Part shown: piece by piece, positions 1 to 64,000 of the stretch
How positions within the stretch are numbered: the first letter of the stretch is position 1
Layout: each line of letters begins with the position of its first letter
IMG/VR virus record: IMGVR_UViG_3300031576_000031
Coordinates: 1-64,000 of that record
Length of the DNA stretch: 64,000 bases
DNA from: a virus
Reading direction: 5' to 3' (one strand)
The notes under the pieces: model-generated
Databases searched by the model: none
What the model was told of the DNA's origin: nothing
What the model saw: only the letters and a program-made list of their open reading frames with translations
Position numbers and translations under genes: made by a program

Positions 1-91
1 AACTGAAGAAGTCTGCATTCCCGCTTACTATTTGCGAGGCGAGAATACAGTCTGATCTATTAATGGCATCTCTAACAAACAGGTCTTGCAT
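1..91 (-). CDS. Unknown phage protein, N-terminal 30 codons only
   Basis: A reading frame begins with ATG whose A is also the last base of the TAA of the upstream structural gene (a TAATG junction), then stays open to the window edge, beginning MQDLFVRDAINRSDC. The start-stop overlap indicates translational coupling in the same leftward late operon as portal and terminase. Only 30 residues are visible, so no family can be assigned; position suggests a virion or head-assembly protein, but that is inference. Confidence 0.5.
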   Translation of the reverse strand, partial: MQDLFVRDAINRSDCILASQIVSGNADFFS

Positions 92-465
92 TATTCACCA
101 ATTTTGATCGTAATATTACCAGCATCAAATCTTATTTGATCGTTCTTTTCGATTTTCTTTGTATTGCCGACTTCACCACTATAAAGAATATTGCCACCTT
201 GAATGGAGTCAAAGATTGCAGTTGCTACAACTTCACCCCAAAGATCCTGAGCAACTGGGAACTGGGCAGTCACATTGCTCTTTACCTCGTCATCATTTTG
301 TCCCTTGCCGAAAGTAATAACTTGGCGAGAATAACCTTTACCAGTTAGCTCCTTACCATCTTTCCCTAGCAGGGCTAGATAAAGATTACTTGGGACATCA
401 TATCTCTGTTTAAGCAGAAGGTGTCCCAGAATTTTTCTCTCCAGAAACCTCGTCATGCCCGCCAT
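91..465 (-). CDS. Small phage virion-associated protein (tail fibre/Gp80-like)
   Basis: A 124-residue protein. Its N-terminus (a short leader, then a LERKILGHLL helix, the YLALLGKDG segment and a GYSRQVITFG segment) recalls a widespread small family usually annotated as phage tail fibre or structural protein, in which a helix is followed by P-x-x-LYLAL and a GYxRxxxxF motif. A good ribosome binding site (AAGGAG, 7 nt upstream) supports the start. The first 56 nt overlap the 3' end of the portal gene. The family resemblance is by pattern only; the exact virion position is unknown. Confidence 0.6.
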   Translation of the reverse strand: MAGMTRFLERKILGHLLLKQRYDVPSNLYLALLGKDGKELTGKGYSRQVITFGKGQNDDEVKSNVTAQFPVAQDLWGEVVATAIFDSIQGGNILYSGEVGNTKKIEKNDQIRFDAGNITIKIGE

Positions 466-2971
466 TCTCTGACTCCTTCTCGTATATGAATTCCTTTTCT
501 ACGCCAAGAATATTGCCATATTGCTCGTCTCTTACGAGCTTAATTTTCTCTCCAACAATCTTTGGTTTCTTTTCTTCCTTCTGTTCTGCTATTGGTTCCT
601 GAGTCTTTGGAAACTCAAGATTGACAACTACCGGCTCACTTCTTTGCGGCTGCTCTTTTGATTTCTGGACTTTTCTCTTCTCTTCAATATTCTCTTCCTG
701 AATACTACCATCAGTAGAAAAATCAAGCAGACAGAGGCAATTTACGCAATTCTCTGGCGATGCGTTTATGTCCCCGGGACCATCCATCTCATCCTGACCG
801 GAACGGTTCTTGGCTACAAAATTCTCTGAGATTGGAATCGTAATCCCGTGAAGTTCCAGATGATCCGCCCCATCTGGTTCTTGCCGCGTAGTCGGTAGTC
901 TCTGAGAGATCCACGTCTTGCTCTTGGTTATTCCAGATTGTCTTGCGGCTTCCAGTCTAGCAGAATTGCTCAAGGTTACAAGCTCAGTCCGGGCTATCCT
1001 TCTAGCTCTGAAATCAGACATCCCACCTTCTACATCGGCAAAAATATCCTTCAATTTGTTTGTAGCGGTCTCGAAGTCATCTCCGTTCTTGACAGAATCG
1101 ACAAGCGAGGCTCTAATAAGTTCCTTGGTATAGTTATTAACTTGACGGACTCTTGTAGCAGAATATTTCTCCATCCATTCCGTCAGTCTTTCGTTCTTCG
1201 AGTCAAAATCGGTATCGATGTCAAGTTGAGCAAAGATAAGTTTCCCATGCTTCTGAAGCATCCTCTCGGCTTCATTGATATAAACTTGCTGGAGTTTCTT
1301 GTTCTCATCATCCCAATTGAGGACGATATCGATATTGATATCATCTTTGACAATTTCAATTTCGTCCTTTTCGTTCTTCTTTACCCTGTATTTTGTCCTC
1401 AGAGAATCTCTTAGACGGCCAAATTGACCATCAAAGAAAGCTCGCATTCTACCAACTAGTTTTCGTTCATCTGGAGAGGCCGCTTTCTGCCAAGTTGTCC
1501 AAGAGCGCCAATTCCTGACAGATCGCTTGTCGTTCCAATCCGGCTCCTCAACCTCGATCTTATCGAGATACAACCATTCTCTTTTGCCCATATTAGGCGA
1601 GGCTGTTTCTGGATGGGTTGAACGAATATTGTCCAGCCTAGAATTCTGGCCTAGCTTTGGTACTTGCGATGGATCGGAGAGACCTGCACTATAGCCATCA
1701 TTCACGGTTCTTCCGGGTTCATTCCCAGAATTAGTCGGATGGACTCCTGCGGATGTTGGAGCTAGTCCCACAGGAGCCCACCAATCCTCTCCCCAAGGCC
1801 GGGGCGGCAGACCATAATATCTCTCACGAACTTCATTGATCGTCATAATGCCATGAGTAGTGTTACTCTGTGCAATCTCAGACTTAATTTGTTCATCTTC
1901 GACCATTGCCTCAATGGAGCGGGTAAGAAATGTAATTTCGAACTTATCTTTATTCTCAGTTCCCTCTTTATTCAGCAACGTCTCATTGATCGACTCCGAG
2001 AACCATCTGAGTTTCGGTATGATGTTCGAGAAATAGAAGGACTTCTTCTGATTCAGATCCGTCCGCCAGTTGATGGGAACATCAAAGACTTCAAAGATTT
2101 CTTCTTTTGACATTTTCCTTTGTTCAATAAATTGCATATCGTCATGGCGGCTTTCAATCGGCTTATACTTCATGCCCTCTTCAAGGATTGCTGGAATATG
2201 GGAATTCTTACCGCCGCGATGTCTCCGCATCCAGTTATTAATGAGTCTCTCATGAGCTTGAGGGCTTAGAGAGTAATCAGTTTCCAGAATACCTCCAGGT
2301 TCCGCGCCATTGATGAAGAAGTTCTTGTTCCAAGTCTGCGCAAAGAAATCAAGTGTGATTCCAATCTGTGCCGCCATTGCAGGAGGCATACCCCAGTAGT
2401 CATCTTTAGGATCGATATATTTGAAATGAATTATCTCATCGGGTGAGAATAAGATTTCTTTGCCACTTTCAATCTCATACCGATATCCGGCAATCTTATA
2501 TTTCGGATGAGGTTGAATTCTCATTAGATCCGGCCGAAGGATATAAATACCGATCAGATTCTCTTTATCGTCCCTGACGAGTTCCCAGAATGAATTGCCA
2601 GTAAGTTCAAGATGAACCGAAGTTTTCTTTCTTACGTCGGAAAATGTTTCAAATGGATTGGGTTTCCTGATTACCCTATATCGGTAATCATCCTTGGAGA
2701 TTTCCTTACCCTCATTGGTAATCTGATAATCTACTGTCGAAAATGCCTGAGAGATGTCTCTAGCGCAAACATAAACCCATGGCTGAGTCCGGTAGAGATC
2801 AAGGTATGAGCCAAGGTCGCCAAGCCTACCTTTCCCACCATCATAGACACCATATCGGTCGGATTCCCACCGCTCAATATCGTCCATCTCGGCAGGTCTT
2901 AATTCCCGAAGCGGAACCGGTTCGGCCTTCTTAAACCCAAAGAAGCCGAAAATCTTATCCTTCAAACTCAT
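410..2971 (-). CDS. Portal protein fused to a MuF-like head morphogenesis domain
   Basis: An 853-residue protein. Residues about 1-400 fit the HK97-type portal family: PWVYVCARDIS near residue 65, then LTGNSFWEL, PDEIIHFKY and GMPPAMAAQ segments. The C-terminal part (about 600-770) carries the MuF-type minor head signature: a helical region, then FRARRIARTEL, a WISQRLPTTR strand, HLELHG and a late ENCVNCLCLLDF segment. The portal forms the dodecameric DNA gate of the capsid and MuF proteins associate with it; here both are one chain, whereas most phages encode them separately. After a basic linker the tail (about 775-853) is charged and low in complexity. It lies 37 nt after terL in the same operon. 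An AAGG motif supports the ATG start. Confidence 0.9.
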   Translation of the reverse strand: MSLKDKIFGFFGFKKAEPVPLRELRPAEMDDIERWESDRYGVYDGGKGRLGDLGSYLDLYRTQPWVYVCARDISQAFSTVDYQITNEGKEISKDDYRYRVIRKPNPFETFSDVRKKTSVHLELTGNSFWELVRDDKENLIGIYILRPDLMRIQPHPKYKIAGYRYEIESGKEILFSPDEIIHFKYIDPKDDYWGMPPAMAAQIGITLDFFAQTWNKNFFINGAEPGGILETDYSLSPQAHERLINNWMRRHRGGKNSHIPAILEEGMKYKPIESRHDDMQFIEQRKMSKEEIFEVFDVPINWRTDLNQKKSFYFSNIIPKLRWFSESINETLLNKEGTENKDKFEITFLTRSIEAMVEDEQIKSEIAQSNTTHGIMTINEVRERYYGLPPRPWGEDWWAPVGLAPTSAGVHPTNSGNEPGRTVNDGYSAGLSDPSQVPKLGQNSRLDNIRSTHPETASPNMGKREWLYLDKIEVEEPDWNDKRSVRNWRSWTTWQKAASPDERKLVGRMRAFFDGQFGRLRDSLRTKYRVKKNEKDEIEIVKDDINIDIVLNWDDENKKLQQVYINEAERMLQKHGKLIFAQLDIDTDFDSKNERLTEWMEKYSATRVRQVNNYTKELIRASLVDSVKNGDDFETATNKLKDIFADVEGGMSDFRARRIARTELVTLSNSARLEAARQSGITKSKTWISQRLPTTRQEPDGADHLELHGITIPISENFVAKNRSGQDEMDGPGDINASPENCVNCLCLLDFSTDGSIQEENIEEKRKVQKSKEQPQRSEPVVVNLEFPKTQEPIAEQKEEKKPKIVGEKIKLVRDEQYGNILGVEKEFIYEKESENGGHDEVSGEKNSGTPSA

Positions 2972-3008
2972 TCTTATAGCCTTCTGGAAACTCTATTCAC
3001 TTGGAGCA

Positions 3009-4661
3009 TTAGTCGTCATCTTCTTGGCTTAGATAGTCCCAGACATTGTTGATGAGAGGTTTCTCATCATCGATTCTGACCGGACCTGATTGAGACGCAT
3101 CATCGGCCCCGTCTGGATTATATACTCTAATATTTGGCTCTCCACCGCCTTGATGTCTCAACCTGACTTCCCTATAACGCCAAGCGTCAAGGTGATGATC
3201 GCTGCAACTCGTGGCGATATCATCCAAATCTCTTTTGCTCCTTGTAGCTTCCTCGATTTCCTTTATAAAACCCTGACAATATTTCTGGTTTACAAATAGT
3301 TTCCTTCTGCCAGAATTATCCCTAAGCGTCCGCCTGCATATCGGCCAGCCCTCTTTGCGAGTAATCTTCTTAGTTGGAACAATTCTAAAAAAACTATTGT
3401 AATTATTAAAATTTCTGATCTCCTGCATTTGTGCAGAATCACCAACTTGCATTCTCGTATTCTTTATTCCTATATCTCTAACGAAATTAAGAATCGATTC
3501 TGCGGTATCGTTCGATGGCTTATGAACATAAGCTAGGGAGGCAAACATAATACTATTGCCTTCGTCATCCTCCTGCCAAATCTGGCAGACTGTGGGAGAT
3601 TCCCCACCGTTAGTAAAATCAAATGCTAAATCGGTAGGACGATGAGGATTGTATTCATAATCGATTATATTAAATTTGCGATCCCACTCTGGAAAGAATT
3701 TATTCTGTCGTACGGGTTCAAGACACTCCTTCTGTGCGATCCAAGTCGTTCTATCAGTGGTAAGGAATTTATTTATCGAATCCTCAATAGGGATGGAACC
3801 AGTTGATTTTGCCAAATCTCCACGACAACTCGGCAGAAGAGGGCATTCTCCACATTTGGAGTATGCCTCAATAATAATCGTCTCTCCCGGATTGTGAATA
3901 TCCTCGACGTTATAAATCTTTCTATCCTTCCCTCTACGCCATTCTGGACAGGGTTCAGAAACCTCCTTATAGCACCAACTTATAAACTTATAGGCATCCT
4001 TACCAGTTCTCTCCAAAAGTTTTTGCATGGTCCCATCAACAAACTTCCTAGTCGAAATATAGGCAATATGAGCATCATTGGTCTCATTCCCGCTTGGCAT
4101 CATTCTAGCTTCTGTAATGACATCCTGTTCAATAAGCTCACACTCATCGATCCTGAGTTTCTGAGGATGCTGACCATTGGTAGATTCTACCGTTGCAACA
4201 ACCTGATGGTACTTCGATCCATTGCGCAAAGTAATCAACCTTTTTAGCATCTTGTCAAGAATGCCACTTTCCATGACAATGGAGTTCTTCAAGTATCTTC
4301 TTACATAGGAAAAGCATTTCTCGGATTGCTCCCTGATGGCCCCCATACAAATTGTTTCACAATTGGGCTTTAACAACAATTCAGAAACAATCAACTTCGC
4401 CTCAGAGAGAGTTTTGAAGCCCTCTCTCGGGCCTAGAGCTACAATATTCTTACTCGAACTTTCCTTGTAATCAGGTAAGTCTATCTTATAGGATTCCCAA
4501 ATGAAATCCCAAGGAGTTTGATGGAAATCACATATATTCTTGAATACCGTCTTCTCGCCAGTAAGGAGGTATAAGAATCGATATAGCTCTTGTTTTGTTT
4601 GAGGAGGATTTAATAGGAAATTATATAATTCACTTGGCTTGACCTTCTTCTGGAAGGACAT
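3009..4661 (-). CDS. terL: Terminase large subunit
   Basis: A 550-residue packaging motor. The ATPase half has a degenerate Walker A at residues 77-84 (GPREGFKT) and a Walker B at 169-175 (LRIDECE). The nuclease half has RNase H-like acidic residues at D348 (DLAFDFTN), D408 (MQVGDSA) and D488/D492 (SDHHLDAWR). Between them lies a cysteine cluster (C270, C273, C279) that may bind zinc, an insertion seen in some terminase subgroups. The protein powers DNA translocation into the prohead and cuts the concatemer. It is the first gene of the leftward head operon and precedes the portal. No small terminase was recognised nearby. The ribosome binding site is weak. Confidence 0.92.
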   Translation of the reverse strand: MSFQKKVKPSELYNFLLNPPQTKQELYRFLYLLTGEKTVFKNICDFHQTPWDFIWESYKIDLPDYKESSSKNIVALGPREGFKTLSEAKLIVSELLLKPNCETICMGAIREQSEKCFSYVRRYLKNSIVMESGILDKMLKRLITLRNGSKYHQVVATVESTNGQHPQKLRIDECELIEQDVITEARMMPSGNETNDAHIAYISTRKFVDGTMQKLLERTGKDAYKFISWCYKEVSEPCPEWRRGKDRKIYNVEDIHNPGETIIIEAYSKCGECPLLPSCRGDLAKSTGSIPIEDSINKFLTTDRTTWIAQKECLEPVRQNKFFPEWDRKFNIIDYEYNPHRPTDLAFDFTNGGESPTVCQIWQEDDEGNSIMFASLAYVHKPSNDTAESILNFVRDIGIKNTRMQVGDSAQMQEIRNFNNYNSFFRIVPTKKITRKEGWPICRRTLRDNSGRRKLFVNQKYCQGFIKEIEEATRSKRDLDDIATSCSDHHLDAWRYREVRLRHQGGGEPNIRVYNPDGADDASQSGPVRIDDEKPLINNVWDYLSQEDDD

Positions 4662-5140
4662 AAGAATTTCATTACTCTTAGTAGTCTATAATCCCCAGAA
4701 ACACCTGACAGAGCCTCGACTTTTAATGGTATTAATCATGTCAGCTTATATCAGTATTAACATCAAGTATACTCATCTTTATTTTTCTTTTCTTTTCATC
4801 TCTTTTATCCCTTCTCAATCATGGGCCTCCTCAGAGGCCACACATGGTAGATGATGAATCTACTTCTTCTCTTGTCTCTAGGAGACACTCACAAGCTAAA
4901 TAATACACTAAAGAGGACAATTTCCCCCAGAACACGATTTTAGAAAAAATGTAACAAACATGGGTGAAATAGATACGAAACAACACCCACAGCCACCCGT
5001 AGTGGCGCATCGGAGCCGAAAACGGAACTATAAGAAAAAGCGAAGTTCAAATTTAATTGAATACTTTTCTTTGTAATGAATGTGATTATGTTTCGTCATA
5101 CTGGTAGTAATCAGATGAAAGTAAGAAATATGCGCATCAT
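4662..5140. other. Intergenic region between terL and the tRNA locus
   Basis: About 480 nt of AT-rich sequence between the leftward head operon and the rightward tRNA block, so it should hold promoters for both. I see no convincing -35/-10 pair. It contains a short perfect hairpin, GGCCTC-CTCA-GAGGCC, at 4824-4839 without a following U-run, and pyrimidine-rich tracts at 4770-4815. One possible short plus-strand frame is listed separately. No other gene is supported. Confidence 0.6.
4960..5076 (+). CDS. Possible 38-residue basic peptide
   Basis: An ATG frame of 38 codons beginning MGEIDTKQHPQPP and rich in Arg and Lys in its middle (HRSRKRNYKKKR). It lies in the leader between terL and the tRNA genes on the tRNA strand. 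There is no ribosome binding site and no family was recognised, so this may be chance. Confidence 0.2.
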   Translation: MGEIDTKQHPQPPVVAHRSRKRNYKKKRSSNLIEYFSL

Positions 5141-5216
5141 CCACTCGTAGCTCAATGGGCAGAGCAAGCTCTTTATAAGGGCTAGGTTGCGTGTTCGAAT
5201 CGCGCCGGGTGGACCA
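5141..5216 (+). tRNA. tRNA-Ile(UAU)
   Basis: A 76-nt cloverleaf with CCA encoded. The acceptor stem CCACTCG pairs with CGGGTGG (one G-U), the D stem is GCTC/GAGC, the anticodon stem AGCTC/GGGCT carries loop TTTATAA with anticodon UAU, and the T arm is GCGTG-TTCGAAT-CGCGC. The anticodon reads AUA, a codon many bacteria use rarely but which AT-leaning phages use more, so the gene probably supplements host decoding. A UAU wobble base can also be modified; the sequence does not show this. Confidence 0.93.
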
Positions 5217-5673
5217 TGAAATTTGGTTCTTTGAAAACCAGTATAAATAACCCGATCCGGGGGCGCGGAAGCTATAGAGGCTGAAAGTGTGTCGTGAACT
5301 CCGACACAGGCGTAAGACTGTAACGACATAGAGGCGAGGATTTCCAAAGCACTTGCCATAGGATGGCGAAATATGAACCTGTAGTATTAGTCGTCGGTAA
5401 GTTGTAATGACTCCAATGACCCTCCGCCCCTCCGCATCGGGTTATAAGATTTAGTCCGGCATACAACAACGGACGAGGCTAAGGCCGGGTGGCCGTTCTG
5501 GTAACGGTGACAGTAGGGCGGATACCTACCAATCCCGGATGGGAAGCGTGCGGTTGACCATGTATGCCGTGATTCATGGAAGGAACGCCACGGATCGTAT
5601 CTTCTGTCATGTAGAAGATCAGGGCTGTGGAAGTCAAAGTTTGAGTCTTTGCCGTGAGATTCTATAATTACAT
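5217..5673 (+). ncRNA. Candidate large structured phage RNA between two tRNA genes
   Basis: The 457 nt between the two tRNAs have no convincing ORF but many perfect complementary segments. A 10-bp stem, ATAACCCGAT (5247-5256) with ATCGGGTTAT (5436-5445), closes a domain that includes a 7-bp hairpin (5288-5294 with 5302-5308). An 8-bp stem, CGGCATAC (5457-5464) with GTATGCCG (5562-5569), closes a second domain with hairpins at 5493-5507, 5513-5529 and 5533-5544. A third element is CCACGG (5588-5593) with CTGTGG (5625-5630), enclosing the 7-bp hairpin 5599-5605/5613-5619. A small hairpin lies at 5635-5651. Location beside phage tRNAs recalls the GOLLD and ROOL RNA classes; tRNA processing could release its ends. 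I did not recognise a known consensus, nor tmRNA, RNase P or group I intron cores. Confidence 0.6.
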
Positions 5674-5748
5674 TGCGGGATTGGCTAATTGGTAAGCCGC
5701 CAGATTGTTACTCTGCTCATGGTAGTTCGACTCTACCTCCCGCAGCCA
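5674..5748 (+). tRNA. tRNA-Asn(GUU)
   Basis: A 75-nt cloverleaf with encoded CCA: acceptor TGCGGGA/TCCCGCA with discriminator G, D stem GGCT/AGCC, anticodon loop TTGTTAC with anticodon GUU, T arm GGTAG-TTCGACT-CTACC. The first anticodon-stem pair is a C-C mismatch, the only defect seen. It reads AAC and AAU. It follows the structured RNA directly, so the three are probably one precursor. Confidence 0.9.
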
Positions 5749-5786
5749 AGAACTTATTATATGGCTGTAGAATGGTCTTATGACTG

Positions 5787-5809
5787 CGTAGGATTCGATT
5801 TAAGCCATT
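5787..5809 (+). repeat. Copy 1 of a dispersed 17-23 nt element
   Basis: The core ATTCGATTTAAGCCATT occurs here and at 16172-16188 in the same orientation. A copy with one change lies inverted at 21666-21688, where 22 of 23 positions match this one. Copy 1 and copy 3 flank the accessory block as inward-facing inverted repeats. Function unknown: promoter, regulator site or recombination site are all possible. Confidence 0.7.
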
Positions 5810-5874
5810 CTTATCGTTTAACCCTGCCGATAGATGGGTATGCTATACAAACCATCGATTTTTGGAGAATTTCA

Positions 5875-6060
5875 ATGATTAAGGACCGCAATTATGACCT
5901 GTTCGTAAGAGTTTGGGAGACATCTATCCCGAAGACTTGTATTACAAGCGAAACTCTATGTTTCCTTGTAGATGTCAGGAATAAAGTATGTAAACTCGTT
6001 TTTGGGTCTAATTACAGGAAATATCTTAAAGAGTATCTGAAGGGATCTGGTATCAATTAG
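5875..6060 (+). CDS. Hypothetical 61-residue protein
   Basis: The frame begins MIKDRNYDLFVRVWE. The start was chosen for its GGAG ribosome binding site 7 nt upstream. The same frame is open from an ATG at 5761 (99 residues), but that start lacks a binding site and the added stretch contains the dispersed repeat element. No family was recognised. Its TAG abuts the CTA (reverse stop) of the convergent gene with no spacer. Confidence 0.5.
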   Translation: MIKDRNYDLFVRVWETSIPKTCITSETLCFLVDVRNKVCKLVFGSNYRKYLKEYLKGSGIN

Positions 6061-6324
6061 CTAATCCACTTTCATGATCTGGAAATCAACTCTATCTCCG
6101 CATAGTTTCTTAATATCTGCCGAAACTTGAACCAAAAGGGCCAGAAGGATCTTCTGTCCATTCACATTAAGCTCATCTACCGATGATGAGTAAAGTGAAG
6201 ATATAAGGGATGATAGAAAGGCCACCTGTTCAATGGCTCCATTTATCCCGGGTAAAGGTTGGTAGGTCTTCAGGAGTTCACAAGCATTCTCCCTACCAAC
6301 CATAGCGGCCTCATCTGGCGTCAT
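6061..6324 (-). CDS. Hypothetical 87-residue helical protein
   Basis: Predicted to be mostly helical, with an acidic N-terminus (MTPDEAAMVGRENACELL) and a hydrophobic central segment. No motif or family was recognised. It is the last gene of a tight minus-strand run of six small genes starting at 7705. Confidence 0.6.
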   Translation of the reverse strand: MTPDEAAMVGRENACELLKTYQPLPGINGAIEQVAFLSSLISSLYSSSVDELNVNGQKILLALLVQVSADIKKLCGDRVDFQIMKVD

Positions 6325-6327
6325 CTG

Positions 6328-6531
6328 TCAATCCTCTTCGGCAATTCGATCTAAAATATCAGCTTGAACCGGATTTCTATGATGGTCATAGACCCGGTAT
6401 ACTTGAGGGTTGTAATCTGTCTGCTCCTGTGGCTCGTAGAATAGGACATAGCAAGTTGGGCAAAGACGTTCCTTATTTTTCAGAATCAGTTCATTTTTTG
6501 AGCCACAAGACTTGCATTGCTTCTTTTTCAT
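6328..6531 (-). CDS. Small zinc-ribbon protein
   Basis: A 67-residue protein whose N-terminal half is a four-cysteine zinc ribbon: CKSCG at residues 6-10 and CPTC near 24-27. The C-terminal half is acidic and tyrosine-rich. Such small ribbons commonly bind nucleic acid or act as adaptors in phages, but the partner is unknown. Its start overlaps the end of the deaminase-like gene by 4 nt. Confidence 0.7.
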   Translation of the reverse strand: MKKKQCKSCGSKNELILKNKERLCPTCYVLFYEPQEQTDYNPQVYRVYDHHRNPVQADILDRIAEED

Positions 6532-6908
6532 AGTTTCCTCAAACCATCGTTAATTGAGTAATAAACATTTTTGACACCATAATTATCAAGCAGTCGATGA
6601 CAATCCACACACGGCTTCGCAATTCCAAGACTGCCATCTTTCCGGAATCTCATTACAATTACCGTCAAGGCATTATAACGGTTCTTGGCGTTAGTTTTGC
6701 GCAACTTCTTAATTAGGAACTCTTCGGCATGAATCGAGAACCTTGATACCAGACCATTCCCTCTCCTGTTCGTTTCATAGCATACGATATGTTTGCCATT
6801 GAGAGCCATTGCGGTTAGCTTCTGACTATGAACGGTGGATTTTCTGAAGGTTATATCCCTCATTCTGTCTAAGTCCATCTGTATCATAACGGTTTGACTC
6901 ATGTACAT
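6528..6908 (-). CDS. Cytidine/deoxycytidylate deaminase-like protein
   Basis: A 126-residue protein with the zinc-dependent deaminase signature: H60-A-E62 (zinc ligand and catalytic glutamate) and PC100-VDC103. The family deaminates cytosine-containing nucleotides or bases through a zinc-activated water. The chain is slightly shorter than dCMP deaminases and its first 50 residues show no extra domain. In phages dCMP deaminase feeds dTMP synthesis; substrate here cannot be told from sequence, and free cytidine or a nucleic acid is also possible. It lies with a zinc-ribbon gene in a small early-type operon. Confidence 0.75.
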   Translation of the reverse strand: MYMSQTVMIQMDLDRMRDITFRKSTVHSQKLTAMALNGKHIVCYETNRRGNGLVSRFSIHAEEFLIKKLRKTNAKNRYNALTVIVMRFRKDGSLGIAKPCVDCHRLLDNYGVKNVYYSINDGLRKL

Positions 6909-6916
6909 CTGCTATG

Positions 6917-7138
6917 TTACTTTGATTCGTGTAGGAGCTTCTTATATTCTTCGTCGGTAATCTCTGAGAGATAGTTTCTAATTTCTTCTGCATGGGGACC
7001 AATATCGTCTCCAGATAACATCGAAAGCAAAGACTCTCTTGCCAACATCCTATACCAAGAAGTTGAAGTTCTTGCGATCTTGAAGAATCTAAATAACTTT
7101 GATTTAATGTCGTTCACTCTTATCTTTCTTATTATCAA
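6917..7138 (-). CDS. Hypothetical 73-residue protein
   Basis: Basic N-terminus (MIIRKIRVNDIKSKLFRFFK), acidic C-terminus ending TDEEYKKLLHESK. It resembles a small helical protein, with no recognised family. It overlaps the upstream gene by 35 nt in a different frame, which is common in this phage. Confidence 0.55.
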   Translation of the reverse strand: MIIRKIRVNDIKSKLFRFFKIARTSTSWYRMLARESLLSMLSGDDIGPHAEEIRNYLSEITDEEYKKLLHESK

Positions 7139-7382
7139 TCTTATCTAGGAAGTACATATACATCGTCGGGGTAATATTGTCTACCTTTTTAAGTTTGAAG
7201 ATGGCATCAATTCCATCTCTCACTTTGATTTTCAACACCGGCTTTAGTTTGTCTATTTCCTCCTCAAGCCAGAGCATATATAAACCTATTGGCTTGAGGA
7301 GGGCGTGTTCGTAACGCTGACACCATTCATTTCTGCGAAGCTGTTCTTCGACGACCTCTCTGTCCAACATAATTACCTCCAC
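7104..7382 (-). CDS. Hypothetical 92-residue protein
   Basis: A charged protein with a predicted long helix around residues 30-50 (LYMLWLEEEIDKLKPVLK). The start may be Met1 or Met5. Its first base overlaps the stop of the upstream gene, indicating coupling. No family was recognised. Confidence 0.6.
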   Translation of the reverse strand: MEVIMLDREVVEEQLRRNEWCQRYEHALLKPIGLYMLWLEEEIDKLKPVLKIKVRDGIDAIFKLKKVDNITPTMYMYFLDKIDNKKDKSERH

Positions 7383-7705
7383 TATTGGCTTGGAGGTTTC
7401 TCATCACTGTCGTTTTTGATAGAACAGAATTCGTAAGCAAAACTGACTCCGGTAAGGGCTTTGATATGTTCCCGTAGAAGGTTGAAATAAATCTCCATGA
7501 TCTCGTCTGTGGCTGGAATTCCTCCGACGGCATAAGATCGCTGATAAATGCAGCCGATCATGTTGGTACAGAATCCAATAATTCTTGCAATTTCATCACC
7601 CTGGGTCTTGGTTCCGTCGAGTAGAGATGGAATAAGTGAGGGACTTAATTCCGCCCCCTTACGAGCCTGTTCATTAAAGATTTTCATCATCCGTTTCTGA
7701 TCCAT
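7382..7705 (-). CDS. Hypothetical 107-residue protein, first gene of a minus-strand run
   Basis: A helical protein beginning MDQKRMMKIFNEQARKGAEL. Its leader holds GACAGAAAGGACGG, the same 14 nt found upstream of the gene at 16536, including the ribosome binding site. Only 27 bp separate this start from the divergent gene at 7733, so the promoters must overlap or lie inside coding sequence. No family was recognised. Confidence 0.65.
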   Translation of the reverse strand: MDQKRMMKIFNEQARKGAELSPSLIPSLLDGTKTQGDEIARIIGFCTNMIGCIYQRSYAVGGIPATDEIMEIYFNLLREHIKALTGVSFAYEFCSIKNDSDEKPPSQ

Positions 7706-7732
7706 TCCGCCGTCCTTTCTGTCTTCTTATAG

Positions 7733-8029
7733 GTGAAGACTGTCTTAGCCTGCTTTTGTGACTTAGAAAAGAGAGAAACCGTGAAGACCTGTATCGTTTG
7801 TAAGAAGGAGAACATAGCTCTCTGCTATTATTGCAGAGAGAGTGTTTGTGTTAAACAGAATTGTATGGATACGCACGATCTTCAATGTGAAGGGCATAGG
7901 AGTTCAAGGAACCCACCAAAGAAAAACTCATTTGATTCTAAGATATTACGAAATGATTCAGTTTCGCAATCGTCTAAGATAGATAAACCATCAAAATCAT
8001 TAAAGGTGAAGAATGGAAGGAAGACTTGA
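7733..8029 (+). CDS. Cysteine/histidine-rich zinc-binding protein
   Basis: A 98-residue protein with a B-box-like or other treble zinc cluster: CIVCKKE, CYYCRES, CVKQNC, then DTHDLQCEGH. The C-terminal half is basic and low in complexity. The GTG start at 7733 has a weak site; an internal GTG at 7779 (MKTCIVCKK) would keep the whole zinc module. It is first in a plus-strand run and divergent from the gene at 7705. Function unknown, perhaps adaptor or nucleic-acid binding. Confidence 0.6.
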   Translation: MKTVLACFCDLEKRETVKTCIVCKKENIALCYYCRESVCVKQNCMDTHDLQCEGHRSSRNPPKKNSFDSKILRNDSVSQSSKIDKPSKSLKVKNGRKT

Positions 8030-8207
8030 CATCAATCGTGAATTCCTAATCGCGTTTCTTCATGGTTTGAGCCAGTGTGGGGCACATCCAAAGAGTAATG
8101 CCCCTTGGCTTGGTTGTATGAAATGTTGTGAGATTGTGGCTGATTTTGCTATCAAATACTTTAATGCCAATTTGATTAAGGGAGAAAGTAATGACTCCGG
8201 CACTTGA
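8013..8207 (+). CDS. Hypothetical 64-residue protein
   Basis: It overlaps both neighbours by 17 nt. It contains CGAHP and CMKCCE cysteines and a helix-forming C-terminus (EIVADFAIKYFNANL). No family was recognised. Confidence 0.55.
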   Translation: MEGRLDINREFLIAFLHGLSQCGAHPKSNAPWLGCMKCCEIVADFAIKYFNANLIKGESNDSGT

Positions 8208-8574
8208 GAAGAAACTCTATAATCGTTTCAAATTCTTCCATCCGAACGGAAGTATTAGAGACACTTTGATGGTTTTCGGATTTGATTGCGAAGATGGATG
8301 GTTCAAAATTATCTGGGACCTATCAGAAAAGATTAATGAGCATTTGAAGAAGTTGCCAGAACAGAAATATCCCTTTGAAGTCGTGCAGGTGAAAGAAAAA
8401 TTTGCCAGTTTACGTTACTATACCAATTGGGATACCGACGAGATTTCGGATATGATAAGAGAGGCTGAAATTCTTTCCCAAAAGACTTGTGAGATTTGCG
8501 GTAAGATTGGTGAGGTTAGAGATAATGGTGGATGGCTAAGAACTCTCTGCAATGATTGTAACAAGTTGGGATAA
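8191..8574 (+). CDS. Conserved phage protein with C-terminal zinc ribbon
   Basis: A 127-residue protein of a type common in phage genomes: an N-terminal region with a GFDCEDGWFKIIWDL segment, a conserved VVQVKEKFASLRYY segment, and a C-terminal ribbon (CEICGKIGEVR, then GWLRTLCNDC). The role of this family is not known to me. A TAA stop is followed at once by an inverted repeat. Confidence 0.75.
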   Translation: MTPALEKKLYNRFKFFHPNGSIRDTLMVFGFDCEDGWFKIIWDLSEKINEHLKKLPEQKYPFEVVQVKEKFASLRYYTNWDTDEISDMIREAEILSQKTCEICGKIGEVRDNGGWLRTLCNDCNKLG

Positions 8575-8577
8575 TGA

Positions 8578-8596
8578 TCTCATAACTGTTATGAGA
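8578..8596 (+). terminator. Hairpin after the zinc-ribbon gene
   Basis: A perfect 8-bp inverted repeat TCTCATAA-CTG-TTATGAGA begins 3 nt after a stop codon and is followed by ATAAATAAAC rather than a U-run. It marks the last AT-rich sequence before the GC-rich cassette and may be a weak terminator. Confidence 0.4.
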
Positions 8597-8686
8597 ATAA
8601 ATAAACAAGCCCCAAGCCCTTCATCGCTCAGGATCAAGGCGCTGTACTGCCCCACCTGCGGAGGAACCGGAAGGAGGATGATGTGA
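8591..8686 (+). CDS. Possible chimeric 31-residue zinc-finger ORF at the cassette edge
   Basis: The frame begins in AT-rich sequence (MRINKQAP) and continues in GC-rich sequence with CPTCGGTGRRMM, half of a DnaJ-type CxxCxGxG zinc site. Its ATGTGA overlap with the next gene is typical of the cassette genes, but its own start lies inside a hairpin arm with no ribosome binding site. The likely reading is a donor gene that lost its 5' end at the recombination junction. Confidence 0.4.
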   Translation: MRINKQAPSPSSLRIKALYCPTCGGTGRRMM

Positions 8687-8991
8687 CGGCCCAAACGCCG
8701 AGCGCGGAGGCGCTGAGCATCGTGCGCGGACTTGGCCTCCAGCTATCTGGTTGCTGTAGCGATTCGTGCGATGGGTTCGGGCATGATGAGGAACATGACG
8801 CGGTGAAAGACATTGCCCTCGCCATTGACGCGGCCGTTGCGCGGGAGAGGGAGCGGGCGGCGGAGATCGCGGAAGGGTGGCTCCCAACCGGCATTCGTAT
8901 CGAAGTCCATCCGCCGATCACGCCTGAACGGGCTGTAGAGATCACCGCTATTGGGATCGCCGCCGCCATCCGCAAAGGAGGAACGCCATGA
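8683..8991 (+). CDS. Hypothetical 102-residue phage protein (cassette)
   Basis: GTG start with GGAGG upstream. It has an N-terminal cysteine pair (SGCCSDSCDG), then a helical region (DIALAIDAAVARERERAAEIAEGWL) and a C-terminal AIGIAAAIRKG segment. This design recurs among small early proteins of GC-rich phages; function unknown. Composition differs sharply from the host genome. Confidence 0.6.
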   Translation: MTAQTPSAEALSIVRGLGLQLSGCCSDSCDGFGHDEEHDAVKDIALAIDAAVARERERAAEIAEGWLPTGIRIEVHPPITPERAVEITAIGIAAAIRKGGTP

Positions 8992-9278
8992 AGCCGACAT
9001 GCTCCGACTGTGGAAGGCGGATCGCGAGGTGGGCGAAGGATGCGCTGGAGTCGATCTCGATTTGCGGGAGACACAAGAAGGTCGTGAAGCCGCGAAAGCC
9101 ATTGAGGGCGTGGGCGGTTGTGTGCCGCACAGGGGCGATGCACTGGGCCTTCCACAACGGATTCGGAGATCGTGACAGGCTCTATTGCGAGAGCAATTTG
9201 AGGGCGTACGGAAATCTCCCGTGCGCCCCCCACCGCGTCGTAGAGCTGGTCGAGAAGAGGACGAGGAGGAAGAAGTGA
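8988..9278 (+). CDS. Hypothetical 96-residue cysteine-rich protein (cassette)
   Basis: An AAAGGAGG site and an ATGA overlap with the upstream gene support the start. CSDCGRR near the N-terminus and ISICGRH about 20 residues later could form a zinc ribbon; the C-terminus is basic (VEKRTRRKK). No family was recognised. Confidence 0.6.
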   Translation: MKPTCSDCGRRIARWAKDALESISICGRHKKVVKPRKPLRAWAVVCRTGAMHWAFHNGFGDRDRLYCESNLRAYGNLPCAPHRVVELVEKRTRRKK

Positions 9279-9475
9279 TGACGATAGAAATGCGTAACCA
9301 GCTCGAACGGATTCTCGTCCGAAAGGAACACGCGCTCTGCACTCAGTGTTTCACGATAGAGCCCATTCACCCCGGGGATGGGACTCCGGCGACCGCGTTT
9401 ATCAGCGCGCTGGAGCTGATGGCGTACCGTCACAGGGAATGCAAACCCGCCAATCGTGGAAAGGAGAAGCGATGA
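9278..9475 (+). CDS. Hypothetical 65-residue protein (cassette)
   Basis: The start shares its A with the previous stop (TGATG). The sequence MTIEMRNQLERILVRKE continues with CTQC and ends in a basic tail. It may be a small nucleic-acid-associated protein; no family was recognised. Confidence 0.55.
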   Translation: MTIEMRNQLERILVRKEHALCTQCFTIEPIHPGDGTPATAFISALELMAYRHRECKPANRGKEKR

Positions 9476-9678
9476 TCGGATTGCCTGGTGGTCCGGAGCA
9501 GGAATGTCGCTACGGACATAAGCTCGTTGTTCGCCTCGATAACGGATGCTGCTCGAAGAGGCTGGAGGATCTGCTGGGTGGGGTGTGCGATGACCGACCA
9601 CGCACCTCGACATCGTGCGCTGGTGCCCGCTATGCTTTATCGAGGAATGCAGGAGGTTTGGACTGTGACAATCTATGA
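9472..9678 (+). CDS. Hypothetical 68-residue protein (cassette)
   Basis: ATGA overlap with the upstream gene and a GGAGAAGCG site support the start. The N-terminal half (CRYGHKLVVRLDNGCCSKRLEDLL when read in two pieces) looks protein-like. The C-terminal half overlaps another plausible frame (9590-9703), so an undetected frameshift is possible. Confidence 0.45.
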   Translation: MIGLPGGPEQECRYGHKLVVRLDNGCCSKRLEDLLGGVCDDRPRTSTSCAGARYALSRNAGGLDCDNL

Positions 9679-9703
9679 GAAGGAGATTGACCATGGAAGG
9701 TAA
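9590..9703 (+). CDS. Hypothetical 37-residue protein (cassette)
   Basis: An ATG frame beginning MTDHAPRHRALVPAML and continuing EVWTVTIYEKEIDHGR, which has a plausible mixed strand pattern. It overlaps 9472-9678 by 89 nt in another frame and its end overlaps the next start. One of the two overlapping frames may be spurious. Confidence 0.4.
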   Translation: MTDHAPRHRALVPAMLYRGMQEVWTVTIYEKEIDHGR

Positions 9704-9878
9704 GAACCTGATCACGTTCTGCCCAAAGCAGATGAAGTTGGCCGTAGAGTACTACCTCAAGACCGTGCTCATGACGCCGGAGGCGATGAAGGACGTTTTC
9801 GTGACCGACGTCCAGCAGGAGGGGGAGGAATTCATCGTGACCACGGAGTGGATTGAGAAGAAGGTTTTGCAGCCATGA
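9693..9878 (+). CDS. Hypothetical 61-residue protein (cassette)
   Basis: The start was chosen over an in-frame upstream codon at 9675 because AAGGAG lies 8 nt before it. The sequence contains MKLAVEYYLKTVL and ends in an EEFIVTTEWIEKK strand. No family was recognised. ATGA overlap with the following gene. Confidence 0.6.
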   Translation: MEGKNLITFCPKQMKLAVEYYLKTVLMTPEAMKDVFVTDVQQEGEEFIVTTEWIEKKVLQP

Positions 9879-10004
9879 CCGGCACGAACGACGAAGTCTG
9901 GGAAGCAGCCATGGGCGGGGACGACCTGCTGGTGCACAGTCAACGTGCCGAATGGCCACGACTTGATCTGCCTCCGCAACCGTGAGCTGGTGAGTGAGGG
10001 ATAA
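9875..10004 (+). pseudogene. Frameshifted small gene at the right edge of the cassette
   Basis: The ATG frame reads MTGTNDEVWEAAMGGDD, then 19 uncharacteristic residues to a TGA at 9985. Skipping one C near 9926 gives a much more protein-like continuation, CWCTVNVPNGHDLICL, that runs to a TAA at 10004. That TAA overlaps an ATG in the usual cassette style. A 1-nt insertion in the gene or the assembly is the simplest explanation. Confidence 0.5.
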
Positions 10005-10065
10005 TGGTGAAAATGGTACATAATTATATACGATAATATATCATAAAATATAGTTCTGCAACATA

Positions 10066-10530
10066 ATGAGTACTAAATTAAATGATCCAGTTTGGAATAA
10101 AAAACATAGTATGATGGTAGAGAGAGATAATCGTTCTCCAGAACAAAAAGCCAAAGATGAAAAGATTGCGAATGAGGTAGAGTCAGAGATTTCTCATAAT
10201 CCAAATCAACTTTACGACATGAACTATACCAATCTGGTAGATAAGAATAAATGTCCTGCATTATATCGCTCACTTGAGCGATGGCTCATTTCCGAGAGGG
10301 AGAAACTTGAGAAATGGAAGAAACATTATGAATCTATGCGAGAGGGTAATTTCGATAAAGCCAGTAAGATATACCGAGATATTATGGGAATCTTCGGTGA
10401 ACCAATGACGGAGGATGTCAAACAGCGATTGAGAGAATGGAATGAAGAACATAAAGAAGAGATCAAACTCAAGAATAAAATGCGACGTGAGATAAAGGCC
10501 AGATATAAACAGAAGAAAAAGAGGAAATAG
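10066..10530 (+). CDS. Hypothetical charged coiled-coil-like protein
   Basis: A 154-residue, highly charged protein with long predicted helices (REKLEKWKKHYESMREG, DVKQRLREWNEEHKEE) and a lysine-arginine tail. The first gene after the GC-rich cassette, with no ribosome binding site before the ATG. It ends with TAG followed at once by the binding site of the next gene. Function unknown. Confidence 0.6.
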   Translation: MSTKLNDPVWNKKHSMMVERDNRSPEQKAKDEKIANEVESEISHNPNQLYDMNYTNLVDKNKCPALYRSLERWLISEREKLEKWKKHYESMREGNFDKASKIYRDIMGIFGEPMTEDVKQRLREWNEEHKEEIKLKNKMRREIKARYKQKKKRK

Positions 10531-10539
10531 GGAGGCATT

Positions 10540-10701
10540 ATGGATCGTCAATTTGCGAATGATATTGAGTGGAATATAAATCAATTCATATCTGTGGGGA
10601 TCTCTTTTGTTGTTATATGTCTCGGAGCCTTTGTAATAACTTGGGGCCTGTGCCGTCTAATAGATAGGCTTACCAGCAGAAAGGAGAAAAATAGTGATTG
10701 A
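10540..10701 (+). CDS. Small single-span membrane protein
   Basis: A 53-residue frame with a GGAGG site 5 nt upstream. Residues about 17-38 (ISVGIDFVV-like hydrophobic run, SFVVICLGAFVITWGL) form one transmembrane helix, followed by a basic tail. It overlaps the next gene by 8 nt. Likely an inner-membrane phage peptide of unknown role. Confidence 0.6.
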   Translation: MDRQFANDIEWNINQFISVGISFVVICLGAFVITWGLCRLIDRLTSRKEKNSD

Positions 10702-11071
10702 ACTTGATGCCTTTATTACCTACGACCCTGAGACCGGCGAGATTACAAGTAAAGAGGCAATGTCCTTTAGGTTATGTTATAATGAGAAACCAAGAGTCTT
10801 CGCTATTGAATTTTTAGATCCATCTATTCACAAGTATATTCATGTTGAACTTGATACGCTTGAAAAGATCATCAGATCCGAAAAGGCATTGGCTGTAAAA
10901 CTTTCTAAGAGGTGTAAAATGTTTGACCATCGCGCCAAGAAGATCCATCTCAAGAAGCTCAAGCGTCTGGCGAAGAGGAAGGCTATTTATTCCAATCGTC
11001 GAGAAGGACGTAGCCATGATGGACTAAAGGAAGAGGAGGCCAACTCTTATCGAAAGAAGCCGGTTAAGTAA
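10694..11071 (+). CDS. Hypothetical 125-residue protein
   Basis: GTG start with AAAGGAG upstream. A mixed N-terminal domain (MIELDAFITYDPETGEI) is followed by a strongly basic C-terminus (AKKIHLKKLKRLAKRK). It could bind nucleic acid. No family was recognised. Confidence 0.6.
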   Translation: MIELDAFITYDPETGEITSKEAMSFRLCYNEKPRVFAIEFLDPSIHKYIHVELDTLEKIIRSEKALAVKLSKRCKMFDHRAKKIHLKKLKRLAKRKAIYSNRREGRSHDGLKEEEANSYRKKPVK

Positions 11072-11072
11072 A

Positions 11073-11246
11073 ATGCTTGATGATAAGATTGATATCGGTG
11101 GTCTGATGAGATGTTGCGTCCAGACCATCTCTGATTTTCCGACAATGGGTATAGAGAACGATTCCATTGTATGCCAATGGTGCAAGGATGTTTTGATATT
11201 TAAGAATAGACGATGGATTTGGCAAGGAGATCGATATGAAGACTAA
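11073..11246 (+). CDS. Small zinc-ribbon protein, 57 residues
   Basis: The frame begins MLDDKIDIGGLMRCCV and continues with CQWCKDVLIFKNRRWIW. Two paired cysteines before and after a short strand, ending in an aromatic strand, match a recurrent small phage zinc-ribbon pattern. It sits 1 nt after the upstream stop and overlaps the downstream gene by 11 nt. Confidence 0.6.
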   Translation: MLDDKIDIGGLMRCCVQTISDFPTMGIENDSIVCQWCKDVLIFKNRRWIWQGDRYED

Positions 11247-11514
11247 GAGTGAGGTTCTTGTTGTGACGTTCTCTGACGGGTCAAAGTATGAGATCCTCAC
11301 TGACGTCATTCGGCAGAATAGAGCGCAATATTATGCAGAAGTAGACGGGATACCTTATGAGGAGGCTCTGGGAGAGCGTCTTAGTGAGGATGACATTCTG
11401 GATTGGGTAAATATTAATATGAGTTGGAATGATGTAGCCCACAACGCGACTTTAGTTAAACAAATCGCAAACTTTGAAAAAGAATGGTGTAATGCCGAGA
11501 AGAAGATTAAATAG
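11236..11514 (+). CDS. Hypothetical 92-residue protein
   Basis: The ATG is preceded by AAGGAG. Strand-rich N-terminus (EVLVVTFSDGSKYEILTDVI), acidic middle and helical C-terminus. No family was recognised. Confidence 0.6.
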   Translation: MKTKSEVLVVTFSDGSKYEILTDVIRQNRAQYYAEVDGIPYEEALGERLSEDDILDWVNINMSWNDVAHNATLVKQIANFEKEWCNAEKKIK

Positions 11515-11528
11515 TAGTAAATCCTCCT

Positions 11529-12344
11529 ATGGGAAATGAAATATTAATATTAATAGCAACAAATGATTTATATCTCAAAGCATTCGGACAGGTTTGGTGG
11601 TCCTGCTTCAAATATTACTGGCCGGATAGTAATTGCCCAGTTATGTTTGTTACTCCAAAAGATAATCCATATCCCGAACTCCCATGTTACGTAATCGGAG
11701 AGAATAGGGGCTGGAACAGAAATTTGCTCGATTCCTTGACCTTCTGCGAGAAGACATATAATCCATCAGCGGTTATTCTTTTACACGAAGATTATCTTAT
11801 AGGTCCGCAGAAGAGGTCAAGCTATTTCAACGATAATCTGAACAGATGTCAACAAATTCTCAATGAGAACAAAGATATTCAAACAATAGGTCTCATACAC
11901 AAGGACCCTGAGACTCATCCGTATCAAAATTGGCCTGAGATGCTTGGATATCATGATGTAGAAACGTTGGGTATTCTTCCCGTTGATGTTGGCGGAGTGA
12001 GTTTGTGGCGGGCGTCTTCTTTAAGAAAACACATTGAAAGAGTAATATCGATTGTCCCACAAGAGCGCGATATGGGCAGGAACGGCGCGGCGGAATTCTC
12101 GTATTATGGTTCCTTATGGTCAAGGGAAGAAAAACAAATTCATCTAAGAGTGAAGCGCGGCATAGCGTATTGTGATGGGCTATTGAATATTCTCTATGGC
12201 GTAACAATAGAGCTTGGGAGATTGAGAATTACTGATGCCCAACATTTAATAGAAGTAGAACGCGCTCTTGGTAAGGGACTGGGGCAGATATCAACAATAG
12301 ACTCTATAACCAGTTCCCCAGAAACCCTTCTTAATAAGAATTAG
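11529..12344 (+). CDS. Glycosyltransferase-like protein
   Basis: A 271-residue protein resembling the glycosyltransferase encoded at 49367-50059. Both have an N-terminal strand and a WSCFKYYWPDSN or RLFKKFWPDCK segment, then GWNRNLLDSL or GWAGNLLKGL, then the acidic metal-binding-type motif LLHEDYLI or LLMQDDFF. This is the order of a GT-A fold. It probably transfers a sugar from a nucleotide donor, with acceptor unknown. It lies far from the main glycan cluster, among small early-type genes, so it may have a separate target. The TAG stop shows that TAG terminates normally here. Confidence 0.65.
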   Translation: MGNEILILIATNDLYLKAFGQVWWSCFKYYWPDSNCPVMFVTPKDNPYPELPCYVIGENRGWNRNLLDSLTFCEKTYNPSAVILLHEDYLIGPQKRSSYFNDNLNRCQQILNENKDIQTIGLIHKDPETHPYQNWPEMLGYHDVETLGILPVDVGGVSLWRASSLRKHIERVISIVPQERDMGRNGAAEFSYYGSLWSREEKQIHLRVKRGIAYCDGLLNILYGVTIELGRLRITDAQHLIEVERALGKGLGQISTIDSITSSPETLLNKN

Positions 12345-12353
12345 GTTGATACC

Positions 12354-12623
12354 ATGACTGATTCATATCGCAAAAGAGAGAATGCTGGGCCGCCTCATAA
12401 GGAGATTAAACTTGAGGAGGCAAAGAGCAAATGGGGTAATAAAATAAAGCCGAATAAGAAAACTCCCAAAGAATTTCGAATACAGTGTAGGAGGTGTGGG
12501 TATTTAATGGGCACAATCGTTGTAACGGAACGATGGAGCCGAGAGTATATAATAGCGTTGTCAAAGAAGTTCGGGACAAAGTGGCCCATTTGTAAAGGTT
12601 GCAAGGAGAAGAAAAATGACTGA
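12354..12623 (+). CDS. Zinc-ribbon protein, 89 residues
   Basis: A lysine-rich N-terminus is followed by CRRCG and, about 40 residues later, CKGCKEK, giving a four-cysteine zinc site. The gene overlaps the RNA ligase start by 8 nt. Possible nucleic-acid-binding partner of the ligase, inferred from position only. Confidence 0.6.
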   Translation: MTDSYRKRENAGPPHKEIKLEEAKSKWGNKIKPNKKTPKEFRIQCRRCGYLMGTIVVTERWSREYIIALSKKFGTKWPICKGCKEKKND

Positions 12624-13581
12624 ATTTGTAGTGGAAGTGGTTAAGATCGGTGCGATTGAGAAACATCCCAATGCGGATACGCTTTCCGTGACGAAGATTG
12701 GAGAATATCCAATTATTATCCGTTCAACCGATTTCAAGGAGGGTGATCTGGCAATATATGTTCCGGTTGATGCCGTTGTACCTCTTGAGCATCCCCCTTT
12801 CTCTTTCTTGAAGAAGCCTAGAATTAAGGCTATGAAGCTGCGTGGCGTATTCTCAATGGGGCTCCTCCTTCCTATCAGCGAAGGAATGATTGAGGGTCAG
12901 AATGTTGCGGAGACACTCGGAATCAAGAAGTATGAGGAGCCACTTGAAGAGGAGAAGCTCTCTACTGGCGGAGATTGTGAACATTGCCCATTTGAATTCC
13001 CGAGGTTTACAGATATTGAATCTTATCGTCGTTATCCTACGATCTTGATTGATGGTGAGGATGTGGTTCTGACGGAGAAGGTTCATGGGACCAACTCCCG
13101 TTTTGTTTATACCCAAAATAGGCTTTGGGTTGGAAGTCATAATCAGATCAAGAAGCGCGAATTGAATAGTATCTGGTGGAAGACGGCGGAGAGGTATGAA
13201 CTCGAAAAGAAACTCGCCAACGCGCCCGATATTGTTCTATTCGGCGAGATATTTGGTTGGGTTCAAAGCCTTCGTTATGGGCATGAGAGAGGCGCGGCTA
13301 GCCTTCTCTTCTTCGACGCACTTGATCTTAGGCAAATGAGATATCTTGACCATGATGATTTTCTTGCGGTCCTTCGGCGAGTGGAGCTTCAGCCAGTACC
13401 AGAATTCTATCGTGGGCCTTATAACAAGGACCTTCTGAAATTGGCAGAGGGTAACTCTATAATTGCTGGCGCTTCTAATGTGAGGGAAGGTATCGTTATC
13501 AAGCCTACCATCCGCCGGTACGATGATCGGGTCGGCAGGGTTATTATTAAGCATATCGGAGAAGGATATCTTTTGAAGTAG
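12616..13581 (+). CDS. RNA ligase, DRB0094/Rnl5-like
   Basis: A 321-residue ATP-dependent ligase. Motif I is KVHGTN with nucleotidyl-accepting K155; motif III LFGEIFG, motif IIIa SLLFFDA, motif IV EGIVIKP and motif V IIKHIG follow in order. The first about 100 residues (IEKHPNADTLSVTKIG) match the N-terminal OB-like module found before the ligase domain in the DRB0094 family rather than the bare T4 Rnl2 design. It seals nicked RNA through a ligase-AMP intermediate. With two phage tRNAs and a large structured RNA in the same genome, repair of cleaved tRNA during host defence is a plausible job. GGAG supports the start. Confidence 0.88.
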   Translation: MTEFVVEVVKIGAIEKHPNADTLSVTKIGEYPIIIRSTDFKEGDLAIYVPVDAVVPLEHPPFSFLKKPRIKAMKLRGVFSMGLLLPISEGMIEGQNVAETLGIKKYEEPLEEEKLSTGGDCEHCPFEFPRFTDIESYRRYPTILIDGEDVVLTEKVHGTNSRFVYTQNRLWVGSHNQIKKRELNSIWWKTAERYELEKKLANAPDIVLFGEIFGWVQSLRYGHERGAASLLFFDALDLRQMRYLDHDDFLAVLRRVELQPVPEFYRGPYNKDLLKLAEGNSIIAGASNVREGIVIKPTIRRYDDRVGRVIIKHIGEGYLLK

Positions 13582-13589
13582 AGGATAAT

Positions 13590-13826
13590 ATGAATAAGCT
13601 AGAAAAGAAACAGAAGGAATTCGACAGGCTTAAAATGGAACTTATGGGTTTACAAAAAGAGCATCAAGACAAATGCGAGAAACCAAAGTTTGAGAAATAT
13701 ATAGGAACCTATTGGAAATTTAAGAACTATTACTCATGCCCAGAAAAAGAATCTGACTATTGGTGGCTCTATCGCTATCTCAAGCGCTTGGCGTCTGACA
13801 GGTTCTTATTGGTAGAGAATAATTAG
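13590..13826 (+). CDS. Hypothetical 78-residue coiled-coil protein
   Basis: GAGG upstream of ATG. The first 35 residues (MNKLEKKQKEFDRLKMELMG) are heptad-like; the rest is rich in Tyr and Trp (KFKNYYSCP, DYWWLYRYL). No family was recognised. Confidence 0.6.
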   Translation: MNKLEKKQKEFDRLKMELMGLQKEHQDKCEKPKFEKYIGTYWKFKNYYSCPEKESDYWWLYRYLKRLASDRFLLVENN

Positions 13827-13840
13827 AGAATTGGTGAATA

Positions 13841-14059
13841 ATGGTACTAGACAGGCCGTGTGATAAGAAACATGACTTCAATAAAAACTATCTTGATAGT
13901 GGTCAATGTGCAATTCCATACCGCTATTGGTCGGAATCTCATTGCCTACGATGCGGATTCTATATCGTAGAATGTGGATGTCATTTTTGCGATAGTGTTG
14001 GTAAGATATCCTGGAAGACGTTTAGGAAGAATATGAGGAAGACGGGATTAAACATATGA
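13841..14059 (+). CDS. Cysteine-rich 72-residue protein
   Basis: Contains CLRCG, then VECGCHFC, consistent with a small zinc site, and a basic tail. The stop overlaps the next ATG by 4 nt. No family was recognised. Confidence 0.55.
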   Translation: MVLDRPCDKKHDFNKNYLDSGQCAIPYRYWSESHCLRCGFYIVECGCHFCDSVGKISWKTFRKNMRKTGLNI

Positions 14060-14373
14060 TATCTGCAATCTTTATTGATGGCCCCTTGGCTGGTGAGACG
14101 ATGGGACTCTCGGGCCCAATTCCCATTCTCAAAATTCCTCTTCCACCAAGGAAGACAATTTTTGGGTGTAATCCTGATCTAAAAGAAGCCCCCTATTCGT
14201 CCCTTTCTGTATTTGAATATTATCTTGCTGCCAAAGGATCAAAAGTGGCTATCTATTCCAAAAATAATTCGGATGAGACAATCATTCGCGCATTGAGGGA
14301 ATGGATAATAACCGATCTATCTGATACAGATAGAATAATAAATTATTGTAGAGATAAGATAGCCTATCAATAA
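14056..14373 (+). CDS. Hypothetical 105-residue protein
   Basis: The start IFIDGPLAGETMGLSGP resembles small phage proteins that begin with a GPLAGE turn, whose function is not known. ATGA overlap with the upstream gene and a GGGAT site support the start. The C-terminus is helical (DRIINYCRDKI). Confidence 0.55.
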   Translation: MISAIFIDGPLAGETMGLSGPIPILKIPLPPRKTIFGCNPDLKEAPYSSLSVFEYYLAAKGSKVAIYSKNNSDETIIRALREWIITDLSDTDRIINYCRDKIAYQ

Positions 14374-14389
14374 TTTTTGCGCAGGAACT

Positions 14390-15082
14390 ATGGCTTCGAA
14401 AAGGTACTTGATTATGACAGAAAAACAGGATATCGGGTTGGTATTTAATTCCAGATTCCAAGACCTCGGTTCCTTTGTCGCCAATTATTCAGATGATGTG
14501 GTTAAAAAAGAGCCACAACTATTTAGTTAGAGCTATCATTATGCATTAGAACATGGTGGGAGCATAACGAAGAACTTCCTAGCTAATATCCCCGAGAACT
14601 GGAAAACCAATGATATTATTATAGACAGCCGTGTTCATATGCTGATGACTGGGTGGTACCCTTGCATCCCGGGATGGCACTTGGATGATATTCCGAGAAC
14701 CAGGAAGGATGGTCAGCCAGATCACAGGAGTCCAATATACAAAGCAGATCATGTGATGGGGATAGTCGGAGAAGTAAGTAAGACAGAATTTGTCTTTGGG
14801 AAGTTAAGACTTTATGACGTACCAGAAGGTAAAGGAACTATATATGAAATCTGGAACAAAGAAATCGATCTCCTGCTCAAGAGGGGTCGGATAAAAATCA
14901 GAGCAGTTGAGCCCGGAAGAGTAATATACTTCGATCACGAATGTTTTCATAGAGGTACGCCAACAACTAGGCCGGGCTGGAGATGGTTCATTAGGATCAC
15001 AAGGAATTCTCAAAGGAAGTTTCTGAATGAAGTAAGAACCCAAACTCAAGTATATCTTACAGCCCCGTTTGATGGATGGTAG
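14390..15082 (+). pseudogene. 2OG-Fe(II) oxygenase-like gene interrupted by an in-frame amber codon
   Basis: From an ATG at 14390 the frame is continuous for 230 codons except for one TAG at 14528-14530 (codon 47). Downstream are the residues expected of a 2OG-Fe(II) oxygenase: GWHLDD (H-x-D), a distal HRGTP histidine, and RWFIRIT with the 2OG-binding arginine. The next ATG in frame (14639) would start at the HxD strand and lose the N-terminal part of the barrel. TAG ends neighbouring genes normally, so this is either a nonsense mutation, an assembly error or local readthrough. A second oxygenase-like gene follows at 15329. CAG to TAG would explain the codon. Confidence 0.6.
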
Positions 15083-15086
15083 AATT

Positions 15087-15332
15087 ATGGCTAAATTCAA
15101 AAGAGTAATTGAGATCGATACCACAAAAGAAGGGGAATATAAAAAGGAAATCATTCTTCAGGTCGTTCCTACTGGGAAATGGTTATGGATTCGTAAGATT
15201 CCGGAATTGGATACAAGTCGGGCTGATGGGTATACATTTAGCCCTCGGAAAGGTGGAACAAAAGTGAGACTGACTCAGGATCATATCTTGGACCTGATTG
15301 ATGCGCTTGAGGCGCTAAGGGATGAAGAATGA
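15087..15332 (+). CDS. Hypothetical 81-residue protein
   Basis: The ATG at 15087 (MAKFKRVIEIDTTKEG) is preferred over an upstream TTG. The sequence has strand-rich composition and an acidic C-terminal helix (ILDLIDALEALRDEE). It lies between the two oxygenase-like genes and overlaps the second by 4 nt (ATGA), so the three form a unit. No family was recognised. Confidence 0.55.
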   Translation: MAKFKRVIEIDTTKEGEYKKEIILQVVPTGKWLWIRKIPELDTSRADGYTFSPRKGGTKVRLTQDHILDLIDALEALRDEE

Positions 15333-15955
15333 CAAACTTGATTCTGATTGGTAGAACGAGATTTCCAGAATCGTCAGGACTGAGGATTAACATGATGCCA
15401 TTTATCATAGGCGATAATAACTCCATACCTCAAGAATATAGGCAATATTGTTCTATGATTCAAGATTGTGGAGTTGAAACAGGGGAGCTTGGTAAGACTG
15501 GGTACCTCTCAATACAAGAATCTGTAGTAGAGGCAAACAAATACCAAAGACGGCCGGGAATACATACCGACGGTCACGGCGTTATAGGATGGGGATGGGG
15601 GAGGGGTGAGATCCCAAATGGGAAGAGAATAAGAGGTCTTTATATTGCATCCTCGGTAGAAAATTCATGTAGGGCGTGGGATATAGAAATCAATACCCCA
15701 GGTCCGATGGGAGACTGTGAGAGGTATAGAACTGAACTTGAGGAAGAAGAGGATATTGTAATGAGGTCCCATTATATCTATTGGCTGACCGATAGGTGTC
15801 CTCATGAGTCCTTACCAATGAAGAAGAGAGAGAATAGACAATGGTTCAGATTGGTAACGAGTGCAGTTGATATATGGTATCAGGATCATTCAACAAAGAA
15901 TAGACTGGGGATAAAGCCAGACTGTGAGGTAATCAGTGGGAATAAATTCTCCTAG
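15329..15955 (+). CDS. Putative 2OG-Fe(II) oxygenase-like protein
   Basis: A 208-residue protein with PGIHTDGHG (candidate H-x-D metal pair), CPHESLPM (distal histidine) and RQWFRLV (candidate 2OG-binding arginine), in the order expected for the double-stranded beta-helix oxygenases. These enzymes hydroxylate substrates using Fe(II), oxygen and 2-oxoglutarate. The upstream amber-interrupted gene has the same three landmarks but little overall identity, so they are distant relatives. Substrate unknown; nucleotide, DNA base or protein are all possible. ATGA coupling supports the start. Confidence 0.6.
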   Translation: MTNLILIGRTRFPESSGLRINMMPFIIGDNNSIPQEYRQYCSMIQDCGVETGELGKTGYLSIQESVVEANKYQRRPGIHTDGHGVIGWGWGRGEIPNGKRIRGLYIASSVENSCRAWDIEINTPGPMGDCERYRTELEEEEDIVMRSHYIYWLTDRCPHESLPMKKRENRQWFRLVTSAVDIWYQDHSTKNRLGIKPDCEVISGNKFS

Positions 15956-16118
15956 AACTAAACTATATCTCAAGAAGAAATGAGTATAAGTCCTTGTTAT
16001 ATAATGACTTACCCTGAATTATAGTAGAGATGTGAGGTTAGTACCGCCCTTACTACGTTCCCCAGTTGCAAAAATGAGACCCAGACTACTACCCTATCTC
16101 CTATTTACCACACCACTA

Positions 16119-16154
16119 TTGGCATGGAATTTGCACCTAGCAATCCTTATGCCA
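16119..16154. promoter_or_regulatory. Back-to-back sigma-54-like -24/-12 motifs
   Basis: On the plus strand TTGGCATGGAATTTGCA has GG and GC spaced as in sigma-54 promoters (TGGCAYG-N4-TTGC). On the minus strand TGGCATAAGGATTGC (16140-16154) has the same layout. They lie between convergent genes, so neither obviously drives a coding gene. They share the TGGCATA core with the elements near 20 kb and could instead be protein-binding sites. Confidence 0.35.
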
Positions 16155-16171
16155 TACCTAAACCCCCTACA

Positions 16172-16188
16172 ATTCGATTTAAGCCATT
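16172..16188 (+). repeat. Copy 2 of the dispersed element
   Basis: ATTCGATTTAAGCCATT, identical over 17 nt to the copy at 5793-5809. It lies in the gap between convergent transcription units and is followed by a short AAGCC/GGCTT inverted repeat. Confidence 0.7.
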
Positions 16189-16211
16189 TTAAGGCTTCAC
16201 CCCCTATCTAA

Positions 16212-16403
16212 CTACCCTTTCCCTACCAAAATGGCTAGAATCGCCTCCCAAGCGGTCCTATGGCCATTGTGGTTGGGCGTGACAGTACGCAAACGACGGG
16301 GATATGAGGAAGCATAGAGTATTACCCAAAGGTAACATAGGCTAGCAAGTATACCTAAAGATATAGTTATCATAGGGTTACTCCGTATCCAATGTATCAT
16401 CAT
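16212..16403 (-). CDS. Small membrane protein, 63 residues
   Basis: One hydrophobic helix near residues 11-30 (MITISLGILASLCYLWVILY), followed by a basic loop. It overlaps the upstream frame by 26 nt. The start site is weak. It would be the last gene of the leftward operon that begins at 19779. Confidence 0.5.
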   Translation of the reverse strand: MMIHWIRSNPMITISLGILASLCYLWVILYASSYPRRLRTVTPNHNGHRTAWEAILAILVGKG

Positions 16404-16536
16404 GCATTACAAGGGCTAGCATACCCTTGCGGAGTAAATCCACCAAGGGAGATTCCGGGTCTAGTTCCCTAAGCCGTAGGGCTAACTGGAGAAGGCGAGA
16501 GTCCAAATCAGGGACGTCTGAGGGGGAGTGTCTCAT
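16378..16536 (-). CDS. Small acidic protein, 52 residues
   Basis: The frame begins MRHSPSDVPDLDSRLLQ and is leucine-rich with alternating charge, probably helical. The leader contains GACAGAAAGGACGG, shared with the gene starting at 7705, and an AAAGGA binding site. The shared leader argues that the gene is real. Function unknown. Confidence 0.55.
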   Translation of the reverse strand: MRHSPSDVPDLDSRLLQLALRLRELDPESPLVDLLRKGMLALVMHDDTLDTE

Positions 16537-16747
16537 TCTCTACCGTCCTTTCTGTCAATTGTGTTCATCACACTAGTAAGACTACCCTATCCCTATCATC
16601 ATTACAAGGAAAATCGTCAAGAAAATCGTATGGAGCCGTAATGGGTTAGCCCTTGTATATGGGATACCTTATGGGTAAAAGTTTATAATGTCAAAACGCG
16701 GGACCTTTTACTGCTAAATGGTTTTGGGGATTTTGGGTCTAGTTCAA

Positions 16748-16897
16748 TCATTTTATGGGTGGTCCAGCACTGCGCACCAAGCCATTAAAGATTCTGAAGG
16801 GAGATAGCAATAGCAATCCCATTATTGCTATGAACCCTAGACCAGGGCACAGGAGTAGGAGAGCAGTAGTGGCGAGGAGGAGTTTAGGAGTGGACAT
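16748..16897 (-). CDS. Small hydrophobic membrane peptide, 49 residues
   Basis: Starts MSTPKLLLATTALLLLCPG and continues with a second hydrophobic stretch (IAIMGLLLLSPF), so it has one long or two short membrane helices. AAGAAAG precedes the ATG. A Cys in the first helix could suggest a lipobox, but the match is poor. The 210 nt downstream to 16537 hold only very short frames. Confidence 0.5.
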   Translation of the reverse strand: MSTPKLLLATTALLLLCPGLGFIAIMGLLLLSPFRIFNGLVRSAGPPIK

Positions 16898-16941
16898 ATG
16901 TTACTTTCTTTATACATACATACATGCTAGACTGTCTAAAG

Positions 16942-16960
16942 TAGGGGTAAACCCCCCCTA
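16942..16960 (-). terminator. G/C-run hairpin after the Gp88-like gene
   Basis: AGGGG and CCCCT arms separated by a short loop, just 3' of the Gp88-like stop on the minus strand. There is no U-run, so termination is uncertain. Confidence 0.3.
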
Positions 16961-16968
16961 GCTTGATT

Positions 16969-17652
16969 TCAAGGCGATTTCTCTTCCTCCCCTTGCTTCC
17001 CCAACCCCATAGCCAAATCCCTTTCCAAGTACTTCTTTTGCGCCACAGTTAGCGATCTAGCCCCATGGTAGGCTAGCCCTATCCTAGTCAAACCCTCCAG
17101 GGCAGGCCTATCCGATAGAGTACCATTGATGTATCCCTCAGTCCTAAGTGCTTCGATATCGGGAAATACTCTTGCGTGACTCCGGGAGGAATCAATCAGA
17201 GAATCCCAAATCCCCCCCATACTTTGCGTAATGGAGAAATTTCCCGGTAGTCTATCAAAGCAAAGTTTAAGTGATTTAGTGTAGGCGTAGAATCGAATTC
17301 TTGGTAGGGTACTTGCGACGTACACCCACGCATCAAGGTATTCTTGACTAAAAAAGTCCCCGGAATCATGTATCCGTACAATGGATACTTTCCTCATTGC
17401 TTGTAGGTCCGCTATAGCATATTGCGCGAACCTAACCGGACTATCCTTAGCAATCGCAAGGTTGAATTCCCTTGATGCTTTGACATTTGGCATAACGTAT
17501 CGGCCTTGACGGGCGTAGCAGTATCCCGCACAGGCCCCGGCCCCGGGACACGTCACAAATCCATCGGAGGAACGGTAGGCCGGGATTCCGAATGATACGC
17601 TTCGGGCCATCTTGCTAACCTTGATATTGTCCCTACTCCATTTCAGATACAT
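16969..17652 (-). CDS. Phage Gp88-like protein
   Basis: A 227-residue protein matching the phage gene-88 family by pattern: CPGAGACAGYCYARQG near residues 35-50 and VRIHDSGDFFSQEYLDAW near 91-110. The conserved cysteines suggest a metal or Fe-S site, and the family is known from many phages without an established activity. It overlaps a DnaJ-type zinc-finger gene by 20 nt and lies in the same leftward operon as DUF932, a pairing seen in small-gene regions of other phages. Confidence 0.75.
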   Translation of the reverse strand: MYLKWSRDNIKVSKMARSVSFGIPAYRSSDGFVTCPGAGACAGYCYARQGRYVMPNVKASREFNLAIAKDSPVRFAQYAIADLQAMRKVSIVRIHDSGDFFSQEYLDAWVYVASTLPRIRFYAYTKSLKLCFDRLPGNFSITQSMGGIWDSLIDSSRSHARVFPDIEALRTEGYINGTLSDRPALEGLTRIGLAYHGARSLTVAQKKYLERDLAMGLGKQGEEEKSP

Positions 17653-17788
17653 TTAGCACCTTGCTTTCAATCTTACCCGTTCCCCTGCACGTTTGGCATT
17701 CAAGGATACGTAGGTTCCATTTCTTTAGTGGGTCCGGGCGGAGAATAATCCCGCAACCGTTGCAGTCTGGACATTTCCCTTTTGACAT
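17633..17788 (-). CDS. DnaJ-type zinc-finger microprotein, 51 residues
   Basis: The frame begins MSKGKCPDCNGCGIIL and has a second motif CQTCRGTGKI about 25 residues later. The CxxCxGxG pair binds zinc in DnaJ and many small phage proteins. AAGGA lies upstream of the ATG. It overlaps the Gp88-like start by 20 nt. Similar microproteins occur at 41269-41448 and, truncated, at 8591-8686. Confidence 0.65.
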   Translation of the reverse strand: MSKGKCPDCNGCGIILRPDPLKKWNLRILECQTCRGTGKIESKVLNVSEME

Positions 17789-17800
17789 ATGATCCTTCCT

Positions 17801-18370
17801 TCAATGTGCGACCGGAACGTACTCTCCGGCAAGATGCCTCTCAATCAGAGAATCAATACTCTCCAATTGCGTCTTGCGTTCTGCGATTTCTTCCCGGAGT
17901 TTTGCTTCGATCTTCGGACGCAATGCCTTTCTTGCTTCCTCCCGGAGCTTGTCGATAGGTTTCAATCCATCCCCCCAACGTGCAAGAATGAAAGTCTTTC
18001 CAGGATTGTATTGCGAATTATTGACATGGCCCACAAGTACCGGGTCCGGGTCTCGCATACGCTTGTGCCAAACTTCAATCAATCCGCAAAAGTCCCGGGC
18101 ATGTGAAACGACTTGCAGAATACGTATCGGGAGAATCCCCCCGGAATACTCGTTAACATTCGTACGGGTAGGGAAAAGCGTAAGATAGATCGCTTGGTCC
18201 CCGGCCGTCATTTCGGGATAGGGGAATCGCTTTCTCTCACCGTCTTTCGGTTCCTGCACAAGCTCCTTTTGTCCCTTCAAATCGAGCTTGTCAATCAAAG
18301 CAATCGCTTCCGACTCAATCTCCGGAGTGATGGTATCCGTCTCTTCAATCTCGTACGTTTCAATTTCCAT
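17801..18370 (-). CDS. Hypothetical 189-residue protein
   Basis: An acidic N-terminus (MEIETYEIEETDTITPEIE) precedes a mixed domain containing DQAIYLTLFPTRTN and a C-terminal coiled-coil region (KIEAKLREEIAERKTQLESI). No family was recognised. The base composition is richer in G+C than the core genes, as in its operon neighbours. Confidence 0.65.
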   Translation of the reverse strand: MEIETYEIEETDTITPEIESEAIALIDKLDLKGQKELVQEPKDGERKRFPYPEMTAGDQAIYLTLFPTRTNVNEYSGGILPIRILQVVSHARDFCGLIEVWHKRMRDPDPVLVGHVNNSQYNPGKTFILARWGDGLKPIDKLREEARKALRPKIEAKLREEIAERKTQLESIDSLIERHLAGEYVPVAH

Positions 18371-18385
18371 ATCTCACCTTAAAAT

Positions 18386-18655
18386 TCATTCGCACGAAGA
18401 AAACCGGGCCCAGGAAACAACGTATAGTTTGTCGCCTAGCGCCATGATAGATGAATCACGCATACCGTACCCGTCAGCGGAACGTCCAATACTCCGGGCT
18501 ATCTCTGCTATATCAATCGACCCGGAGGAAAAGATAGTAGACCCTGCACGGAGGATTACTACTTCCTTGACTTCGTTTTCGGACAAGGGTTCATCGGTAT
18601 GACAGAGAATTTCCGAACCGTCCTTTAGTTTTCTCGGATAGGCGGTCCAAGCCAT
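18386..18655 (-). CDS. Hypothetical 89-residue protein
   Basis: The ATG at 18655 (MAWTAYPRKLKDG) was chosen because GGGGGA lies 6 nt upstream. That site is also the right arm of a hairpin, so its translation could be regulated. The sequence is mixed alpha-beta (VVILRAGSTIF, DKLYVVSWARF). No family was recognised. Confidence 0.65.
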   Translation of the reverse strand: MAWTAYPRKLKDGSEILCHTDEPLSENEVKEVVILRAGSTIFSSGSIDIAEIARSIGRSADGYGMRDSSIMALGDKLYVVSWARFSSCE

Positions 18656-18661
18656 ATGATT

Positions 18662-18702
18662 CCCCCTTAAATGGGGGAGTGTAGCTACAAGCCACACTCC
18701 CC
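18662..18702 (-). promoter_or_regulatory. Mutually exclusive hairpins over a ribosome binding site
   Basis: Read on the minus strand, GGGGAGTGT (18702-18694) can pair with ACACTCCCC (18682-18674), 9 bp. The C-run inside that second arm can instead pair with the GGGGG (18666-18662) that forms the ribosome binding site of the gene starting at 18655. The two structures share the C-run and cannot coexist, which is the layout of a translational or transcriptional switch. Confidence 0.4.
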
Positions 18703-18722
18703 GGAACACGGAAGGGAATTGA

Positions 18723-19631
18723 CTAGACGTTAGCAACCTCCAGGGCGCGCGACCAAGCTTTAGCCTTTAGGAGTGCACCGCTACCAAGCATACTAGACTT
18801 CAAACGAGATTCCGCTTGTCTGACACTATCTTCCCCTGCACCCCGGCTTGCGCGAAAATGGTCCACATATTCCGTTACAGCATTGAACGCCCCCCACAAA
18901 GTTCCCTTGACTCCGGGGATTTCCGAACCCTTCCCGGAGTCAACCAAGGTCAGAATCTCCGCCCGGTTACTCTTGGCCCGGGTCGAATCGGCAACGCCAA
19001 AAACGGAATCTAGATACGTTCCGACCTTGGCCGAATCCAGTCTAGTCTCTACAAGTCGGCCCGCCATCGGGAGTAAATCATCATAGTACTTGCGCACCAA
19101 ACCAAGGATACGGCCAACTTCCTCTAGTTTGCGGTCCGTATCTCCGCTATGGCGGATGGATACAATATTAGTTTTCGCGCCAAGGGACGCAAGGAAGCTA
19201 TTGTAACAGATAATCCTAATGGGTGTCATCGAAATTGAATGAGGGGGCGAACCGTCAAAGCTATTGTACAGAGTGAAATTCTGACGGAGCGTATCTCCGT
19301 CAAGCCCGGGAATCTCGATAGTTTCCGGGAGCGTAAGCTGTACGAAGGATTGAGCGCCCAGACCGAAACTTCCCGCGCGTTCCGGGAACGCCCCTTCGCG
19401 CAAGAATTGATTCACAATGTCAAATCCGTCAATGTTGTTAATGGGGGAATACCTATCCCCCATAACGGACAGTACATCCCCGGTATCCCCCCGAACCACG
19501 GCCGAAAATCCTTCAACCGGGAGTCTTGCGCCCCCCAAAAAAATCGGTTCCTTCCCGGCCGTGAATCCGATTCCGCCCTTGTCCAAAATTTCGGACAAAC
19601 TCTTAGACCCGGACACGTCATGACTACTCAT
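18723..19631 (-). CDS. DUF932 phage/plasmid-like protein
   Basis: A 302-residue protein starting MSSHDVSGSKSLSEIL. The ATG was chosen for AAAGGGG upstream. It has the DUF932 pattern: a VVRGDTGDVLSVMGDRYSPI segment in the N-terminal half, FTLYNSFDGSPPHSISMTPIRI in the centre, then IICYNSF, and a late LWGAFNAVTEYVDHF segment. The family is common in phages and plasmids, and its biochemical role is not established. It is the second gene of the leftward operon controlled from the 19.8-20.1 kb region. Confidence 0.8.
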   Translation of the reverse strand: MSSHDVSGSKSLSEILDKGGIGFTAGKEPIFLGGARLPVEGFSAVVRGDTGDVLSVMGDRYSPINNIDGFDIVNQFLREGAFPERAGSFGLGAQSFVQLTLPETIEIPGLDGDTLRQNFTLYNSFDGSPPHSISMTPIRIICYNSFLASLGAKTNIVSIRHSGDTDRKLEEVGRILGLVRKYYDDLLPMAGRLVETRLDSAKVGTYLDSVFGVADSTRAKSNRAEILTLVDSGKGSEIPGVKGTLWGAFNAVTEYVDHFRASRGAGEDSVRQAESRLKSSMLGSGALLKAKAWSRALEVANV

Positions 19632-19653
19632 ATCAATCCCCTTTCCTCGAACG

Positions 19654-19779
19654 CTACAGTATCTCCCACATCCCCGGAACACCCGGGGATAAAACGCTAT
19701 CGATATCGGTCCCGGACCAAATGACCGTTACCCGGACGATATCAAGGACGTCCGCAATCGTCGTCTCATCGGTTCTCAT
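19654..19779 (-). CDS. Small protein, 41 residues, first gene of the leftward operon
   Basis: Begins MRTDETTIADVLDIVRVTV and ends MWEIL. The leader AAAGGGGATTGA is nearly the same as that of the next gene, which supports both starts. No family was recognised. Confidence 0.5.
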   Translation of the reverse strand: MRTDETTIADVLDIVRVTVIWSGTDIDSVLSPGVPGMWEIL

Positions 19780-19872
19780 CGTCAATCCCCTTTCCATCTA
19801 CTCATGAGACTATCACATAGGCCGGATATGTCAAATAATCGTCCGCCCATTCGTATTGCCCATTACGCCTAT

Positions 19873-19891
19873 CCCATGGGTCCGCCATGGG
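19873..19891. promoter_or_regulatory. Perfect 7-bp inverted repeat in the operon leader
   Basis: CCCATGG-GTCCG-CCATGGG lies between the minus-strand sigma-54-like motif and the first gene of the leftward operon, in its predicted 5' UTR. It could be an operator or an RNA hairpin. Confidence 0.45.
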
Positions 19892-19925
19892 CGGGCGTCG
19901 AAGTAGGCGGAGATATAGATAGGTT

Positions 19926-19940
19926 GCAAAGCGTATGCCA
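19926..19940 (-). promoter_or_regulatory. Sigma-54-like motif facing the DUF932 operon
   Basis: On the minus strand TGGCATACGCTTTGC has the -24 GG and -12 GC at the right spacing. It lies about 150 nt upstream of the first gene of the leftward operon and is identical over 15 nt to the plus-strand motif at 19996-20010. Confidence 0.4.
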
Positions 19941-19995
19941 TATTCCCGGCCGATTTCAGTCTAGCAAGTCATATGCAAATTGTTGCATACTTCAA

Positions 19996-20062
19996 TGGCA
20001 TACGCTTTGCTTGTGTTTTTGTGGCATACGGATTGCCTAGCTTGATTGGCACGCCAATTGCT
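19996..20062 (+). promoter_or_regulatory. Three tandem sigma-54-like motifs
   Basis: TGGCATACGCTTTGC (19996), TGGCATACGGATTGC (20022) and TTGGCACGCCAATTGCT (20046) repeat at about 26-bp spacing. The third is a full match to the classical consensus TTGGCACG-N4-TTGCW. They point toward the plus-strand genes from 20.46 kb on. The even spacing is also what one would expect of iterons or tandem repressor sites. Confidence 0.45.
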
Positions 20063-20118
20063 ACAGCAAATCCCGTGCCAGAGGAAGTGTAGTAAATTTC
20101 CCACGTCTCATTTTTCCT

Positions 20119-20187
20119 ACGCCAAATTTTCTTGGCGTTGTAAATTTACCACAGTGGTAAAAATGAGACTGTTACCAAAAGGTAACA
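20119..20187. promoter_or_regulatory. Three consecutive perfect inverted repeats
   Basis: ACGCCAA-N6-TTGGCGT (20119-20138), TTTACCAC-A-GTGGTAAA (20145-20161) and TGTTACC-AAAA-GGTAACA (20170-20187) follow each other in under 70 nt. Different sequences suggest different binding proteins or RNA hairpins. They sit inside the divergent control region. Confidence 0.55.
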
Positions 20188-20207
20188 TTATCATTACTTC
20201 GCCGGTA
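20187..20207 (+). repeat. 21-bp direct repeat, copy A
   Basis: The sequence from ATTATCATTAC to CTTCGCCGGTA recurs exactly at 20737-20757, 550 bp downstream. The flanks differ, so this is a discrete element rather than a recent large duplication. Confidence 0.8.
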
Positions 20208-20286
20208 CCCTGTTGGTACAAGGCGGATGTTACTGTATTTCCAGGATTCCAAGGAAGTGATACTATACTATTGGCGGAATGGCATA

Positions 20287-20323
20287 AACTGTTACAAAAA
20301 CTAGGGTACTTTTTGTAACAGTT
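20287..20323. promoter_or_regulatory. 14-bp perfect inverted repeat
   Basis: AACTGTTACAAAAA and TTTTTGTAACAGTT flank a 9-nt spacer. It shares TGTTAC with the repeat at 20170-20187. As DNA it looks like a dimeric operator; as RNA it is a stable hairpin whose right arm begins with Us. Confidence 0.6.
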
Positions 20324-20354
20324 AGGGGATTGATATCATTTTGTCAAGTTTTTA

Positions 20355-20384
20355 TGTAAGAAAACTCGACATGTTTTTCTTACA
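20355..20384. promoter_or_regulatory. 10-bp perfect inverted repeat
   Basis: TGTAAGAAAA and TTTTCTTACA flank a 10-nt spacer, about 80-110 nt before the start of the first plus-strand gene. It closes the run of inverted repeats in the control region. Confidence 0.55.
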
Positions 20385-20461
20385 AGCCACAATTGGTAAA
20401 CAAATTATTAGTAACGCTTGGCGTTATGCCCCGTCTAACTCGTATCTTTAAGGGACTAGTC

Positions 20462-20671
20462 GTGACAAAAGCAAATGGGACCAAGAAGGCTCTCCAGCCT
20501 ATCATCGTTGGACAGCATAGTAGAATTCAAATCTTGCGGGATGTTTATAAGAAGTTAAATGATATGCACGCCTATGCTTCAATTGAGAATATCGAAACGA
20601 TTCCCTCGTTCAGACAAGTATTGAAGAATGACATTGAATCACTCATCGATTATATCGAGAGGCTCCTCTAA
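20462..20671 (+). CDS. Hypothetical 69-residue protein
   Basis: The GTG start has AAGGGA 6 nt upstream; an ATG at 20427 in the same frame lacks a site. The sequence is helical (RIQILRDVYKKLNDMHAYAS, then SLIDYIERLL). It is the first gene right of the control region. No family was recognised. Confidence 0.5.
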   Translation: MTKANGTKKALQPIIVGQHSRIQILRDVYKKLNDMHAYASIENIETIPSFRQVLKNDIESLIDYIERLL

Positions 20672-20736
20672 AATTACCCCAAGAATTTGACCAAGTGAAA
20701 TTGAGTATGTCGAGTATGACCCATGGGGGCGCTAGG

Positions 20737-20757
20737 ATTATCATTACTTCGCCGGTA
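20737..20757 (+). repeat. 21-bp direct repeat, copy B
   Basis: Exact second copy of the element at 20187-20207, here 27 nt before the start of the amber-interrupted ORF and just upstream of its AGGAGG site. Confidence 0.8.
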
Positions 20758-20783
20758 TGGATGATACAGGAGGATTGAGACAA

Positions 20784-20978
20784 ATGAAATGGATCAGACA
20801 CGAGCACGCGCATGAACTTGCGGAACTTTAGGCGGTACTTGAAAATAGGTACGATACAAATGGTCACCCTAAAGCTGGGAAACTTTTTGATCTTGCTTGG
20901 AAATACGGACATTCCGAGGGTGAGAGTGGAATTGAAAACTTCTACTGCGAGTTGATACAATTAATCCAATGGGATTGA
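20784..20978 (+). pseudogene. Small conserved phage ORF with an in-frame amber codon
   Basis: An ATG with AGGAGG upstream reads MKWIRHEHAHELAEL, then TAG (20829-20831), then stays open for 48 codons to TGA. The downstream part, YDTNGHPKAGKLFDLAWKYG followed by HSEG, resembles a small phage family with an HPK..LF.LAW.YGHS signature, so the codon interrupts a real gene. Glutamine fits the site, suggesting CAG to TAG. Its leader (GGAGGATTGAGACAAATGA) nearly repeats that of the gene at 21112. Confidence 0.6.
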
Positions 20979-21111
20979 CTCTGTTCATTATTAGTGAACG
21001 GTACTAAAACAGTGAACAAGAACCTTACATTTTATGTAATATTGGTGCAATAACAAGTCGTAACATTACATCAACACCGTCGTCTTATGCTCGTTAGGAG
21101 GATTGATACAA

Positions 21112-21402
21112 ATGACTAAAAAGATGAAGATTGAGTACGCTATTGATATCACAGCAGATGATATCAAAAGGGGTATTAAGAAAAGTTCCTTATCTTGTCC
21201 GCTAGCAAGAGCAATATACCGCGAGATTGGTTGTTGTAAGCCGATAGTTCATGCTCAGAGGGCGTATATCTACAGAGATACTTTCAATATCAATGACGCA
21301 GGACGAGACTTCATCCAGCAGTTTGACAAGGGTAAGAAAGTAAAGCCGATCACGGTAAAGTTGCTTAAAATCACAAAGATTTTGAAGAAGAGTGGGCTAT
21401 GA
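21112..21402 (+). CDS. Hypothetical 96-residue phage protein
   Basis: The ATG was chosen for TAGGAGG upstream. It contains DDIKRGIKKSSLSCPLARAI, a pattern of small phage proteins that carry a conserved CPxAxAI segment, then a beta-rich region and a basic tail. Function unknown. Confidence 0.6.
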   Translation: MTKKMKIEYAIDITADDIKRGIKKSSLSCPLARAIYREIGCCKPIVHAQRAYIYRDTFNINDAGRDFIQQFDKGKKVKPITVKLLKITKILKKSGL

Positions 21403-21620
21403 GCCCACATAACGAAGTTAGGCGATACATTTATTCCATTACGGCAATGGTTAACAATCTGAATAAGCTATGGGATTCTTATCCAGTCCATGAGAAAGAT
21501 GGTCTTGAGAAGTCAGAAATGATCTTAAAGGATATATTAATTAGTATTCGTGGGATACACAATACCTTTAAGCAGGGTATTGACCAGATCATTCTAGGAC
21601 TCGATAGGAACCAATCCTAG
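21399..21620 (+). CDS. Hypothetical 73-residue helical protein
   Basis: ATGA overlap with the upstream gene. Almost entirely helical with a four-helix or coiled-coil pattern (VNNLNKLWDSYPVHEKDGLE). Last gene of the plus-strand block. No family was recognised. Confidence 0.6.
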   Translation: MSPHNEVRRYIYSITAMVNNLNKLWDSYPVHEKDGLEKSEMILKDILISIRGIHNTFKQGIDQIILGLDRNQS

Positions 21621-21665
21621 CCATTTTTAATAGCGGATGGTACTTTGATAGCCTTTTGGTGTGAA

Positions 21666-21688
21666 AATGTCTTAAATCGAATCCTACG
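21666..21688 (-). repeat. Copy 3 of the dispersed element, inverted
   Basis: On the minus strand CGTAGGATTCGATTTAAG followed by ACATT, matching 22 of 23 positions of copy 1. It lies in the gap between the convergent plus block and the ADP-ribosyltransferase-like gene. Confidence 0.75.
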
Positions 21689-21699
21689 GGGTCCTAGCC

Positions 21700-22335
21700 C
21701 TATTCTGGGAGACGGCGTAGTTTGATTTGGGCCTTTAGATTCTTCCGCCCACCCAATCCAAGCCTGCGATAGCCAAGGACGCGATATTGGCTGCGCTTCC
21801 CAAGAATAAGTTCCTTCTCGTTACGCACCAATGTATTACGATGGCCTACTGGCAAGCCTCTATTGGTCACAATAGATACCAACACCCCACCACTTCTCAA
21901 GATATTCCCTATTACGCCTCTATCGGTTGAGGTAGATAGGAAGTTTTTGAATGATATTTTGCTTCCTATGCCCTTGGCGATCTTATCGAGGAAGGAGTCT
22001 GAGACGTTATCTAGGGCGGCATAAACCCGATAGTCCTTGCCAAGTGAGGTATTGGTGAGTTTGCTTAGTACTCCCTCATGTCCGGTACGTGAGCCGAGAT
22101 AGTCTAAGACTTCTCTTCTATCGCCATCACTCATGCCATCCCATACCTTGTCGGTTAGATGTCTGAGATCATGGCCGTAGTGGCCGGAGAGAGAAACCTT
22201 ACCTCCTCCGCCACCTTGTCCACTACCTCCAACAAGTGGTGGCCTACCTGCGTGACCATAGTTGCCGCTAGTAGGTGCTCCTTTGGAATGGAAGTAGTCC
22301 TTATCGTTCATTCCCCTTGCTTTACGCTTATTCAT
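21700..22335 (-). CDS. Putative mono-ADP-ribosyltransferase (R-S-E class)
   Basis: A 211-residue protein. The ATG at 22335 (AGGCGG upstream) is preferred over a TTG 48 nt earlier. The C-terminal part shows the three elements of arginine-type ADP-ribosyltransferases in order: R103 in KDYRVYAALD, the S-T-S strand at 134-136 in FKNFLSTST, and the E-x-E pair at E173/E175 in RNEKELIL. These enzymes move ADP-ribose from NAD+ to a target; phage examples such as T4 Alt and ModA modify host RNA polymerase and other proteins. The N-terminal 45 residues are glycine-rich and may mediate packaging or flexibility. It is the last gene of a leftward run and its target cannot be read from sequence. Confidence 0.65.
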   Translation of the reverse strand: MNKRKARGMNDKDYFHSKGAPTSGNYGHAGRPPLVGGSGQGGGGGKVSLSGHYGHDLRHLTDKVWDGMSDGDRREVLDYLGSRTGHEGVLSKLTNTSLGKDYRVYAALDNVSDSFLDKIAKGIGSKISFKNFLSTSTDRGVIGNILRSGGVLVSIVTNRGLPVGHRNTLVRNEKELILGKRSQYRVLGYRRLGLGGRKNLKAQIKLRRLPE

Positions 22336-22361
22336 TTGACCGCCTAAATAATGATAATATA

Positions 22362-22568
22362 CTAATCTCGGTCGTCGTCCCAAATCCCTTCGTTTTCTGG
22401 CACACCTTGGATGTAATCATTGATTTCTATATCGCTCTCTTTGTACAAGAAATGCTTGCCATCTCCAGTCTTACGATCCTTCTCCCCAGTTGATTCCTTG
22501 TTATCTTTGAGATCCTGCAAGACTTTCGGGTCGTTTGGATCTTTTTTGGGTTCTTCTGGGTTAGCCAT
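22362..22568 (-). CDS. Small highly charged acidic protein
   Basis: 68 residues, with many Asp, Glu, Lys and Pro residues (MANPEEPKKDPNDPKVLQDL), probably disordered. It lies between the ART-like gene and a helical protein in one leftward unit. No family was recognised. Confidence 0.55.
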   Translation of the reverse strand: MANPEEPKKDPNDPKVLQDLKDNKESTGEKDRKTGDGKHFLYKESDIEINDYIQGVPENEGIWDDDRD

Positions 22569-22571
22569 TCT

Positions 22572-23045
22572 TTATTCCTCTTCTGGCGGTAGTTCAAACG
22601 GAACCTCATCCCTTGATTTCTCTACTCCATCTCGACCATCGGCTTTAGAAGCTCTACGGGTTTGAGTGGCAAATGATTTAAGTTTACTTAGGAGTGGACT
22701 TGAGACGGCGGAACCTGGAGTAAGATTCTTGGGATCGCGTTCAATGGCCCCACTAAGTCTCGTTGTCCATTCGTTCGTGAGTCGGACATCGGCCAGATTC
22801 TTCAAGGCCGTAATGAGGATGTTAAAGTTATCGACATCGAAAACTGTACTCATATTCTCAAGCAGAGAATACAGCTTCTCTAGAGCCAACTTTTCACCTT
22901 TGGCCAAGAGGTTATTGATATCTCTCCTGATGGCCTGTCTTTCTCTAGCTCTCGCTATTCGAACCAATATCTTCGGATCTCGGGTATCGGTGGACTCCAT
23001 CACTTCGCTTAATTCCATCTTGTTTTCCTCCATCTTGTTTCCCAT
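22572..23045 (-). CDS. Hypothetical 157-residue protein
   Basis: Helical N-terminal two thirds (RIARARERQAIRRDINNLL, LALEKLYSLLENMSTVF) and a disordered proline-rich tail. Met1, Met5 or Met10 could start. It is first after a strong hairpin, so it begins a transcript together with the two genes downstream. No family was recognised. Confidence 0.6.
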   Translation of the reverse strand: MGNKMEENKMELSEVMESTDTRDPKILVRIARARERQAIRRDINNLLAKGEKLALEKLYSLLENMSTVFDVDNFNILITALKNLADVRLTNEWTTRLSGAIERDPKNLTPGSAVSSPLLSKLKSFATQTRRASKADGRDGVEKSRDEVPFELPPEEE

Positions 23046-23064
23046 ATCATCTTGGATAAATAAA

Positions 23065-23096
23065 ACAACCTCATATCAGGTCGAATATGAGGTTGT
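23065..23096 (-). terminator. Rho-independent-type terminator
   Basis: A perfect 12-bp stem, ACAACCTCATAT with ATATGAGGTTGT, loop of 8 nt. Read leftward it is followed by TTTATTTAT. It should end transcripts coming from the 23-29 kb genes before the ART operon. Confidence 0.75.
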
Positions 23097-23188
23097 AAAA
23101 AGGAGATACGCGAGTGAAGAGTTATTCTGTCAGAAGGAGCCTCCATTAAAAAGTAGGTTTATAAAATAACAAGAGACACACTATAAAT

Positions 23189-23629
23189 TTATCCCCCACC
23201 ATGAACTGCGAAGGCTTCCGGAGAGGTTACTACCTTCGCAGTATCGGCTGAGCATTCCGTAGCGTAATAGTCGCTATACTTATTTCTTACGAGTTTAATA
23301 GCCGTTACAACATCTGGAGCCAGAACGCAAATCATACCGCCGGTCCAGTCCCTAAGTACACCCTCCCAAACGAATAACTTCAATACCACTTCTTTTTCCT
23401 TCCCTCTTAATGCCATTGCGCCCTCAACGGGGAAACTCCAGCCATTCAATTCTAAGACTGACACCGCCAAGTCGAGAGAATCAGCTTCGAGACAACCTCT
23501 AATAGCCTCCAAACAGCTTTTTCTCCAAGAGGGATTATCCCAATCTCCATCCCCATCTCCACTAATAGTCCGTTTGTACAATTCAATAAGATTCTCATCC
23601 GAGATGCGTTCTTTATCTTTCTTGCTCAT
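23189..23629 (-). CDS. Hypothetical 146-residue protein
   Basis: Helical N-terminus (DENLIELYKRTISGDGDGDW), then a mixed domain with LDLAVSVLELNGWSF and CVLAPDVVTAIKLVR. No family was recognised. Its transcript ends at the hairpin at 23065-23096. Confidence 0.6.
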   Translation of the reverse strand: MSKKDKERISDENLIELYKRTISGDGDGDWDNPSWRKSCLEAIRGCLEADSLDLAVSVLELNGWSFPVEGAMALRGKEKEVVLKLFVWEGVLRDWTGGMICVLAPDVVTAIKLVRNKYSDYYATECSADTAKVVTSPEAFAVHGGG

Positions 23630-23662
23630 GTTGATGAGACGACAATGAGTATGATCTGTTAC

Positions 23663-23842
23663 TTAGGATTTGTCTGGATCGGGGACTGCAACAACAATAT
23701 TATTACATGTCACCTTTGAGATATGTAATTTCTTATTAAGTTGTTGAGGATTCTTAGATGGACCAAGAATCAGATAGACCATAGCTTCTTGTCCATTACT
23801 AAAATCAGAACCAATTTGACAAACTTCAAACGGATTAGACAT
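23663..23842 (-). CDS. Hypothetical 59-residue protein
   Basis: Begins MSNPFEVCQIGSDFSNGQ and is rich in strands. The sequence TCCTAAGTAACAG occurs at its own stop and again at the stop of the upstream gene, so a small duplication has shaped this junction. No family was recognised. Confidence 0.55.
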   Translation of the reverse strand: MSNPFEVCQIGSDFSNGQEAMVYLILGPSKNPQQLNKKLHISKVTCNNIVVAVPDPDKS

Positions 23843-23852
23843 GAACTGTTAC

Positions 23853-24179
23853 TTAGGAAGGTCTTCCAGTTTTTGGGAAGTCAACCCAGTTTCGAGTATT
23901 GACTTCTGCCCAAGCCATATCGATACATTCAGATAACTTAAAGCCTGATAGGGTGCAGTAGTGCATGAGATAAATTATGATGTCTCCAATAGCATCCTTC
24001 TTGGCCTCAATGTGTTGTTCTGGACTACCGCGAATACCTTGTTCAGCCTTGAGATGGGCATGACATAGTTCACCTTTTTCTTCGCACAATCCAAGGAGAG
24101 CTTGATAAGGTTTGGCATCGGGGAAGTTTCTTTTGGACCACTCCCCCGCTTGTTTTTGAACTTCGTCGATATCGTACAT
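23853..24179 (-). CDS. MazG-like nucleotide pyrophosphohydrolase
   Basis: A 108-residue all-alpha protein with the MazG/dUTPase-like acidic pattern: EEKGELCHAHLK near residues 33-44 and KKDAIGDIIIYLMHY near 60-74, supplying the E-x-x-E and D-x-x-D metal ligands. Members hydrolyse (d)NTPs to (d)NMP and pyrophosphate. Phage versions may clean aberrant nucleotides or alter alarmone-linked responses; which applies is unknown. It ends with an RNWVDFP motif common in phage members. Confidence 0.8.
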   Translation of the reverse strand: MYDIDEVQKQAGEWSKRNFPDAKPYQALLGLCEEKGELCHAHLKAEQGIRGSPEQHIEAKKDAIGDIIIYLMHYCTLSGFKLSECIDMAWAEVNTRNWVDFPKTGRPS

Positions 24180-24180
24180 T

Positions 24181-24591
24181 CTATCGCTCCCGATAAAATT
24201 CGGAGTGAGATTTTAAGGCAACTTTGGCTGTCTCCCTAACATCCTCGTCTGTCAGAAGACCTGATTGAAGCGCGTCGGAGTAGGTATATGGTATACCATT
24301 AATAGTACAAACTGGATCGCAATTGCCACCGAACAGGAGAATATCAAGAGCATCGGTGAAAGTAGTCTTTTCGTGTAACATCTTAAAATAATTGTCTTTC
24401 CCGACTCCAATTACAAGTGGATCTAGTCTCTCACCTTCAAATGTGAGATAACTATCGAGTAGCATCTTGCCCTTATAATCAATTATCCTTTTTAACTGAT
24501 CCCTCGTAAGTTGATCTTCAAGAGTCTGTTTCAAAATCTTGAGAGCCATCTTCTTCGTAAGCATATTTGCTATCATTACTTTCTTTGCCAT
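24181..24591 (-). CDS. Hypothetical 136-residue protein
   Basis: Helical N-terminus (MALKILKQTLEDQLTRDQLK) and a C-terminal domain with NGIPYTYSDALQSGLLTDED, a turn resembling those of small phage accessory proteins. It overlaps the upstream gene by 16 nt. No family was recognised. Confidence 0.6.
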   Translation of the reverse strand: MAKKVMIANMLTKKMALKILKQTLEDQLTRDQLKRIIDYKGKMLLDSYLTFEGERLDPLVIGVGKDNYFKMLHEKTTFTDALDILLFGGNCDPVCTINGIPYTYSDALQSGLLTDEDVRETAKVALKSHSEFYRER

Positions 24592-24845
24592 CGCTTGAGC
24601 CTCTTATCAATCTTCTTTAGTGCATCACGAACAACAGAGACCTCATTTGGACCCATTTGATTGCCGAAGATAGTCGTAAGACCCTTGGTGATTGCGCCCT
24701 CAATCATCTCGATTACTACTTCTCTTCGGATGACCTTACGCTCTGGGATGATCTCCTGTGGGGGCCCCTTAACCTCAGTCGTTGCCCCGGCAACAGTTCC
24801 CGTTGTGGGCTCCGTCGACGTCTGAGTCGTCTTCTCGTCCATCAT
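24576..24845 (-). CDS. Hypothetical 89-residue protein
   Basis: AGGAG upstream of the ATG. Threonine-rich N-terminus, probably disordered, and a helical C-terminus (VVIEMIEGAITKGL, VRDALKKIDKRLK). It overlaps a membrane-protein gene by 71 nt. No family was recognised. Confidence 0.55.
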   Translation of the reverse strand: MMDEKTTQTSTEPTTGTVAGATTEVKGPPQEIIPERKVIRREVVIEMIEGAITKGLTTIFGNQMGPNEVSVVRDALKKIDKRLKRWQRK

Positions 24846-25047
24846 TGAGTACTCCTACCTTAATAAAAGTAACAAAAAGATACAGTACCGTTGCTTGCAC
24901 GAATGTAAGACTCTTGAGTCCGAAGATTTGTGACACTGAAAAATGCCAAAGAATCATCAAGATCAACCCCATGAGAGAGCTTACCATTGCGAACGCTAGA
25001 AACTTAGAAACGTAACTTCTAGCCCTTAGTTTAGTAAGGAAACCCAT
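24775..25047 (-). CDS. Two-span membrane protein
   Basis: A 90-residue protein with a basic N-terminus (MGFLTKLRARSYVSKF) and two hydrophobic helices (residues about 17-37 and 50-65), then an acidic tail. GGAG supports the start. The overlap of 71 nt with the next gene is large but both frames look real. Function unknown. Confidence 0.6.
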   Translation of the reverse strand: MGFLTKLRARSYVSKFLAFAMVSSLMGLILMILWHFSVSQIFGLKSLTFVQATVLYLFVTFIKVGVLNDGREDDSDVDGAHNGNCCRGND

Positions 25048-25056
25048 ATCTTTCTC

Positions 25057-25164
25057 CTAATAGCTTAGAAAATAACAGGCTACAACCCAAACCAATATTG
25101 AGGATAGAATAATCATCAACAACACCCCAAGCGTTTCGGCAGGACTCTCCTCCCCGTTATCCAT
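25057..25164 (-). CDS. Single-span membrane peptide, 35 residues
   Basis: MDNGEESPAETLG followed by a hydrophobic helix LLMIILSSILVWVVACYFL. It overlaps the stop of the dehydrogenase gene by 8 nt and is followed by GGAG for the next gene. Function unknown. Confidence 0.5.
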   Translation of the reverse strand: MDNGEESPAETLGVLLMIILSSILVWVVACYFLSY

Positions 25165-25984
25165 TGTTTATCCTTTCGATATATTCATTATTAAGCATTA
25201 ACATCATCCGGTAAAGCGGGCTATCCTTAAAAAATTCAGCAATGGCCTTCATCTCTTTCGGTAGACACTTTCCACGTACTCCATCCTTTGCTTCTTTTAG
25301 ATCCATATTCCATTTGGTATTTACTGCCGATCTAACGGCTTCCCAATTAAACATTTCACCATCACATGAGCCCCCGAATTCCTGAGCTATAACGATCTCC
25401 ATAAATCTATAAGCATTCTCGATGTTCTTCGACATAATGGCGGTTTTAGAATCAGTAGTAGCAATGTATTGTGGCTTATCCATAAAGTCAGTATAGAAGG
25501 CTACCGCTTCTGCGAGATCCTTTTTGTCATCACATCCCAGTACTCTACTGATATTAAAGACCCATTTTGTCTTATCATAAGGTACAAGACGATGAGGACA
25601 GAATGCTACTTTCAAGCCGGAATATTCGATATAGTCCAAAAGGCTGACTATATTCTTAGGTGGAACGGTTGATTCGATAATGATTAAGGGTAAATGATCT
25701 CTCTCATCGGGATAAAGATTATTGATCTTAGCAATGACTTGGACTATTTGATCGTAAGTCCATACACAAATGAGATATATATCCGCCTCTGGCATATCTT
25801 TGAAGTCATATGTCTTATAGCCAAGAACGGAAAATTCTGTTAACTTTTCAAGATCGATATCAACTCCACTTAGCTTATAGGTTTGATTGAGTGCTAGATC
25901 GGTATCGATCTTCTCACCCAATGAAGTCAATACTGCCCCACCAATCTCACCGAGGCCGACGACCATTATCCTTCTCATGCTCAT
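25157..25984 (-). CDS. Nucleotide-sugar 6-dehydrogenase-like protein, short form
   Basis: A 275-residue relative of the UDP-glucose/GDP-mannose dehydrogenases. It has an N-terminal Rossmann fold (VVGLGEIGG), the STVPPKN loop, the NIENAYRFMEIVIAQE helix and the catalytic-cysteine motif GVRGKCLPKE with C240. These enzymes oxidise the C6 hydroxyl of a sugar nucleotide with NAD+. The usual C-terminal UDP-binding domain is missing (normal length about 400 residues), so activity may have changed or another subunit may complete it. A start at Met3 (25978) has better ribosome-site spacing. It may belong with the sugar pathway genes elsewhere in the window. Confidence 0.72.
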   Translation of the reverse strand: MSMRRIMVVGLGEIGGAVLTSLGEKIDTDLALNQTYKLSGVDIDLEKLTEFSVLGYKTYDFKDMPEADIYLICVWTYDQIVQVIAKINNLYPDERDHLPLIIIESTVPPKNIVSLLDYIEYSGLKVAFCPHRLVPYDKTKWVFNISRVLGCDDKKDLAEAVAFYTDFMDKPQYIATTDSKTAIMSKNIENAYRFMEIVIAQEFGGSCDGEMFNWEAVRSAVNTKWNMDLKEAKDGVRGKCLPKEMKAIAEFFKDSPLYRMMLMLNNEYIERINNG

Positions 25985-26153
25985 CTTCCTTATCTGTTCG
26001 ACGTCTTAGATGTTTACCGCTTTCCTTTTTAGAATTGCTCTCTGCCGTACAATAGAGACAACTGGCATCGCAATCTCCCATGTAATGTCTCCGAAGATTC
26101 TCGTTAATCATGTAGTCTGGGGGAAATGGAATACTGAGCTTACAGGACCACAT
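25947..26153 (-). CDS. Hypothetical 68-residue protein
   Basis: CDASCLYCTAES gives two close cysteines; the C-terminus is very basic (KHLRRRTDKEDEHEKD). It overlaps neighbours on both sides. No family was recognised. Confidence 0.45.
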   Translation of the reverse strand: MWSCKLSIPFPPDYMINENLRRHYMGDCDASCLYCTAESNSKKESGKHLRRRTDKEDEHEKDNGRRPR

Positions 26154-26437
26154 ATTGTGGATGGAGACAAGTTGGGGAATGTCTTGTCATTTTCAAATAC
26201 CGGAAGCGCTCTGGGAGATAGTCTTGCCAGAGATACAATATCAAAGGCTTTCTCGCCCTCTATAAACTGTACCAAGGCACGATTCCCCACAGGATCTATA
26301 GCTAGAACAATAGTCAAAAAGTTTTTACCAATCAATTTCTTATTAGATTCATCCCATGTATCAACTGAACAATTAACATAGGTATGGTCCGGGAGTCTTA
26401 TAAAAGAATTGTCCATTGGGCGCACCTCAAGATTCAT
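26108..26437 (-). CDS. Hypothetical 109-residue beta-rich protein
   Basis: Strand-rich sequence (DHTYVNCSVDTWD, FLTIVLAIDPVGNRALVQFI). Met1 or Met8 could start. It overlaps the next gene by 46 nt. No family was recognised. Confidence 0.5.
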   Translation of the reverse strand: MNLEVRPMDNSFIRLPDHTYVNCSVDTWDESNKKLIGKNFLTIVLAIDPVGNRALVQFIEGEKAFDIVSLARLSPRALPVFENDKTFPNLSPSTICGPVSSVFHFPQTT

Positions 26438-26446
26438 ATCAATTCC

Positions 26447-26722
26447 CTAAAAAAATGGCGTCTCGCCTCTACACAGTTCCTCGTGATTGTCTGCGTGTTG
26501 TTCATAGCCCTCGATCCATCTCCCACAACCCTTAGAACATTTCTTAGCCTTTTTAAGCATTGTATGATTGTAAAGAGGCTCGTGACGAATGATATGGCTA
26601 CCCATCAGCTCATATTCGCCATCATTGAATTCCTCAAGACATTCTGGACACACCAGTTTGGTCTTGACAAATCTTTGGAAGTGATCGGTTGTCTCACGCC
26701 AAGAGCCGTATATCTTCCTCAT
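26447..26722 (-). CDS. Zinc-finger protein, 91 residues
   Basis: CPECLEEF followed by HIIRHE gives a CxxC...HxxxH-like zinc site, and CSKGCGRWIEGYEQHADNHE is a second similar module. Two tandem fingers suggest nucleic-acid or protein binding. It overlaps the stop of the next gene upstream by 4 nt. Confidence 0.6.
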   Translation of the reverse strand: MRKIYGSWRETTDHFQRFVKTKLVCPECLEEFNDGEYELMGSHIIRHEPLYNHTMLKKAKKCSKGCGRWIEGYEQHADNHEELCRGETPFF

Positions 26723-27717
26723 ACGATTACGTCGTGATGATTGTTCTCTCTTATACCAAGAGCACTGATACGGATAAACTCAGGATTTCTACGAAGCTCG
26801 GAAAGATTTCTTGCGCCTTGGTAGGATAGACCGGAACGAATACCCTCTGCCAGCCTCTTAATGACGTGTAGAAGGGGTCCTCTGGCTGGGACCAGAGCCT
26901 TCACACCCTCAATATGACTGTTCTTATGCGTGCTGCTTCCTTCATAACGTCTGTATTTCTTGCCATCAATTTCCACAACCTGACCGGGGGTTTCATCCGA
27001 GCCAGCGATAAGATTGCCCACCATAACGGCGTCTGAGAAACAGAGAGCTTTAACGATATCTCCAGAATTCTTGATCCCACCATCAGCAATGATCCCGAAC
27101 TTGCCGCTACACGCCATGCGGTAGTTATATACGTCTTCAAGTGCGGTTAGTTGTGGAACACCATTGCCGGTTTCGATTCTAGTCGTACAAAGACTCCCTG
27201 GTCCAATACCAACTCTGATCGCATCCGCACCAGCATCGACAAGTCTTTTCGCACCCTCAAGCGTCGATACATTCCCAGCTACAAGGATGACATCTGGGTA
27301 TTTCTTGGCGATATAATGAACCATATCAAATGCCATCTTGCTATCTCCATGAGCAAGATCAACACAAATATGCTTAATGCCAATCAAGATCAGAGCATCC
27401 GCTCTCACCTTCTCGCCATCCCTCGCTCCAACCGAACATCCCACTGTCTCTCTAAATGGCATCACGCCTTGCACATTCTCTTCTACCGACATGAAACGAT
27501 GGACAAAGCCATATCCACCCAGACAGGCCATGGCATGGGCTACAAAGCCGTCTGTGACGGTCTTCATGTTGGCCGAAATGATCGGCAGGGAGAGCCGAAA
27601 ATCCTTCTTCTCGCATAGAACAGTCGATAAATCAATTGACGATCTTGACTCAATACTCGAAAACTTGGGTACTAAGAGAACATCGTCGAAGGTCAGACCA
27701 TCATTTCTTAGGTTCAT
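26719..27717 (-). CDS. IMP dehydrogenase/GMP reductase family enzyme without CBS domains
   Basis: A 332-residue (beta/alpha)8 enzyme starting [16 protein letters not shown]. The catalytic loop is [11 protein letters not shown] with C177, followed by [16 protein letters not shown] and [17 protein letters not shown] are substrate-binding strands. The late [12 protein letters not shown] segment and [11 protein letters not shown] match the flap region. IMPDH oxidises IMP to XMP for guanine nucleotides; GMP reductase does the reverse step toward IMP. Residues visible do not separate the two with certainty. The regulatory CBS pair normally inserted in IMPDH is absent, as in GMPR and some phage forms. 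Confidence 0.85.
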
Positions 27718-28117
27718 ATTTTTGCGCCTTTTCTAATCCTTTCAGATCCTTATACCATTGCAGGGCTCTTGCCATATATCGTTCAAAATCCATAAATCTA
27801 TTATCGCTATTTCTCTTCCATTCTGCTTTCCCGCGCATAGATAAGTCTTGTTTCACCAACTCCCTCCAATCATCCATTCTCTCTTCACGACGAGCCCTTA
27901 CCAGTTTCTTGATAACATTGAGATATTGATATCTAGCCATTAATCTCTCGATGTAATGAGTTGATGGCATTTGTATCCTACAACCGCCAAATTTCTTTAA
28001 GAATTTCAAGAATAATTCTTCACCAAGAAACTCGTACAGCTCAAGCAACTCGTCATTGCGATAACGATAGCAAAGATAGAGAAGTATCTGATGTGGAGTA
28101 TACTCGGTTTCGTTCAT
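27701..28117 (-). CDS. Hypothetical 138-residue protein, Mor-like N-terminus
   Basis: The ATG shares its A with the stop upstream (TGATG). The segment LGEELFLKFLKKFGGCRIQMPS resembles the helix plus FGG-x-x-x-xxP turn of Mor/C-type phage activators when read in two pieces, and is followed by a basic helical tail. DNA binding is possible but not shown; it could equally be an unrelated helical protein. Confidence 0.5.
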   Translation of the reverse strand: MNETEYTPHQILLYLCYRYRNDELLELYEFLGEELFLKFLKKFGGCRIQMPSTHYIERLMARYQYLNVIKKLVRARREERMDDWRELVKQDLSMRGKAEWKRNSDNRFMDFERYMARALQWYKDLKGLEKAQKYEPKK

Positions 28118-28746
28118 CAATGGCTATCGATCAATTCGTCTTTATATTCCTCGAAGACTTCTTTGATTCTAGCCAAGATGATATGATAAGTACGTTTAAC
28201 TGGATCTGCTTTAGGACCGCGTTCTTTGAAGAACTCTTGACAATTTCTATATTTCTTTCCGATCATTATAAGATCCAGAAGAATTATCGCACGTCTCATT
28301 GATACTTTATTATCGAATCTCAGCTTTATCCAATCAATCATGTGGTCCCTGATTTCCATAAACCTCAGAGTTTTTCTATATGAGTCTTGCTTCGCTATAA
28401 ATTCCACTTTAACATCTGTAATCGGGATGGTATGGGATAGTTGTCTCGTCTCTTTCTTCAAATAAGCTAAAGCTGAATTACGAAGAAGTCTGAAGAAGTA
28501 GCCCGTGGGGTCTGCGATATCCCCACACATATATGCCTTGGTAAGATAGGCTTTCTTACTAAGAATACTTACTACGAATTCGGATTTCATATCCTCTTGA
28601 GATGTCTTGGAATACTTCTCAAGTGTAAGTTCTATCGGATGCTTCAATATAGCTAATAGATCCGTAGTAGCAGACTCGTCATTAATATTCTTATCCAGCC
28701 TGATGAAAATATCCTTCAGCTTCTCGTTATTGAGTGCGATAGACAT
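28117..28746 (-). CDS. Possible phage sigma-like factor
   Basis: A 209-residue protein starting MSIALNNEKLKDIFI. The ATG overlaps the stop of the HNH gene (TAATG), better than an upstream TTG. The middle (DMKSEFVVSILSKKAY, then PTGYFFRLLRNSALAYLKKE) recalls sigma-70 region 2, and the C-terminal helix-rich part could act as region 4. Related in layout to the gene at 39117. If real, it would redirect host RNA polymerase to phage promoters. The match is weak and another helical DNA-binding protein is possible. Confidence 0.4.
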   Translation of the reverse strand: MSIALNNEKLKDIFIRLDKNINDESATTDLLAILKHPIELTLEKYSKTSQEDMKSEFVVSILSKKAYLTKAYMCGDIADPTGYFFRLLRNSALAYLKKETRQLSHTIPITDVKVEFIAKQDSYRKTLRFMEIRDHMIDWIKLRFDNKVSMRRAIILLDLIMIGKKYRNCQEFFKERGPKADPVKRTYHIILARIKEVFEEYKDELIDSH

Positions 28747-29111
28747 TAATTGATCCGCCAAGCGGCTCTTAGTTTTCTACAAACCATCGTACGGGTCTTA
28801 TCGTCAAATGGAGCACCAGAAAGACAAGACATCAGAACCGAGAACTGTTGATGGTTCATATTGCCTTTGGCTCTATTACACAATTGGCATACAAGATGAA
28901 GATTGCTTTCAATATCAGGCCCACCTTTAGAAAGAGGTTGCTTGTGGTCCAATCCGACATTGCCAGCCTCAAGCGCAATACCGCAATAAGGGCATTCTTT
29001 GTATTTCATAGCCCATTCAAGATTAACTCTAAAGACACCGCCACGCTTCTTCAACCAGAAATTCCAATGGCTTACTTTTGATCGCCAGTGCTTAATTTGT
29101 TTGTCCCCCAT
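28746..29111 (-). CDS. HNH endonuclease
   Basis: A 121-residue nuclease with an N-terminal basic helix and the HNH-zinc core: C40-PYC43, the LDHKQPLSKGG strand with D55-H56, N70 and H72 in ESNLHLV, then C75-QLC78 closing the zinc site. It hydrolyses DNA with one metal ion. Free-standing HNH genes in phages can be homing enzymes or packaging partners. It is far from terL, so homing or recombination is more likely. Confidence 0.85.
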   Translation of the reverse strand: MGDKQIKHWRSKVSHWNFWLKKRGGVFRVNLEWAMKYKECPYCGIALEAGNVGLDHKQPLSKGGPDIESNLHLVCQLCNRAKGNMNHQQFSVLMSCLSGAPFDDKTRTMVCRKLRAAWRIN

Positions 29112-29436
29112 CTTTATCTCCCATCAAAGGATCTGCCCAGTCAACTTCTATAATACCAGCATTAGAGCTGGTATATGAAGTATCGCTATCATTTGTAAAT
29201 GCCGGAGGATGTCGAGGCTTGATGATCTTTGTCTCTTCGTCACTAGGATTCTTATAGCCACACTTATCTTTCATAGTCTTATCCCTCCGCTGGATATCGG
29301 GTATGTGCGAGGGTTGGCATGAGGGACAAACTAGCTCAACAGAATTGAATAATGGAACCTCAATCATTACCGTATCGCAATAGACTTGAATGCCGTCCAT
29401 TGTCAGGACTTTATTGGGACATCTTTTCTCTTCCAT
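29092..29436 (-). CDS. Hypothetical 114-residue protein with two cysteine pairs
   Basis: CPNKVL and VYCDTV lie before VELVCPSCQPSHIP; these three segments could form a zinc ribbon. The rest is disordered and polar. It overlaps SbcC by 34 nt and the HNH gene by 20 nt. No family was recognised. Confidence 0.5.
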   Translation of the reverse strand: MEEKRCPNKVLTMDGIQVYCDTVMIEVPLFNSVELVCPSCQPSHIPDIQRRDKTMKDKCGYKNPSDEETKIIKPRHPPAFTNDSDTSYTSSNAGIIEVDWADPLMGDKDGGQTN

Positions 29437-31238
29437 ATCCTACTCTTTCCCTCAATTTTCTCGATAACGATTACATTATCAAACGAAGATAACAGAGACT
29501 CGTTATGAGTTATAACGAAGATATTCTTAAAACGTTCGGATTCTTTGTGTAAAAGCGCGATTATTCTTTCGCAACCACTCTCATCTAATCTCTCAAATGC
29601 TTCGTCGAAGATAATGAGTCCTGGGTTCCTGCCGGAATACTCCCTGATAAGATCGTTAACGGCAAGCATCACACATAACTCTATTCTCTGACGTTCGCCT
29701 GCGGAGTTCCCATCGTAATTCCTCGCGCCATGATTATTTAGGACCCTTACCTCGAATTTCTCTCTCATCTCACCGCTTTTTAGTCCGGTCTGGGCCGAGA
29801 ACTCTATCTTAAAACTGCCATCAGTCACAATGTCGGAGTAGTATGTAGCTCTTGAATTCAGAAATGGAATAATAGAGTCTAAGAGATAGCTCTTAATCCC
29901 ACCATTGCCGAATCCAGTCACCCAGAAATCAACTACTGCAAGCTCGTTCTCTATAGCTACAATCTCGTCTATTAATATCTTTACTCGTTGTCTCCTCTGC
30001 TCAGTATCCTTGATGAAGTTATCTAGGATCTGATGGGCGACGTCATCATTGACGCTAGCAATGTTCTTATTCTCCGTTTCTTTGCGTTCTATCGACTTTG
30101 TAAGTTCCTCTATTTCCTTGCCAAGAGTCCTGAAAGAGTCAGCTTCAGAGTGCGGCACTGCCGCCGTCAGATTCTCTTCCTTCAGAGTTTTCAACTCACC
30201 TTCAAGTTGTACCATCTCATCGTTAATAAGGAAGATATTATTCTCAATCTTTCCTATATCTCTCGCATAAAGAGCGGCCAACTCGGCACCCTTTATTTCC
30301 GTTACTTGATTCCCGCAAAGAGGACATATAGAATCGGACTTGATATGCTCAAGGTGGTCTTTGACTTTTGTTTCCTCATGCTGACTCTTACTCTTTTCGT
30401 CTTTGAGATATTTTAGACGGGAACTGATCTCAAATAGGCGCTTCTTGTTGGCATCATATTTCGAGATCGAAACTTTATTGTCTTCTATACTCTTACACAA
30501 TTCTTCATATCTGGCTTTCTTTTCGATTAAGGAACTTCTTAGAACATCAAGATTCATGGTATTGGTCTGTAGCGATGTTTCGCGTTCAAGACGACCCTTT
30601 TCGATCCTACTCGAATACTCGAAAATCAATAGCGCCCCCGAGGCCACTGCCTCCTCACATTTCTTTCTTTCTGCATCCTTGAGAATGATAGAATCAGTCA
30701 ATTCTTTTGATCTATCCCTCGCCAACTCGTGCGCTAGATCATAATAATCGAAATTAAGGATACTCCCAAATATCACCTTCTTCTCTGAGTCGCTAGTTTT
30801 AATGAATCTGAGAGTATCCTGTCCGAACATCACACAGGAAGAGAAGGTCTTGAAATCAAGCCCAAGATACTTGTCGATCTGGTCTTGAGTGATTGTTTGA
30901 GTGAGAGCATTTACTGGTGCGCCAGAAATGATGAGTGACAGAGAGGTCTTCCCCCTGGAACGTTCTCTGAGGATTGCGTCTCCGTTAGTCATCTCGATGA
31001 AAACCGTAGCCTTCTTCGCGCCATTACGGATTACGTCATCGTGAGCGATATCCCTAAAAGTCTTGCCATATAGGCCCCAATAGAGTGCATCGAAAAGTGA
31101 ACTCTTCCCAGCGCCATTACTTGAAGCGCATTGAACATCCTTATTCAGACCATAAATGCCGACAAGACCACTATTGAGACTTAATTCCGCCTCACCAATC
31201 GATAAGAAATTACTTATTTTTATTCGTTTGAAATCCAT
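29403..31238 (-). CDS. sbcC: SbcC/Rad50-like (gp46) recombination ATPase
   Basis: A 611-residue SMC-type protein: Walker A GAGKSS at residues 42-47, a coiled-coil middle with a zinc hook CPLC (C305, C308), and a C-terminal Walker B LIIFDEAFERLD with VITHNE after it. With the SbcD-like nuclease it forms the end-processing complex that resects DNA ends to start recombination-dependent replication, like T4 gp46/47. It is shorter than bacterial SbcC (about 1000 residues), as usual in phages. Its start overlaps the stop of sbcD by 29 nt. Confidence 0.9.
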   Translation of the reverse strand: MDFKRIKISNFLSIGEAELSLNSGLVGIYGLNKDVQCASSNGAGKSSLFDALYWGLYGKTFRDIAHDDVIRNGAKKATVFIEMTNGDAILRERSRGKTSLSLIISGAPVNALTQTITQDQIDKYLGLDFKTFSSCVMFGQDTLRFIKTSDSEKKVIFGSILNFDYYDLAHELARDRSKELTDSIILKDAERKKCEEAVASGALLIFEYSSRIEKGRLERETSLQTNTMNLDVLRSSLIEKKARYEELCKSIEDNKVSISKYDANKKRLFEISSRLKYLKDEKSKSQHEETKVKDHLEHIKSDSICPLCGNQVTEIKGAELAALYARDIGKIENNIFLINDEMVQLEGELKTLKEENLTAAVPHSEADSFRTLGKEIEELTKSIERKETENKNIASVNDDVAHQILDNFIKDTEQRRQRVKILIDEIVAIENELAVVDFWVTGFGNGGIKSYLLDSIIPFLNSRATYYSDIVTDGSFKIEFSAQTGLKSGEMREKFEVRVLNNHGARNYDGNSAGERQRIELCVMLAVNDLIREYSGRNPGLIIFDEAFERLDESGCERIIALLHKESERFKNIFVITHNESLLSSFDNVIVIEKIEGKSRIWKRKDVPIKS

Positions 31239-32268
31239 TATAGGTTTTAGCCATGTCCATTAGCATCACGCCATAATCATACACCTTCTCATCGGTTACT
31301 TTCTTGGTTTTAATATATTCTTTAAGAAGCTCTCGATAATCGGTCATATCCCTCATATCCACTCTCTCATCGACTTTATTAACAACATCCCTTATTAAGA
31401 TGTTACGGTTAACTTTTAATAGGCTCGGATCTAATTCAGAATCCTTTAATAGACAAACATAGCGGTTCTTTAACATATCGGCGGTGGCCTTACTACTTTC
31501 GATCTTCACAAATTCCTTGTATTTATTAGGATAGAAATTGATGAATCCTGCATCATAGTCAAGTACCCAATACCCCCTTCTTGATCCACAATCCCCGAAA
31601 TTATGGTGTATGGGGGCTCCGGGTATAATAAGAGTATTATATTCTTCAAATGTATTGCAAGTCTCACCCTCTGGACTATATTCAAAATCTTTGTGATACA
31701 GGGCTGGGTTGTGGTAATGACCACAGAACACGATACCAGCCAATCCTAGCAGCGCATTGGCGTCATGCTCACTGCGGCAGTCAATGAAGTCTGCGCCCAT
31801 TCTAGCGCCCTTTATACCCAAATGGAGCAGCATTATGTCGGCTTTGGAGTCCTTATTGATCGTAGAGCCATAGGGCGTTCCTATAATCCTTTTACCAGCG
31901 ATCTCAACCTCATATCCATCATATGAATCTAATATAGTTATATTCTCACTCCCCAAGACTCTACTGGAGTGATACTCACCTAGTTTGACAGATTGATCGT
32001 GGTTCCCCGGGATCATGACAATAGGTATATCATAATTCCTTAATGTTCTGGACGCCAGATCAAGTGTCTCGGCCGCTATCATGCGAGTATGAAAGAAGTC
32101 TCCTGCAAAGAGCACGGCATCGCATTTGCTGGCTACTGCCGCATCTAGCACACTACTGAGAACGTCAGCGATTTCTAACAGACGGGTATTCAACCCCTCG
32201 TTGTTGATGCTGGAGAATTGTGGGAATGGGTGTAAATGAAGATCACTAAAGATAACAAATTTAGCCAT
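31210..32268 (-). CDS. sbcD: SbcD/Mre11-like (gp47) nuclease
   Basis: A 352-residue calcineurin-like phosphoesterase starting MAKFVIFSDLHLHPF. The ATG was chosen over one 18 nt earlier because of AGGA nearby and family length. Metal motifs in order: DLHLH, GDFFHTR, GNHDQ, and GHYHNPA. It should have 3'-5' exonuclease and endonuclease activity with Mn2+ and works with SbcC. Its start overlaps the upstream stop. Confidence 0.9.
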   Translation of the reverse strand: MAKFVIFSDLHLHPFPQFSSINNEGLNTRLLEIADVLSSVLDAAVASKCDAVLFAGDFFHTRMIAAETLDLASRTLRNYDIPIVMIPGNHDQSVKLGEYHSSRVLGSENITILDSYDGYEVEIAGKRIIGTPYGSTINKDSKADIMLLHLGIKGARMGADFIDCRSEHDANALLGLAGIVFCGHYHNPALYHKDFEYSPEGETCNTFEEYNTLIIPGAPIHHNFGDCGSRRGYWVLDYDAGFINFYPNKYKEFVKIESSKATADMLKNRYVCLLKDSELDPSLLKVNRNILIRDVVNKVDERVDMRDMTDYRELLKEYIKTKKVTDEKVYDYGVMLMDMAKTYNGFQTNKNK

Positions 32269-32572
32269 CTGCTTCCTGCCCACCATTCTCGTACTGATTA
32301 CTATTGTCTGGAAGAAAGAGGACGTTGAGATAATATAATGGATTTTTCTCGTCGTCGTCTCTTGTAATCGAGGAAGCCTTAATATCGGGCCATTTGGAGA
32401 ATATTGACATGATAATCTCGCCGGTACGGATTTTAGCAGTAGGCTTTATCATGAATGTAATAAGCTCGAATCCGATAAAGACTACTTCGTGCTGTACGCC
32501 CTTCTCGGTAAGGAACTGGTCAATCAGATCAGCCCTAGATGTTATCTCCCGACGACGGTATTCCAGATCCAT
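32261..32572 (-). CDS. Hypothetical 103-residue protein in the recombination operon
   Basis: An alpha-beta protein with strands VFIGFELITFMIKP and PLYYLNVLFL. It overlaps recA by 38 nt and the sbcD start by 8 nt, so it is translated with them. It could be an accessory factor for end processing, by position only. Confidence 0.55.
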   Translation of the reverse strand: MDLEYRRREITSRADLIDQFLTEKGVQHEVVFIGFELITFMIKPTAKIRTGEIIMSIFSKWPDIKASSITRDDDEKNPLYYLNVLFLPDNSNQYENGGQEADG

Positions 32573-33530
32573 AAATCCATTCTTTCAGTAATTCAGGATT
32601 CTCCTCACACGCCTTGGCTATTTCCTTGTCATCATATTTCTTATCGTGGTACTTGAAATAGCCTCCATTAATTGATTCCACCCTCTTAGCCGCGATGAGC
32701 ATATCGACTAGACCGGTCCAAACATCATACCCTACTTCTGGACGGATATCAATCTCGGCCTTACGGAATTGCGGGCCAACCTTATTCTTGAATATTGTTA
32801 AAGCTGCCTTCTGACCCTGGTAGACGCCATCATCCTTCAATTGCTTGCCACGATTGATTTGGATACGTAGAGAGGCGTGGAATTTCAACCCACGTCCACC
32901 TGGGCTCTCTTCTTTGTTCCCATAAACAATCCCGATCTTTTCTCGTACTTGATTGATACAGAACAAGGTCACATTCTGTTCTGTCAACCAAATTGTAAGC
33001 TGGCGAAAGAATTCTGACATAGCCTTGGCTCTTGAGCCCATATTACTCTTTGGAATAAGAGCCCCTTTGTCTTCCCATTCTCCATCTGAAGTAGTGGCCG
33101 CGATGGAATCCCAAATGATTAAGATTGGGCACTCCTTATCCACTCCCCGAATCTCATTGACCTTTTCTATGATTTCAGCCTTGATCTCTTCAACAGTTTT
33201 GCCATCGCCAAGAATGAATAGCTCATGGTTAACTCCAACTTGTTCCATGAATTCCCTTGGTGCCGTGGCCTCTACATCAAAGAGTATTACGATTCCTCCT
33301 ACGTTCTGAAAGGCTTTAGCTACGGTCCAAGCTAGTAATGATTTGCCGCTTGACTCATTGCCATAAATCTCAACTATTCTTCCAAGCGGAATGCCATTAC
33401 CTATAGCCAGATCAAGGGCATGAAGACCCGTCCGAAGCCATCTCACTTCCGGCATTCTCTTGTATTTACCTATGATGCTGAGAAGTTCGGATTTCAGCGA
33501 GCCGGTATTGACTATCTTTCTCTTTTTCAT
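32535..33530 (-). CDS. recA: RecA/UvsX-type recombinase
   Basis: A 331-residue RecA-fold protein. Walker A is GNESSGKS at residues 57-64, Walker B LIIWDS at 137-142. CINQVREKIG and the GGRGLKFHASLRI segment correspond to loop L2 and its flanks. It forms filaments on single-stranded DNA and drives strand exchange. The short N-terminus and compact C-terminus fit phage RecA rather than the host protein. A perfect hairpin separates it from the SSB gene, so recA may need its own promoter or readthrough. Confidence 0.9.
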   Translation of the reverse strand: MKKRKIVNTGSLKSELLSIIGKYKRMPEVRWLRTGLHALDLAIGNGIPLGRIVEIYGNESSGKSLLAWTVAKAFQNVGGIVILFDVEATAPREFMEQVGVNHELFILGDGKTVEEIKAEIIEKVNEIRGVDKECPILIIWDSIAATTSDGEWEDKGALIPKSNMGSRAKAMSEFFRQLTIWLTEQNVTLFCINQVREKIGIVYGNKEESPGGRGLKFHASLRIQINRGKQLKDDGVYQGQKAALTIFKNKVGPQFRKAEIDIRPEVGYDVWTGLVDMLIAAKRVESINGGYFKYHDKKYDDKEIAKACEENPELLKEWIYGSGIPSSGDNI

Positions 33531-33544
33531 TGCGGCTTAAAATG

Positions 33545-33577
33545 GGTCATGCAGGGCTACAATCACCCTGCATGACC
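33545..33577 (-). terminator. Strong hairpin after the SSB gene
   Basis: A perfect 12-bp stem GGTCATGCAGGG with CCCTGCATGACC, 9-nt loop. Read leftward it is followed by CATTTTAAG. It should reduce transcription from the SSB gene into recA or protect the SSB mRNA end, as fits a highly expressed SSB. Confidence 0.65.
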
Positions 33578-33613
33578 AGAACTCCAGTATCCCTACCTAT
33601 AAGAAAGACGGGC

Positions 33614-34402
33614 TCACTTAGCTGCCGCCTTCCGGAGTCGTTCCAATGTCTCGGAAAGAGAACTCTTCTTCTCCTCATCCTTCTTCGTTGCGGAAGCAGT
33701 AGGCGGAGGACTTGTTTCCGTCTTTTCTCCACCACGGACATCTTCGATCTTCAGCGTACCATGTAGAAGACCGTTCAGGACCTCATAAGGTAGCAATTCC
33801 TTCGCAGTGTATTCAGATAGATTAATCATCTTACTCTTAACGTCTTCCCAGTTCTCAATTACGCTTTGTAGACGGGAGAGAGTAACGGTATAGGTTGTTG
33901 TCATCTTCTCACCGTTCTTCGTGAGCTTAAAATTCAAGCCCTTGATGGGATCGGTAAAATCTCCATATTCCGCATCGGCAAAGTATGCTAGGAATTGATT
34001 ACGGATCTGTGGCCCAAATTCGAAGAAATATACATTGCCATCATGATGTCCGTCCTTGTCGATTGTGAGGGCGTTAGAAATGAAACGTACCTTGGCCTTC
34101 TTCTCATTGGCCTCATTCCAAGCCGACTTGTCCTTACTGGTGAACAACATACTGACATACTCACAGATGGGGCAGGGTTTATTATAAGTCACCTTTGGGC
34201 ATAGCAGAGCCTTCCCCTCTGCAATCTTGAAGTGACGGCCCGCTTGTACCCAAGCGGTATCAAGATCATTTACTGGTGGGAGAAGACGACCCTTGTTTTC
34301 ACCCTTCTCAACAGGGAAGAAATTCGTCTTATTACCACGTTCTGCATCACGCTTCAGGGCATCCTCAAGTTGCGCCTTTGCTTTAGCGAGATCAACACCC
34401 AT
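33614..34402 (-). CDS. Single-stranded DNA-binding protein, gp32-like
   Basis: A 262-residue protein starting MGVDLAKAKAQLEDALK. GAGGAG lies 8 nt upstream of the ATG, so this start is preferred over a TTG 6 nt earlier. The core has LLCPKVTYNKPCPIC, which could hold the zinc site of gp32, then FFEFGPQI and a TTTYTVTLSRL strand. The C-terminal tail is disordered with acidic and lysine residues and ends in a helix. The family coats single-stranded DNA and recruits recombination and replication proteins. It lies between recA and the UvsY-like and polymerase genes. Confidence 0.75.
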   Translation of the reverse strand: MGVDLAKAKAQLEDALKRDAERGNKTNFFPVEKGENKGRLLPPVNDLDTAWVQAGRHFKIAEGKALLCPKVTYNKPCPICEYVSMLFTSKDKSAWNEANEKKAKVRFISNALTIDKDGHHDGNVYFFEFGPQIRNQFLAYFADAEYGDFTDPIKGLNFKLTKNGEKMTTTYTVTLSRLQSVIENWEDVKSKMINLSEYTAKELLPYEVLNGLLHGTLKIEDVRGGEKTETSPPPTASATKKDEEKKSSLSETLERLRKAAAK

Positions 34403-34429
34403 TGTCAAATCTCCTCAAAATAAAAGTAA

Positions 34430-34846
34430 TTAAACACCAGTGTTCTCGAATTGACTGCGAAGATTGCCAGCAATTGATACTAGACAGTCCTTGCGTTGAC
34501 GGAAGGCTTCAAGAACCATTGAAGCTCTTAATTCAGAGTCTCGCGCATCCATTACGGCCTTCTCGGCCTCAATGACCCTACCATCCAGCCGGATGATATT
34601 CTTGATCTGATCCTCTGGTGGTTTCTTGGCAGAAGCCTCTCTGATGTCCCTATCGACTGTCGCAACGACTCTCTCATACTCATTCTCTACCCGCTCCCGC
34701 TCCAGTCTGAAATGGCTTGAAGCCAGAGCTACTTGAAGGAACTTCCCGGGATGAGTTGAGAGATCCTGATTGATCTTGTTGAAATCATCAGAAATGGTCA
34801 GATCGTTCAGATCCACTTCGCACGAGCCCAGATTGATCTTGTTCAT
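34430..34846 (-). CDS. UvsY-like recombination mediator (tentative)
   Basis: A 138-residue helical protein of the same length as T4 UvsY (137). The middle has basic-acidic helices (HFRLERERVENEYERVVATV), then IKNIIRLDGRVIEAEKAV and a C-terminal helix ASMVLEAFRQRKDCLVSI, in the same order and spacing as in UvsY by eye. UvsY loads UvsX onto gp32-coated DNA. The position next to SSB and near recA supports it. Overlaps the polymerase stop by 59 nt. Identification is tentative. Confidence 0.4.
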   Translation of the reverse strand: MNKINLGSCEVDLNDLTISDDFNKINQDLSTHPGKFLQVALASSHFRLERERVENEYERVVATVDRDIREASAKKPPEDQIKNIIRLDGRVIEAEKAVMDARDSELRASMVLEAFRQRKDCLVSIAGNLRSQFENTGV

Positions 34847-37800
34847 ATTCGCCTCCTAAAATTGAGTAAACTCTTTTGAATTCTTTCAAACCTTTATCGA
34901 AAAGGCCCACCATCTCATCCCTATTGGAATGTAGAACACTTGAGGGATGAACACAATACGTCAACCAACACTTCCTTTCCTTGTCCCATTCTGTTGTCCC
35001 CGATAGACTCATTATTCCACTGTCTTTCCCCTTAAAATAATAAAGAGACTTGTTCCCGAGAACCAGCACCAGTATCGGCCTAATGATGTCGAAAAGAGTA
35101 GTCAGATGTCTACAGCCATCGATATAGTCAGTAGACTTCAAAAAATTGCCTTGGGGCTTACAGTGCACGACATTATCTATGTATACGGAATTCCTACTGA
35201 TTCCTAGATCCCTGAGTTTTGAGAATAAGACCTGACCGCTTTTCCCGATGAGCGGCTTTCCCTTCTGATCTTCATTGTATCCTGGTGCCTCTGCTACGAT
35301 GAGTACGTTCTGTTTGCCCTTCTCAAACGGAACTGGGGCCTTACATCCTTGTCTAAGATCGCAGTCTGTACAGGTCTTGATGGCATCTCTAATCGAGTCC
35401 AGAAATTCTCTCTTAGGACTGATATTCCTTATGACTCTAAGATTACTTTCGATTAAGGCGACTCTAGTGAGATCCTGATGGGAATAGGCATTGAGAGTAT
35501 TCCTATTAACCACCGAAACAATATCGCCATCAACTACCTCGTAATTTTCTCCGAGAACCTTACATATATCTTTACATGTATCTTCTATTTCAGTAACGAT
35601 ACTACCGTCATAGTTGAGATAGTTCTCGACAATAGGCTCTAATTCCATCTCACGAGCCTTTATCTTAGCAGTTTCATGTTTCTCTTTGGTCCCATATGTC
35701 TCATAAATCTCGTCAAAATTGCGCTTGTAAAGATCGCTATCGGAAAGGCTATCAAACGCACCGGAATGTAGGAGAGACTTTATCACCCTCTTGTTGACTG
35801 TTCTCCTTCCTACAAGACCCATGAATCCATCTATAGTTCTGAAGCTGGCCCCATTGGACTTCAACTTAAAGATTTCATCCTTGGCCTTCTCTCCGGCATA
35901 TTTGACTTCTTGTAGACCAGCCCTGAGAGCTTTAGGACCGGCAACAGTCCACCCCGACATTGACTCTAGGATATCTGGTCCAAGAATCTCTATCCCTATC
36001 CTTCGGGCTTCTCTAAGAGCAGAATCGAGATTTGTTATCCCTTCACTACTTTCACGGTCAGTAGAACCATGACTAAGATAGGCACAGATATATTCAGTAG
36101 GATAATGGATTTTAAGATACATCGTCCAATATGTAAGAAGTCCATAAGCAACAGCATGGCTACGGTTGAACGAATATAATCCGAATCCAAGGAGTTTCTC
36201 CCAAAGAATTCCGGCCTGTTCCCCTGATAAGGATTTATTGACTACACATCCATCAATAAACCTCTGGGAATATTCCCTGATCTTCTCAATACCTTTAGAC
36301 TTGGCAATAATCTTGCGGATCTTATCTGCTTCCGCAGGAGTAAAACCGGCCAGATTAACAAGCAACTGGCTAATCTGTTCCTGATAGATTAACTGTCCAC
36401 GGGTCTTTTGGACAATCTCTTTATATCCATTACTTAGATATACTGGTTCTTTCTTGCCATGACGTACGAGAATATAATCATTAGCTTGACCGGCCTGAAT
36501 CGGCCCCGGACGCCATAACGCCGTCAGAGCGGCCACGTCTTCAAAACTCTGAGGCTTCAATTCCTTACAGTACGATGTAAGAGAAGGGGTATTGATTTGA
36601 AATACAGTTGCCGTTTCACCCCTGCCCATCGCCTCATAAGTCTTTTCATCAAACAATTCCAACTTCGATAGATCAAGATTAGTCCCATTTCTTCTAATCA
36701 GGATCAAGGCTTCTTGTATTACAGAGAGAGTTGATAAGCCTAAAATATCTATCTTGATATAACCAAGGTCTTCAAGATCGTCCTTGTCCCAATTGATCGA
36801 TTTCTCTCCGTCAGTCCCACTCACCAAATAGCATCTATTTGATTCTAGTAGAGAATTATTACTGACTACGTATCCTGCGGCATGGACTCCTACGCCACGA
36901 ATCTGTCCTTCTAACTTACTCGCGGCCATGACGACATCAGGATATTTCTTGGCAAACCCTTGGAATTCCTTAGATGATTCAAGAGTATCCTCAATGACAT
37001 TGAGGACTCTAGCATCGCTCTCATGTCGATAGATCAATGATTTGGCCGCCACATCTACTTCTTGCAAAGGAATCTCGAAGATCCTTGATACATCTCTCAG
37101 CGCCGATCTCCCATAGCAAGCACTAAAAGTTGAGACGTGAGCTACGTTTCCATCTCCATACTTCTGTTTTAGGTATCTTTCAATCAGATTGCGTTCATGT
37201 GCGGCGATGTCTACATCGATGTCTGGGTGGTCCCGCCTATCTTCACTTATGAATCTCTCAAAGAGAAGATCATGTTTGATGGGATCTATCTCTGTGATAC
37301 CTAATAGATACGATACAAGGCACCCCCCGGCGCTTCCTCGCGCTGGCCCGACCATGATGCCTTGTCCTTTGGCCCAGTTGATTACATCGGCCACTAGGAG
37401 CATATAGCGGACGAATCCCTTCTTGATGATTAGCTTAGACTCCTTATCCAGCCTGATCCAATATTCATCTCTACCCTCTAATCCACGTCTCTTCAATCCC
37501 TCTGCGCATTGTTGAAGGAAATATTCGTTTTCGTCCTCGACCTTTACAGGACAGGGTAGATCCAATGGATACTTCTGAAGATCAAAGTAGCATTTCTCTG
37601 CTACCTCGTTGGTATTGAAGATACTATTGTCGGCCACTTCAGAATCCATTCCCATTTTTAGCATGGAATCATACATATCATCCCCATCTCGGAAGTAGTT
37701 CCTATGGGTAGAGAACTTCCAACGATGAGGATTATTCCATGTCATACCATGCTGGCCGAGGCAGATTACAAGTTCGTGTATCTTCCAGTCTTCCTGCCCA

Positions 37801-38435
37801 CAGTAATGAATGTCATTTGTTAGAACATACTTCCTGCCCGCATTAACACATGCCTGATGGACGACTTTGTTAAGGTCATACTGGATATCCCAATCATCCA
37901 ATGGCATCATCTCGCCATAGAAGTCTTCCTTGAAAGCATCGGAATAATCTTGGAATAACTTGATACCATCGCGGTTCTTGACGTTCCAGAACGGCGAAGA
38001 TGAACATCCAGAAAGGATTACAACATTGCCAGCCCAACCGTTATCAATAGGCCAAGTTACAGGTAGGAACGCTCTCTTAGCCCTGCCGCTCTTACCAAGA
38101 CCATAATTATTGGCATAGTTCAGGCCATTGATTAGTAATTCAAATCCCTTCTGGCTCTTGGCTAATGCCGTGAGATGGAGATTTTGTAGTTTCTTGTCTT
38201 CTTTGATCTTGTCGAACTCTTCGGCAAGATACAGCTCAACTCCGAAGATTGGTTTGACTCCATTAGCCTCACAGGCTCTCTTGTGGCGAATTACTCCCGA
38301 CATCGAGCCATGGTCTGTTAAGCAGAGATACTCGTGTCCATTCTTCTTAGCTGTCTCGGCCAATGAGGTTATTTTGGCAGCACCATCCAAAAGCGATGCC
38401 TCGGAGTGGACGTGGCAATTAATGTACCTTCTCAT
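34788..38435 (-). CDS. dnaE: DNA polymerase III alpha subunit fused to a 4Fe-4S uracil-DNA glycosylase
   Basis: A 1215-residue protein. Residues 1-250 are a PHP domain with apparently complete metal ligands (H8, H10, D41, H42, E67, H87, D208, H210). The C-family polymerase has catalytic D405 and D407 in HPDIDVDI and D563 in IKIDILGLSTL, with DVAALTALWRPGP and SFNRSHAVAYGLLTYW. Residues about 1005-1195 match family-4 uracil-DNA glycosylases: EAPGYNED at 1049-1056, VVHCKP, VLGNKS and VHPSSVL, with C1022, C1025, C1092 and C1108 spaced C-x2-C-x66-C-x15-C, as expected for the 4Fe-4S ligands. The polymerase lacks the usual C-terminal OB and tau-binding parts. The intact PHP site suggests proofreading; the fused UDG suggests uracil checking while copying. 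Confidence 0.93.
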   Translation of the reverse strand: MRRYINCHVHSEASLLDGAAKITSLAETAKKNGHEYLCLTDHGSMSGVIRHKRACEANGVKPIFGVELYLAEEFDKIKEDKKLQNLHLTALAKSQKGFELLINGLNYANNYGLGKSGRAKRAFLPVTWPIDNGWAGNVVILSGCSSSPFWNVKNRDGIKLFQDYSDAFKEDFYGEMMPLDDWDIQYDLNKVVHQACVNAGRKYVLTNDIHYCGQEDWKIHELVICLGQHGMTWNNPHRWKFSTHRNYFRDGDDMYDSMLKMGMDSEVADNSIFNTNEVAEKCYFDLQKYPLDLPCPVKVEDENEYFLQQCAEGLKRRGLEGRDEYWIRLDKESKLIIKKGFVRYMLLVADVINWAKGQGIMVGPARGSAGGCLVSYLLGITEIDPIKHDLLFERFISEDRRDHPDIDVDIAAHERNLIERYLKQKYGDGNVAHVSTFSACYGRSALRDVSRIFEIPLQEVDVAAKSLIYRHESDARVLNVIEDTLESSKEFQGFAKKYPDVVMAASKLEGQIRGVGVHAAGYVVSNNSLLESNRCYLVSGTDGEKSINWDKDDLEDLGYIKIDILGLSTLSVIQEALILIRRNGTNLDLSKLELFDEKTYEAMGRGETATVFQINTPSLTSYCKELKPQSFEDVAALTALWRPGPIQAGQANDYILVRHGKKEPVYLSNGYKEIVQKTRGQLIYQEQISQLLVNLAGFTPAEADKIRKIIAKSKGIEKIREYSQRFIDGCVVNKSLSGEQAGILWEKLLGFGLYSFNRSHAVAYGLLTYWTMYLKIHYPTEYICAYLSHGSTDRESSEGITNLDSALREARRIGIEILGPDILESMSGWTVAGPKALRAGLQEVKYAGEKAKDEIFKLKSNGASFRTIDGFMGLVGRRTVNKRVIKSLLHSGAFDSLSDSDLYKRNFDEIYETYGTKEKHETAKIKAREMELEPIVENYLNYDGSIVTEIEDTCKDICKVLGENYEVVDGDIVSVVNRNTLNAYSHQDLTRVALIESNLRVIRNISPKREFLDSIRDAIKTCTDCDLRQGCKAPVPFEKGKQNVLIVAEAPGYNEDQKGKPLIGKSGQVLFSKLRDLGISRNSVYIDNVVHCKPQGNFLKSTDYIDGCRHLTTLFDIIRPILVLVLGNKSLYYFKGKDSGIMSLSGTTEWDKERKCWLTYCVHPSSVLHSNRDEMVGLFDKGLKEFKRVYSILGGEYEQDQSGLVRSGSERSDHF

Positions 38436-39120
38436 TGGCGTATTGCTTATTAAGACTATCTGAGGTTACAAAGAAAGTCAATGAATCAAGAACGTGTTCT
38501 GCTACAGAAAAGTATTCATACTTATCGAAACGAATTAGAGACTCCTCATGTTGAAGGGTGTGCCTCCCTGATATCGCGTTATGTGGTCTATTGCGCAGGA
38601 AGATATCGTTAACGGTTCCCAACAGATTTGTGGCATAATGATAGCTATCATCAATTGCAAAGGAATATGTCGGATAGTCATCAGCAAATAGGATCTTTCT
38701 GCAATAGTCGGCCTTATCCTTACAGAAACCAAGAGTATCAAACTTGTAGCCATTCTTGGCTAAGAAATGGGCTGTATCGCCAAAGACATTGGGATGATCC
38801 CATGTGGGCCTACCGGTTAGGACATTGATTTTGAAACCCAGATTCTTAATGGTTTCAACGAATTCGATTGAGCCATTGATAGGCGACAACTTCCTGAGTA
38901 GCCCATTCTCATAGAACTTACTTACGATTCTAGTCCCTTTAGGACCATAGGTTGATTGAAGCTGTTCCTCCCATCCGTATAGTCTAGGGTCGGGCTCCCA
39001 ATAGTGTCCGAGTTCTTCATTCACATACTTCAACCAGTAATCTTCAAAGTTCGCCAAGATGCCATCGATATCTATAATGGCTTGGCATTGATTCTTCTGG
39101 AAATAGGTATATTGTTTCAC
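38419..39120 (-). CDS. HAD-superfamily 5'(3')-nucleotidase-like phosphatase
   Basis: A 233-residue protein with HAD motif I AIIDIDGILANF (D17, D19), motif II VLTGRP, and motif IV FAIDDSYHY. The pattern near the N-terminus and the cap resemble deoxyribonucleotidases (NT5C-type), which dephosphorylate nucleoside monophosphates. A phage form could adjust dNMP pools or handle modified nucleotides. It overlaps dnaE by 17 nt, linking it to replication. The exact substrate is unknown. Confidence 0.7.
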   Translation of the reverse strand: MKQYTYFQKNQCQAIIDIDGILANFEDYWLKYVNEELGHYWEPDPRLYGWEEQLQSTYGPKGTRIVSKFYENGLLRKLSPINGSIEFVETIKNLGFKINVLTGRPTWDHPNVFGDTAHFLAKNGYKFDTLGFCKDKADYCRKILFADDYPTYSFAIDDSYHYATNLLGTVNDIFLRNRPHNAISGRHTLQHEESLIRFDKYEYFSVAEHVLDSLTFFVTSDSLNKQYANEKVH

Positions 39121-39560
39121 ATAGCACCGCCAAGTTCGATCATAACATCCTTTCTATCATTCCTTGAGACTCTTTTCCCATTGGTAAGACGATCAATAAC
39201 GGCTTTGTGTTTCTTAGAAAGTGAGTCCAAATTGATATAGCTGTCTATATCGCTATTTTTTACAGACCAGCAATCACCGGGAATCCGCCTCATATCTTTG
39301 GAATACTTAGTCTTAAAGACATTGCCGACCTTGCGCAAGAATGACCTGACAAAGACATTGTGGAATTGCTTTCTATCAAGGCCCTTATATTTTTTATAGC
39401 ACTTCCAGAGTATTATACTTATTTCTTGTCTCACGTCTTCAATAGAATACATTCTGCTTATACCGCCATTCATCGATGACATTTTATTAAGATACCCGCT
39501 ATAGTATTGATACAAATCCTCGAAGGAATAGTTAGAGATTGTCTCATGCTCTTTAATCAT
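39117..39560 (-). CDS. Sigma-70 region-2-like protein
   Basis: A 147-residue protein containing SIEDVRQEISIILWKCYKKY and FHNVFVRSFLRKVGNVFKTK, the hydrophobic-aromatic and helix pattern of sigma region 2 (EDLxQE...LWxAxxxFD...F...R...N). No clear region 4 is present; the C-terminus is short and basic. It might be a reduced phage sigma factor or an anti-sigma decoy. Overlaps the HAD gene by 4 nt. Confidence 0.5.
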   Translation of the reverse strand: MIKEHETISNYSFEDLYQYYSGYLNKMSSMNGGISRMYSIEDVRQEISIILWKCYKKYKGLDRKQFHNVFVRSFLRKVGNVFKTKYSKDMRRIPGDCWSVKNSDIDSYINLDSLSKKHKAVIDRLTNGKRVSRNDRKDVMIELGGAM

Positions 39561-39575
39561 TGAATCCTCAAAAGG

Positions 39576-40331
39576 TTAGTTTTTGCCTTGTTCCAAGAGA
39601 TAGTCTCTCAATTTCACAGCCGATAAGGCTTTGATGTTGTCGGACTGTTTCGGCGTGACAGAACAGAACTCATAAAGAATACCGATGACTTGACGGCTGA
39701 TTGGATCATAAAGCGGGCCTCCCGATCCGCCATTCCAACTGCCGTTGGTCATAAAGACATCATCCTCATCTGCGTGAAGAAAGTAGCCAATGCTTATAGT
39801 TGGCGGGAACTGATTCTCAGGACATCCCGCAAGAAGTAGGATGTGGCCCAATTGCATTTGTTTGATGGTCTTATCTACATCAAGCTCAAGATTCAACTTG
39901 GAATATGGAATAAATTCACAAAGGAAAAATGATGCGTCAACACTCTTCGAGACATTGATTTTATGTATGGGGTATTGTTCGATTCGGCCATAAATATCTT
40001 TATACTTCAATTCTGGTACGAGTTCAAAACCAGTCTCATGTCTGTCCGTTTCCTCTGCTACATGACCACAAGTAATCCATAGGCTTGTCCCTAGTTCTCT
40101 GTCAATAGCCAAACACCAAGCCGTTCCCCATGATGTGATATAGCGTTGCGCTGGATCGGTTGGATTTTGAAGCCACCATTCAAATCTTCCGCAAGCATAT
40201 TTTACATTATCAAGAACATTCGCTGTTATTGGATTTGGTCTTATGTCTGTAGGTTGTTCCGACGCCTTATATGTTCGAGAGCTACATGACAGACCAAGAA
40301 ACAAGAGCGCAGCGAACAACATCTTCCTCAT
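39576..40331 (-). CDS. Secreted trypsin-like serine protease lipoprotein
   Basis: A 251-residue protein. The signal MRKMLFAALLFLGLSC ends in a lipobox with C16, so the mature protein is probably a lipoprotein. The chymotrypsin-fold triad is visible: H90 in LWITCGHVA, D132 in KSVDASFFLCEF, and S203 in WNGGSGGPLYD. No protease inhibitor or partner is nearby. Trypsin-like proteases are rare in phage genomes. A surface-exposed or periplasmic enzyme could cleave a host receptor, block superinfection or act in lysis. It lies in the replication region, but is likely expressed separately. Confidence 0.8.
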   Translation of the reverse strand: MRKMLFAALLFLGLSCSSRTYKASEQPTDIRPNPITANVLDNVKYACGRFEWWLQNPTDPAQRYITSWGTAWCLAIDRELGTSLWITCGHVAEETDRHETGFELVPELKYKDIYGRIEQYPIHKINVSKSVDASFFLCEFIPYSKLNLELDVDKTIKQMQLGHILLLAGCPENQFPPTISIGYFLHADEDDVFMTNGSWNGGSGGPLYDPISRQVIGILYEFCSVTPKQSDNIKALSAVKLRDYLLEQGKN

Positions 40332-40445
40332 ACTGTGGCCCTTAACTAAACATCTTCATCTCCAACTAAGGACTTGGATTCGGGCACCACAATACAATTG
40401 AGGACAATTATTCATGCCTATAAGACTTTTCTAAGTTCCAAAACG

Positions 40446-41357
40446 TTACGATAATATGTCGTCAAAATCGTCATAATTCTTGGCTCGTTCCAATGCATGT
40501 AACAATTCTTCTTCTACAAGCTCATCGGGGTCGCATTCTTTCAACTGGCATAGCTTAATATTCTCTATTCCGAATTCTTTAAGAAGTGAGCCAACATTAC
40601 ATTCATCTTCGTTAACATCTGGATCAAGCATAACCCAGACCGTCTTGGCTTTGATAGCATAAGCTAGTATTGCGGCTTGGGTCTGGCCTAGACTATGCCC
40701 TAGAAGGGCCACACAAGCCATTCCAGCTTTTCCCACAACTCTCGATACCGCAATGCAGTCGAACGGGCCTTCCACAAGAACAACGGCTTTAGAGTTAACA
40801 TTATCTATGTTGTATAGCTGTCCAAACGATCCGGAAGGATTCAAACTCTTCTTGCCTGAGTACATATATCTTCTGGCCTGCCACCCCGTCAATTCCTTGT
40901 TGATATTCCTGATTGGTAAAATGATATAGCCAGCTAACGGGCCGAATGGGCAAAAATGAATGTCATACTGCTCAATTTCGCCATCGAGCATCTTACGCTT
41001 CTCTATAAGATAGTCATAAGCCATTTTGCCCAACACCATCTCCTTATTATTCCAAAGCGTTATGGCCTCGGTAGGAAGAGAGGGCTTTTGAGGATGGACT
41101 TGAGCGAGGTTTAATTTAAGCTCTCGACGGTCTTCTATTTCACCAACCGCGCCAAACTTGGCTAGGATATACCTCGCCGTGCCTCCCTGCCCACATCGAA
41201 AGCATTGCCCTACCTTCTTGGTTTTATTGATCCAGAGCTTATAGTTCTCATTACCGCAGAATGGGCAATTAATCCTTACTTCTTCGCCGCCTTGTTCCCT
41301 GTACTCGATCCCTAGAGCGTCCAGAGCGTCTATGAGAGACATAGCCTTTACCGTCAC
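40446..41357 (-). CDS. DNA primase, DnaG-type
   Basis: A 303-residue protein with an N-terminal CHC2-type zinc site (C31, C34, C52, C55), a linker, and a Toprim domain: VVLVEGPFDCIAVS with E196, then WVMLDPD with D245 and D247. It synthesises RNA primers at the fork together with the DnaB-type helicase encoded upstream. The RNA polymerase core between zinc and Toprim is compact, as in phage primases. Met6 could also start. The gene overlaps a DnaJ-type zinc-finger gene by 89 nt. Confidence 0.88.
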   Translation of the reverse strand: MTVKAMSLIDALDALGIEYREQGGEEVRINCPFCGNENYKLWINKTKKVGQCFRCGQGGTARYILAKFGAVGEIEDRRELKLNLAQVHPQKPSLPTEAITLWNNKEMVLGKMAYDYLIEKRKMLDGEIEQYDIHFCPFGPLAGYIILPIRNINKELTGWQARRYMYSGKKSLNPSGSFGQLYNIDNVNSKAVVLVEGPFDCIAVSRVVGKAGMACVALLGHSLGQTQAAILAYAIKAKTVWVMLDPDVNEDECNVGSLLKEFGIENIKLCQLKECDPDELVEEELLHALERAKNYDDFDDILS

Positions 41358-41448
41358 ATTGATGACACGGGATATATGTTATTTCTTCGGCATCTGGGGC
41401 CATCCCAGTGCCGAGACAAGGTTTACATTTCACTCCCCTCTTTTTCAT
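41269..41448 (-). CDS. DnaJ-type zinc-finger microprotein, 59 residues
   Basis: The frame begins [16 protein letters not shown] and has [10 protein letters not shown] about 20 residues later, the CxxCxGxG zinc pair of DnaJ. GGAG lies upstream of the ATG. It lies almost wholly between gmd and the primase, overlapping both (26 nt and 89 nt in different frames). A basic tail ([14 protein letters not shown]) suggests nucleic-acid contact. Second of three such motifs in the window. Confidence 0.6.
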
Positions 41449-42448
41449 AGCTCATTTCTCCTACAACCTTTTCTTTCCTTGCCAATCTTAAATCGCTCTC
41501 CATCATCATAGTTAATAGCTGATTATATGAAGTCCTTGGTTCCCAGCCTAGAACGTTTTTAGCTTTGCTATAATCGCCTAATAGGCAATCAACCTCTTTT
41601 GGTCTTAAATATTTCGGATCGAATTCGACATAGTTTTTCCAATCCAATCCCACATAATCAAAGGCATCCTTGAGAAAAGTCTCAACTGTATTGGCTATTC
41701 CGGTAGCAATAACATAATCGTCTGGCTGGTCATGCTGAAGCATGAGGAACATGGCTTCTACAAAGTTTCCGGCAAAGCCCCAATCTCTTTTAGTCCTCAG
41801 ATTTCCAAGATAGAGCCTCTTTTGTAATCCCAATGAGATCCTACTGGCCGCTCTGGTAATCTTACGAGTAACAAATGTCTCGGCCCTTCTTGGACTCTCG
41901 TGATTAAAGAGGATGCCATTACAAGCAAAGATGTTATACATATCTCTGTAGGCTACGACTGAATAATAAGCCGCAACCTTAGCGGCAGCATAAGGACTAC
42001 ACGGCTTGAATTGAACTTGCTCATTCTGTGGTGGCGGAGATGACCCAAACATCTCTGAGGAAGACGCCTGATAGAGTCTGGCGGCTGGGATTATGTCTCT
42101 AATGGCCTCTAAGAGTTTTAGAACCCCACCAGCATTAACGTCAAAAGTATACTCTGGAATATCAAATGATACCCTTACATGGGATTGTGCTGCTAGATTA
42201 TATATTTCATCTGGTTGGACCTCCTCCAGAATCTTGCGGATTGTAGTAGTATCCGTAAGATCGCCGAAATGGAGAAAGAAGTTTGTATCTCCGCCATGAG
42301 GATCATTATAGAGATGATCTATTCGAGAAGTATTGAACGTCGATGCCCGTCTCATTACTCCGTGTACCTGGTATCCTTTTGACAGTAACAACTCTGACAA
42401 ATAACTTCCGTCTTGCCCAGTCACGCCGAATATCAGGGCTCTCTTCAT
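41423..42448 (-). CDS. gmd: GDP-mannose 4,6-dehydratase
   Basis: A 341-residue extended SDR enzyme: [15 protein letters not shown] cofactor fold, SSEMFG, and catalytic Y153-x3-K157 in [10 protein letters not shown]. The NHESPRR segment and [15 protein letters not shown] near the C-terminus are typical of GMD. It converts GDP-mannose to GDP-4-keto-6-deoxymannose. The next enzyme, GDP-L-fucose synthase, is encoded 3.5 kb upstream on the same strand, so the phage encodes the complete two-step GDP-fucose route. The start is coupled to a small membrane peptide (ATGA). Confidence 0.93.
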
Positions 42449-42567
42449 CGTCTCCTCTTCATGGCGGAAATAAATATGATTATGAGAGTGAAAAATAAAG
42501 CCAGTGTAGTTACAGAAATAAAATAATTAAAATATACAATAAACTGTTGCCTGTAATGCTCAGTCAT
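42445..42567 (-). CDS. Single-span membrane peptide, 40 residues
   Basis: [17 protein letters not shown] followed by a hydrophobic helix ([19 protein letters not shown]) and a basic end KRRR. The stop overlaps the gmd start (ATGA), so both are translated together. Function unknown. Confidence 0.5.
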
Positions 42568-42575
42568 AGGGTCCA

Positions 42576-43955
42576 CTAGAAATAATCTCCACCAATCTTC
42601 TTCTTGCCAACTATAGCCTCATTAAACGCCAGTTCTTTCTTCTCGTCTATCTCATTCATGTAACACGAAGACCAATTTACCCTCATCGGGATAATAAGCC
42701 CAGTAGCAGACTCTCTTGAGCCTGCGAAATAAATCCTGAGCCTTTTCTCTACTTCTTCAACGTCGGTCTGACAGATTGTAAAGATATTATCAGAAATTTG
42801 GACTTTGGAGAATGATTCTGCAATATCCTTCATGTTGATTACTGGCTTATCAACCGCCTGCCTATTACACTGTGTAGCGGTAATTATGGCGCAATCGAAT
42901 TCTGCCGATAGAGCCCTTAGATCCTCATAAACGACTTTCTGGATAAATCTCTCATCTATATTCCTTGCATTGGCTCTTATAAGATCGGCATAATCAACCA
43001 CGATCACATCCGGCTTAAACCCGTTCATGCTATCGATGTAATACAAATAGCTTCTTAGACTATCTACTGTAACAGACGAGGTGGCATATTCCTTGATGAT
43101 TAGCTTACCCCTATGATTCCTCTCGAACTTATTACACTGATCCATTACCAAGTCAATCTTCTCCGATAGCTCGTCCATTTGAACGCCGGAGATCCGAGAT
43201 GCCATTCGAAATCCCCACTTCTTATCGGAGATTTCCAAAGTGAAGACAACTACCGACATTCCTCTAAGAAGATTATGATATGCGGTATTCAAAAGAAACA
43301 TTGACTTCCCGCCCTTAGCCCTACCGATCACCGAGGTCAGCGTACCGGCACTCATACCGCCCTTCATTACTCTATCCATTGCCGGTATGCCAATCGTGAA
43401 TGTTCTGGAACGGCTCTTGGCTAGAATGGCTGGTAGATCACTAATCTTCTTGAAGAATTCTATTCCCACATCCTGATGGGTATTAGTTCTCAGATAGGTT
43501 TGTCTAATAGAGCCCAAAACCTCGTTATGATCTATATCCCCCGCTTCAAGGCGCTTATAAACATCTACTACAGTAGATTGCATTTCCTTGGTGCGACAGT
43601 ACCGCAGGAATTCGTCCTTGACGTCTTTAACGGTCGTTTCTAATGGCTGATAAATCCTCGATATTAATTCTTGAGCGGGTTGTAGAGCGAGAGAGGATTC
43701 TTGGGCCTTATCTTTAACCTTATTGGCCTTGATTAATGAGTTTACCAGATCATTTAACAGACCGGTCCTTGATGGCGGATAACCATCGCGCTTATAGGCG
43801 TTGAATATCCCCTCAGCCGCTAGGACATAGTTTTGTTGTTCAAAGTATTCTGGTTTTAGAACAGAATGCGCTTCTCTAAGAAAGTTCTTATCCTGAACGA
43901 GACAGGATAAAACTGTTTCCTTGAATTCCTTTGTAAAGGTCTTACTGGACGGCAT
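42576..43955 (-). CDS. dnaB: Replicative DNA helicase, DnaB-type
   Basis: A 459-residue helicase. A helical N-terminal domain (about 1-100) precedes a RecA-like motor with an unusual Walker A GRAKGGKS at residues 211-218, a Walker B VIVVDYADL, and GSRESATGLIIPM near the C-terminus. It unwinds DNA ahead of the polymerase and recruits primase. The gene ends in TAG, which proves that TAG is a stop in core genes. It overlaps the methyltransferase-like gene by 14 nt. Confidence 0.9.
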   Translation of the reverse strand: MPSSKTFTKEFKETVLSCLVQDKNFLREAHSVLKPEYFEQQNYVLAAEGIFNAYKRDGYPPSRTGLLNDLVNSLIKANKVKDKAQESSLALQPAQELISRIYQPLETTVKDVKDEFLRYCRTKEMQSTVVDVYKRLEAGDIDHNEVLGSIRQTYLRTNTHQDVGIEFFKKISDLPAILAKSRSRTFTIGIPAMDRVMKGGMSAGTLTSVIGRAKGGKSMFLLNTAYHNLLRGMSVVVFTLEISDKKWGFRMASRISGVQMDELSEKIDLVMDQCNKFERNHRGKLIIKEYATSSVTVDSLRSYLYYIDSMNGFKPDVIVVDYADLIRANARNIDERFIQKVVYEDLRALSAEFDCAIITATQCNRQAVDKPVINMKDIAESFSKVQISDNIFTICQTDVEEVEKRLRIYFAGSRESATGLIIPMRVNWSSCYMNEIDEKKELAFNEAIVGKKKIGGDYF

Positions 43956-44608
43956 TCTTTCTCCCCACTGTAATTATTTTATAAGAACTATCTATTACTC
44001 TCAAAAACGCCTTTGCGAATCCTGGGGGAGTAATCGATCTGAGTCTTTTTGTCTTTTCACTTTTACCCCCCCAATCTCTGTAGCCATGATCCTTGCGGAC
44101 ATGAGCGTACAGGTGCAACTTGCTGTTTAATTGGTAAATTGAAGCGACCCCATAAGAGCGTCTTCTTTGTATATGGATCGCCATAATCGCATGGATCAAA
44201 AATCAATGTTGGTGCACCATCTTCCGTGCCGGATAGATCACCAAGAACATGCCCGCGCAGCCCACGAAGTCTTCCTACAGGATTCTCAAGTGCCCACCAA
44301 TTAGGATTTAGATCAACAATCAAATCAATACACGCATCAACGATCTCCAATGCCTCCTCGGTCCTACCGTCAGCATCCTTTATCTTAAAATATTGTGCCC
44401 CACTGACGCTGAGGTGGTCGCAAGGCGGAGCGGCCAATATGCCATAAATATCTCCCGGATCGTGGTCATGATATTTAACATATTCTCTTACATCCCACTC
44501 TGGCAATGTAATAACTCTGACATCATAACCGGCCTCGGTATATGGTTTGCTCCAAGCGCCAGTACCTCCACATAGATCAAGTATAATACGATCTTTAATC
44601 TGACTCAT
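43942..44608 (-). pseudogene. C5-cytosine methyltransferase-like gene split by a G7 tract
   Basis: The first frame (to 44063) has LDLCGGTGAWSKPY (SAM-binding), AAPPCDHLSVSG (the PPC catalytic loop) and WWALENPVGRLR. It reads TTG-GGG-GGG-TAA at the end. The other frame continues with GGKSEKTKRLRSITPPGFAK and AF, the usual end of this phage family. With six instead of seven Gs at 44066-44072 the frames join into one protein of about 221 residues. An error in the read, slippage-controlled expression or phase variation are all possible. The short protein lacks a target-recognition domain, so activity on DNA is uncertain. Confidence 0.7.
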
Positions 44609-46011
44609 CTCATCCCCACCTCACCACACCACTCGATCTCGAAGCCTTCCCTCTTATAAAGCTCAATCCGCTCGACAGAATGTTTGGCTAAATATTTGTT
44701 ACCGGAATGAATATAATCAATGATATCAACGGTATTGTCCCCGCCTTTCTTTCTCAAAGCCCTACCGATCCTCTGAAGCTGTTGTCCGTGGCTTAGGCCA
44801 CCGGCTGAAAGGATAAGAACGTTTATTTCTGGGATATCGACCCCTTCGGATAGGATCTTACTAGCCACCAAGACCTTTACCTCGCCATTCCTGAATTTTT
44901 CTATTCCACTTCGTCTCTTATCACTCTCCGCTTGACCATGTAGGAACAAATTCCTTACTCCCTTGTTCTCCAGCTCTGAGCTTATTAGACGACCCTGATT
45001 GATTTTTTCGACCAAAATAAGTATCCTTTTCCCTCTTTTGTACCAATCGTAGGCTTGAGTCGCTATAAGAGACGAATATTTAGTATTATACCGAATCATG
45101 GCGTCATAGGCTTGACGATATGGCAAATTGTTAGGCTCGTAATTCAAACAATAAAGATGAATCTTTGGCTTTGCGCTCCAACCTGACTCAATATTATGAG
45201 CATTCTTACGCTCCTGAAGGATTTCGCTTCCTGTCGCGGCGAACATCTTGAACAGCTTCAGCCGTTCTCTAGGTGGACTACCAGTCAATGAGAATCTAAA
45301 TGGGGCATCACACGCCAGACAAAGTGAATACCACGAATTACTCTGGGCATGGGCGGCTTCGTCTACTAATAGCACCTTGAACTTGTTCAACCACGCCTTC
45401 TTCTTGGTATACATCAGGGCGTGAAGAGATTGAACCATTGCCACTGTTAGGCTCTCAGACTCTATGTTCTTACCATCCCCGAATATTCCAGCTTTTTTGC
45501 CAGTTCTCAAAGAATAACGTTCTGAGCATTGATAGAGCAATTCCTTCCGATCCACCAGCCATAGCGTAGGGAGATTATAACACTCCACCAATGCTGCGCA
45601 CACCTCGGTCTTGCCCGAGTTTGTGGGCAAGAGGATGGCTCCTCTTGACTTTATGGTAGCGTTCTGGATTGCCTGTCTTTGAAACTCAGCTAGCCTAATT
45701 CCAATGAGTTCTATATCATTCGCCTTTATGATGGCGTTCCTTTTAACGTCTGAGTACGTATCTAACGTATCATCGATTATTGGAATATCGCCTACGATCT
45801 CTGTGGCGTAGTTCATTAGGCCAGTAGGAAATTGACCGGTCTTGACGCTATAGAAATGATGTCTACCATCCCAAGTTCCTCTCGCCATGCGATATCTTTG
45901 TGAATATTGTATCCCGGGTATCACGCAAGAGAGATGTTGATCTAGCTTGTGTCTTAATTCAGAGGATTCGATGACTAGCTTAGACCAGACTGGAGACGCT
46001 TCGATCTGCAT
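44605..46011 (-). CDS. UvsW-like superfamily 2 helicase
   Basis: A 468-residue helicase starting MQIEASPVWSKLVIE; the ATG is preferred to an upstream TTG. Motif I PTNSGKT at about 129-135, motif II VDEAAHA, motif III SLTGSPP, and motif VI QRIGRALR are visible. An N-terminal region of about 100 residues before the motor resembles the DNA-binding part of T4 UvsW. Such enzymes remodel branched DNA and R-loops, shifting from origin-based to recombination-based replication. The ATGA link with the next gene and shared operon with dnaB support this. Confidence 0.85.
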   Translation of the reverse strand: MQIEASPVWSKLVIESSELRHKLDQHLSCVIPGIQYSQRYRMARGTWDGRHHFYSVKTGQFPTGLMNYATEIVGDIPIIDDTLDTYSDVKRNAIIKANDIELIGIRLAEFQRQAIQNATIKSRGAILLPTNSGKTEVCAALVECYNLPTLWLVDRKELLYQCSERYSLRTGKKAGIFGDGKNIESESLTVAMVQSLHALMYTKKKAWLNKFKVLLVDEAAHAQSNSWYSLCLACDAPFRFSLTGSPPRERLKLFKMFAATGSEILQERKNAHNIESGWSAKPKIHLYCLNYEPNNLPYRQAYDAMIRYNTKYSSLIATQAYDWYKRGKRILILVEKINQGRLISSELENKGVRNLFLHGQAESDKRRSGIEKFRNGEVKVLVASKILSEGVDIPEINVLILSAGGLSHGQQLQRIGRALRKKGGDNTVDIIDYIHSGNKYLAKHSVERIELYKREGFEIEWCGEVGMR

Positions 46012-46930
46012 TAGAAACAAACCAATCGTAAGTCTTCTTCAGGCCGTAATCGAGGGAGAATCTGGGGGCCCATCCCAAGCACCTACCAGCCCTAGTGATA
46101 TCAAGCGCTCTTGCCGGTTGACCATTGGGCTTTGATATATCCCAAACGATATCTCCATTAAAACCTACTATAGTTTTAATTTTTTCTGCGAGTTCTTTAA
46201 TGCTGACCTGTGCCCCAGTCCCAACATTTATTGGATATGGACTCCCGGTAAAGTATAGTGCCTCTTCCAATACCTCAACGAAATCGTCTACTAGGAGAAA
46301 ATCCCTTGTTGGAGAGCCATCGCCCCAAAGTTCGACTGTATTTTTACCATTATCCTTGGCGGTATGGAACTTTCGGATTAATGCCGGAATGACATGGGAT
46401 GTTTCTAAACTCATGTTATCACCTGGACCAAACAAGTTAGTTGGCACCAGATATGTACTCTCAACTCCATATTGCTTAAAGTAGGCCAAACAACCCATTA
46501 ATAATGACAATTTAGCTATCCCATATGGAGCATTTGTTTCTTCCGGCATACCATAGAAGAGATTCTCCTCTTTGAATGGAACTTTTTCATCTCTCTGATA
46601 TGAGCAAGTTGAACCCACAAACACCACTTTAGCATCATAATTCTTGGCAGCATCTAGCACATTGATGCCCATTAATAGGTTATCCCGCCAGAATGCCCCT
46701 GGGGCTCTCATATTTGCCCCTATTCCGCCGCATTTGGCGGCAAGGTGTATAATGATGTCCGGGGTATAGTGACCTACAACGGCATCTGTGGCCTTTGGGT
46801 CCTCAAGGTCATACTCTGAGCTTCTAAACCTGAAGACGTTCTTATAGCCACGGATCTTGAGATAGTCATAGACATGAGAACCCACAAAGCCATAACCGCC
46901 AGTAATTAGGATATTTATATTACTTTCCAT
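45980..46930 (-). CDS. fcl: GDP-L-fucose synthase
   Basis: A 316-residue SDR enzyme with GGYGFVGSHV cofactor fold. S107 and C109 in GSTCSYQ, Y136 and K140 in YGIAK and H179 match the catalytic set of the E. coli enzyme, even in numbering. It epimerises and reduces GDP-4-keto-6-deoxymannose to GDP-L-fucose with NADPH. With gmd it completes the pathway from GDP-mannose. The two are separated by the helicase genes, so they were not acquired as one simple pair or have since been rearranged. Confidence 0.93.
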   Translation of the reverse strand: MESNINILITGGYGFVGSHVYDYLKIRGYKNVFRFRSSEYDLEDPKATDAVVGHYTPDIIIHLAAKCGGIGANMRAPGAFWRDNLLMGINVLDAAKNYDAKVVFVGSTCSYQRDEKVPFKEENLFYGMPEETNAPYGIAKLSLLMGCLAYFKQYGVESTYLVPTNLFGPGDNMSLETSHVIPALIRKFHTAKDNGKNTVELWGDGSPTRDFLLVDDFVEVLEEALYFTGSPYPINVGTGAQVSIKELAEKIKTIVGFNGDIVWDISKPNGQPARALDITRAGRCLGWAPRFSLDYGLKKTYDWFVSNADRSVSSLV

Positions 46931-47462
46931 AGATTCTTACCGTTTTAGCTCTACCATCAATTGAAGCATCGGCCAATTGTCTGATAAGATCCCTATCATA
47001 ACTCGAATCAAAGTATTCAAGGGCACACTTTTGACGCTCTATGTCTGGCAGCTTACGATCCTGTACTCGATTCCTATTGCGCCACATCTTAAAGTTGACA
47101 TGGAAGATATCCTTTGTGAGTTTGGCAATGTGTTTCTTCATTTCGGGATATCTTGCTGAGCGATTGATCTTGGATAAAACTCCGTCCCTGATCTTCCCCA
47201 GTTGGAAGTCTGTCTCGTATCTATCAACCTCATTCTGATGGATATATCTTATCAGTAAGATGGTATAAATATCTATTAGCTGGCCGAGTCCTATATCGTA
47301 GAAGAAGATCCTGTTGTCTTCTGTATTTTTATGGTCTGTGATTTGCTTGATGAGGGACTTCTCTAGGATTTCAATACTCTCAGAACATTCCTTGGAACAA
47401 ATCTGGGTCTTGGAATCTACTAACTGTACTCCACAAATAGAGCACTTGCTTAGTGTAGCCAT
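46920..47462 (-). CDS. Hypothetical zinc-ribbon plus helical protein
   Basis: 180 residues: an N-terminal four-cysteine site (CSICG, then CSKEC), then a long helical region (LIDIYTILLIRYIHQNEVD), then a basic segment KMWRNRNRVQDRK. It overlaps fcl by 11 nt. No family was recognised. Confidence 0.6.
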   Translation of the reverse strand: MATLSKCSICGVQLVDSKTQICSKECSESIEILEKSLIKQITDHKNTEDNRIFFYDIGLGQLIDIYTILLIRYIHQNEVDRYETDFQLGKIRDGVLSKINRSARYPEMKKHIAKLTKDIFHVNFKMWRNRNRVQDRKLPDIERQKCALEYFDSSYDRDLIRQLADASIDGRAKTVRIYGK

Positions 47463-47482
47463 ATGAAACTCTCAACGCAAAA

Positions 47483-48178
47483 TCAAACACCAATTATACC
47501 AACCCTTACATTAACGCCATTAGAATATTTTTCAAGTAGAATAGAGCCGATAGGAGTTGGCGGATAAAGAGCTTCCTTGGCATATTCTGAATTGTCTAGG
47601 AAACTACCAGCCCTAGCACATTCAATCAATCTTGATTCTCCATTGCTATCAAACTTGCGCAGTTGGAAATGATTTAGTTCATGGGTGTGCCCGAGGACAA
47701 TCACATCCAAATCATCGCGCATTTTCACGATCTTCTCGAAATCTGTAAATCTTCCATTAGAGGCCCCATGAGAAAGAAACACATTCAAACCTCGCCACGG
47801 AATAACTCCTGAGGCGCCATAATACGGTACATCAAGCTCATTAGAGATGATCTTAGCCACCTCAAGTCCTACAGCATTGAAAGCTCTACGCTCATGGTTA
47901 CCTTTGAAGATCCCTATAATTTGTTTACGGAGTGGCTTTACTAGTTCTACAAACTTATCCAATTGGGCTTGTGGGCCAAAAGCATTCTGAAATACAGAAC
48001 CAATATGCTTCGTACCACATGCAACGCCGAAATCTAACATATCTCCTATAAAAGCTATATCCCAATTATTCTTCTTGGCAAGAGCTAGATATATAGCAAA
48101 ATCATCTTCAGCTTGATCGAACGCTCCAATGTGAACGCAGGACGCGACCCAAAGAGTCTTAATTGGCTTTTCTGCCAC
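47483..48178 (-). CDS. Metallophosphoesterase-like protein with altered first motif
   Basis: 231 residues with calcineurin-like motifs GDMLDF, GNHERR, LSHGAS and GHTHELN. The first motif, normally DxH, is CVH here (C14, H16), so one metal ligand is changed to cysteine. That may weaken or change metal binding. Phage versions include phosphodiesterases and DNA-end enzymes. It is followed by a lysis-region block. Confidence 0.7.
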   Translation of the reverse strand: MAEKPIKTLWVASCVHIGAFDQAEDDFAIYLALAKKNNWDIAFIGDMLDFGVACGTKHIGSVFQNAFGPQAQLDKFVELVKPLRKQIIGIFKGNHERRAFNAVGLEVAKIISNELDVPYYGASGVIPWRGLNVFLSHGASNGRFTDFEKIVKMRDDLDVIVLGHTHELNHFQLRKFDSNGESRLIECARAGSFLDNSEYAKEALYPPTPIGSILLEKYSNGVNVRVGIIGV

Positions 48179-48551
48179 TCTTCTTCTTCCTTAAATTACC
48201 TATTACTTCTGCAAGATCATTCTTGATTCCGTCAAACCCACGACCTCTTATAGCCCTACGGGTAATCGGAATATAAGACCAACCGTAATTCCCCCATGAT
48301 TCTATTTTTTTATTACAAGAGTCAATCTGATCGGCGTAAATCAGCGCGATTGCAACCTTCTTACTTGGAATCCCAAGGTGAGCCACACTATCTATCCCGA
48401 TCCAGACCGGAGATTGATACTGGAGCCCCATTTCTTCGCAAGCCCGTTTGATAAGGTCCAATTCGGAACTTTCAAAGGCCATTTTCCCAAGAGTTCGTCT
48501 TATCTCTGGGGGAACGGATAGCATGTCAATGGCCTCTTTGAAAATGCCCAT
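48159..48551 (-). CDS. Hypothetical 130-residue protein
   Basis: An alpha-beta protein with GIDSVAHLGIPSKKVAIALIY when read in two pieces, then WGNYGWSYIPITRRAI; this order of strands resembles VSR-like or PD-(D/E)xK folds, but catalytic residues are not clear. Overlaps the phosphoesterase by 20 nt. No confident family. Confidence 0.5.
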   Translation of the reverse strand: MGIFKEAIDMLSVPPEIRRTLGKMAFESSELDLIKRACEEMGLQYQSPVWIGIDSVAHLGIPSKKVAIALIYADQIDSCNKKIESWGNYGWSYIPITRRAIRGRGFDGIKNDLAEVIGNLRKKKSGRKAN

Positions 48552-48796
48552 TATTTTCTCGTATCGGGAAGACAGAACCAGCCCTCGGCCAAATCAACTA
48601 CACCCTCAACTTCCTTCCCATCTTTATCTACTACCCATACCTTAACGTTTTTCAGGGTCTCCCGAAGGCGTACCGGTTCCCCGTACGGTACTAGGATCGT
48701 TCGGACGTGGGTGCAACCTAGAAAGGAGGCGCTCCCTAAGACCATCCCGAATAGCGCCATCCTCAACAGTGTTCGTCGTAGACAGTTTGATTGCAT
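48551..48796 (-). CDS. Small lipoprotein of the lysis cassette (spanin-like)
   Basis: An 81-residue protein with a basic signal region, hydrophobic stretch and lipobox FLGC. The mature part has PYGEPVRLRETLKNVKVWVV and GWFCLPD, a pattern of small phage proteins near holin genes. It might act as an outer-membrane spanin component or another accessory of lysis. It overlaps the next frame by 155 nt, the embedded arrangement known for Rz/Rz1 pairs. Confidence 0.6.
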   Translation of the reverse strand: MQSNCLRRTLLRMALFGMVLGSASFLGCTHVRTILVPYGEPVRLRETLKNVKVWVVDKDGKEVEGVVDLAEGWFCLPDTRK

Positions 48797-48878
48797 TTGC
48801 TATAATCTCCACTATAACCGGCCCACATTCCGCAAGGACAGCTCCAACAAAACGTCCTAGTACCGCCGCTAGATTCAC
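48642..48878 (-). CDS. Small membrane-associated protein overlapping the lipoprotein gene
   Basis: A 78-residue protein beginning MNLAAVLGRFVGAVLAECG with a hydrophobic N-terminal segment and a polar C-terminus (GLRERLLSRLHPRP). It is read in a different frame from the lipoprotein gene over 155 nt. It looks like the small structural-type ORFs between holin and spanin genes of other phages. Which member pairs with which is inference. Confidence 0.5.
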   Translation of the reverse strand: MNLAAVLGRFVGAVLAECGPVIVEIIANAIKLSTTNTVEDGAIRDGLRERLLSRLHPRPNDPSTVRGTGTPSGDPEKR

Positions 48879-49094
48879 TTACTTACCCGCGTTTACATCT
48901 TCAGATCGCTTGTCATTATCCCTACTAAACAGTAGCCCTACCGCGCCCGAAGCGGCGGTGAAGAACGCCATCCAACTAGGACTCGTTGCGGGATCACTGT
49001 CCAACAGCGGCATTAGAACCAATGCCGATAGCGACGAGAATAGCGCCAGTACGCCACACAGCGTCGTCTTCCAACTCATCTTACTCAGATCCAT
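48879..49094 (-). CDS. Holin-like membrane protein
   Basis: A 71-residue protein starting MDLSKMSWKTTLCGVLALF, with a first membrane helix at about 9-28 and a second hydrophobic segment near 42-56 (AFFTAASGAVGLLF), then SRDNDKRSEDV. The SWKTT...RDN pattern is common in short phage holins. It would form the membrane lesion that times lysis. No endolysin is recognised in this cassette; it may lie elsewhere. Confidence 0.65.
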   Translation of the reverse strand: MDLSKMSWKTTLCGVLALFSSLSALVLMPLLDSDPATSPSWMAFFTAASGAVGLLFSRDNDKRSEDVNAGK

Positions 49095-49113
49095 AACTCA
49101 TCCTCCTATAAAA

Positions 49114-49350
49114 TTAATGTTTGGGTTCTAGTTTCTGTTCAATCCTATCAAGCCGCCTAATTATCTCTGCATAGGCAGTAGAATGTTGTGCGGTAATAAT
49201 TTCAAGATTGCGTATACGAATATCATGCCCGCGAATATCGGTCCAGACAGTCGCCAGCCCAGAGCCCAAGAGAAAGCCAACAAGAGAAAAAAGCGCCCAA
49301 ACAACCCTTTTGCCGTCATACCATTTATTCCCATTATTCTCACTTTCCAT
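49114..49350 (-). CDS. Membrane-anchored coiled-coil lysis accessory (i-spanin/XhlA-like)
   Basis: A 78-residue protein with one membrane helix (VVWALFSLVGFLLGSGLATV) followed by a coiled coil (HDIRIRNLEIITAQH, IIRRLDRIEQKLEPK). This layout fits inner-membrane spanins or XhlA-type proteins. It is the first gene of the lysis cassette. Confidence 0.5.
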   Translation of the reverse strand: MESENNGNKWYDGKRVVWALFSLVGFLLGSGLATVWTDIRGHDIRIRNLEIITAQHSTAYAEIIRRLDRIEQKLEPKH

Positions 49351-49366
49351 ATCATTCCTCCTACTT

Positions 49367-50059
49367 TTACTTGGAGGATAAAATTCCTCTTAGGGAAGTG
49401 TCTATCGGAATACCATTCTTAATGCAAAGCTCAATGGCGTCGGGATTCCATTGACCTCTAGTAATGGCGGAGCATATATACGACAGCACATACTTCTTGT
49501 CTCTATAAAGACTGTAAAACTCGCCTTCTGGTCTGTTTAATGTTCCTTCGATCTCGAATGATGCCGCCGAGACCCCTACATTGCTTAGTATGTCTTTTAG
49601 GACATCGGCTCTCCATATCGCCGCTTGGCAGGAGACCCTATAATCGGCGCTCTTGGCTATTCTACCTAGCAAATAGTTATATTCTCCATCTGGTCCTGGG
49701 CACGGATAAAGTCTTACACAAACCCTTTTGGTATCGGCTTTTATAAACTCAAGTGCATTCTCAATTCCATCGCTATCTACTTCGTCGCAGATGAAGAAAT
49801 CATCCTGCATAAGAAGAACATAATTATCCTCTTCGTCTGCTCCTTCACCCGTAAGAACTTCTAACCCCTTTAATAGATTACCTGCCCACCCCAAGTCCCT
49901 ACCGAGTATCACGGTACTTATTGGTTCTTTTGTATTGTCTTTATGGTCCGATATAAACCATAGATCATATTTACAATCAGGCCAGAACTTCTTAAATAGC
50001 CTATAAAACGGGACTACTGTATCACGATAAGAATAACAGGTAGGGACAACGACATTCAC
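49367..50059 (-). CDS. Glycosyltransferase-like protein (GT-A)
   Basis: A 230-residue protein starting GTG (MNVVVPTCYSYRD), with GAGG upstream and a GTGA overlap with the methyltransferase gene. The landmark LLMQDDFFI is the acidic metal-binding motif. It is related to the protein at 11529 in order of segments. It probably adds a sugar to a glycan or other acceptor. First in position of the glycan cluster next to the lysis genes. Confidence 0.65.
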   Translation of the reverse strand: MNVVVPTCYSYRDTVVPFYRLFKKFWPDCKYDLWFISDHKDNTKEPISTVILGRDLGWAGNLLKGLEVLTGEGADEEDNYVLLMQDDFFICDEVDSDGIENALEFIKADTKRVCVRLYPCPGPDGEYNYLLGRIAKSADYRVSCQAAIWRADVLKDILSNVGVSAASFEIEGTLNRPEGEFYSLYRDKKYVLSYICSAITRGQWNPDAIELCIKNGIPIDTSLRGILSSK

Positions 50060-50925
50060 TTCAAAACCCTCACCTTCAATTCTTTTTCCCAACGATGAAT
50101 GATATTGAGTTTAGGCTCCACTCTGGAGTAGTAATTCCTCAATATTGCCTGATCTCCGATATTATTACGGTTACCAATATATGTCCGATAGATTGCTCCA
50201 TAGGCTTCTTGGTCGAAGAGGCTTGAATATAGATCATGATCTATTGGATAGAAATATAAGATTTCATCCTTTTTCGGCGGCAGTACAAACCATTTATGAT
50301 CCTGTTCACCAAAGAGGAATAAACCATCCTTCCACGGCATCGGACACTCTACTACGCCCCCCTTGGCAATTCTACTTAACTCTCCAGCAGCGGCTTCTGG
50401 ATCGTTAAGATGCTCAAAGATATGAAACGCGGTGGCGAAATCAAACTCTTTATCTTTGAATGGCATCGTTTCGCAAACAGTAGCCTTGACGAATGTTTGA
50501 TCCGGCAATCTATCGCCAGCAAACTTATCATAGCAATCTACTATGATATTTGCTCTAGGCCAAGGATTAGGCCCACAGCCTACATCAATACAATTCCATT
50601 CTTTCGGAATCTCTTCTTTGATTGAATATTCCCACCTATCTACACACTTTACCTTCTTAAAATAGAGCAACCTTTGATGCTCATTAATAAGAGAAAATTC
50701 GTATATGAAGCCGTACTCCTCGGCTAGTCGTCTTGCAACATCAAGCTCTAATCCATCGATATCAATATACAAAGTTTCTCCGGCCTTGGTATCGCGGTAA
50801 AGATTGCGGAGAATCTCACGAGTCAAAACGATATTGGTATGATCTAGTTCCGGGGCATCCTTCACTTCAATAGCCCTTCGGACTTTAGCTTTTCTTCTAC
50901 TGCCAGTGTCATCAGATCGGGCCAC
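50056..50925 (-). CDS. SAM-dependent methyltransferase
   Basis: A 289-residue protein. The SAM-binding loop is CIDVGCGPNPWPRA, with FDFATAFHIFEHLNDPE as the following strand-helix. The N-terminal 100 residues (with DIDGLELDVARRLAEEYG) form an extra domain. In a glycan cluster it likely methylates a sugar hydroxyl, by context. Overlaps the exostosin-like gene by 64 nt. Confidence 0.75.
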   Translation of the reverse strand: MARSDDTGSRRKAKVRRAIEVKDAPELDHTNIVLTREILRNLYRDTKAGETLYIDIDGLELDVARRLAEEYGFIYEFSLINEHQRLLYFKKVKCVDRWEYSIKEEIPKEWNCIDVGCGPNPWPRANIIVDCYDKFAGDRLPDQTFVKATVCETMPFKDKEFDFATAFHIFEHLNDPEAAAGELSRIAKGGVVECPMPWKDGLFLFGEQDHKWFVLPPKKDEILYFYPIDHDLYSSLFDQEAYGAIYRTYIGNRNNIGDQAILRNYYSRVEPKLNIIHRWEKELKVRVLK

Positions 50926-51785
50926 TTATCTCTGAACAGCCACTTCTCGAAGTATTCCCGTCCCCTCTTACCCATTTCAATGATCTGTTCATCGGTATGA
51001 TCTCTTAGCCATTGTTTGATAAGGTTACCAGCATTGATTGAATCTTGCACGCCATAACGGATCGTACAGGAGCCATAATCGATCTTATCTGCAAATGGTG
51101 CCACATAATCATCGCAGAATAGCACAGGAACTCTACCTGCGGACATGGCCTCCCAAAATCGATATGGATACACATTATGGATTGAAGCTGGTGTTAATTG
51201 AAGACGACATTGTTTCATGCTGTTTACGAACCCTTCGCGTCTAGTCTTCGCCAATGCCGGATCGTCGCGCTCTGTATAGCCCCAAAATTCCTTATAGCAA
51301 GCTAGATCGGCTTCATCTCCAAACCTATTTCTAACACTATCCGTAGCATTAACTCTAACGTTGCTGCTCAACCAGCCATGAAATCCAACATCCTTCTTGA
51401 ACCCTCCATCTGGAATTGAGACACAATTCTTGAAATCTTCTACGGGCCAACTCCAAGGAATACTAACTGGCATTTTGCGCTTCATCCAACCCTTAAGATT
51501 GCATCTAATAAACATTCCATTAGGATATTTATCAGTTTGGAATTCAAAATCGCTGCAATCGTATGACACAAACCGTCTCTCATCTATCCCATAATATTCA
51601 ATAATTTTTGTCCATAGCGCAGGGGTCAATGAGTCAGTTTCTCTTGGCGATAGCGGGACAATTATTGCGTCGGCTTTCTCAATATCCTTTATCTTCTCAC
51701 CACTCAATCTTAGACCAGAATGGACTTTATCCCCACAATAGCCCAACCTTGAGAGTTCCGGCCAATCAATCTCATAAATCTTCAT
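50862..51785 (-). CDS. Exostosin-like glycosyltransferase
   Basis: A 307-residue GT-B-type protein. Signature: RLQLTPASIHNVYPYRFWEA continuing MSAGRVPVLFCDDY, which is the conserved donor-binding region of the exostosin (GT47) family. N-terminal half has a GFHGWLSS segment. The acceptor is unknown. ATGA overlap with the downstream glycosyltransferase gene. Confidence 0.75.
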   Translation of the reverse strand: MKIYEIDWPELSRLGYCGDKVHSGLRLSGEKIKDIEKADAIIVPLSPRETDSLTPALWTKIIEYYGIDERRFVSYDCSDFEFQTDKYPNGMFIRCNLKGWMKRKMPVSIPWSWPVEDFKNCVSIPDGGFKKDVGFHGWLSSNVRVNATDSVRNRFGDEADLACYKEFWGYTERDDPALAKTRREGFVNSMKQCRLQLTPASIHNVYPYRFWEAMSAGRVPVLFCDDYVAPFADKIDYGSCTIRYGVQDSINAGNLIKQWLRDHTDEQIIEMGKRGREYFEKWLFRDKWPDLMTLAVEEKLKSEGLLK

Positions 51786-52681
51786 CTACATTTCTCTCCA
51801 ACCAATTTGCCAAACATCTTCATCTCGTAATTATATAATACTTCTTCATAGGGTTCATAGATATATTTGATTACATCTGGCGTTAGAGGATAGCCGGTTC
51901 TAAAAGACGGATTATTCTTACGTCTATGTTCGTGGCCGTGGTACATCACCAATGGGAATCCGCCATCCTCATTAATCCTGAATATCCAGATCGTATCCTT
52001 ATCCCTATCATACACAGTATTATAACCCCTAATATGCCAAGGACCATTCCCGGCTCCGTCTGGAAGAATAGTAAGCCTATTGCCAAGTTCATCCGGCCAC
52101 GAATCAAGATAGAATTGGTCTCCCATCTGACCGCGCTCAGTCCCACAATATTCGAGAACCTTATAGGCCCAATTGGAGAGTATACCTAGTCCAGTTTTAT
52201 TCTTCTTGAAAGTCACCCAAGAAACATTAAAGACCCCATTTGGTAGAAGTCTAACCTCATCTTCCTTTAGGAATCTATGAGGAACTACTGCAACATCCCC
52301 GTTAAATCCTCGGAATCCTAGCTCTGGATCATTAAAAAAGAATGTATCAGAGTCCAAATATGTGATGTCATCATAAGCAACTTCCTTCTCAGACACATCA
52401 TGAGTCCATAAACTCGCCAGCCCCCAACAGAAATCTCTATGCGATCTGTATTTCTTGAGGAGCTTCATTTGAGAGGATTCAAACTGAGAGTACGGAGTAA
52501 CTAGGAATAGTCCGTTGCCTTCAATTGTCCTGCTTATCTCACCAATCTTGCCAGTAATTTCGTCGTTCAAACATAAACCATGAATTACAAAGTTACTCTT
52601 ACTGCGCTTGCAAAGGGAGTCATATAGAGCTAGAGCTTTAGGCGCATAATAGTCATCAAAGACCGTTGTATAATGCCTCAT
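51782..52681 (-). CDS. GT8-like glycosyltransferase
   Basis: A 299-residue protein with a GT-A core. DITYLDSDTFFF holds the D-x-D metal motif, with NVSWVTFKK, MGDQFYLDSW and YHGHEHRR farther on. Such enzymes transfer hexoses from UDP- or other nucleotide donors. Part of a tight cluster of ATGA-linked genes. Confidence 0.7.
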   Translation of the reverse strand: MRHYTTVFDDYYAPKALALYDSLCKRSKSNFVIHGLCLNDEITGKIGEISRTIEGNGLFLVTPYSQFESSQMKLLKKYRSHRDFCWGLASLWTHDVSEKEVAYDDITYLDSDTFFFNDPELGFRGFNGDVAVVPHRFLKEDEVRLLPNGVFNVSWVTFKKNKTGLGILSNWAYKVLEYCGTERGQMGDQFYLDSWPDELGNRLTILPDGAGNGPWHIRGYNTVYDRDKDTIWIFRINEDGGFPLVMYHGHEHRRKNNPSFRTGYPLTPDVIKYIYEPYEEVLYNYEMKMFGKLVGEKCR

Positions 52682-53400
52682 AGTTTCACTGTCATGATGG
52701 CATAATGACCATAAGTTCCAAACTCCTGATGTTGATACTCGAATACAATATTTCTATTAATCACCCTCAAGCAATTCTTTTCAAGTTCCTTATAGAACTC
52801 CTGCATTCCAAACCATATCTCAAGACACGGCACGTCATATGCCTCCTTGGTAAAGAACTTTGTTGTTGTATTCGTAAGCAAAGGAGTTCTATGGAACATT
52901 ACATACTTTTTTGAGACTCTTACTGCTTCCCGTATAGCTCTCTTCCAATCGAAAAGATGGATCATGCAACAACCTGAAATCACCAAATCGAACCAACAAT
53001 CATTATACGGCAGATTTAGCGCATCTCCAATATCAAACTTGATCCCGGGGAATTTTTCCTCCGCAAACTTCTTGAATGCTTTGGAATAGTCTAGCGCGGT
53101 ATATTCCCATTTATAGTCGTAATGCCCATAGCCTAATTTATCCATAAGATAACCGTAGTACCCACTAGATGCTCCTACCTCAAGGACATTATTAATTGGC
53201 TCTTTTCTTATCGGGTATAGTGAATCTGCAAATGCTCTGAATGGTGGCACCTCGTAATACTTACCCTCATCAATCTTGACCAATTCTTTAGCAACTGATA
53301 TATCCCATTGCTTCTGTGGAATGGAGGCGTCTTGCCAAGCGTTGCTCATCTTAGCCGCTTCTTCAATCTCTTCCTTGGTTTTAAGTTCCGTATAGCTCAC
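52678..53400 (-). CDS. SAM-dependent methyltransferase
   Basis: A 240-residue protein starting GTG (MSYTELKTKEEIEE), chosen for GGGAG upstream. SAM loop is NVLEVGASSGYYGYL, then DIGDALNLPYNDCWFDLVI. A class I methyltransferase; substrate unknown, probably a sugar or lipid carrier intermediate given the cluster. Confidence 0.75.
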   Translation of the reverse strand: MSYTELKTKEEIEEAAKMSNAWQDASIPQKQWDISVAKELVKIDEGKYYEVPPFRAFADSLYPIRKEPINNVLEVGASSGYYGYLMDKLGYGHYDYKWEYTALDYSKAFKKFAEEKFPGIKFDIGDALNLPYNDCWFDLVISGCCMIHLFDWKRAIREAVRVSKKYVMFHRTPLLTNTTTKFFTKEAYDVPCLEIWFGMQEFYKELEKNCLRVINRNIVFEYQHQEFGTYGHYAIMTVKL

Positions 53401-53569
53401 GTTTAATACTCCCACAGTGTCTATGATCCGTTATGAAGTCGGTCACGATCTCAATCAGATCCGTCCCTGACATCGGGTATTGTTCCTCAATGAACTCATA
53501 GTCATGGTAACAACTATCGCACCATAGATACGGATGGCTGTTGTCGTTTACATCGAAGATAATCACCAA
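53381..53569 (-). CDS. Hypothetical 62-residue protein
   Basis: GTG start overlaps the stop upstream. WCDSCYHDYE and HRHCGSI suggest a small zinc site. It overlaps the methyltransferase start by 20 nt. No family was recognised. Confidence 0.45.
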   Translation of the reverse strand: MVIIFDVNDNSHPYLWCDSCYHDYEFIEEQYPMSGTDLIEIVTDFITDHRHCGSIKRELYGT

Positions 53570-54654
53570 ACCATCCTATTGAAAGTGTCAGATACACTCT
53601 TGAGGATATTTTTGTAGGTATGATCTCTCATAGTCCGCTTATGACCAGCTTCCGCGATAATCTTCCTTTCATCATCATGCGCTAAATAATACTTCAGTTT
53701 GTCAATTAAATCGTCCTTGTTGGCATAAGTTACACATTCCTTACCAACCTCGAAGTAATCATTGATATTCTTACTGAGTTCAGTCATTAGCATTGCCCCA
53801 CATCCTGTGCTTTCGAAGCACCTCATATTATTGGTATATCCAGCCGCGATCTCACCGTGCCTGTTGACCACAATTTTACTAGAACTATATATCTTATATT
53901 GATCTAGTCCCCAAGCCTCACCTTGGTAAGTTCTAAAGAGGTCTTCAGTTAATTCATTTCCTATAGAATAGCCCCACCATTTGAAAGTAGGAATTTCCTT
54001 GGCTATAAGGTCTAAACACTCAGTCCCGGATTGCCAATGACCCTCAGAACGTCCACAGTTGCCATTTAAGGCCCTAGAATTGACACCACCCACAAAAGAT
54101 ACGTCTTTGTCACGAAAATGGCTAGAATTGACTCCTAGAGCGTCTAGCAGGCATTCCCCGCCGAAGCCTATCTGCAAAAACTCACTTCTAACACCCAAAG
54201 CCTCGATTTTAGGCAAATAATGAGGAAAGGATGTAAAAATCACATCAAAGGCTCCAATCCTGTCATCGCCTGCCCATGGGCAGCTATGTTGAGCAGCTAA
54301 GACCTTGACACCCATACGCTTAAAGTATTTTAGATGGGATATGGTAAAGAAGCTAAGATCCTGACAGTATAATATATCTGGTTGGTAATCAAGAACTTGC
54401 CTTACTGTGGTATCCTCATCATGGGAATAGGAATATCCACGTTCTTTCATATAGAGCTTCTGACCAACGGTATCATTCCCGATGATATCTATCGCATCAT
54501 AGCCGTAACTCTTAAATGCTTCGGAATAATAGTCCGCTGTGCCAAATTTAAGCGATATTAATCCCGACAATCTGTCGGGATACTTGTCGAAATTACAAAT
54601 GAAGTATCTCAAGACCGCAGGATAATAGGTATCAACAAAGGCTATTTTAAGCAT
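53563..54654 (-). CDS. CgeB-like glycosyltransferase
   Basis: A 363-residue GT-B-type protein similar in layout to the CgeB/spore-maturation glycosyltransferase family: an N-terminal domain with DILYCQDLSFF and LKYFKRMGVKVLAAQH, then KIVVNRHGEIAAGYTNNMR and CFESTGCGAMLMTE in the donor-binding C-terminal half, ending in a helical region. Acceptor unknown. Confidence 0.7.
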   Translation of the reverse strand: MLKIAFVDTYYPAVLRYFICNFDKYPDRLSGLISLKFGTADYYSEAFKSYGYDAIDIIGNDTVGQKLYMKERGYSYSHDEDTTVRQVLDYQPDILYCQDLSFFTISHLKYFKRMGVKVLAAQHSCPWAGDDRIGAFDVIFTSFPHYLPKIEALGVRSEFLQIGFGGECLLDALGVNSSHFRDKDVSFVGGVNSRALNGNCGRSEGHWQSGTECLDLIAKEIPTFKWWGYSIGNELTEDLFRTYQGEAWGLDQYKIYSSSKIVVNRHGEIAAGYTNNMRCFESTGCGAMLMTELSKNINDYFEVGKECVTYANKDDLIDKLKYYLAHDDERKIIAEAGHKRTMRDHTYKNILKSVSDTFNRMVW

Positions 54655-55742
54655 GGCAAAACCCTATTGCACGATGCCACTTTGTTTAGGGATTCTGCTA
54701 CGTATTGAACTTCATCTTCCGTCATCCCATACCAACAAGGGATTGATAGAACACGCTCGGTCAACCAGCCCGTCATTGGGAGTCTCTTAGCGGAAAAACT
54801 ATAGGACTGTCTTGAGGCCATTGTCGGATAATGAACTTTTGTACAAATACCCATTTCCTTGAGTTCTCTGATTACTCTTGAACGGTTATCAACTACTACT
54901 GTAAAAAGATGATAATTACATGATTGGTCAAGGATACGATGAAGCAACTCTTCTTTTAGCACATTATGGTACTTTTCAGCGATCTTAAAGCGTTGGTTTG
55001 TTGCCTCCTGAGTATTACTCATCCTCTTCAGAAGAATTGCCGCCTGTATCTCGTCTAATCTGCTATTTCTGCCAAACGGGTAGATTTGTTCATATGAATC
55101 ATTAAGACCATAATCCCTAAGCCTTCTAAATCTCTCGGCACAGAACTCTGAGGAAGTCACTATCATCCCACCATCACCAAGAGCGCCCAAAGGCTTTGTT
55201 GGATAGAATGAGAAACAGGCCGCATCACTACTTAACGAGAGTTCCTTGCTAGTGCCAGCGGCTTGAGCGGAATCTTCAATGATGATCTTATTGTATCCTA
55301 CTAATTGACGCAAAAAGTTGGTTTGAAATCGTTGTCCATAAAGGTGAACCGGCATAATGGCATAACAATCATCCAATCTATCATCACTGACTATCTTATT
55401 TGGGTCTAGCAAACCATCTATTTCAACATCAACAAATATCGGATTAGCGCCTATGGTCAGAATTGCCGATACTGTCGCTGCGGCGCTATTAGCCTGAGTC
55501 ATTACGCCATGACCAGCTTTGACCCCACAACCTCTAAGGGCAATTTCCAAGGCATCAGTGCAGTTCCCCACTCCAATACCGTAGGAATCCAATCCAACGG
55601 TCCTTGCAAATGCGGTCTCAAATTCCTTTACCTTGCTGCCAAGGATGAAATCCCGAGATTCAAAAGTTTCATCCATCGCCGTCCTAATAAAATCCTCATC
55701 AAGAAGGAGATGGGGGCTGATATTATTGAATGGTACTTCCAT
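54642..55742 (-). CDS. Sugar aminotransferase, DegT/DnrJ (FdtB-like)
   Basis: A 366-residue PLP-dependent enzyme; the start MEVPFNNISPHLLLDEDF was chosen because this family begins near the VPF motif. EDSAQAAGTSKE and SFYPTKPLGALGDGG (with the PLP lysine K in PTKP) are the cofactor motifs. The adjoining FdtA-like isomerase indicates a 3-amino-3,6-dideoxyhexose product, as in dTDP-Fuc3N or Qui3N routes. The dTDP-4-keto-6-deoxyglucose substrate would come from the host, because RmlA/RmlB are not seen here. Confidence 0.85.
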   Translation of the reverse strand: MEVPFNNISPHLLLDEDFIRTAMDETFESRDFILGSKVKEFETAFARTVGLDSYGIGVGNCTDALEIALRGCGVKAGHGVMTQANSAAATVSAILTIGANPIFVDVEIDGLLDPNKIVSDDRLDDCYAIMPVHLYGQRFQTNFLRQLVGYNKIIIEDSAQAAGTSKELSLSSDAACFSFYPTKPLGALGDGGMIVTSSEFCAERFRRLRDYGLNDSYEQIYPFGRNSRLDEIQAAILLKRMSNTQEATNQRFKIAEKYHNVLKEELLHRILDQSCNYHLFTVVVDNRSRVIRELKEMGICTKVHYPTMASRQSYSFSAKRLPMTGWLTERVLSIPCWYGMTEDEVQYVAESLNKVASCNRVLPCLK

Positions 55743-56133
55743 AAGATTTGAATTCATCAAAAGACCGGATATAATCCAACTCGTCATAGGGGGCATCGGC
55801 CAAAACAAGGATCTTGGTCTCAATCTCGCAATAACAGATGCCCAACCAATTCATGGGTGGAACATAAAGATATCTATTATTCACTGAGTCCATCGCAAAG
55901 GTTGTATGTTCAACATCATTCGGAGTCAAGATATCAGCGAGGAGATGACCCTCCATACATATCACCAATTGTTTCAACTCTCTGTGCGCATGGTTCCCCC
56001 TGACCGAATCTTTCTTTAAGCCTTCAATCCAGAACGCCCTTTGTGGTTGGAATGGATGACCATCGACAATAGTTAAGACGCCACTATCGGTTTTTTGTGA
56101 CTTCAATTCGATCAAATAAGCTCGCTCAAACAT
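55723..56133 (-). CDS. Sugar 3,4-ketoisomerase, FdtA/WxcM-like cupin
   Basis: A 136-residue cupin; ATG preceded by GGAAGG (an upstream TTG is less likely). DSVRGNHAHRELKQLVICME is the conserved metal and substrate region, with WLGICYCE near the C-terminus. It converts dTDP-4-keto-6-deoxyglucose to a 3-keto sugar, the substrate of the adjacent aminotransferase. Confidence 0.85.
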   Translation of the reverse strand: MFERAYLIELKSQKTDSGVLTIVDGHPFQPQRAFWIEGLKKDSVRGNHAHRELKQLVICMEGHLLADILTPNDVEHTTFAMDSVNNRYLYVPPMNWLGICYCEIETKILVLADAPYDELDYIRSFDEFKSYGSTIQ

Positions 56134-56734
56134 CGCTGGCCTTCCCAAAACGAAGCATCATCGCTGGATAGCAATGAATGTTTCTCTCTTCCATCATATA
56201 CAAAAATCCATATTCTTCTATCAAACGGATAAGTCCATCCTTAACGTAGCTCATCATATGGTATCCATAATCACTGTTTCTCGGTCCCAAGAGATGACGA
56301 ATATAGAATTCATTTGAGGTAGAGACGAACTTCCTCAATGTTTCTTCATGATCTGGTACATCGATTCTAAGAACTCCACCATAGTCAAGAACTCTATTCA
56401 TTTCTTTCAAGGCCAGTCTGGCCTCTGTAATTGATAGATGTTCAAATGATTGTCTAGCGAGGAGTTCGCTCGCCAATTTAGCTTTAACTGGCAGGTTTAA
56501 GAATGAACCATAGGCATCGCACACGTATTCATCGTTCTTAGGCCCTACAAGAAAGTCATTCTGTCCAATATCGTGGCGGGAATAATAATGTTGTTCATCG
56601 GTTATGTATTTTTCGACAAGATCCGGCCTATCGTTCGATAGAAAGCACCTGGACGATTTAAGATCGATGTTCAAGTAGTCTTTAAGATAGACCGTGCCCG
56701 CGCCGCAATGGATTCTTATAGGATCTCGTGACAC
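56126..56734 (-). CDS. Methyltransferase-like protein
   Basis: A 202-residue protein with IHCGAGTVYLKDYLNIDL (SAM-fold start) and LKEMNRVLDYGGVLRIDVPD. This matches the small predicted SAM-dependent methyltransferases common in glycan clusters. Activity unproven; it may act on sugars. It overlaps the isomerase start by 8 nt. Confidence 0.65.
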   Translation of the reverse strand: MSRDPIRIHCGAGTVYLKDYLNIDLKSSRCFLSNDRPDLVEKYITDEQHYYSRHDIGQNDFLVGPKNDEYVCDAYGSFLNLPVKAKLASELLARQSFEHLSITEARLALKEMNRVLDYGGVLRIDVPDHEETLRKFVSTSNEFYIRHLLGPRNSDYGYHMMSYVKDGLIRLIEEYGFLYMMEERNIHCYPAMMLRFGKASDV

Positions 56735-57405
56735 TTGAACCTCTCATGGACCTTTTGCATATCCTTGAGAAACGGTCCATATTTAGCCATTAGTTTAGCC
56801 GCATCATGAGGTTGATGTGATTCGTTTTGAGTCCTAATCCTATCCGCGAAGGGCTTATGGAGGACTCTAGCCGATGGAATTGGGATTACTGGTCTTCCAG
56901 CCAAAAACGACCTGAAGGCAATGGAGTTGTCACCGCCATAGAAGTAAAGAATCTCGTCAAACCATCCAATCGTATTCCCGAATTCTCTACTTATAATCCC
57001 AAAATTGGCATATGGCATCCCCTGATACCAATCAACTCTATAGCCGGACATCCCTTGATTGGCCCAATATAGGGCTCCAATACCTATCCATTTATTCCTC
57101 TCCATCATCCTTACCGCCTCAAAAGCCCAGCCTTCCTGGACCTCAACATCATCGTTCAGCCATATCACCCATCTCCCTTCCGCAAGTTCAAACGCCTTAT
57201 TGTATCCTGCTATATGTCCAAGGCGAGGATTCTCTTCTATAATCTTGATATTTCTAGGAACATCTTGGAGTTCGAGTCTTATATCGCCCGCATCACTAAC
57301 AATCATCTCCCAAGGGACAGTTGTATGCCTTATTACGCTATTGAGCATTGAGAGGAATTGTTGTTTCCTGTTTAATGTCCCAACAATAATGCTCAAATCA
57401 ACCAT
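56716..57405 (-). CDS. Family 2-like glycosyltransferase
   Basis: A 229-residue GT-A enzyme: LSIIVGTLNRKQQFLSML start, ending with the metal motif WVIWLNDDVEVQEG and GGDNSIAFRSFLAG after it. GT2 members transfer sugars from nucleotide donors with inversion. First gene of the glycan cluster in transcription order, next to the tail genes. Confidence 0.75.
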   Translation of the reverse strand: MVDLSIIVGTLNRKQQFLSMLNSVIRHTTVPWEMIVSDAGDIRLELQDVPRNIKIIEENPRLGHIAGYNKAFELAEGRWVIWLNDDVEVQEGWAFEAVRMMERNKWIGIGALYWANQGMSGYRVDWYQGMPYANFGIISREFGNTIGWFDEILYFYGGDNSIAFRSFLAGRPVIPIPSARVLHKPFADRIRTQNESHQPHDAAKLMAKYGPFLKDMQKVHERFKCHEIL

Positions 57406-57420
57406 ATCTTATAGAAGAGG

Positions 57421-57816
57421 CTAGAGGAACTCCCCGTATGTCTTTAGTGTTGTGATTATATTCGGGTCGATTTGTTCAAACCTACCACCTTTTGGCGTAA
57501 TGGTAACTTTAACAATCGGCCTGACAATCCACATAAAATCTGTTACGGCATCCGGCGAAGGTGTTGTATTGAGGCCGAGAAGCCTTACACTATTACCGCT
57601 TTTTGTATATATCGAACCGAACATTCCCCATGTTATTCTGAAGAAGCCATGTCCGGTAATGAAAAACCATGTTACTTTAACTCCAGTAGAGATCGCCCAC
57701 ATAAAGGCCGTTGCGGCATCTGGTGACGGGGTTGTATTGAGTGCGAAAAGCCTCGTACTATTGTTTGTAGTTGCTACTTTTGCCAAAACACTGAATGGGG
57801 TAATTATATCAACCAT
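57421..57816 (-). CDS. Virion-type protein with an internal duplication
   Basis: A 131-residue protein built from two similar halves: NNSTRLFALNTTPSPDAATAF and GNSVRLLGLNTTPSPDAVTDF, each followed by a strand ending near GVKVTWFF or IVKVTITP. Strand-rich repeats like this are typical of virion decoration or tail proteins. ATG chosen over a TTG 3 nt earlier. Location beside tail genes fits. No family was recognised. Confidence 0.6.
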   Translation of the reverse strand: MVDIITPFSVLAKVATTNNSTRLFALNTTPSPDAATAFMWAISTGVKVTWFFITGHGFFRITWGMFGSIYTKSGNSVRLLGLNTTPSPDAVTDFMWIVRPIVKVTITPKGGRFEQIDPNIITTLKTYGEFL

Positions 57817-57837
57817 CAAACACCAAATATCGATTCT

Positions 57838-58146
57838 TCATTGTCCCATTACTACTGGAATTTCAACTCCACCCAATTGTACGTTTCCGGGTAGTACCCT
57901 AAGCGCCGCGAGTACCAAGGCTGTTGAAAAGTCATCAGCCCCCGCTTTGCCTATCCGTTCATATCCGCCCTTCTCCAACTTCCCATCGGCAACATGGGCA
58001 TAAAAATACCCCTTCTCATATTCCATAGTCCACGCCGAGAACCGTTGTGCGATTTTCATAGCGAGTACCGGATTGCCGGTATAGTCATCTAGTAATCCAT
58101 GCGTAATCCTATCCGCCACCATTTGATTGATTCCGCTCTTTGTCAT
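57838..58146 (-). CDS. Hypothetical 102-residue protein
   Basis: A mixed protein with KIAQRFSAWTMEYEKG and SYSTAL-like helix DDFSTALVLAALRVLPG. It lies between virion genes, so a structural or assembly role is likely. Overlaps the next gene by 4 nt. No family was recognised. Confidence 0.55.
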   Translation of the reverse strand: MTKSGINQMVADRITHGLLDDYTGNPVLAMKIAQRFSAWTMEYEKGYFYAHVADGKLEKGGYERIGKAGADDFSTALVLAALRVLPGNVQLGGVEIPVVMGQ

Positions 58147-58928
58147 ACTGTAGTTCCCTTTCTGACGGCCATACGAATGCCTTGAATCGTAACGAGTGGC
58201 TGAACCTTAAAATCCCCTGTCTCTCCAGCATCCCCAATACTAATGGTATGTAGACTGGCGAAAAGTTGGCCGGAATCGACTAACACGGCATTATAAAGTG
58301 CTCCTTGGACTCTGCGATTGGTTGCGTCGAAAAGAGCTTGAGAAACACATGGGATATACCTGAGCGCCCCAGAGAAGTTTATCAAGGGAATGATTACAGC
58401 GTTAGAGTTATGAATAATCAGACGATTTTGTACCGCAGCCGCCACGTTATCTATGGCAAAATATTCCCCTACGCTATCCCCGTTAGAATCTCCCGTACCT
58501 GCGCTTGATCGGGAGGCCGTAGCTACAGTATAATTCGCATGGACCGTTTGGCTCTCTGGCTCCAGAGATAACATGAACGCCTGTCCGAGTTCTGCACCGG
58601 TAATGTTTGTTACAACTGCGAAATGTTGACCGATGAAATAGTTCATCGTCACTGAGGCCCCAATATCGAAGGCTCTATCGCAAATAGTCACTGCGTTTTG
58701 ATCTCGCACCCTCCAACCGAGGCGGGTCGTGCTGATCTCCGTTAAGAGGATATCCATAAAGCGACTATTCGCATCAACAGGGGATTTGAATAAGTTTGCG
58801 GAGGGCTCACTCCAGCCCGCACTCGTTACCGCCACAGCGCGAAAGTCGGTGACTATCGTGGCCGTGGTGGTAACCAAAGACGTTTCTCTGAAGTAACTTC
58901 CAGACTCAAATATAGCCGGACTCGTCAT
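58143..58928 (-). CDS. Phage structural protein, probable tail
   Basis: A 261-residue protein rich in small residues and strands (VTTTATIVTDFRAVAVTS, SLEPESQTVHANYTVATAS), without catalytic motifs. Composition and position beside the giant tail protein suggest a tail or fibre component. No family was recognised with confidence. Confidence 0.6.
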   Translation of the reverse strand: MTSPAIFESGSYFRETSLVTTTATIVTDFRAVAVTSAGWSEPSANLFKSPVDANSRFMDILLTEISTTRLGWRVRDQNAVTICDRAFDIGASVTMNYFIGQHFAVVTNITGAELGQAFMLSLEPESQTVHANYTVATASRSSAGTGDSNGDSVGEYFAIDNVAAAVQNRLIIHNSNAVIIPLINFSGALRYIPCVSQALFDATNRRVQGALYNAVLVDSGQLFASLHTISIGDAGETGDFKVQPLVTIQGIRMAVRKGTTV

Positions 58929-59165
58929 TTACTTACCCAACCTTCCTTTTATAAATGAATTAATGCGCACTTCAAGGCCACAATCACATTGCATACACCT
59001 ATTACACATTTTCGAGCAACTTGTAACGTGTCCGTATTCTTCAAGAAGTTGAAGCAGATAATTCCTTTCTTGATCCAAAATTCCTACAAGAATATCAAGT
59101 CTTGTGCGAGAATTTAGATAATCTATTGTCGGATCATTTTCGGTCAATGTCCTTGGGATATCCAT
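58929..59165 (-). CDS. Hypothetical 78-residue cysteine-rich protein
   Basis: CSKMCNRCMQCDCGLEV near the C-terminus could bind one or two zinc ions; the rest is helical (LVGILDQERNYLLQLLEEYG). Stop and start overlaps link it to the tail gene. Possibly an assembly chaperone. No family was recognised. Confidence 0.55.
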   Translation of the reverse strand: MDIPRTLTENDPTIDYLNSRTRLDILVGILDQERNYLLQLLEEYGHVTSCSKMCNRCMQCDCGLEVRINSFIKGRLGK

Positions 59166-62100
59166 TACTTAATTACCTCCACTACGCCATAAAGCATATC
59201 AAAACTAGGATCTCTATTCGGCGCGCTGCTCCATTCGGCCGTAATAGATAGCGTCTGATCCTGAGCGGTATTGATTGAGGATGAATTAAAAACCTCATAT
59301 TCTTGGAGAGCCGCTCCACCAGTAGTTATAGCTGTTCCTGAATCGGTAGCGTAAGACCTATCAAAACTATTCCTAGCCCAAATTCTTTGTGAGGTCTGTG
59401 TCTTATTGGCAATAAAGACCTCAAGATATCCTCTGGAAAAGGCTGTGGCATCACCCCCCTGCGGGTTATTGACAAATGTGGCTATAGTCGTCCCACCAAA
59501 CTTGACTCTAATAGTACAGGTCGGAGTTACAGTTGAGGCGAGTCTATACGGCATCGACATCCTTAAAGCTCTATCGCTTCCCATTGAGTTAGCCGTTACG
59601 GTCTTCGTGAAGGTAGTAGTTTCAGAAGTTGTATTCGGAACTGTTTGAGAAATAGCCTCAATACTCTGTCTCTCAACTCCCGGTAGAGCAGTAGACCCAA
59701 CACTACCGGAGGTTCTCACAATCATTGTGGCTGTTGTTCCCGGAGAAATGGAACCTATCGATGTAATTTCCCATGTAATCAACGAGCCAGCTTCAAGAGT
59801 AACTTCGGGTGAGAGAACGGTTGACCCGCTTAATCCACCGGCAGGAACAGTAACAACGCCAAAAGATGATCCATCTTTCTTGGCAGTAAACGTTGCGCTG
59901 CTTCCAGTTGGTGCGCTTCTTAGGTAGACGTCCAGTCTGTTGGCACTAGATGAATCCCTACGAGTCAATACTGGAATGAATGTGTTCTGAGAAATATTAA
60001 TGGGACCAGTGAAGACATAAACAAAATCGCCTAATGGTACAACAGCGCCGAAGACGAATGTATTGCCCGATTTTGTAATTCTTATGGGACCACTATTTGT
60101 TATATCAAAATGACCATATACCGCCTCCTGACCAGTTATCCCAGCAGAAAGAATACCCTTATGTCTATGGTCACTACGGGAATATGTAGATGCTGAGCCT
60201 TCGGCATTGGCATTAGTAATATCTACCGGAATGCCAATTGATGGCGAGGAAGTAGCTCTAAACTCAAATGTATTACCGGTATTTATAACGTTTACGGAGG
60301 AATCGTTTGTGATATCAATATGACCATAAACCGCACTCTGACCTTTTAGGCCAACAGAAAGAATTCCTCGATGTCTATGATTACTTCTGGCGAAGGTTAC
60401 AGCCGTACCCTCATTATTCAGATTTGTAATATCCACCACAGAACCGGCGGCAACAGAATGAACATGGTCGCTTCTCGAAAAACTCGTGGCCGCTCCTTCT
60501 GCCGCGACATCATCTATTTTTGCGGCTGTGGCAACGGCAGTTGTAATGGCGTGGCGATGATCGTATCGAGAGGCTGTTCCTCCAACGCCAGCACTAGCAG
60601 TATCGTCAGGTTGAATCGTTGTAGGAACAGAATCGGAAAGGCTTACCCCACCGCCACCACTACCAGAACCGAATACAACTTGTTCCCATGCGATACCCGT
60701 CCAACGATAATCATTGCCAAATTGGCAATTGGTCATATCGGTAATGACCGTTACTGTTTCGCCTATATACTTCCCTCTTGTTGGAAGGGTATTAAAGGTA
60801 CGATGGATGGCAACCTTAGTCCATTGTTTGTCAAGCCACGTTAGAAGGACGCCGCGAGGATTTGTAAGATCCCAAATCTCAACTGGATCATTAGTGACAT
60901 CGAAATTTGTTATGTCTCGATACGGGAGATTAAGATTGGTAATATCAATTGGATGGTAATGTTTGATCTCGCCTGGAACTTTACCAGAAACATCAATCGG
61001 GTGAGGACAATAGGAGGTAACGTCTATTCCCGAAGTCAAATCCTTTGGATAACGATATTGTTTCCATTTCGACTTCATCGCCTCAACTTGTTCGTTAAGG
61101 GTGTTTAGTTCATCCTCAAGCGATTTGGGATGATTTCCAAGCGTTACCTGCGCTCGGAGTACAAATTGATCCATCATCTCATTCTGACGGGTTCTACCTA
61201 TCTCTCTGAGTTCTCCCCTACCCCTAAACCCGCCTTTGATGTAGTGAATCTTAGTTACTTTGTATTGAGTAAAGTTGGAGATATCGCCAGAATCACGATA
61301 CTGTACTTGCAGAATGGGATGTGTATTCTCTAGCCTCTTTACTACCCCCTGCCACTCAATAACTCTCCAGTCCTGTCTACCTTTTTTATCGGCGATTATA
61401 TTATCTGCCCATCTTGAGGCGTCAATAACATGAGACAAAGGAGGTGTTTCCATCGCGGTCTCATAAAGACCCCTACGTGTAATATCTGTTACGTCTCCTC
61501 TAATCGTCAGATGCTCTCTAGGACCACAATGAGTTCCCTCTACCTTGATCTGATTCACCATCTGATTCGTTCTGCCGCCAGAACGAGAATGTACTCCATC
61601 ACGATCAAGAAAGAAATTATGACCTATTGTTGTAGTAGTCTGCTTCCAGTAGAACCTCCGCTCCGCATCCACTCCGAATTCGATATTGCCCTGAAGTTCG
61701 GCAAGAGTCTTTAACGCTCTAAAGGCAGTAGTTTCAAAGTGAAGTTCGCCCTGAGTCTGATAGATAGATTGATCTAGTCCAAAATTAGTAGGATCGAATG
61801 AGGATGGTTGACGAATTACTCTCGAATATGGAGTAATATAATGAACTAAGATATCCTCTACGATCTCCCGAACAGTTAATAGTTTTGGATACTTCTTCTG
61901 GACGAAGATTTTGTTCAATTGTTCGATATAACCCCATCCACGAACATCAACTATACGTTCTGAGCCGGATTGATCGTATGTAGCCGATCTTATTACGCCA
62001 CGATACCAAGTTATATAATCAGTATCGGAAAGCGTTACAGGGGTGACACTTATGCCGTCTGTGAAAGCTACTTTATTGGTATTCTTCTGTTGTCTGATTC

Positions 62101-64000
62101 GGACATGGACTTCCCATCCATTTTCAACAGCATCCGAGAGTTCTGGGAAATCCGACCTCAAGAGGAGCCTAAATGCTCCACCCCCACCAACTCGATAGTA
62201 ATCCCATTCAATCCTTTGATAATCCTTACTCAAAATTCTCTTATCGGTATAAACAAACCCAGTTGCAGGTGTACCAGTAACTTCAACGAGAACTATAAGC
62301 TCATCGATACCTTCATGTGGCACAGCCGTAAGAGGGGCATCATCAACGGTTACTTGTCTTGCCGAATTGGGATTATTTACTACATCCGAGCTAACAATGT
62401 GTTCATTAGAGCCCAATGTGGTAGCCGATGGACTATTAGATAAATCACTTAGGTTCCCATTATCGTCATAAGTTCTAATTGCGAAGTAATATGTTGTACT
62501 GTTTGTAAGACCAGTAACGATAAAATCTTCTATGGTTCCAGCAACCGAGGGGCTCTGTACTCCAAGCGCGATAGTGGCAACGGCGAATAGGGCATTCGTT
62601 GTAATTGGATTTGTGGAATACCTAACGTCATAATTGTCTGCGGTTCCAGTACTGCCGTTATCTCCTGGGGCAGTCCATCTCAAGCTAATAGTAGTTGTAG
62701 TGGGGGAGATGGCAATAAGATCAATAATGGCATTTGGGGCGATATTATCGCCATTGATTACTATGGCCTTATTCGCTCCTAAAGAACCGGCAGCACCGGG
62801 GGTCGGTAGTGTGAGAGTTGCAGCGTTACTTCCGGCGTCAACTATCGTGCCACTATTGAGACCAAGAGCGCTTGTAGAAAGATAGTCTAAATCACTACTC
62901 TCATGACCACTACCAACGGTATAATTGAACGTAAGAATTGTACTGCCGCTACCACTCGCATAGTCCGCCGTCCCATCGCTTGAGCCAGTTTCAAGTGTTA
63001 ATTGAGGAGTGCCTGTAACGGTTACTACTTCGGTAAATGTAATTGTTATCGGTATTAAAGCGCCAACACCATAAGTACCATTCGCGGCAGTTGAGGTTAC
63101 ATTGGTAACTGTCGGTGGAGTCCCATCAACAACTATAGCCTTATTCGCCCCTAGAGATCCAGCCGCTCCTGGACTCGCAAGGGTTAGAGTGGCGGCATTT
63201 GATGGTAAAGCGCCATCAACTATCGTTCCCCCGTTTAGAGCGAGAGACGAAGTTCCTACATAATCCAAGTCTCCACTAGTATGACCAGAAGCGATAGTGT
63301 AATTGAAAACGAGAGTGGTAGAGCCTGAACCACTGGAATAGTTAACTACCGCATCACTGGCTCCGGTCTCCAGCGTTAATTGTGGTGTACCAGTTACGGT
63401 TACAATCTCAGAGAAGACAACTTGAATTGCTATTATAGCGCCTATCCCATAAGTACCGTTAGCTGTTGAGGATGTTACGTTGCTGACAGTTGGGACAACA
63501 CCATCGACCGCTATATTTTTATTCGCCCCCAAAGAACCGGCGGCTCCGGGACTAGGCAGAGTCAATGTGGCCGCATTACCCGCACCATCTTTTATAGTAC
63601 CACCATTAAGGACTAAGGATGTCGTGGCGACGTAATCGAGATCGTTGTTGAAATGGCCCGATAAGACGGTGTATTGGAAAACTAATGTAGACGACCCTGA
63701 ACCACTTGAATAATTAACTACGGCATCGCTCGCACCAGTCTCCAATGTTATTTGAGGAGTACCTGTAACGGTTACAGCCTCGGAAAAGGTAATTACTATT
63801 GGAATAATAGACCCGATACCGTAGGTTAGATTGGCAAAGGTTGAGGTTACATCGGTAACCGTTGGGACGGCGACGTCCCAAGGAACGGTAACTTCACAAT
63901 CCGCTGTGCCGGTCCCTATCGTTAAACTTTCAGCACTTCCGCTTGAATTATCTACCAATAGAACAACAGCAAGTCTATCGCCTGCGCTTACGGTCTTCTC
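59165..64000 (-). CDS. Giant tail protein: Ig-like repeats, FN3, hub-like and fibre segments (5' end outside window)
   Basis: At least 1611 residues; the frame is open to the window edge, so the N-terminus is missing. From the visible end: EKTVSAGDRLAVVLLV, typical of phage structural proteins; three tandem Ig-like repeats of about 123 residues; an FN3-like domain (LRWTAPGDNGSTGTADNYDV); a tail-hub-like region with WYRGVIRSA and DVRGWGY; a coiled-coil (LEDELNTLNEQVEAM); then fibre motifs with repeated SRSDH-x-H and 'GH-x-DITN' segments; and a beta-rich C-terminus. The H-x-H motifs can bind iron in trimeric fibres. The fusion of hub and fibre in one chain suggests a baseplate-to-receptor spike. 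Confidence 0.8.
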   Translation of the reverse strand, partial: EKTVSAGDRLAVVLLVDNSSGSAESLTIGTGTADCEVTVPWDVAVPTVTDVTSTFANLTYGIGSIIPIVITFSEAVTVTGTPQITLETGASDAVVNYSSGSGSSTLVFQYTVLSGHFNNDLDYVATTSLVLNGGTIKDGAGNAATLTLPSPGAAGSLGANKNIAVDGVVPTVSNVTSSTANGTYGIGAIIAIQVVFSEIVTVTGTPQLTLETGASDAVVNYSSGSGSTTLVFNYTIASGHTSGDLDYVGTSSLALNGGTIVDGALPSNAATLTLASPGAAGSLGANKAIVVDGTPPTVTNVTSTAANGTYGVGALIPITITFTEVVTVTGTPQLTLETGSSDGTADYASGSGSTILTFNYTVGSGHESSDLDYLSTSALGLNSGTIVDAGSNAATLTLPTPGAAGSLGANKAIVINGDNIAPNAIIDLIAISPTTTTISLRWTAPGDNGSTGTADNYDVRYSTNPITTNALFAVATIALGVQSPSVAGTIEDFIVTGLTNSTTYYFAIRTYDDNGNLSDLSNSPSATTLGSNEHIVSSDVVNNPNSARQVTVDDAPLTAVPHEGIDELIVLVEVTGTPATGFVYTDKRILSKDYQRIEWDYYRVGGGGAFRLLLRSDFPELSDAVENGWEVHVRIRQQKNTNKVAFTDGISVTPVTLSDTDYITWYRGVIRSATYDQSGSERIVDVRGWGYIEQLNKIFVQKKYPKLLTVREIVEDILVHYITPYSRVIRQPSSFDPTNFGLDQSIYQTQGELHFETTAFRALKTLAELQGNIEFGVDAERRFYWKQTTTTIGHNFFLDRDGVHSRSGGRTNQMVNQIKVEGTHCGPREHLTIRGDVTDITRRGLYETAMETPPLSHVIDASRWADNIIADKKGRQDWRVIEWQGVVKRLENTHPILQVQYRDSGDISNFTQYKVTKIHYIKGGFRGRGELREIGRTRQNEMMDQFVLRAQVTLGNHPKSLEDELNTLNEQVEAMKSKWKQYRYPKDLTSGIDVTSYCPHPIDVSGKVPGEIKHYHPIDITNLNLPYRDITNFDVTNDPVEIWDLTNPRGVLLTWLDKQWTKVAIHRTFNTLPTRGKYIGETVTVITDMTNCQFGNDYRWTGIAWEQVVFGSGSGGGGVSLSDSVPTTIQPDDTASAGVGGTASRYDHRHAITTAVATAAKIDDVAAEGAATSFSRSDHVHSVAAGSVVDITNLNNEGTAVTFARSNHRHRGILSVGLKGQSAVYGHIDITNDSSVNVINTGNTFEFRATSSPSIGIPVDITNANAEGSASTYSRSDHRHKGILSAGITGQEAVYGHFDITNSGPIRITKSGNTFVFGAVVPLGDFVYVFTGPINISQNTFIPVLTRRDSSSANRLDVYLRSAPTGSSATFTAKKDGSSFGVVTVPAGGLSGSTVLSPEVTLEAGSLITWEITSIGSISPGTTATMIVRTSGSVGSTALPGVERQSIEAISQTVPNTTSETTTFTKTVTANSMGSDRALRMSMPYRLASTVTPTCTIRVKFGGTTIATFVNNPQGGDATAFSRGYLEVFIANKTQTSQRIWARNSFDRSYATDSGTAITTGGAALQEYEVFNSSSINTAQDQTLSITAEWSSAPNRDPSFDMLYGVVEVIK
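62753..63868 (-). repeat. Three tandem Ig-like repeats in the tail protein
   Basis: Units begin with VPTVTDVTS, VPTVSNVTS and PPTVTNVTS, share TGTPQ(I/L)TLETG, GSGS and PGAAGSLGANK, and are about 123-125 residues long. High similarity between the copies suggests recent duplication and gives scope for copy-number change by recombination. Confidence 0.85.

Follow-up and report, generated by a model that had tools for sequence, protein, structure and literature searches.

In an uncultured tailed phage, two tRNA genes enclose a 457-nt interval that is best read, with partial support from the sequence, as a structured, tRNA-flanked RNA, and that is a strong single-sequence candidate for a tRNA-adjacent structured phage RNA outside the known families. 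The window analyzed here covers positions 1 to 64,000 of a linear 73,433-bp IMG/VR record (IMGVR_UViG_3300031576_000031), whose genes include those for a portal, a large terminase, a DnaE-type DNA polymerase and helicases, together with sugar-nucleotide genes. We place at roughly 55% the probability that the interval yields a stable plus-strand non-coding RNA of ~457 nt that would be made together with its neighboring tRNAs, released by tRNA processing, and active as a folded molecule. An earlier note on this DNA had proposed a large structured RNA between phage tRNAs, a proposal supported by where the interval lies, by its lack of any reading frame, and by a long-range helix that is far from random (Table 1).

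Table 1. Coordinates of the candidate RNA, its predicted structural elements and the flanking tRNA genes, numbered from the first base of the window.
Feature	Positions	Strand	Evidence
tRNA-Ile, anticodon UAU, CCA encoded	5141-5216	+	ARAGORN; Rfam RF00005, 60.2 bits
Structured non-coding RNA candidate, 457 nt	5217-5673	+	No ORF; fold z; long-range helix; GC
Possible closing helix, CUUUGA + CCA with UGG + UCAAAG	5229-5240/5628-5639	+	Constrained fold only; inference
P1 5′ strand, AUAACCCGAU c CGGGGG c GCGGA	5247-5269	+	Partner 5423-5445; pair probabilities 0.98, 0.88, 0.98
Hairpin UGUGUCG/CGACACA, within domain 1	5288-5308	+	Pair probability 0.70
Local hairpin GCCAU/AUGGC, within domain 1	5355-5367	+	Sequence
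P1 3′ strand, UCCGC c CCUCCG c AUCGGGUUAU	5423-5445	+	Partner 5247-5269
Domain 2, closed by CGGCAUACA/UGUAUGCCG	5457-5569	+	9 bp, 5457-5465/5561-5569, pair probability 0.98
Small hairpins, domain 2 multiloop	5492-5508, 5513-5529, 5533-5544	+	Pair probabilities 0.79, 0.82, 0.92
Perfect 7-bp hairpin AUCUUCU/AGAAGAU, 3′ domain	5599-5619	+	Alternative to MFE pairing
tRNA-Asn, anticodon GUU, CCA encoded	5674-5748	+	ARAGORN; Rfam RF00005, 42.8 bits

Both flanking genes prove to be real plus-strand tRNAs and, because their CCA ends are encoded, the interval between them is exactly 5217-5673, as the earlier note had placed it; the 3′ end of tRNA-Ile sets the 5′ end of the candidate RNA. Within 4662-5874, the tRNA/RNA/tRNA array is the sole plus-strand unit, bounded on one side by the minus-strand terminase gene and on the other by a short plus-strand ORF followed by minus-strand genes. 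Immediately before tRNA-Ile we recognized no clear promoter, and immediately after tRNA-Asn no strong terminator, which counts against the RNA reading. The inter-tRNA stretch has a GC content of 0.49 versus 0.435 for the genome, and on the tRNA strand G exceeds C and A exceeds T (A 123, C 96, G 129, T 109); from this skew and the orientation of the tRNAs, we infer that the candidate RNA lies on the plus strand. The UAU anticodon of the phage tRNA-Ile would read AUA, a task for which the lysidine modification of the usual bacterial CAU tRNA is not required. Elsewhere in the window, a plus-strand gene (12616-13581) specifies an RNA ligase (PF09414 with a PHA02142 OB fold, phrog_968) that possibly repairs cut tRNAs.

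The interval had been described as some 450 nt devoid of a plausible ORF, and this description holds: no plus-strand ORF inside it exceeds 42 aa, and its minus-strand ORFs (82, 65 and 52 aa) match no Pfam or PHROG family, the two longer ones also yielding nothing significant by tblastn (best E = 0.7). With neither a plausible ORF nor a protein-family match, a protein-coding reading is rejected. Inside 5217-5673, no tRNA or tmRNA is found by Rfam or by the default, intron, tmRNA and mt modes of ARAGORN; the permissive pseudogene modes return weak antisense calls only, and the sole intron-allowing call is one of these, a 412-nt tRNA-Gly in pseudogene mode that overlaps the intact tRNA-Asn. Both flanking tRNAs are complete. 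A degenerate or intron-bearing tRNA is likewise rejected. Unusual tRNA-like genes occur in a different phage (locus L170 of G018, IMGVR_UViG_3300031276_000007), where the minus strand at 2250-1766 carries examples 122-154 nt in length, whose D arm and T arm are separated by long insertions; all that ARAGORN reports at this locus is two ordinary tRNAs.

The principal structural feature of the interval is a long-range helix, P1, which brackets domain 1 (5247-5445). What had been noticed as a 10-bp stem across 190 nt is the core of this element (AUAACCCGAU/AUCGGGUUAU, 5247-5256/5436-5445) and turns out to be stronger than claimed: beyond C•C mismatches it gains 6 bp and then 5 bp more, such that 21 of 23 positions are paired over a span of 199 nt, the two mismatches being the only exceptions. 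The ungapped-stem score of P1, 45.5, stands ~8.5 sd above the mean of 150 dinucleotide shuffles (mean 23.3, sd 2.6, maximum 31.0) and exceeds the scores of all 69 further 457-nt windows taken from this phage, the best of which reaches 33.5. Domain 1 folds with a z of -4.1. The interval as a whole has a minimum free energy of -153 kcal/mol (z -2.67), which none of 100 shuffles equals, a value only moderately unusual here given that control windows of the same phage average a z of -0.62 (sd 1.37). The minus strand is nearly as stable as the plus strand (z -2.30), and folding energy therefore leaves the strand unsettled. Because the whole-interval z is moderate and P1 is extreme, the case for structure rests on the long-range helix and not on bulk energy.

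Downstream of P1, the fold predicts a second domain and a 3′ domain. The closing stem of domain 2 corresponds to a helix previously given as 8 bp across 105 nt, which is indeed present, but which measures 9 bp and spans 113 nt. Inside it, a second stem (CAAC/GUUG, 5467-5470/5553-5556, pair probability 0.85) follows, and the domain encloses three to four small hairpins; the local hairpins are present at the positions given in Table 1. The perfect hairpin of the 3′ domain, when forced, costs ~2 kcal/mol of the -153. A constrained fold that includes the helix pairing the two ends of the interval reaches -149.9 kcal/mol, as against the minimum of -153; by joining the 5′ and 3′ ends, such a helix would fit the expectation for a closed, self-contained RNA.

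Searches for relatives of the interval returned no homologue, whether by blastn against 50,697 phages and 72,556 plasmids, by scanning four exact 15-mers through IMG/VR and one 17-mer through 84,980 genomes, or by comparing it, with blastn and with two covariance models each built from a single sequence, to loci and dozens of records of distantly related phages, which were located via their portal and their DNA polymerase (up to 49% identity); as scans for exact words and models of one sequence can detect homologues only when these are fairly close, these blanks are not proof of absence. Most matches to the 15-mers and the 17-mer fall within coding frames; not one is close to a tRNA, and their similarity does not extend further. 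Of the phages examined, G011 has the most similar terminase (46% identity); the region upstream of its terminase gene is coding instead, a point against the RNA reading, and its record is free of tRNAs. The lack of a homologue in any search, together with a whole-interval z that is moderate for this phage, speaks for a rival view in which the interval is just a tRNA spacer, either non-functional or evolving fast, with hairpins that stem from chance or mobile DNA and serve no RNA function. We nonetheless regard such a spacer as unlikely, as phages seldom retain 457 nt of idle sequence and as P1, with its 21 pairs in 23 positions, lies far outside both the shuffles and the control windows.

The genes for the large terminase (3009-4661) and the portal (410-2971) are near neighbors of the interval, which raises the idea of a DNA or RNA element for packaging or replication, such as a pac or cos site, an origin region, or a packaging RNA of the phi29 type. 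Consistent with this idea, the interval is located upstream of the gene for the large terminase, no small-terminase ORF occupies the usual place, and the ~480 nt from the terminase gene to tRNA-Ile (4662-5140) are also non-coding and contain small hairpins as well as a pyrimidine-rich tract. The structure itself, however, sits between two tRNAs that are transcribed away from the terminase, and it matches no Rfam family; moreover, the phi29 packaging RNA is much shorter (~174 nt) and partners with an ATPase of a different family. We give a packaging or replication element only a slim chance.

None of the 4,227 covariance models of Rfam 15 matched the interval at E ≤ 10, RNase P RNA and tmRNA included, and the best-scoring model, U6, reached 13.8 bits, well short of its cut-off of 44. 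The earlier note had wondered about a divergent GOLLD or ROOL RNA, an idea that draws on a shared habit (phage-borne, beside tRNAs, large, branched) but did not survive the covariance-model check: neither ROOL (RF03087) nor GOLLD (RF02032) produced a hit at E ≤ 10, be it within the interval or across the whole 73-kb record, the ROOL blank being without a positive control, since 14 control genomes gave no ROOL match either. Membership in either family is very improbable. Least probable of all is the relic of a ribozyme, for example of a group I intron, which was prompted by AAGAUUUAGUCC at 5446-5457, a 12-mer resembling the group I S element (it agrees with the S consensus at 11 of 12 letters), and by a group I intron within a tRNA of a related phage (L069), but which we reject because RF00028 is blank at E ≤ 10 in the same cmscan mode that detects the L069 intron at E = 1.5e-10 (making the blank informative), the P7 partner strand GACUA is absent, P8 has no room between P1 and the S-like element, and both tRNAs are intact with no interrupted exon. 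The L069 intron splits a tRNA-Leu(UAA)-like gene (2940-2640, minus strand) and, at 47.2 bits, is missed at the curated RF00028 cut-off of 50.

In the favored reading, that of a tRNA-processed structured RNA, tRNA-Ile, the RNA and tRNA-Asn would be transcribed as one precursor, from which host tRNA-processing enzymes would free the RNA while maturing the tRNAs. Its 5′ end would arise by 3′ trimming past the CCA of tRNA-Ile, and its 3′ end by RNase P cleavage at the 5′ end of tRNA-Asn. ROOL and GOLLD have lately been shown to build RNA-only cages, ROOL forming an octameric RNA nanocage, and GOLLD expression rises during lysis. The freed RNA would work as a fold, with no reading frame, in the manner of these two abundant, self-assembling phage RNAs while being a sequence relative of neither, and by analogy it may be abundant, and possibly self-assembling, during infection.

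A second candidate large phage RNA lies in the same L069 locus (G004:C1:11000-18500), which derives from a 157-kb phage (IMGVR_UViG_3300030004_000001). There, ~970 nt on the minus strand (3980-3005), inside an array of 13 tRNAs, contain no ORF of at least 60 aa save for a short overlap at the low end, fold at -302.5 kcal/mol (z -6.6, 12 shuffles), and display a perfect 15-bp stem (GGAGACTTCTACATG/CATGTAGAAGTCTCC) along with two related modules. This element has no Rfam match of note at E ≤ 10 and is dissimilar to the RNA in our window; it is arguably the stronger candidate of the two.

Set against known systems, the candidate shares with the phi29 packaging RNA its nature as a structured phage RNA close to packaging genes, but differs in size, in its place between tRNAs, and in matching no family. 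Its likeness to group I introns (RF00028) is limited to the isolated S-like 12-mer; model match, P7, P8 and interrupted gene are all missing. ROOL and GOLLD are both phage-encoded and often near tRNA islands (PMC12286853). Like GOLLD, the candidate is phage-borne and tRNA-adjacent and has long-range stems, yet GOLLD members often exceed 800 nt and carry a conserved 3′ region that is not found in its 457 nt. ROOL, likewise large, branched and non-coding, and present in phages and prophages, differs in being described by a 574-position model whose P1-P19 sequence and structure the candidate fails to match at E ≤ 10, and in that the candidate has no homologues found; by its position exactly between tRNA-Ile and tRNA-Asn, the candidate shares the ROOL location near phage tRNA genes. 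Tentatively, and at somewhat short of even odds, we suggest that the candidate represents a new class of large phage RNA freed by tRNA processing, with neither a sequence nor a fold related to those of GOLLD and ROOL. If so, several unrelated large RNAs would have settled independently in phage tRNA clusters, as the L069 candidate also hints, and the candidate would offer a smaller system for release by tRNA processing and for self-assembly; an unrelated RNA at a position of the GOLLD/ROOL type would suggest that it is the niche that matters, rather than one RNA lineage.

Follow-up and report, generated by a model that had tools for sequence, protein, structure and literature searches.

What would a tailed phage do with enzymes of its own for building and methylating a sugar chain? 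The question is raised by a block of genes at positions 49367-57405 of the DNA analysed here, a stretch of 64,000 nucleotides (hereafter the window) from an uncultivated viral record of 73,433 bp. The block lies on the minus strand and consists of 10 enzyme genes and one ORF of 62 amino acids, overlapping and all with intact reading frames. Pfam, PDB and homologue evidence assigns to it five glycosyltransferases (GT2, CgeB-like GT-B, GT8-like, GT47-like and divergent GT-A-like), three methyltransferases and one FdtA-FdtB (QdtA-QdtB) pair. A preliminary description of the window had reported this same content at this position, and was borne out. Genes of the block, called as simple ORF picks, overlap by 4-64 bases except at the stretch of the 62-aa ORF, which occupies the sole larger gap among the enzyme genes. 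The genes of the block, and three related genes elsewhere in the window, are:

56716-57405, minus strand: GT2a, family 2 glycosyltransferase, first gene of the operon (PF00535, 56.9 bits; cut-off 23.3)
56126-56734, minus strand: MTa, SAM methyltransferase-like (PF08241, 15.5 bits; cut-off 21.2)
55723-56148, minus strand: FdtA/QdtA-type sugar 3,4-ketoisomerase (PF05523, 92 bits; PDB matches to QdtA, FdtA and WxcM-like entries)
54642-55823, minus strand: FdtB/QdtB-type PLP sugar aminotransferase (PF01041, DegT, 250 bits)
53563-54654, minus strand: CgeB-like GT-B glycosyltransferase (PF13524, 96 bits)
53381-53569, minus strand: 62-aa ORF without significant Pfam match
52678-53415, minus strand: MTb, SAM methyltransferase (PF08241, 46 bits; kept in 16 sequences)
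51782-52681, minus strand: GT8-like GT-A glycosyltransferase (no Pfam match of its own; homologue evidence)
50862-51785, minus strand: GT47 (exostosin)-like glycosyltransferase (26.9 bits, below the cut-off of 33.4)
50056-50925, minus strand: MTc, SAM methyltransferase (PF08241, 38 bits)
49367-50092, minus strand: GTx, divergent GT-A-like, last gene of the operon (PF00535, 19.8 bits; cut-off 23.3)
45980-46930, minus strand: Fcl, GDP-L-fucose synthase (218 bits to E. coli GDP-fucose synthetase, 1bsv)
41423-42448, minus strand: Gmd, GDP-mannose 4,6-dehydratase (PF16363, 422 bits; 457 bits to 1n7g)
11529-12344, plus strand: second GTx-family protein, in an oppositely oriented region (BLASTP 4e-7 to 49367-50092)

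Catalytic signatures of the glycosyltransferases are kept well beyond the window. The NDD motif of GT2a (N84 D85 D86) is found in at least 90% of 23 homologues, NRHGE and other motifs of the CgeB-like enzyme in 21 homologues, and the DxD of the GT8-like enzyme (D110, D112) in 22 sequences. One homologue of the latter, L024:5346-6257, passes PF01501, Glyco_transf_8 (29.4; cut-off 24.3), and a search of phage records with the GT8-like protein gave no match. The product of 50862-51785 has sub-threshold matches to PF03016 (3.7e-6) and PF24785 (5.8e-4) and belongs to a family of 18; the GTx family has 16 members, which mostly share its position. Taken alone, the genes starting at 49367, 50862, 51782 and 56126 have sub-threshold Pfam matches or none, and their assignments are supported by family-wide conservation. 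The GT8-like and GTx proteins were modelled poorly by AlphaFold (pLDDT 40 and 30, respectively), and the models were left out of fold searches. Most cluster proteins received no PHROG assignment. Among the methyltransferases, MTa is the most conserved gene of the whole operon (48-55% identity in viral contigs), and tblastn with it against 50,697 phage records and 72,556 plasmids gave no match. A scan of 84,980 bacterial and archaeal genomes, prefiltered with an exact degenerate peptide pattern that distant relatives could escape, likewise gave no confirmed match. In other phages MTc either follows MTa or is fused to it, as in L101, L102, L107 and L109.

The FdtA-FdtB pair points to the sugar that may be attached. 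The HxH pair of FdtA (H53/H55) is invariant in 11 viral copies; at two positions that separate the QdtA entries 4o9e/4zu7 (Y/R versus R/H) in printed alignments, the window protein has S and L. The best PDB match of FdtB is QdtB (3frk, 190 bits), with the PLP lysine kept, and its true start is probably near 55742, after a TTG extension. The dTDP-3-amino-3,6-dideoxyhexose pathway is thus represented by a ketoisomerase with its histidine pair and an adjacent PLP aminotransferase closest to QdtB. For GDP-L-fucose, both Gmd and Fcl are encoded, outside the operon, Gmd flanked by replication genes and Fcl next to a helicase gene. The preliminary description had noted these two genes and a short dehydrogenase elsewhere in the window; the first two are well matched, while the dehydrogenase, at 25157-25984, is matched weakly (46 bits). 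Its further phrase, a full programme, went too far in one word: multi-step glycan assembly and methylation with an amino sugar, and probably fucose, hold, but no RmlA-type nucleotidyltransferase (PF00483) was found in the record, and neither RmlB nor an amino-sugar acyltransferase was identified in the phage. Since PF00483 is absent, the host must supply the dTDP-glucose chemistry as far as the 4-keto sugar.

One degenerate pattern retrieved 21 FdtA contigs from IMG/VR, and all 21 carry a DegT aminotransferase. In four additional viral lineages, too, FdtA islands are close to virion genes: a major head protein in L010, a portal in L011 and TerL in L022, while the FdtA-bearing contig of L012 encodes tail fibres and a head protein. 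Among 50,697 annotated phage records, FdtA was limited to four short unverified faecal scaffolds, which resemble polysaccharide loci of bacteria (RmlA, flippase, FdtA, DegT) and were not accepted as evidence from phages. A literature search on FdtA in bacteriophages with glycosyltransferases returned no phage FdtA pathway in titles or abstracts.

Such a block might be a passenger, that is, a recently captured fragment of a bacterial surface-polysaccharide locus without selected function in the phage. The accessory enzymes do have bacterial homologues, and phage genomes are known to acquire such genes. However, codon usage in the block matches that of the phage (r 0.94), every reading frame is intact, and about 24 distinct IMG/VR contigs have the operon too, complete or partial and with the same succession of genes (a count from pattern-limited scans of fragmentary contigs, several of which carry only one to three operon genes). 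Gene order and catalytic motifs are kept there at 33-55% identity, and the shared order, GT2a-MTa-[MTc]-[FdtA-FdtB]-CgeB-MTb-GT8-GT47-GTx, excludes chance by its recurrence; it is changed in a few contigs (L165, L174 and L175). Conservation therefore already contradicts the idea of a functionless passenger, to which we give hardly any credence. The contigs were found by scans with the GT8-like family and then the MTa family, four near-identical pairs being merged; viral scans with the single proteins TerL and FdtB found nothing, alignments being required. A literature search on such an operon combined with head-tail genes yielded no paper.

Sugar-supply genes vary within this conserved order. 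FdtA and FdtB lie between MTa and the CgeB-like gene in the window, L102 and L170/L171, and L174 has both in a different order; other accessories are Gmd and RmlC in L106, and DegT with a GFO/IDH oxidoreductase in L109. Given such varied sets, the sugar-supply genes look exchangeable and, judged from gene order, the FdtA-FdtB pair is an optional insert in the operon.

Where the operon sits is equally regular. The usual arrangement is TerL-portal-Ad1-[operon]-GT2z-Hc1-major tail protein-Neck1-tape measure, GT2z being an additional family-2 glycosyltransferase. By iterative HMM assignment, the head-tail adaptor Ad1 is upstream of GT2a in 13 contigs (in L112 and L163 about 3-4 kb of other genes separate the two), and GT2z adjoins the head closure gene Hc1 in 10. 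Both operon ends are visible in six contigs (L105, L106, L109, L111, L112 and L158). Representative flanks were confirmed with PHROG: Ad1 (phrog_40), Hc1 (phrog_25), major tail protein (phrog_158), Neck1 (phrog_5), TerL (phrog_9) and tape measure.

The window phage, which its genes place among the siphovirus type, departs from this pattern: its operon stands after tail genes and adjoins presumed lysis and replication genes, not between connector genes. A position between lysis and tail genes had been proposed. On the tail side this is correct: past one operon flank the record continues into tail genes, and Dit, tape measure, a tail protein (phrog_290) and a head-tail adaptor were confirmed at record positions 64382-71067, with Neck1 also beyond the window. 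The other flank, 48551-49350, consists of small membrane ORFs; the two tested, 48879 and 49114, gave no PHROG match, and a lysis role is plausible but unproven. Insertion among virion genes, also proposed, applies to many of the relatives, where head-tail connector and tail genes surround the operon. Gmd lies among replication genes rather than in the late block. A further weak GT2-like gene is present at 71595-72305 of the record, between a presumed capsid gene and Neck1. A promoter scan gave no signal above that of shuffled sequence.

The absence or decay of the cluster in close relatives had been named as evidence that would speak against it, and neither was found. L102 has the whole operon, including FdtA-FdtB, with MTc fused to MTa instead of separate, and its contig encodes homologues of the window helicases, primase and DNA polymerase (49% identity over 759 aa); the nearest relative by replication genes thus keeps an intact cluster. 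Compared with other phages, the window portal is about 21% identical and MTa about 50%. This contrast, together with the different site in the late region, suggests that the operon has been transferred horizontally between phages. Distances of portal and operon genes correlate weakly to moderately (r -0.07 to 0.55), so that co-inheritance can be no more than partial. A scan of bacterial genomes with TerL, aimed at the host, gave no match.

What, then, is the acceptor of the glycan? The enzymes could remodel the host surface, altering LPS, O-antigen or capsule precursors in the cytoplasm and so blocking superinfection or the re-adsorption of progeny to debris. O-antigen clusters commonly contain soluble glycosyltransferases. 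FdtAB, Gmd and Fcl are enzymes characteristic of O-antigen and S-layer pathways, and host serotype changes by phage glycosyltransferases are on record, as mentioned in PMC4691112. Hydropathy of the 73-kb record tells a different story: it revealed no Gtr-type serotype conversion set (multi-pass GtrA flippase and membrane glycosyltransferase) and no multi-pass exporter, the only multi-segment hydrophobic candidates being a 90-aa ORF and the tape measure, nor is there an obvious initiating phosphoglycosyl transferase. It is therefore unlikely that phage proteins by themselves export the glycan or carry out Gtr-type surface conversion. In addition, the location among virion genes recurs across lineages with a GC content of 43-68%, and the pattern-prefiltered scan detected no MTa family member in bacterial genomes, although phages and hosts should have surface-glycan enzymes in common. 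Surface remodelling is accordingly a doubtful explanation.

Alternatively, the glycosyltransferases might decorate modified bases of the phage DNA and thereby evade restriction. Glycosylation of DNA by phage enzymes is known, according to PMC9614988 and to the account of Pyle 2024 in PMC12619734, and the window has a weak C5-methylase-like ORF at 44063-44608. Yet the record has neither a Tet/JBP domain nor a thymidylate-synthase-family enzyme, hence no recognised source of a hydroxymethylated base, and in most relatives this operon of several glycosyltransferases and methyltransferases accompanies virion, not replication, genes. DNA hypermodification is very improbable.

Virion glycosylation agrees better with the data. 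Hydropathy detected no transmembrane segments in the cluster proteins, which are thus predicted to be soluble, like the cytosolic enzymes of virion glycosylation systems, and the phage glycosyltransferases are placed with virion structural genes, as in those systems. Given this position and the missing export and base-modification genes, stepwise glycosylation in the cytosol followed by methylation is the best explanation. We consider it probable that the block is a mobile cassette, expressed late, whose enzymes glycosylate and methylate a protein of the virion. Among the three functions offered by the preliminary description, this one is therefore favoured over surface alteration and DNA glycosylation, whose expected partner genes are missing. 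Against it count the position of the window operon, away from the connector genes, and the neck-gene site, which might merely tolerate insertions. Soluble glycosyltransferases can also use lipid-linked or LPS acceptors.

Late expression, a protein acceptor, the structure of the glycan and its benefit (shielding, adsorption or stability) are what we infer for virion glycosylation, which could proceed as follows. Upon late expression, the soluble glycosyltransferases would act in sequence in the cytoplasm and build a short oligosaccharide on a freshly synthesised protein of the head, neck or tail; the three methyltransferases would methylate or cap this oligosaccharide. Phage Gmd and Fcl would provide GDP-L-fucose, while FdtA and FdtB would convert host dTDP-4-keto-6-deoxyglucose into dTDP-3-amino-3,6-dideoxyhexose, one of the donors. 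The core GT2a-MTa-CgeB-MTb-GT8-GT47-GTx may be a conserved unit moving between unrelated siphophages, with FdtAB, Gmd, RmlC and DegT as exchangeable accessories for sugar supply. On balance, we lean towards the broader view that this is an unreported, mobile and order-conserved operon of tailed phages, known to date from uncultivated viruses alone. In this view it has repeatedly been inserted between connector genes, its product is an oligosaccharide, methylated several times over, on a protein of the neck, head or tail, and its sugar genes are swapped to vary the glycan. Few systems with glycosylated phage particles are known; if this view is right, a cassette recurring at the head-tail junction of diverse uncultivated siphophages would make elaborate virion glycans a widespread, exchangeable trait of phages. 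The operon also offers testable enzymes, candidate targets in neck and tail proteins, and enzymes for methylation and glycosyl transfer that have no like in the libraries searched.

Glycosylation systems of mycobacteriophages comprise a few glycosyltransferases and use host sugars. Glycans on their capsids and tail tubes (Freeman 2023, from the accounts in PMC12619734 and PMC12691614) are added by phage-encoded enzymes, as is predicted here from the genes, and a methyltransferase is mentioned as possibly involved in PMC12894461; the operon differs in its five glycosyltransferases, three methyltransferases and sugar-nucleotide genes, ordered alike in uncultivated siphophages. A parallel in gene types is the autonomous capsid glycosylation of chlorovirus PBCV-1 (A064R, A061L, the Gmd A118R and GMER). 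There, as outlined in PMC9614988 and PMC4691112, a methylated capsid glycan is completed by glycosyltransferases and methyltransferases of the virus, with fucose provided through viral Gmd and GMER. The window phage similarly encodes Gmd, GDP-fucose synthase, several glycosyltransferases and methyltransferases, but PBCV-1 is a virus of eukaryotes, and an FdtAB amino sugar is not among the features that these sources report for it in the parts cited. The viosamine pathway of mimivirus (L136/L142) yields a methylated amino sugar of the virion fibres through a PLP-dependent, DegT-family aminotransferase (as summarised in PMC4691112); L136 is a weak PDB match of the window FdtB, although the mimivirus product is a 4-amino UDP sugar and that predicted here a 3-amino dTDP sugar. 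The bacterial FdtA/FdtB and QdtA/QdtB of O-antigens and S-layers share the adjacent ketoisomerase and aminotransferase genes, the HxH pair and the PLP lysine, whereas the phage is without RmlA, its RmlB and acyltransferase were not identified, and galacto or gluco stereochemistry is not predictable. In its working the operon would resemble known virion-glycan systems, yet it is a distinct, ordered cassette.

A weak GT2-like glycosyltransferase gene, located outside the window but in the window phage (record positions 71595-72305; 13596-14306 of L002, a stretch of the phage's own record), is inserted between a presumed capsid gene and the Neck1 gene. The tail region encodes a protein of 1,730 amino acids whose repeated domains are Ser/Thr-rich (59165-64357) and which is a possible glycan acceptor. 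Between the tail genes and the glycan operon, the stretch 57421-57819 holds one sequence motif in two imperfect copies. Local base composition departs from the remainder at 9001-10000, where GC reaches 58% vs approximately 43% elsewhere.

Among the replication genes, 34788-38435 encodes a DNA polymerase III alpha subunit that carries a fused uracil-DNA-glycosylase domain at the C-terminal end (Pfam PF07733, 250 bits, and PF03167, 54 bits), and a relative of this polymerase, 49% identical, is encoded by the comparison stretch L178.

The phage, by predicted gene content a GDP-fucose maker, also carries an enzyme of the IMP dehydrogenase/GMP reductase family (26719-27717; Pfam PF00478, 311 bits), homologues of which have glycan genes nearby in the comparison stretches L130, L133, L136 and L150.

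In the record named Aphanizomenon phage Yong-DA (L007, ON073792.1), genes for ParA, ParB and a replication protein lie close to the DegT aminotransferase gene, as does one for polysaccharide export; this record may be a plasmid. More distant viral glycan islands, in which GT8-like, FdtA, DegT, Gmd and Fcl genes are found together, are present in the comparison stretches L116-L154.
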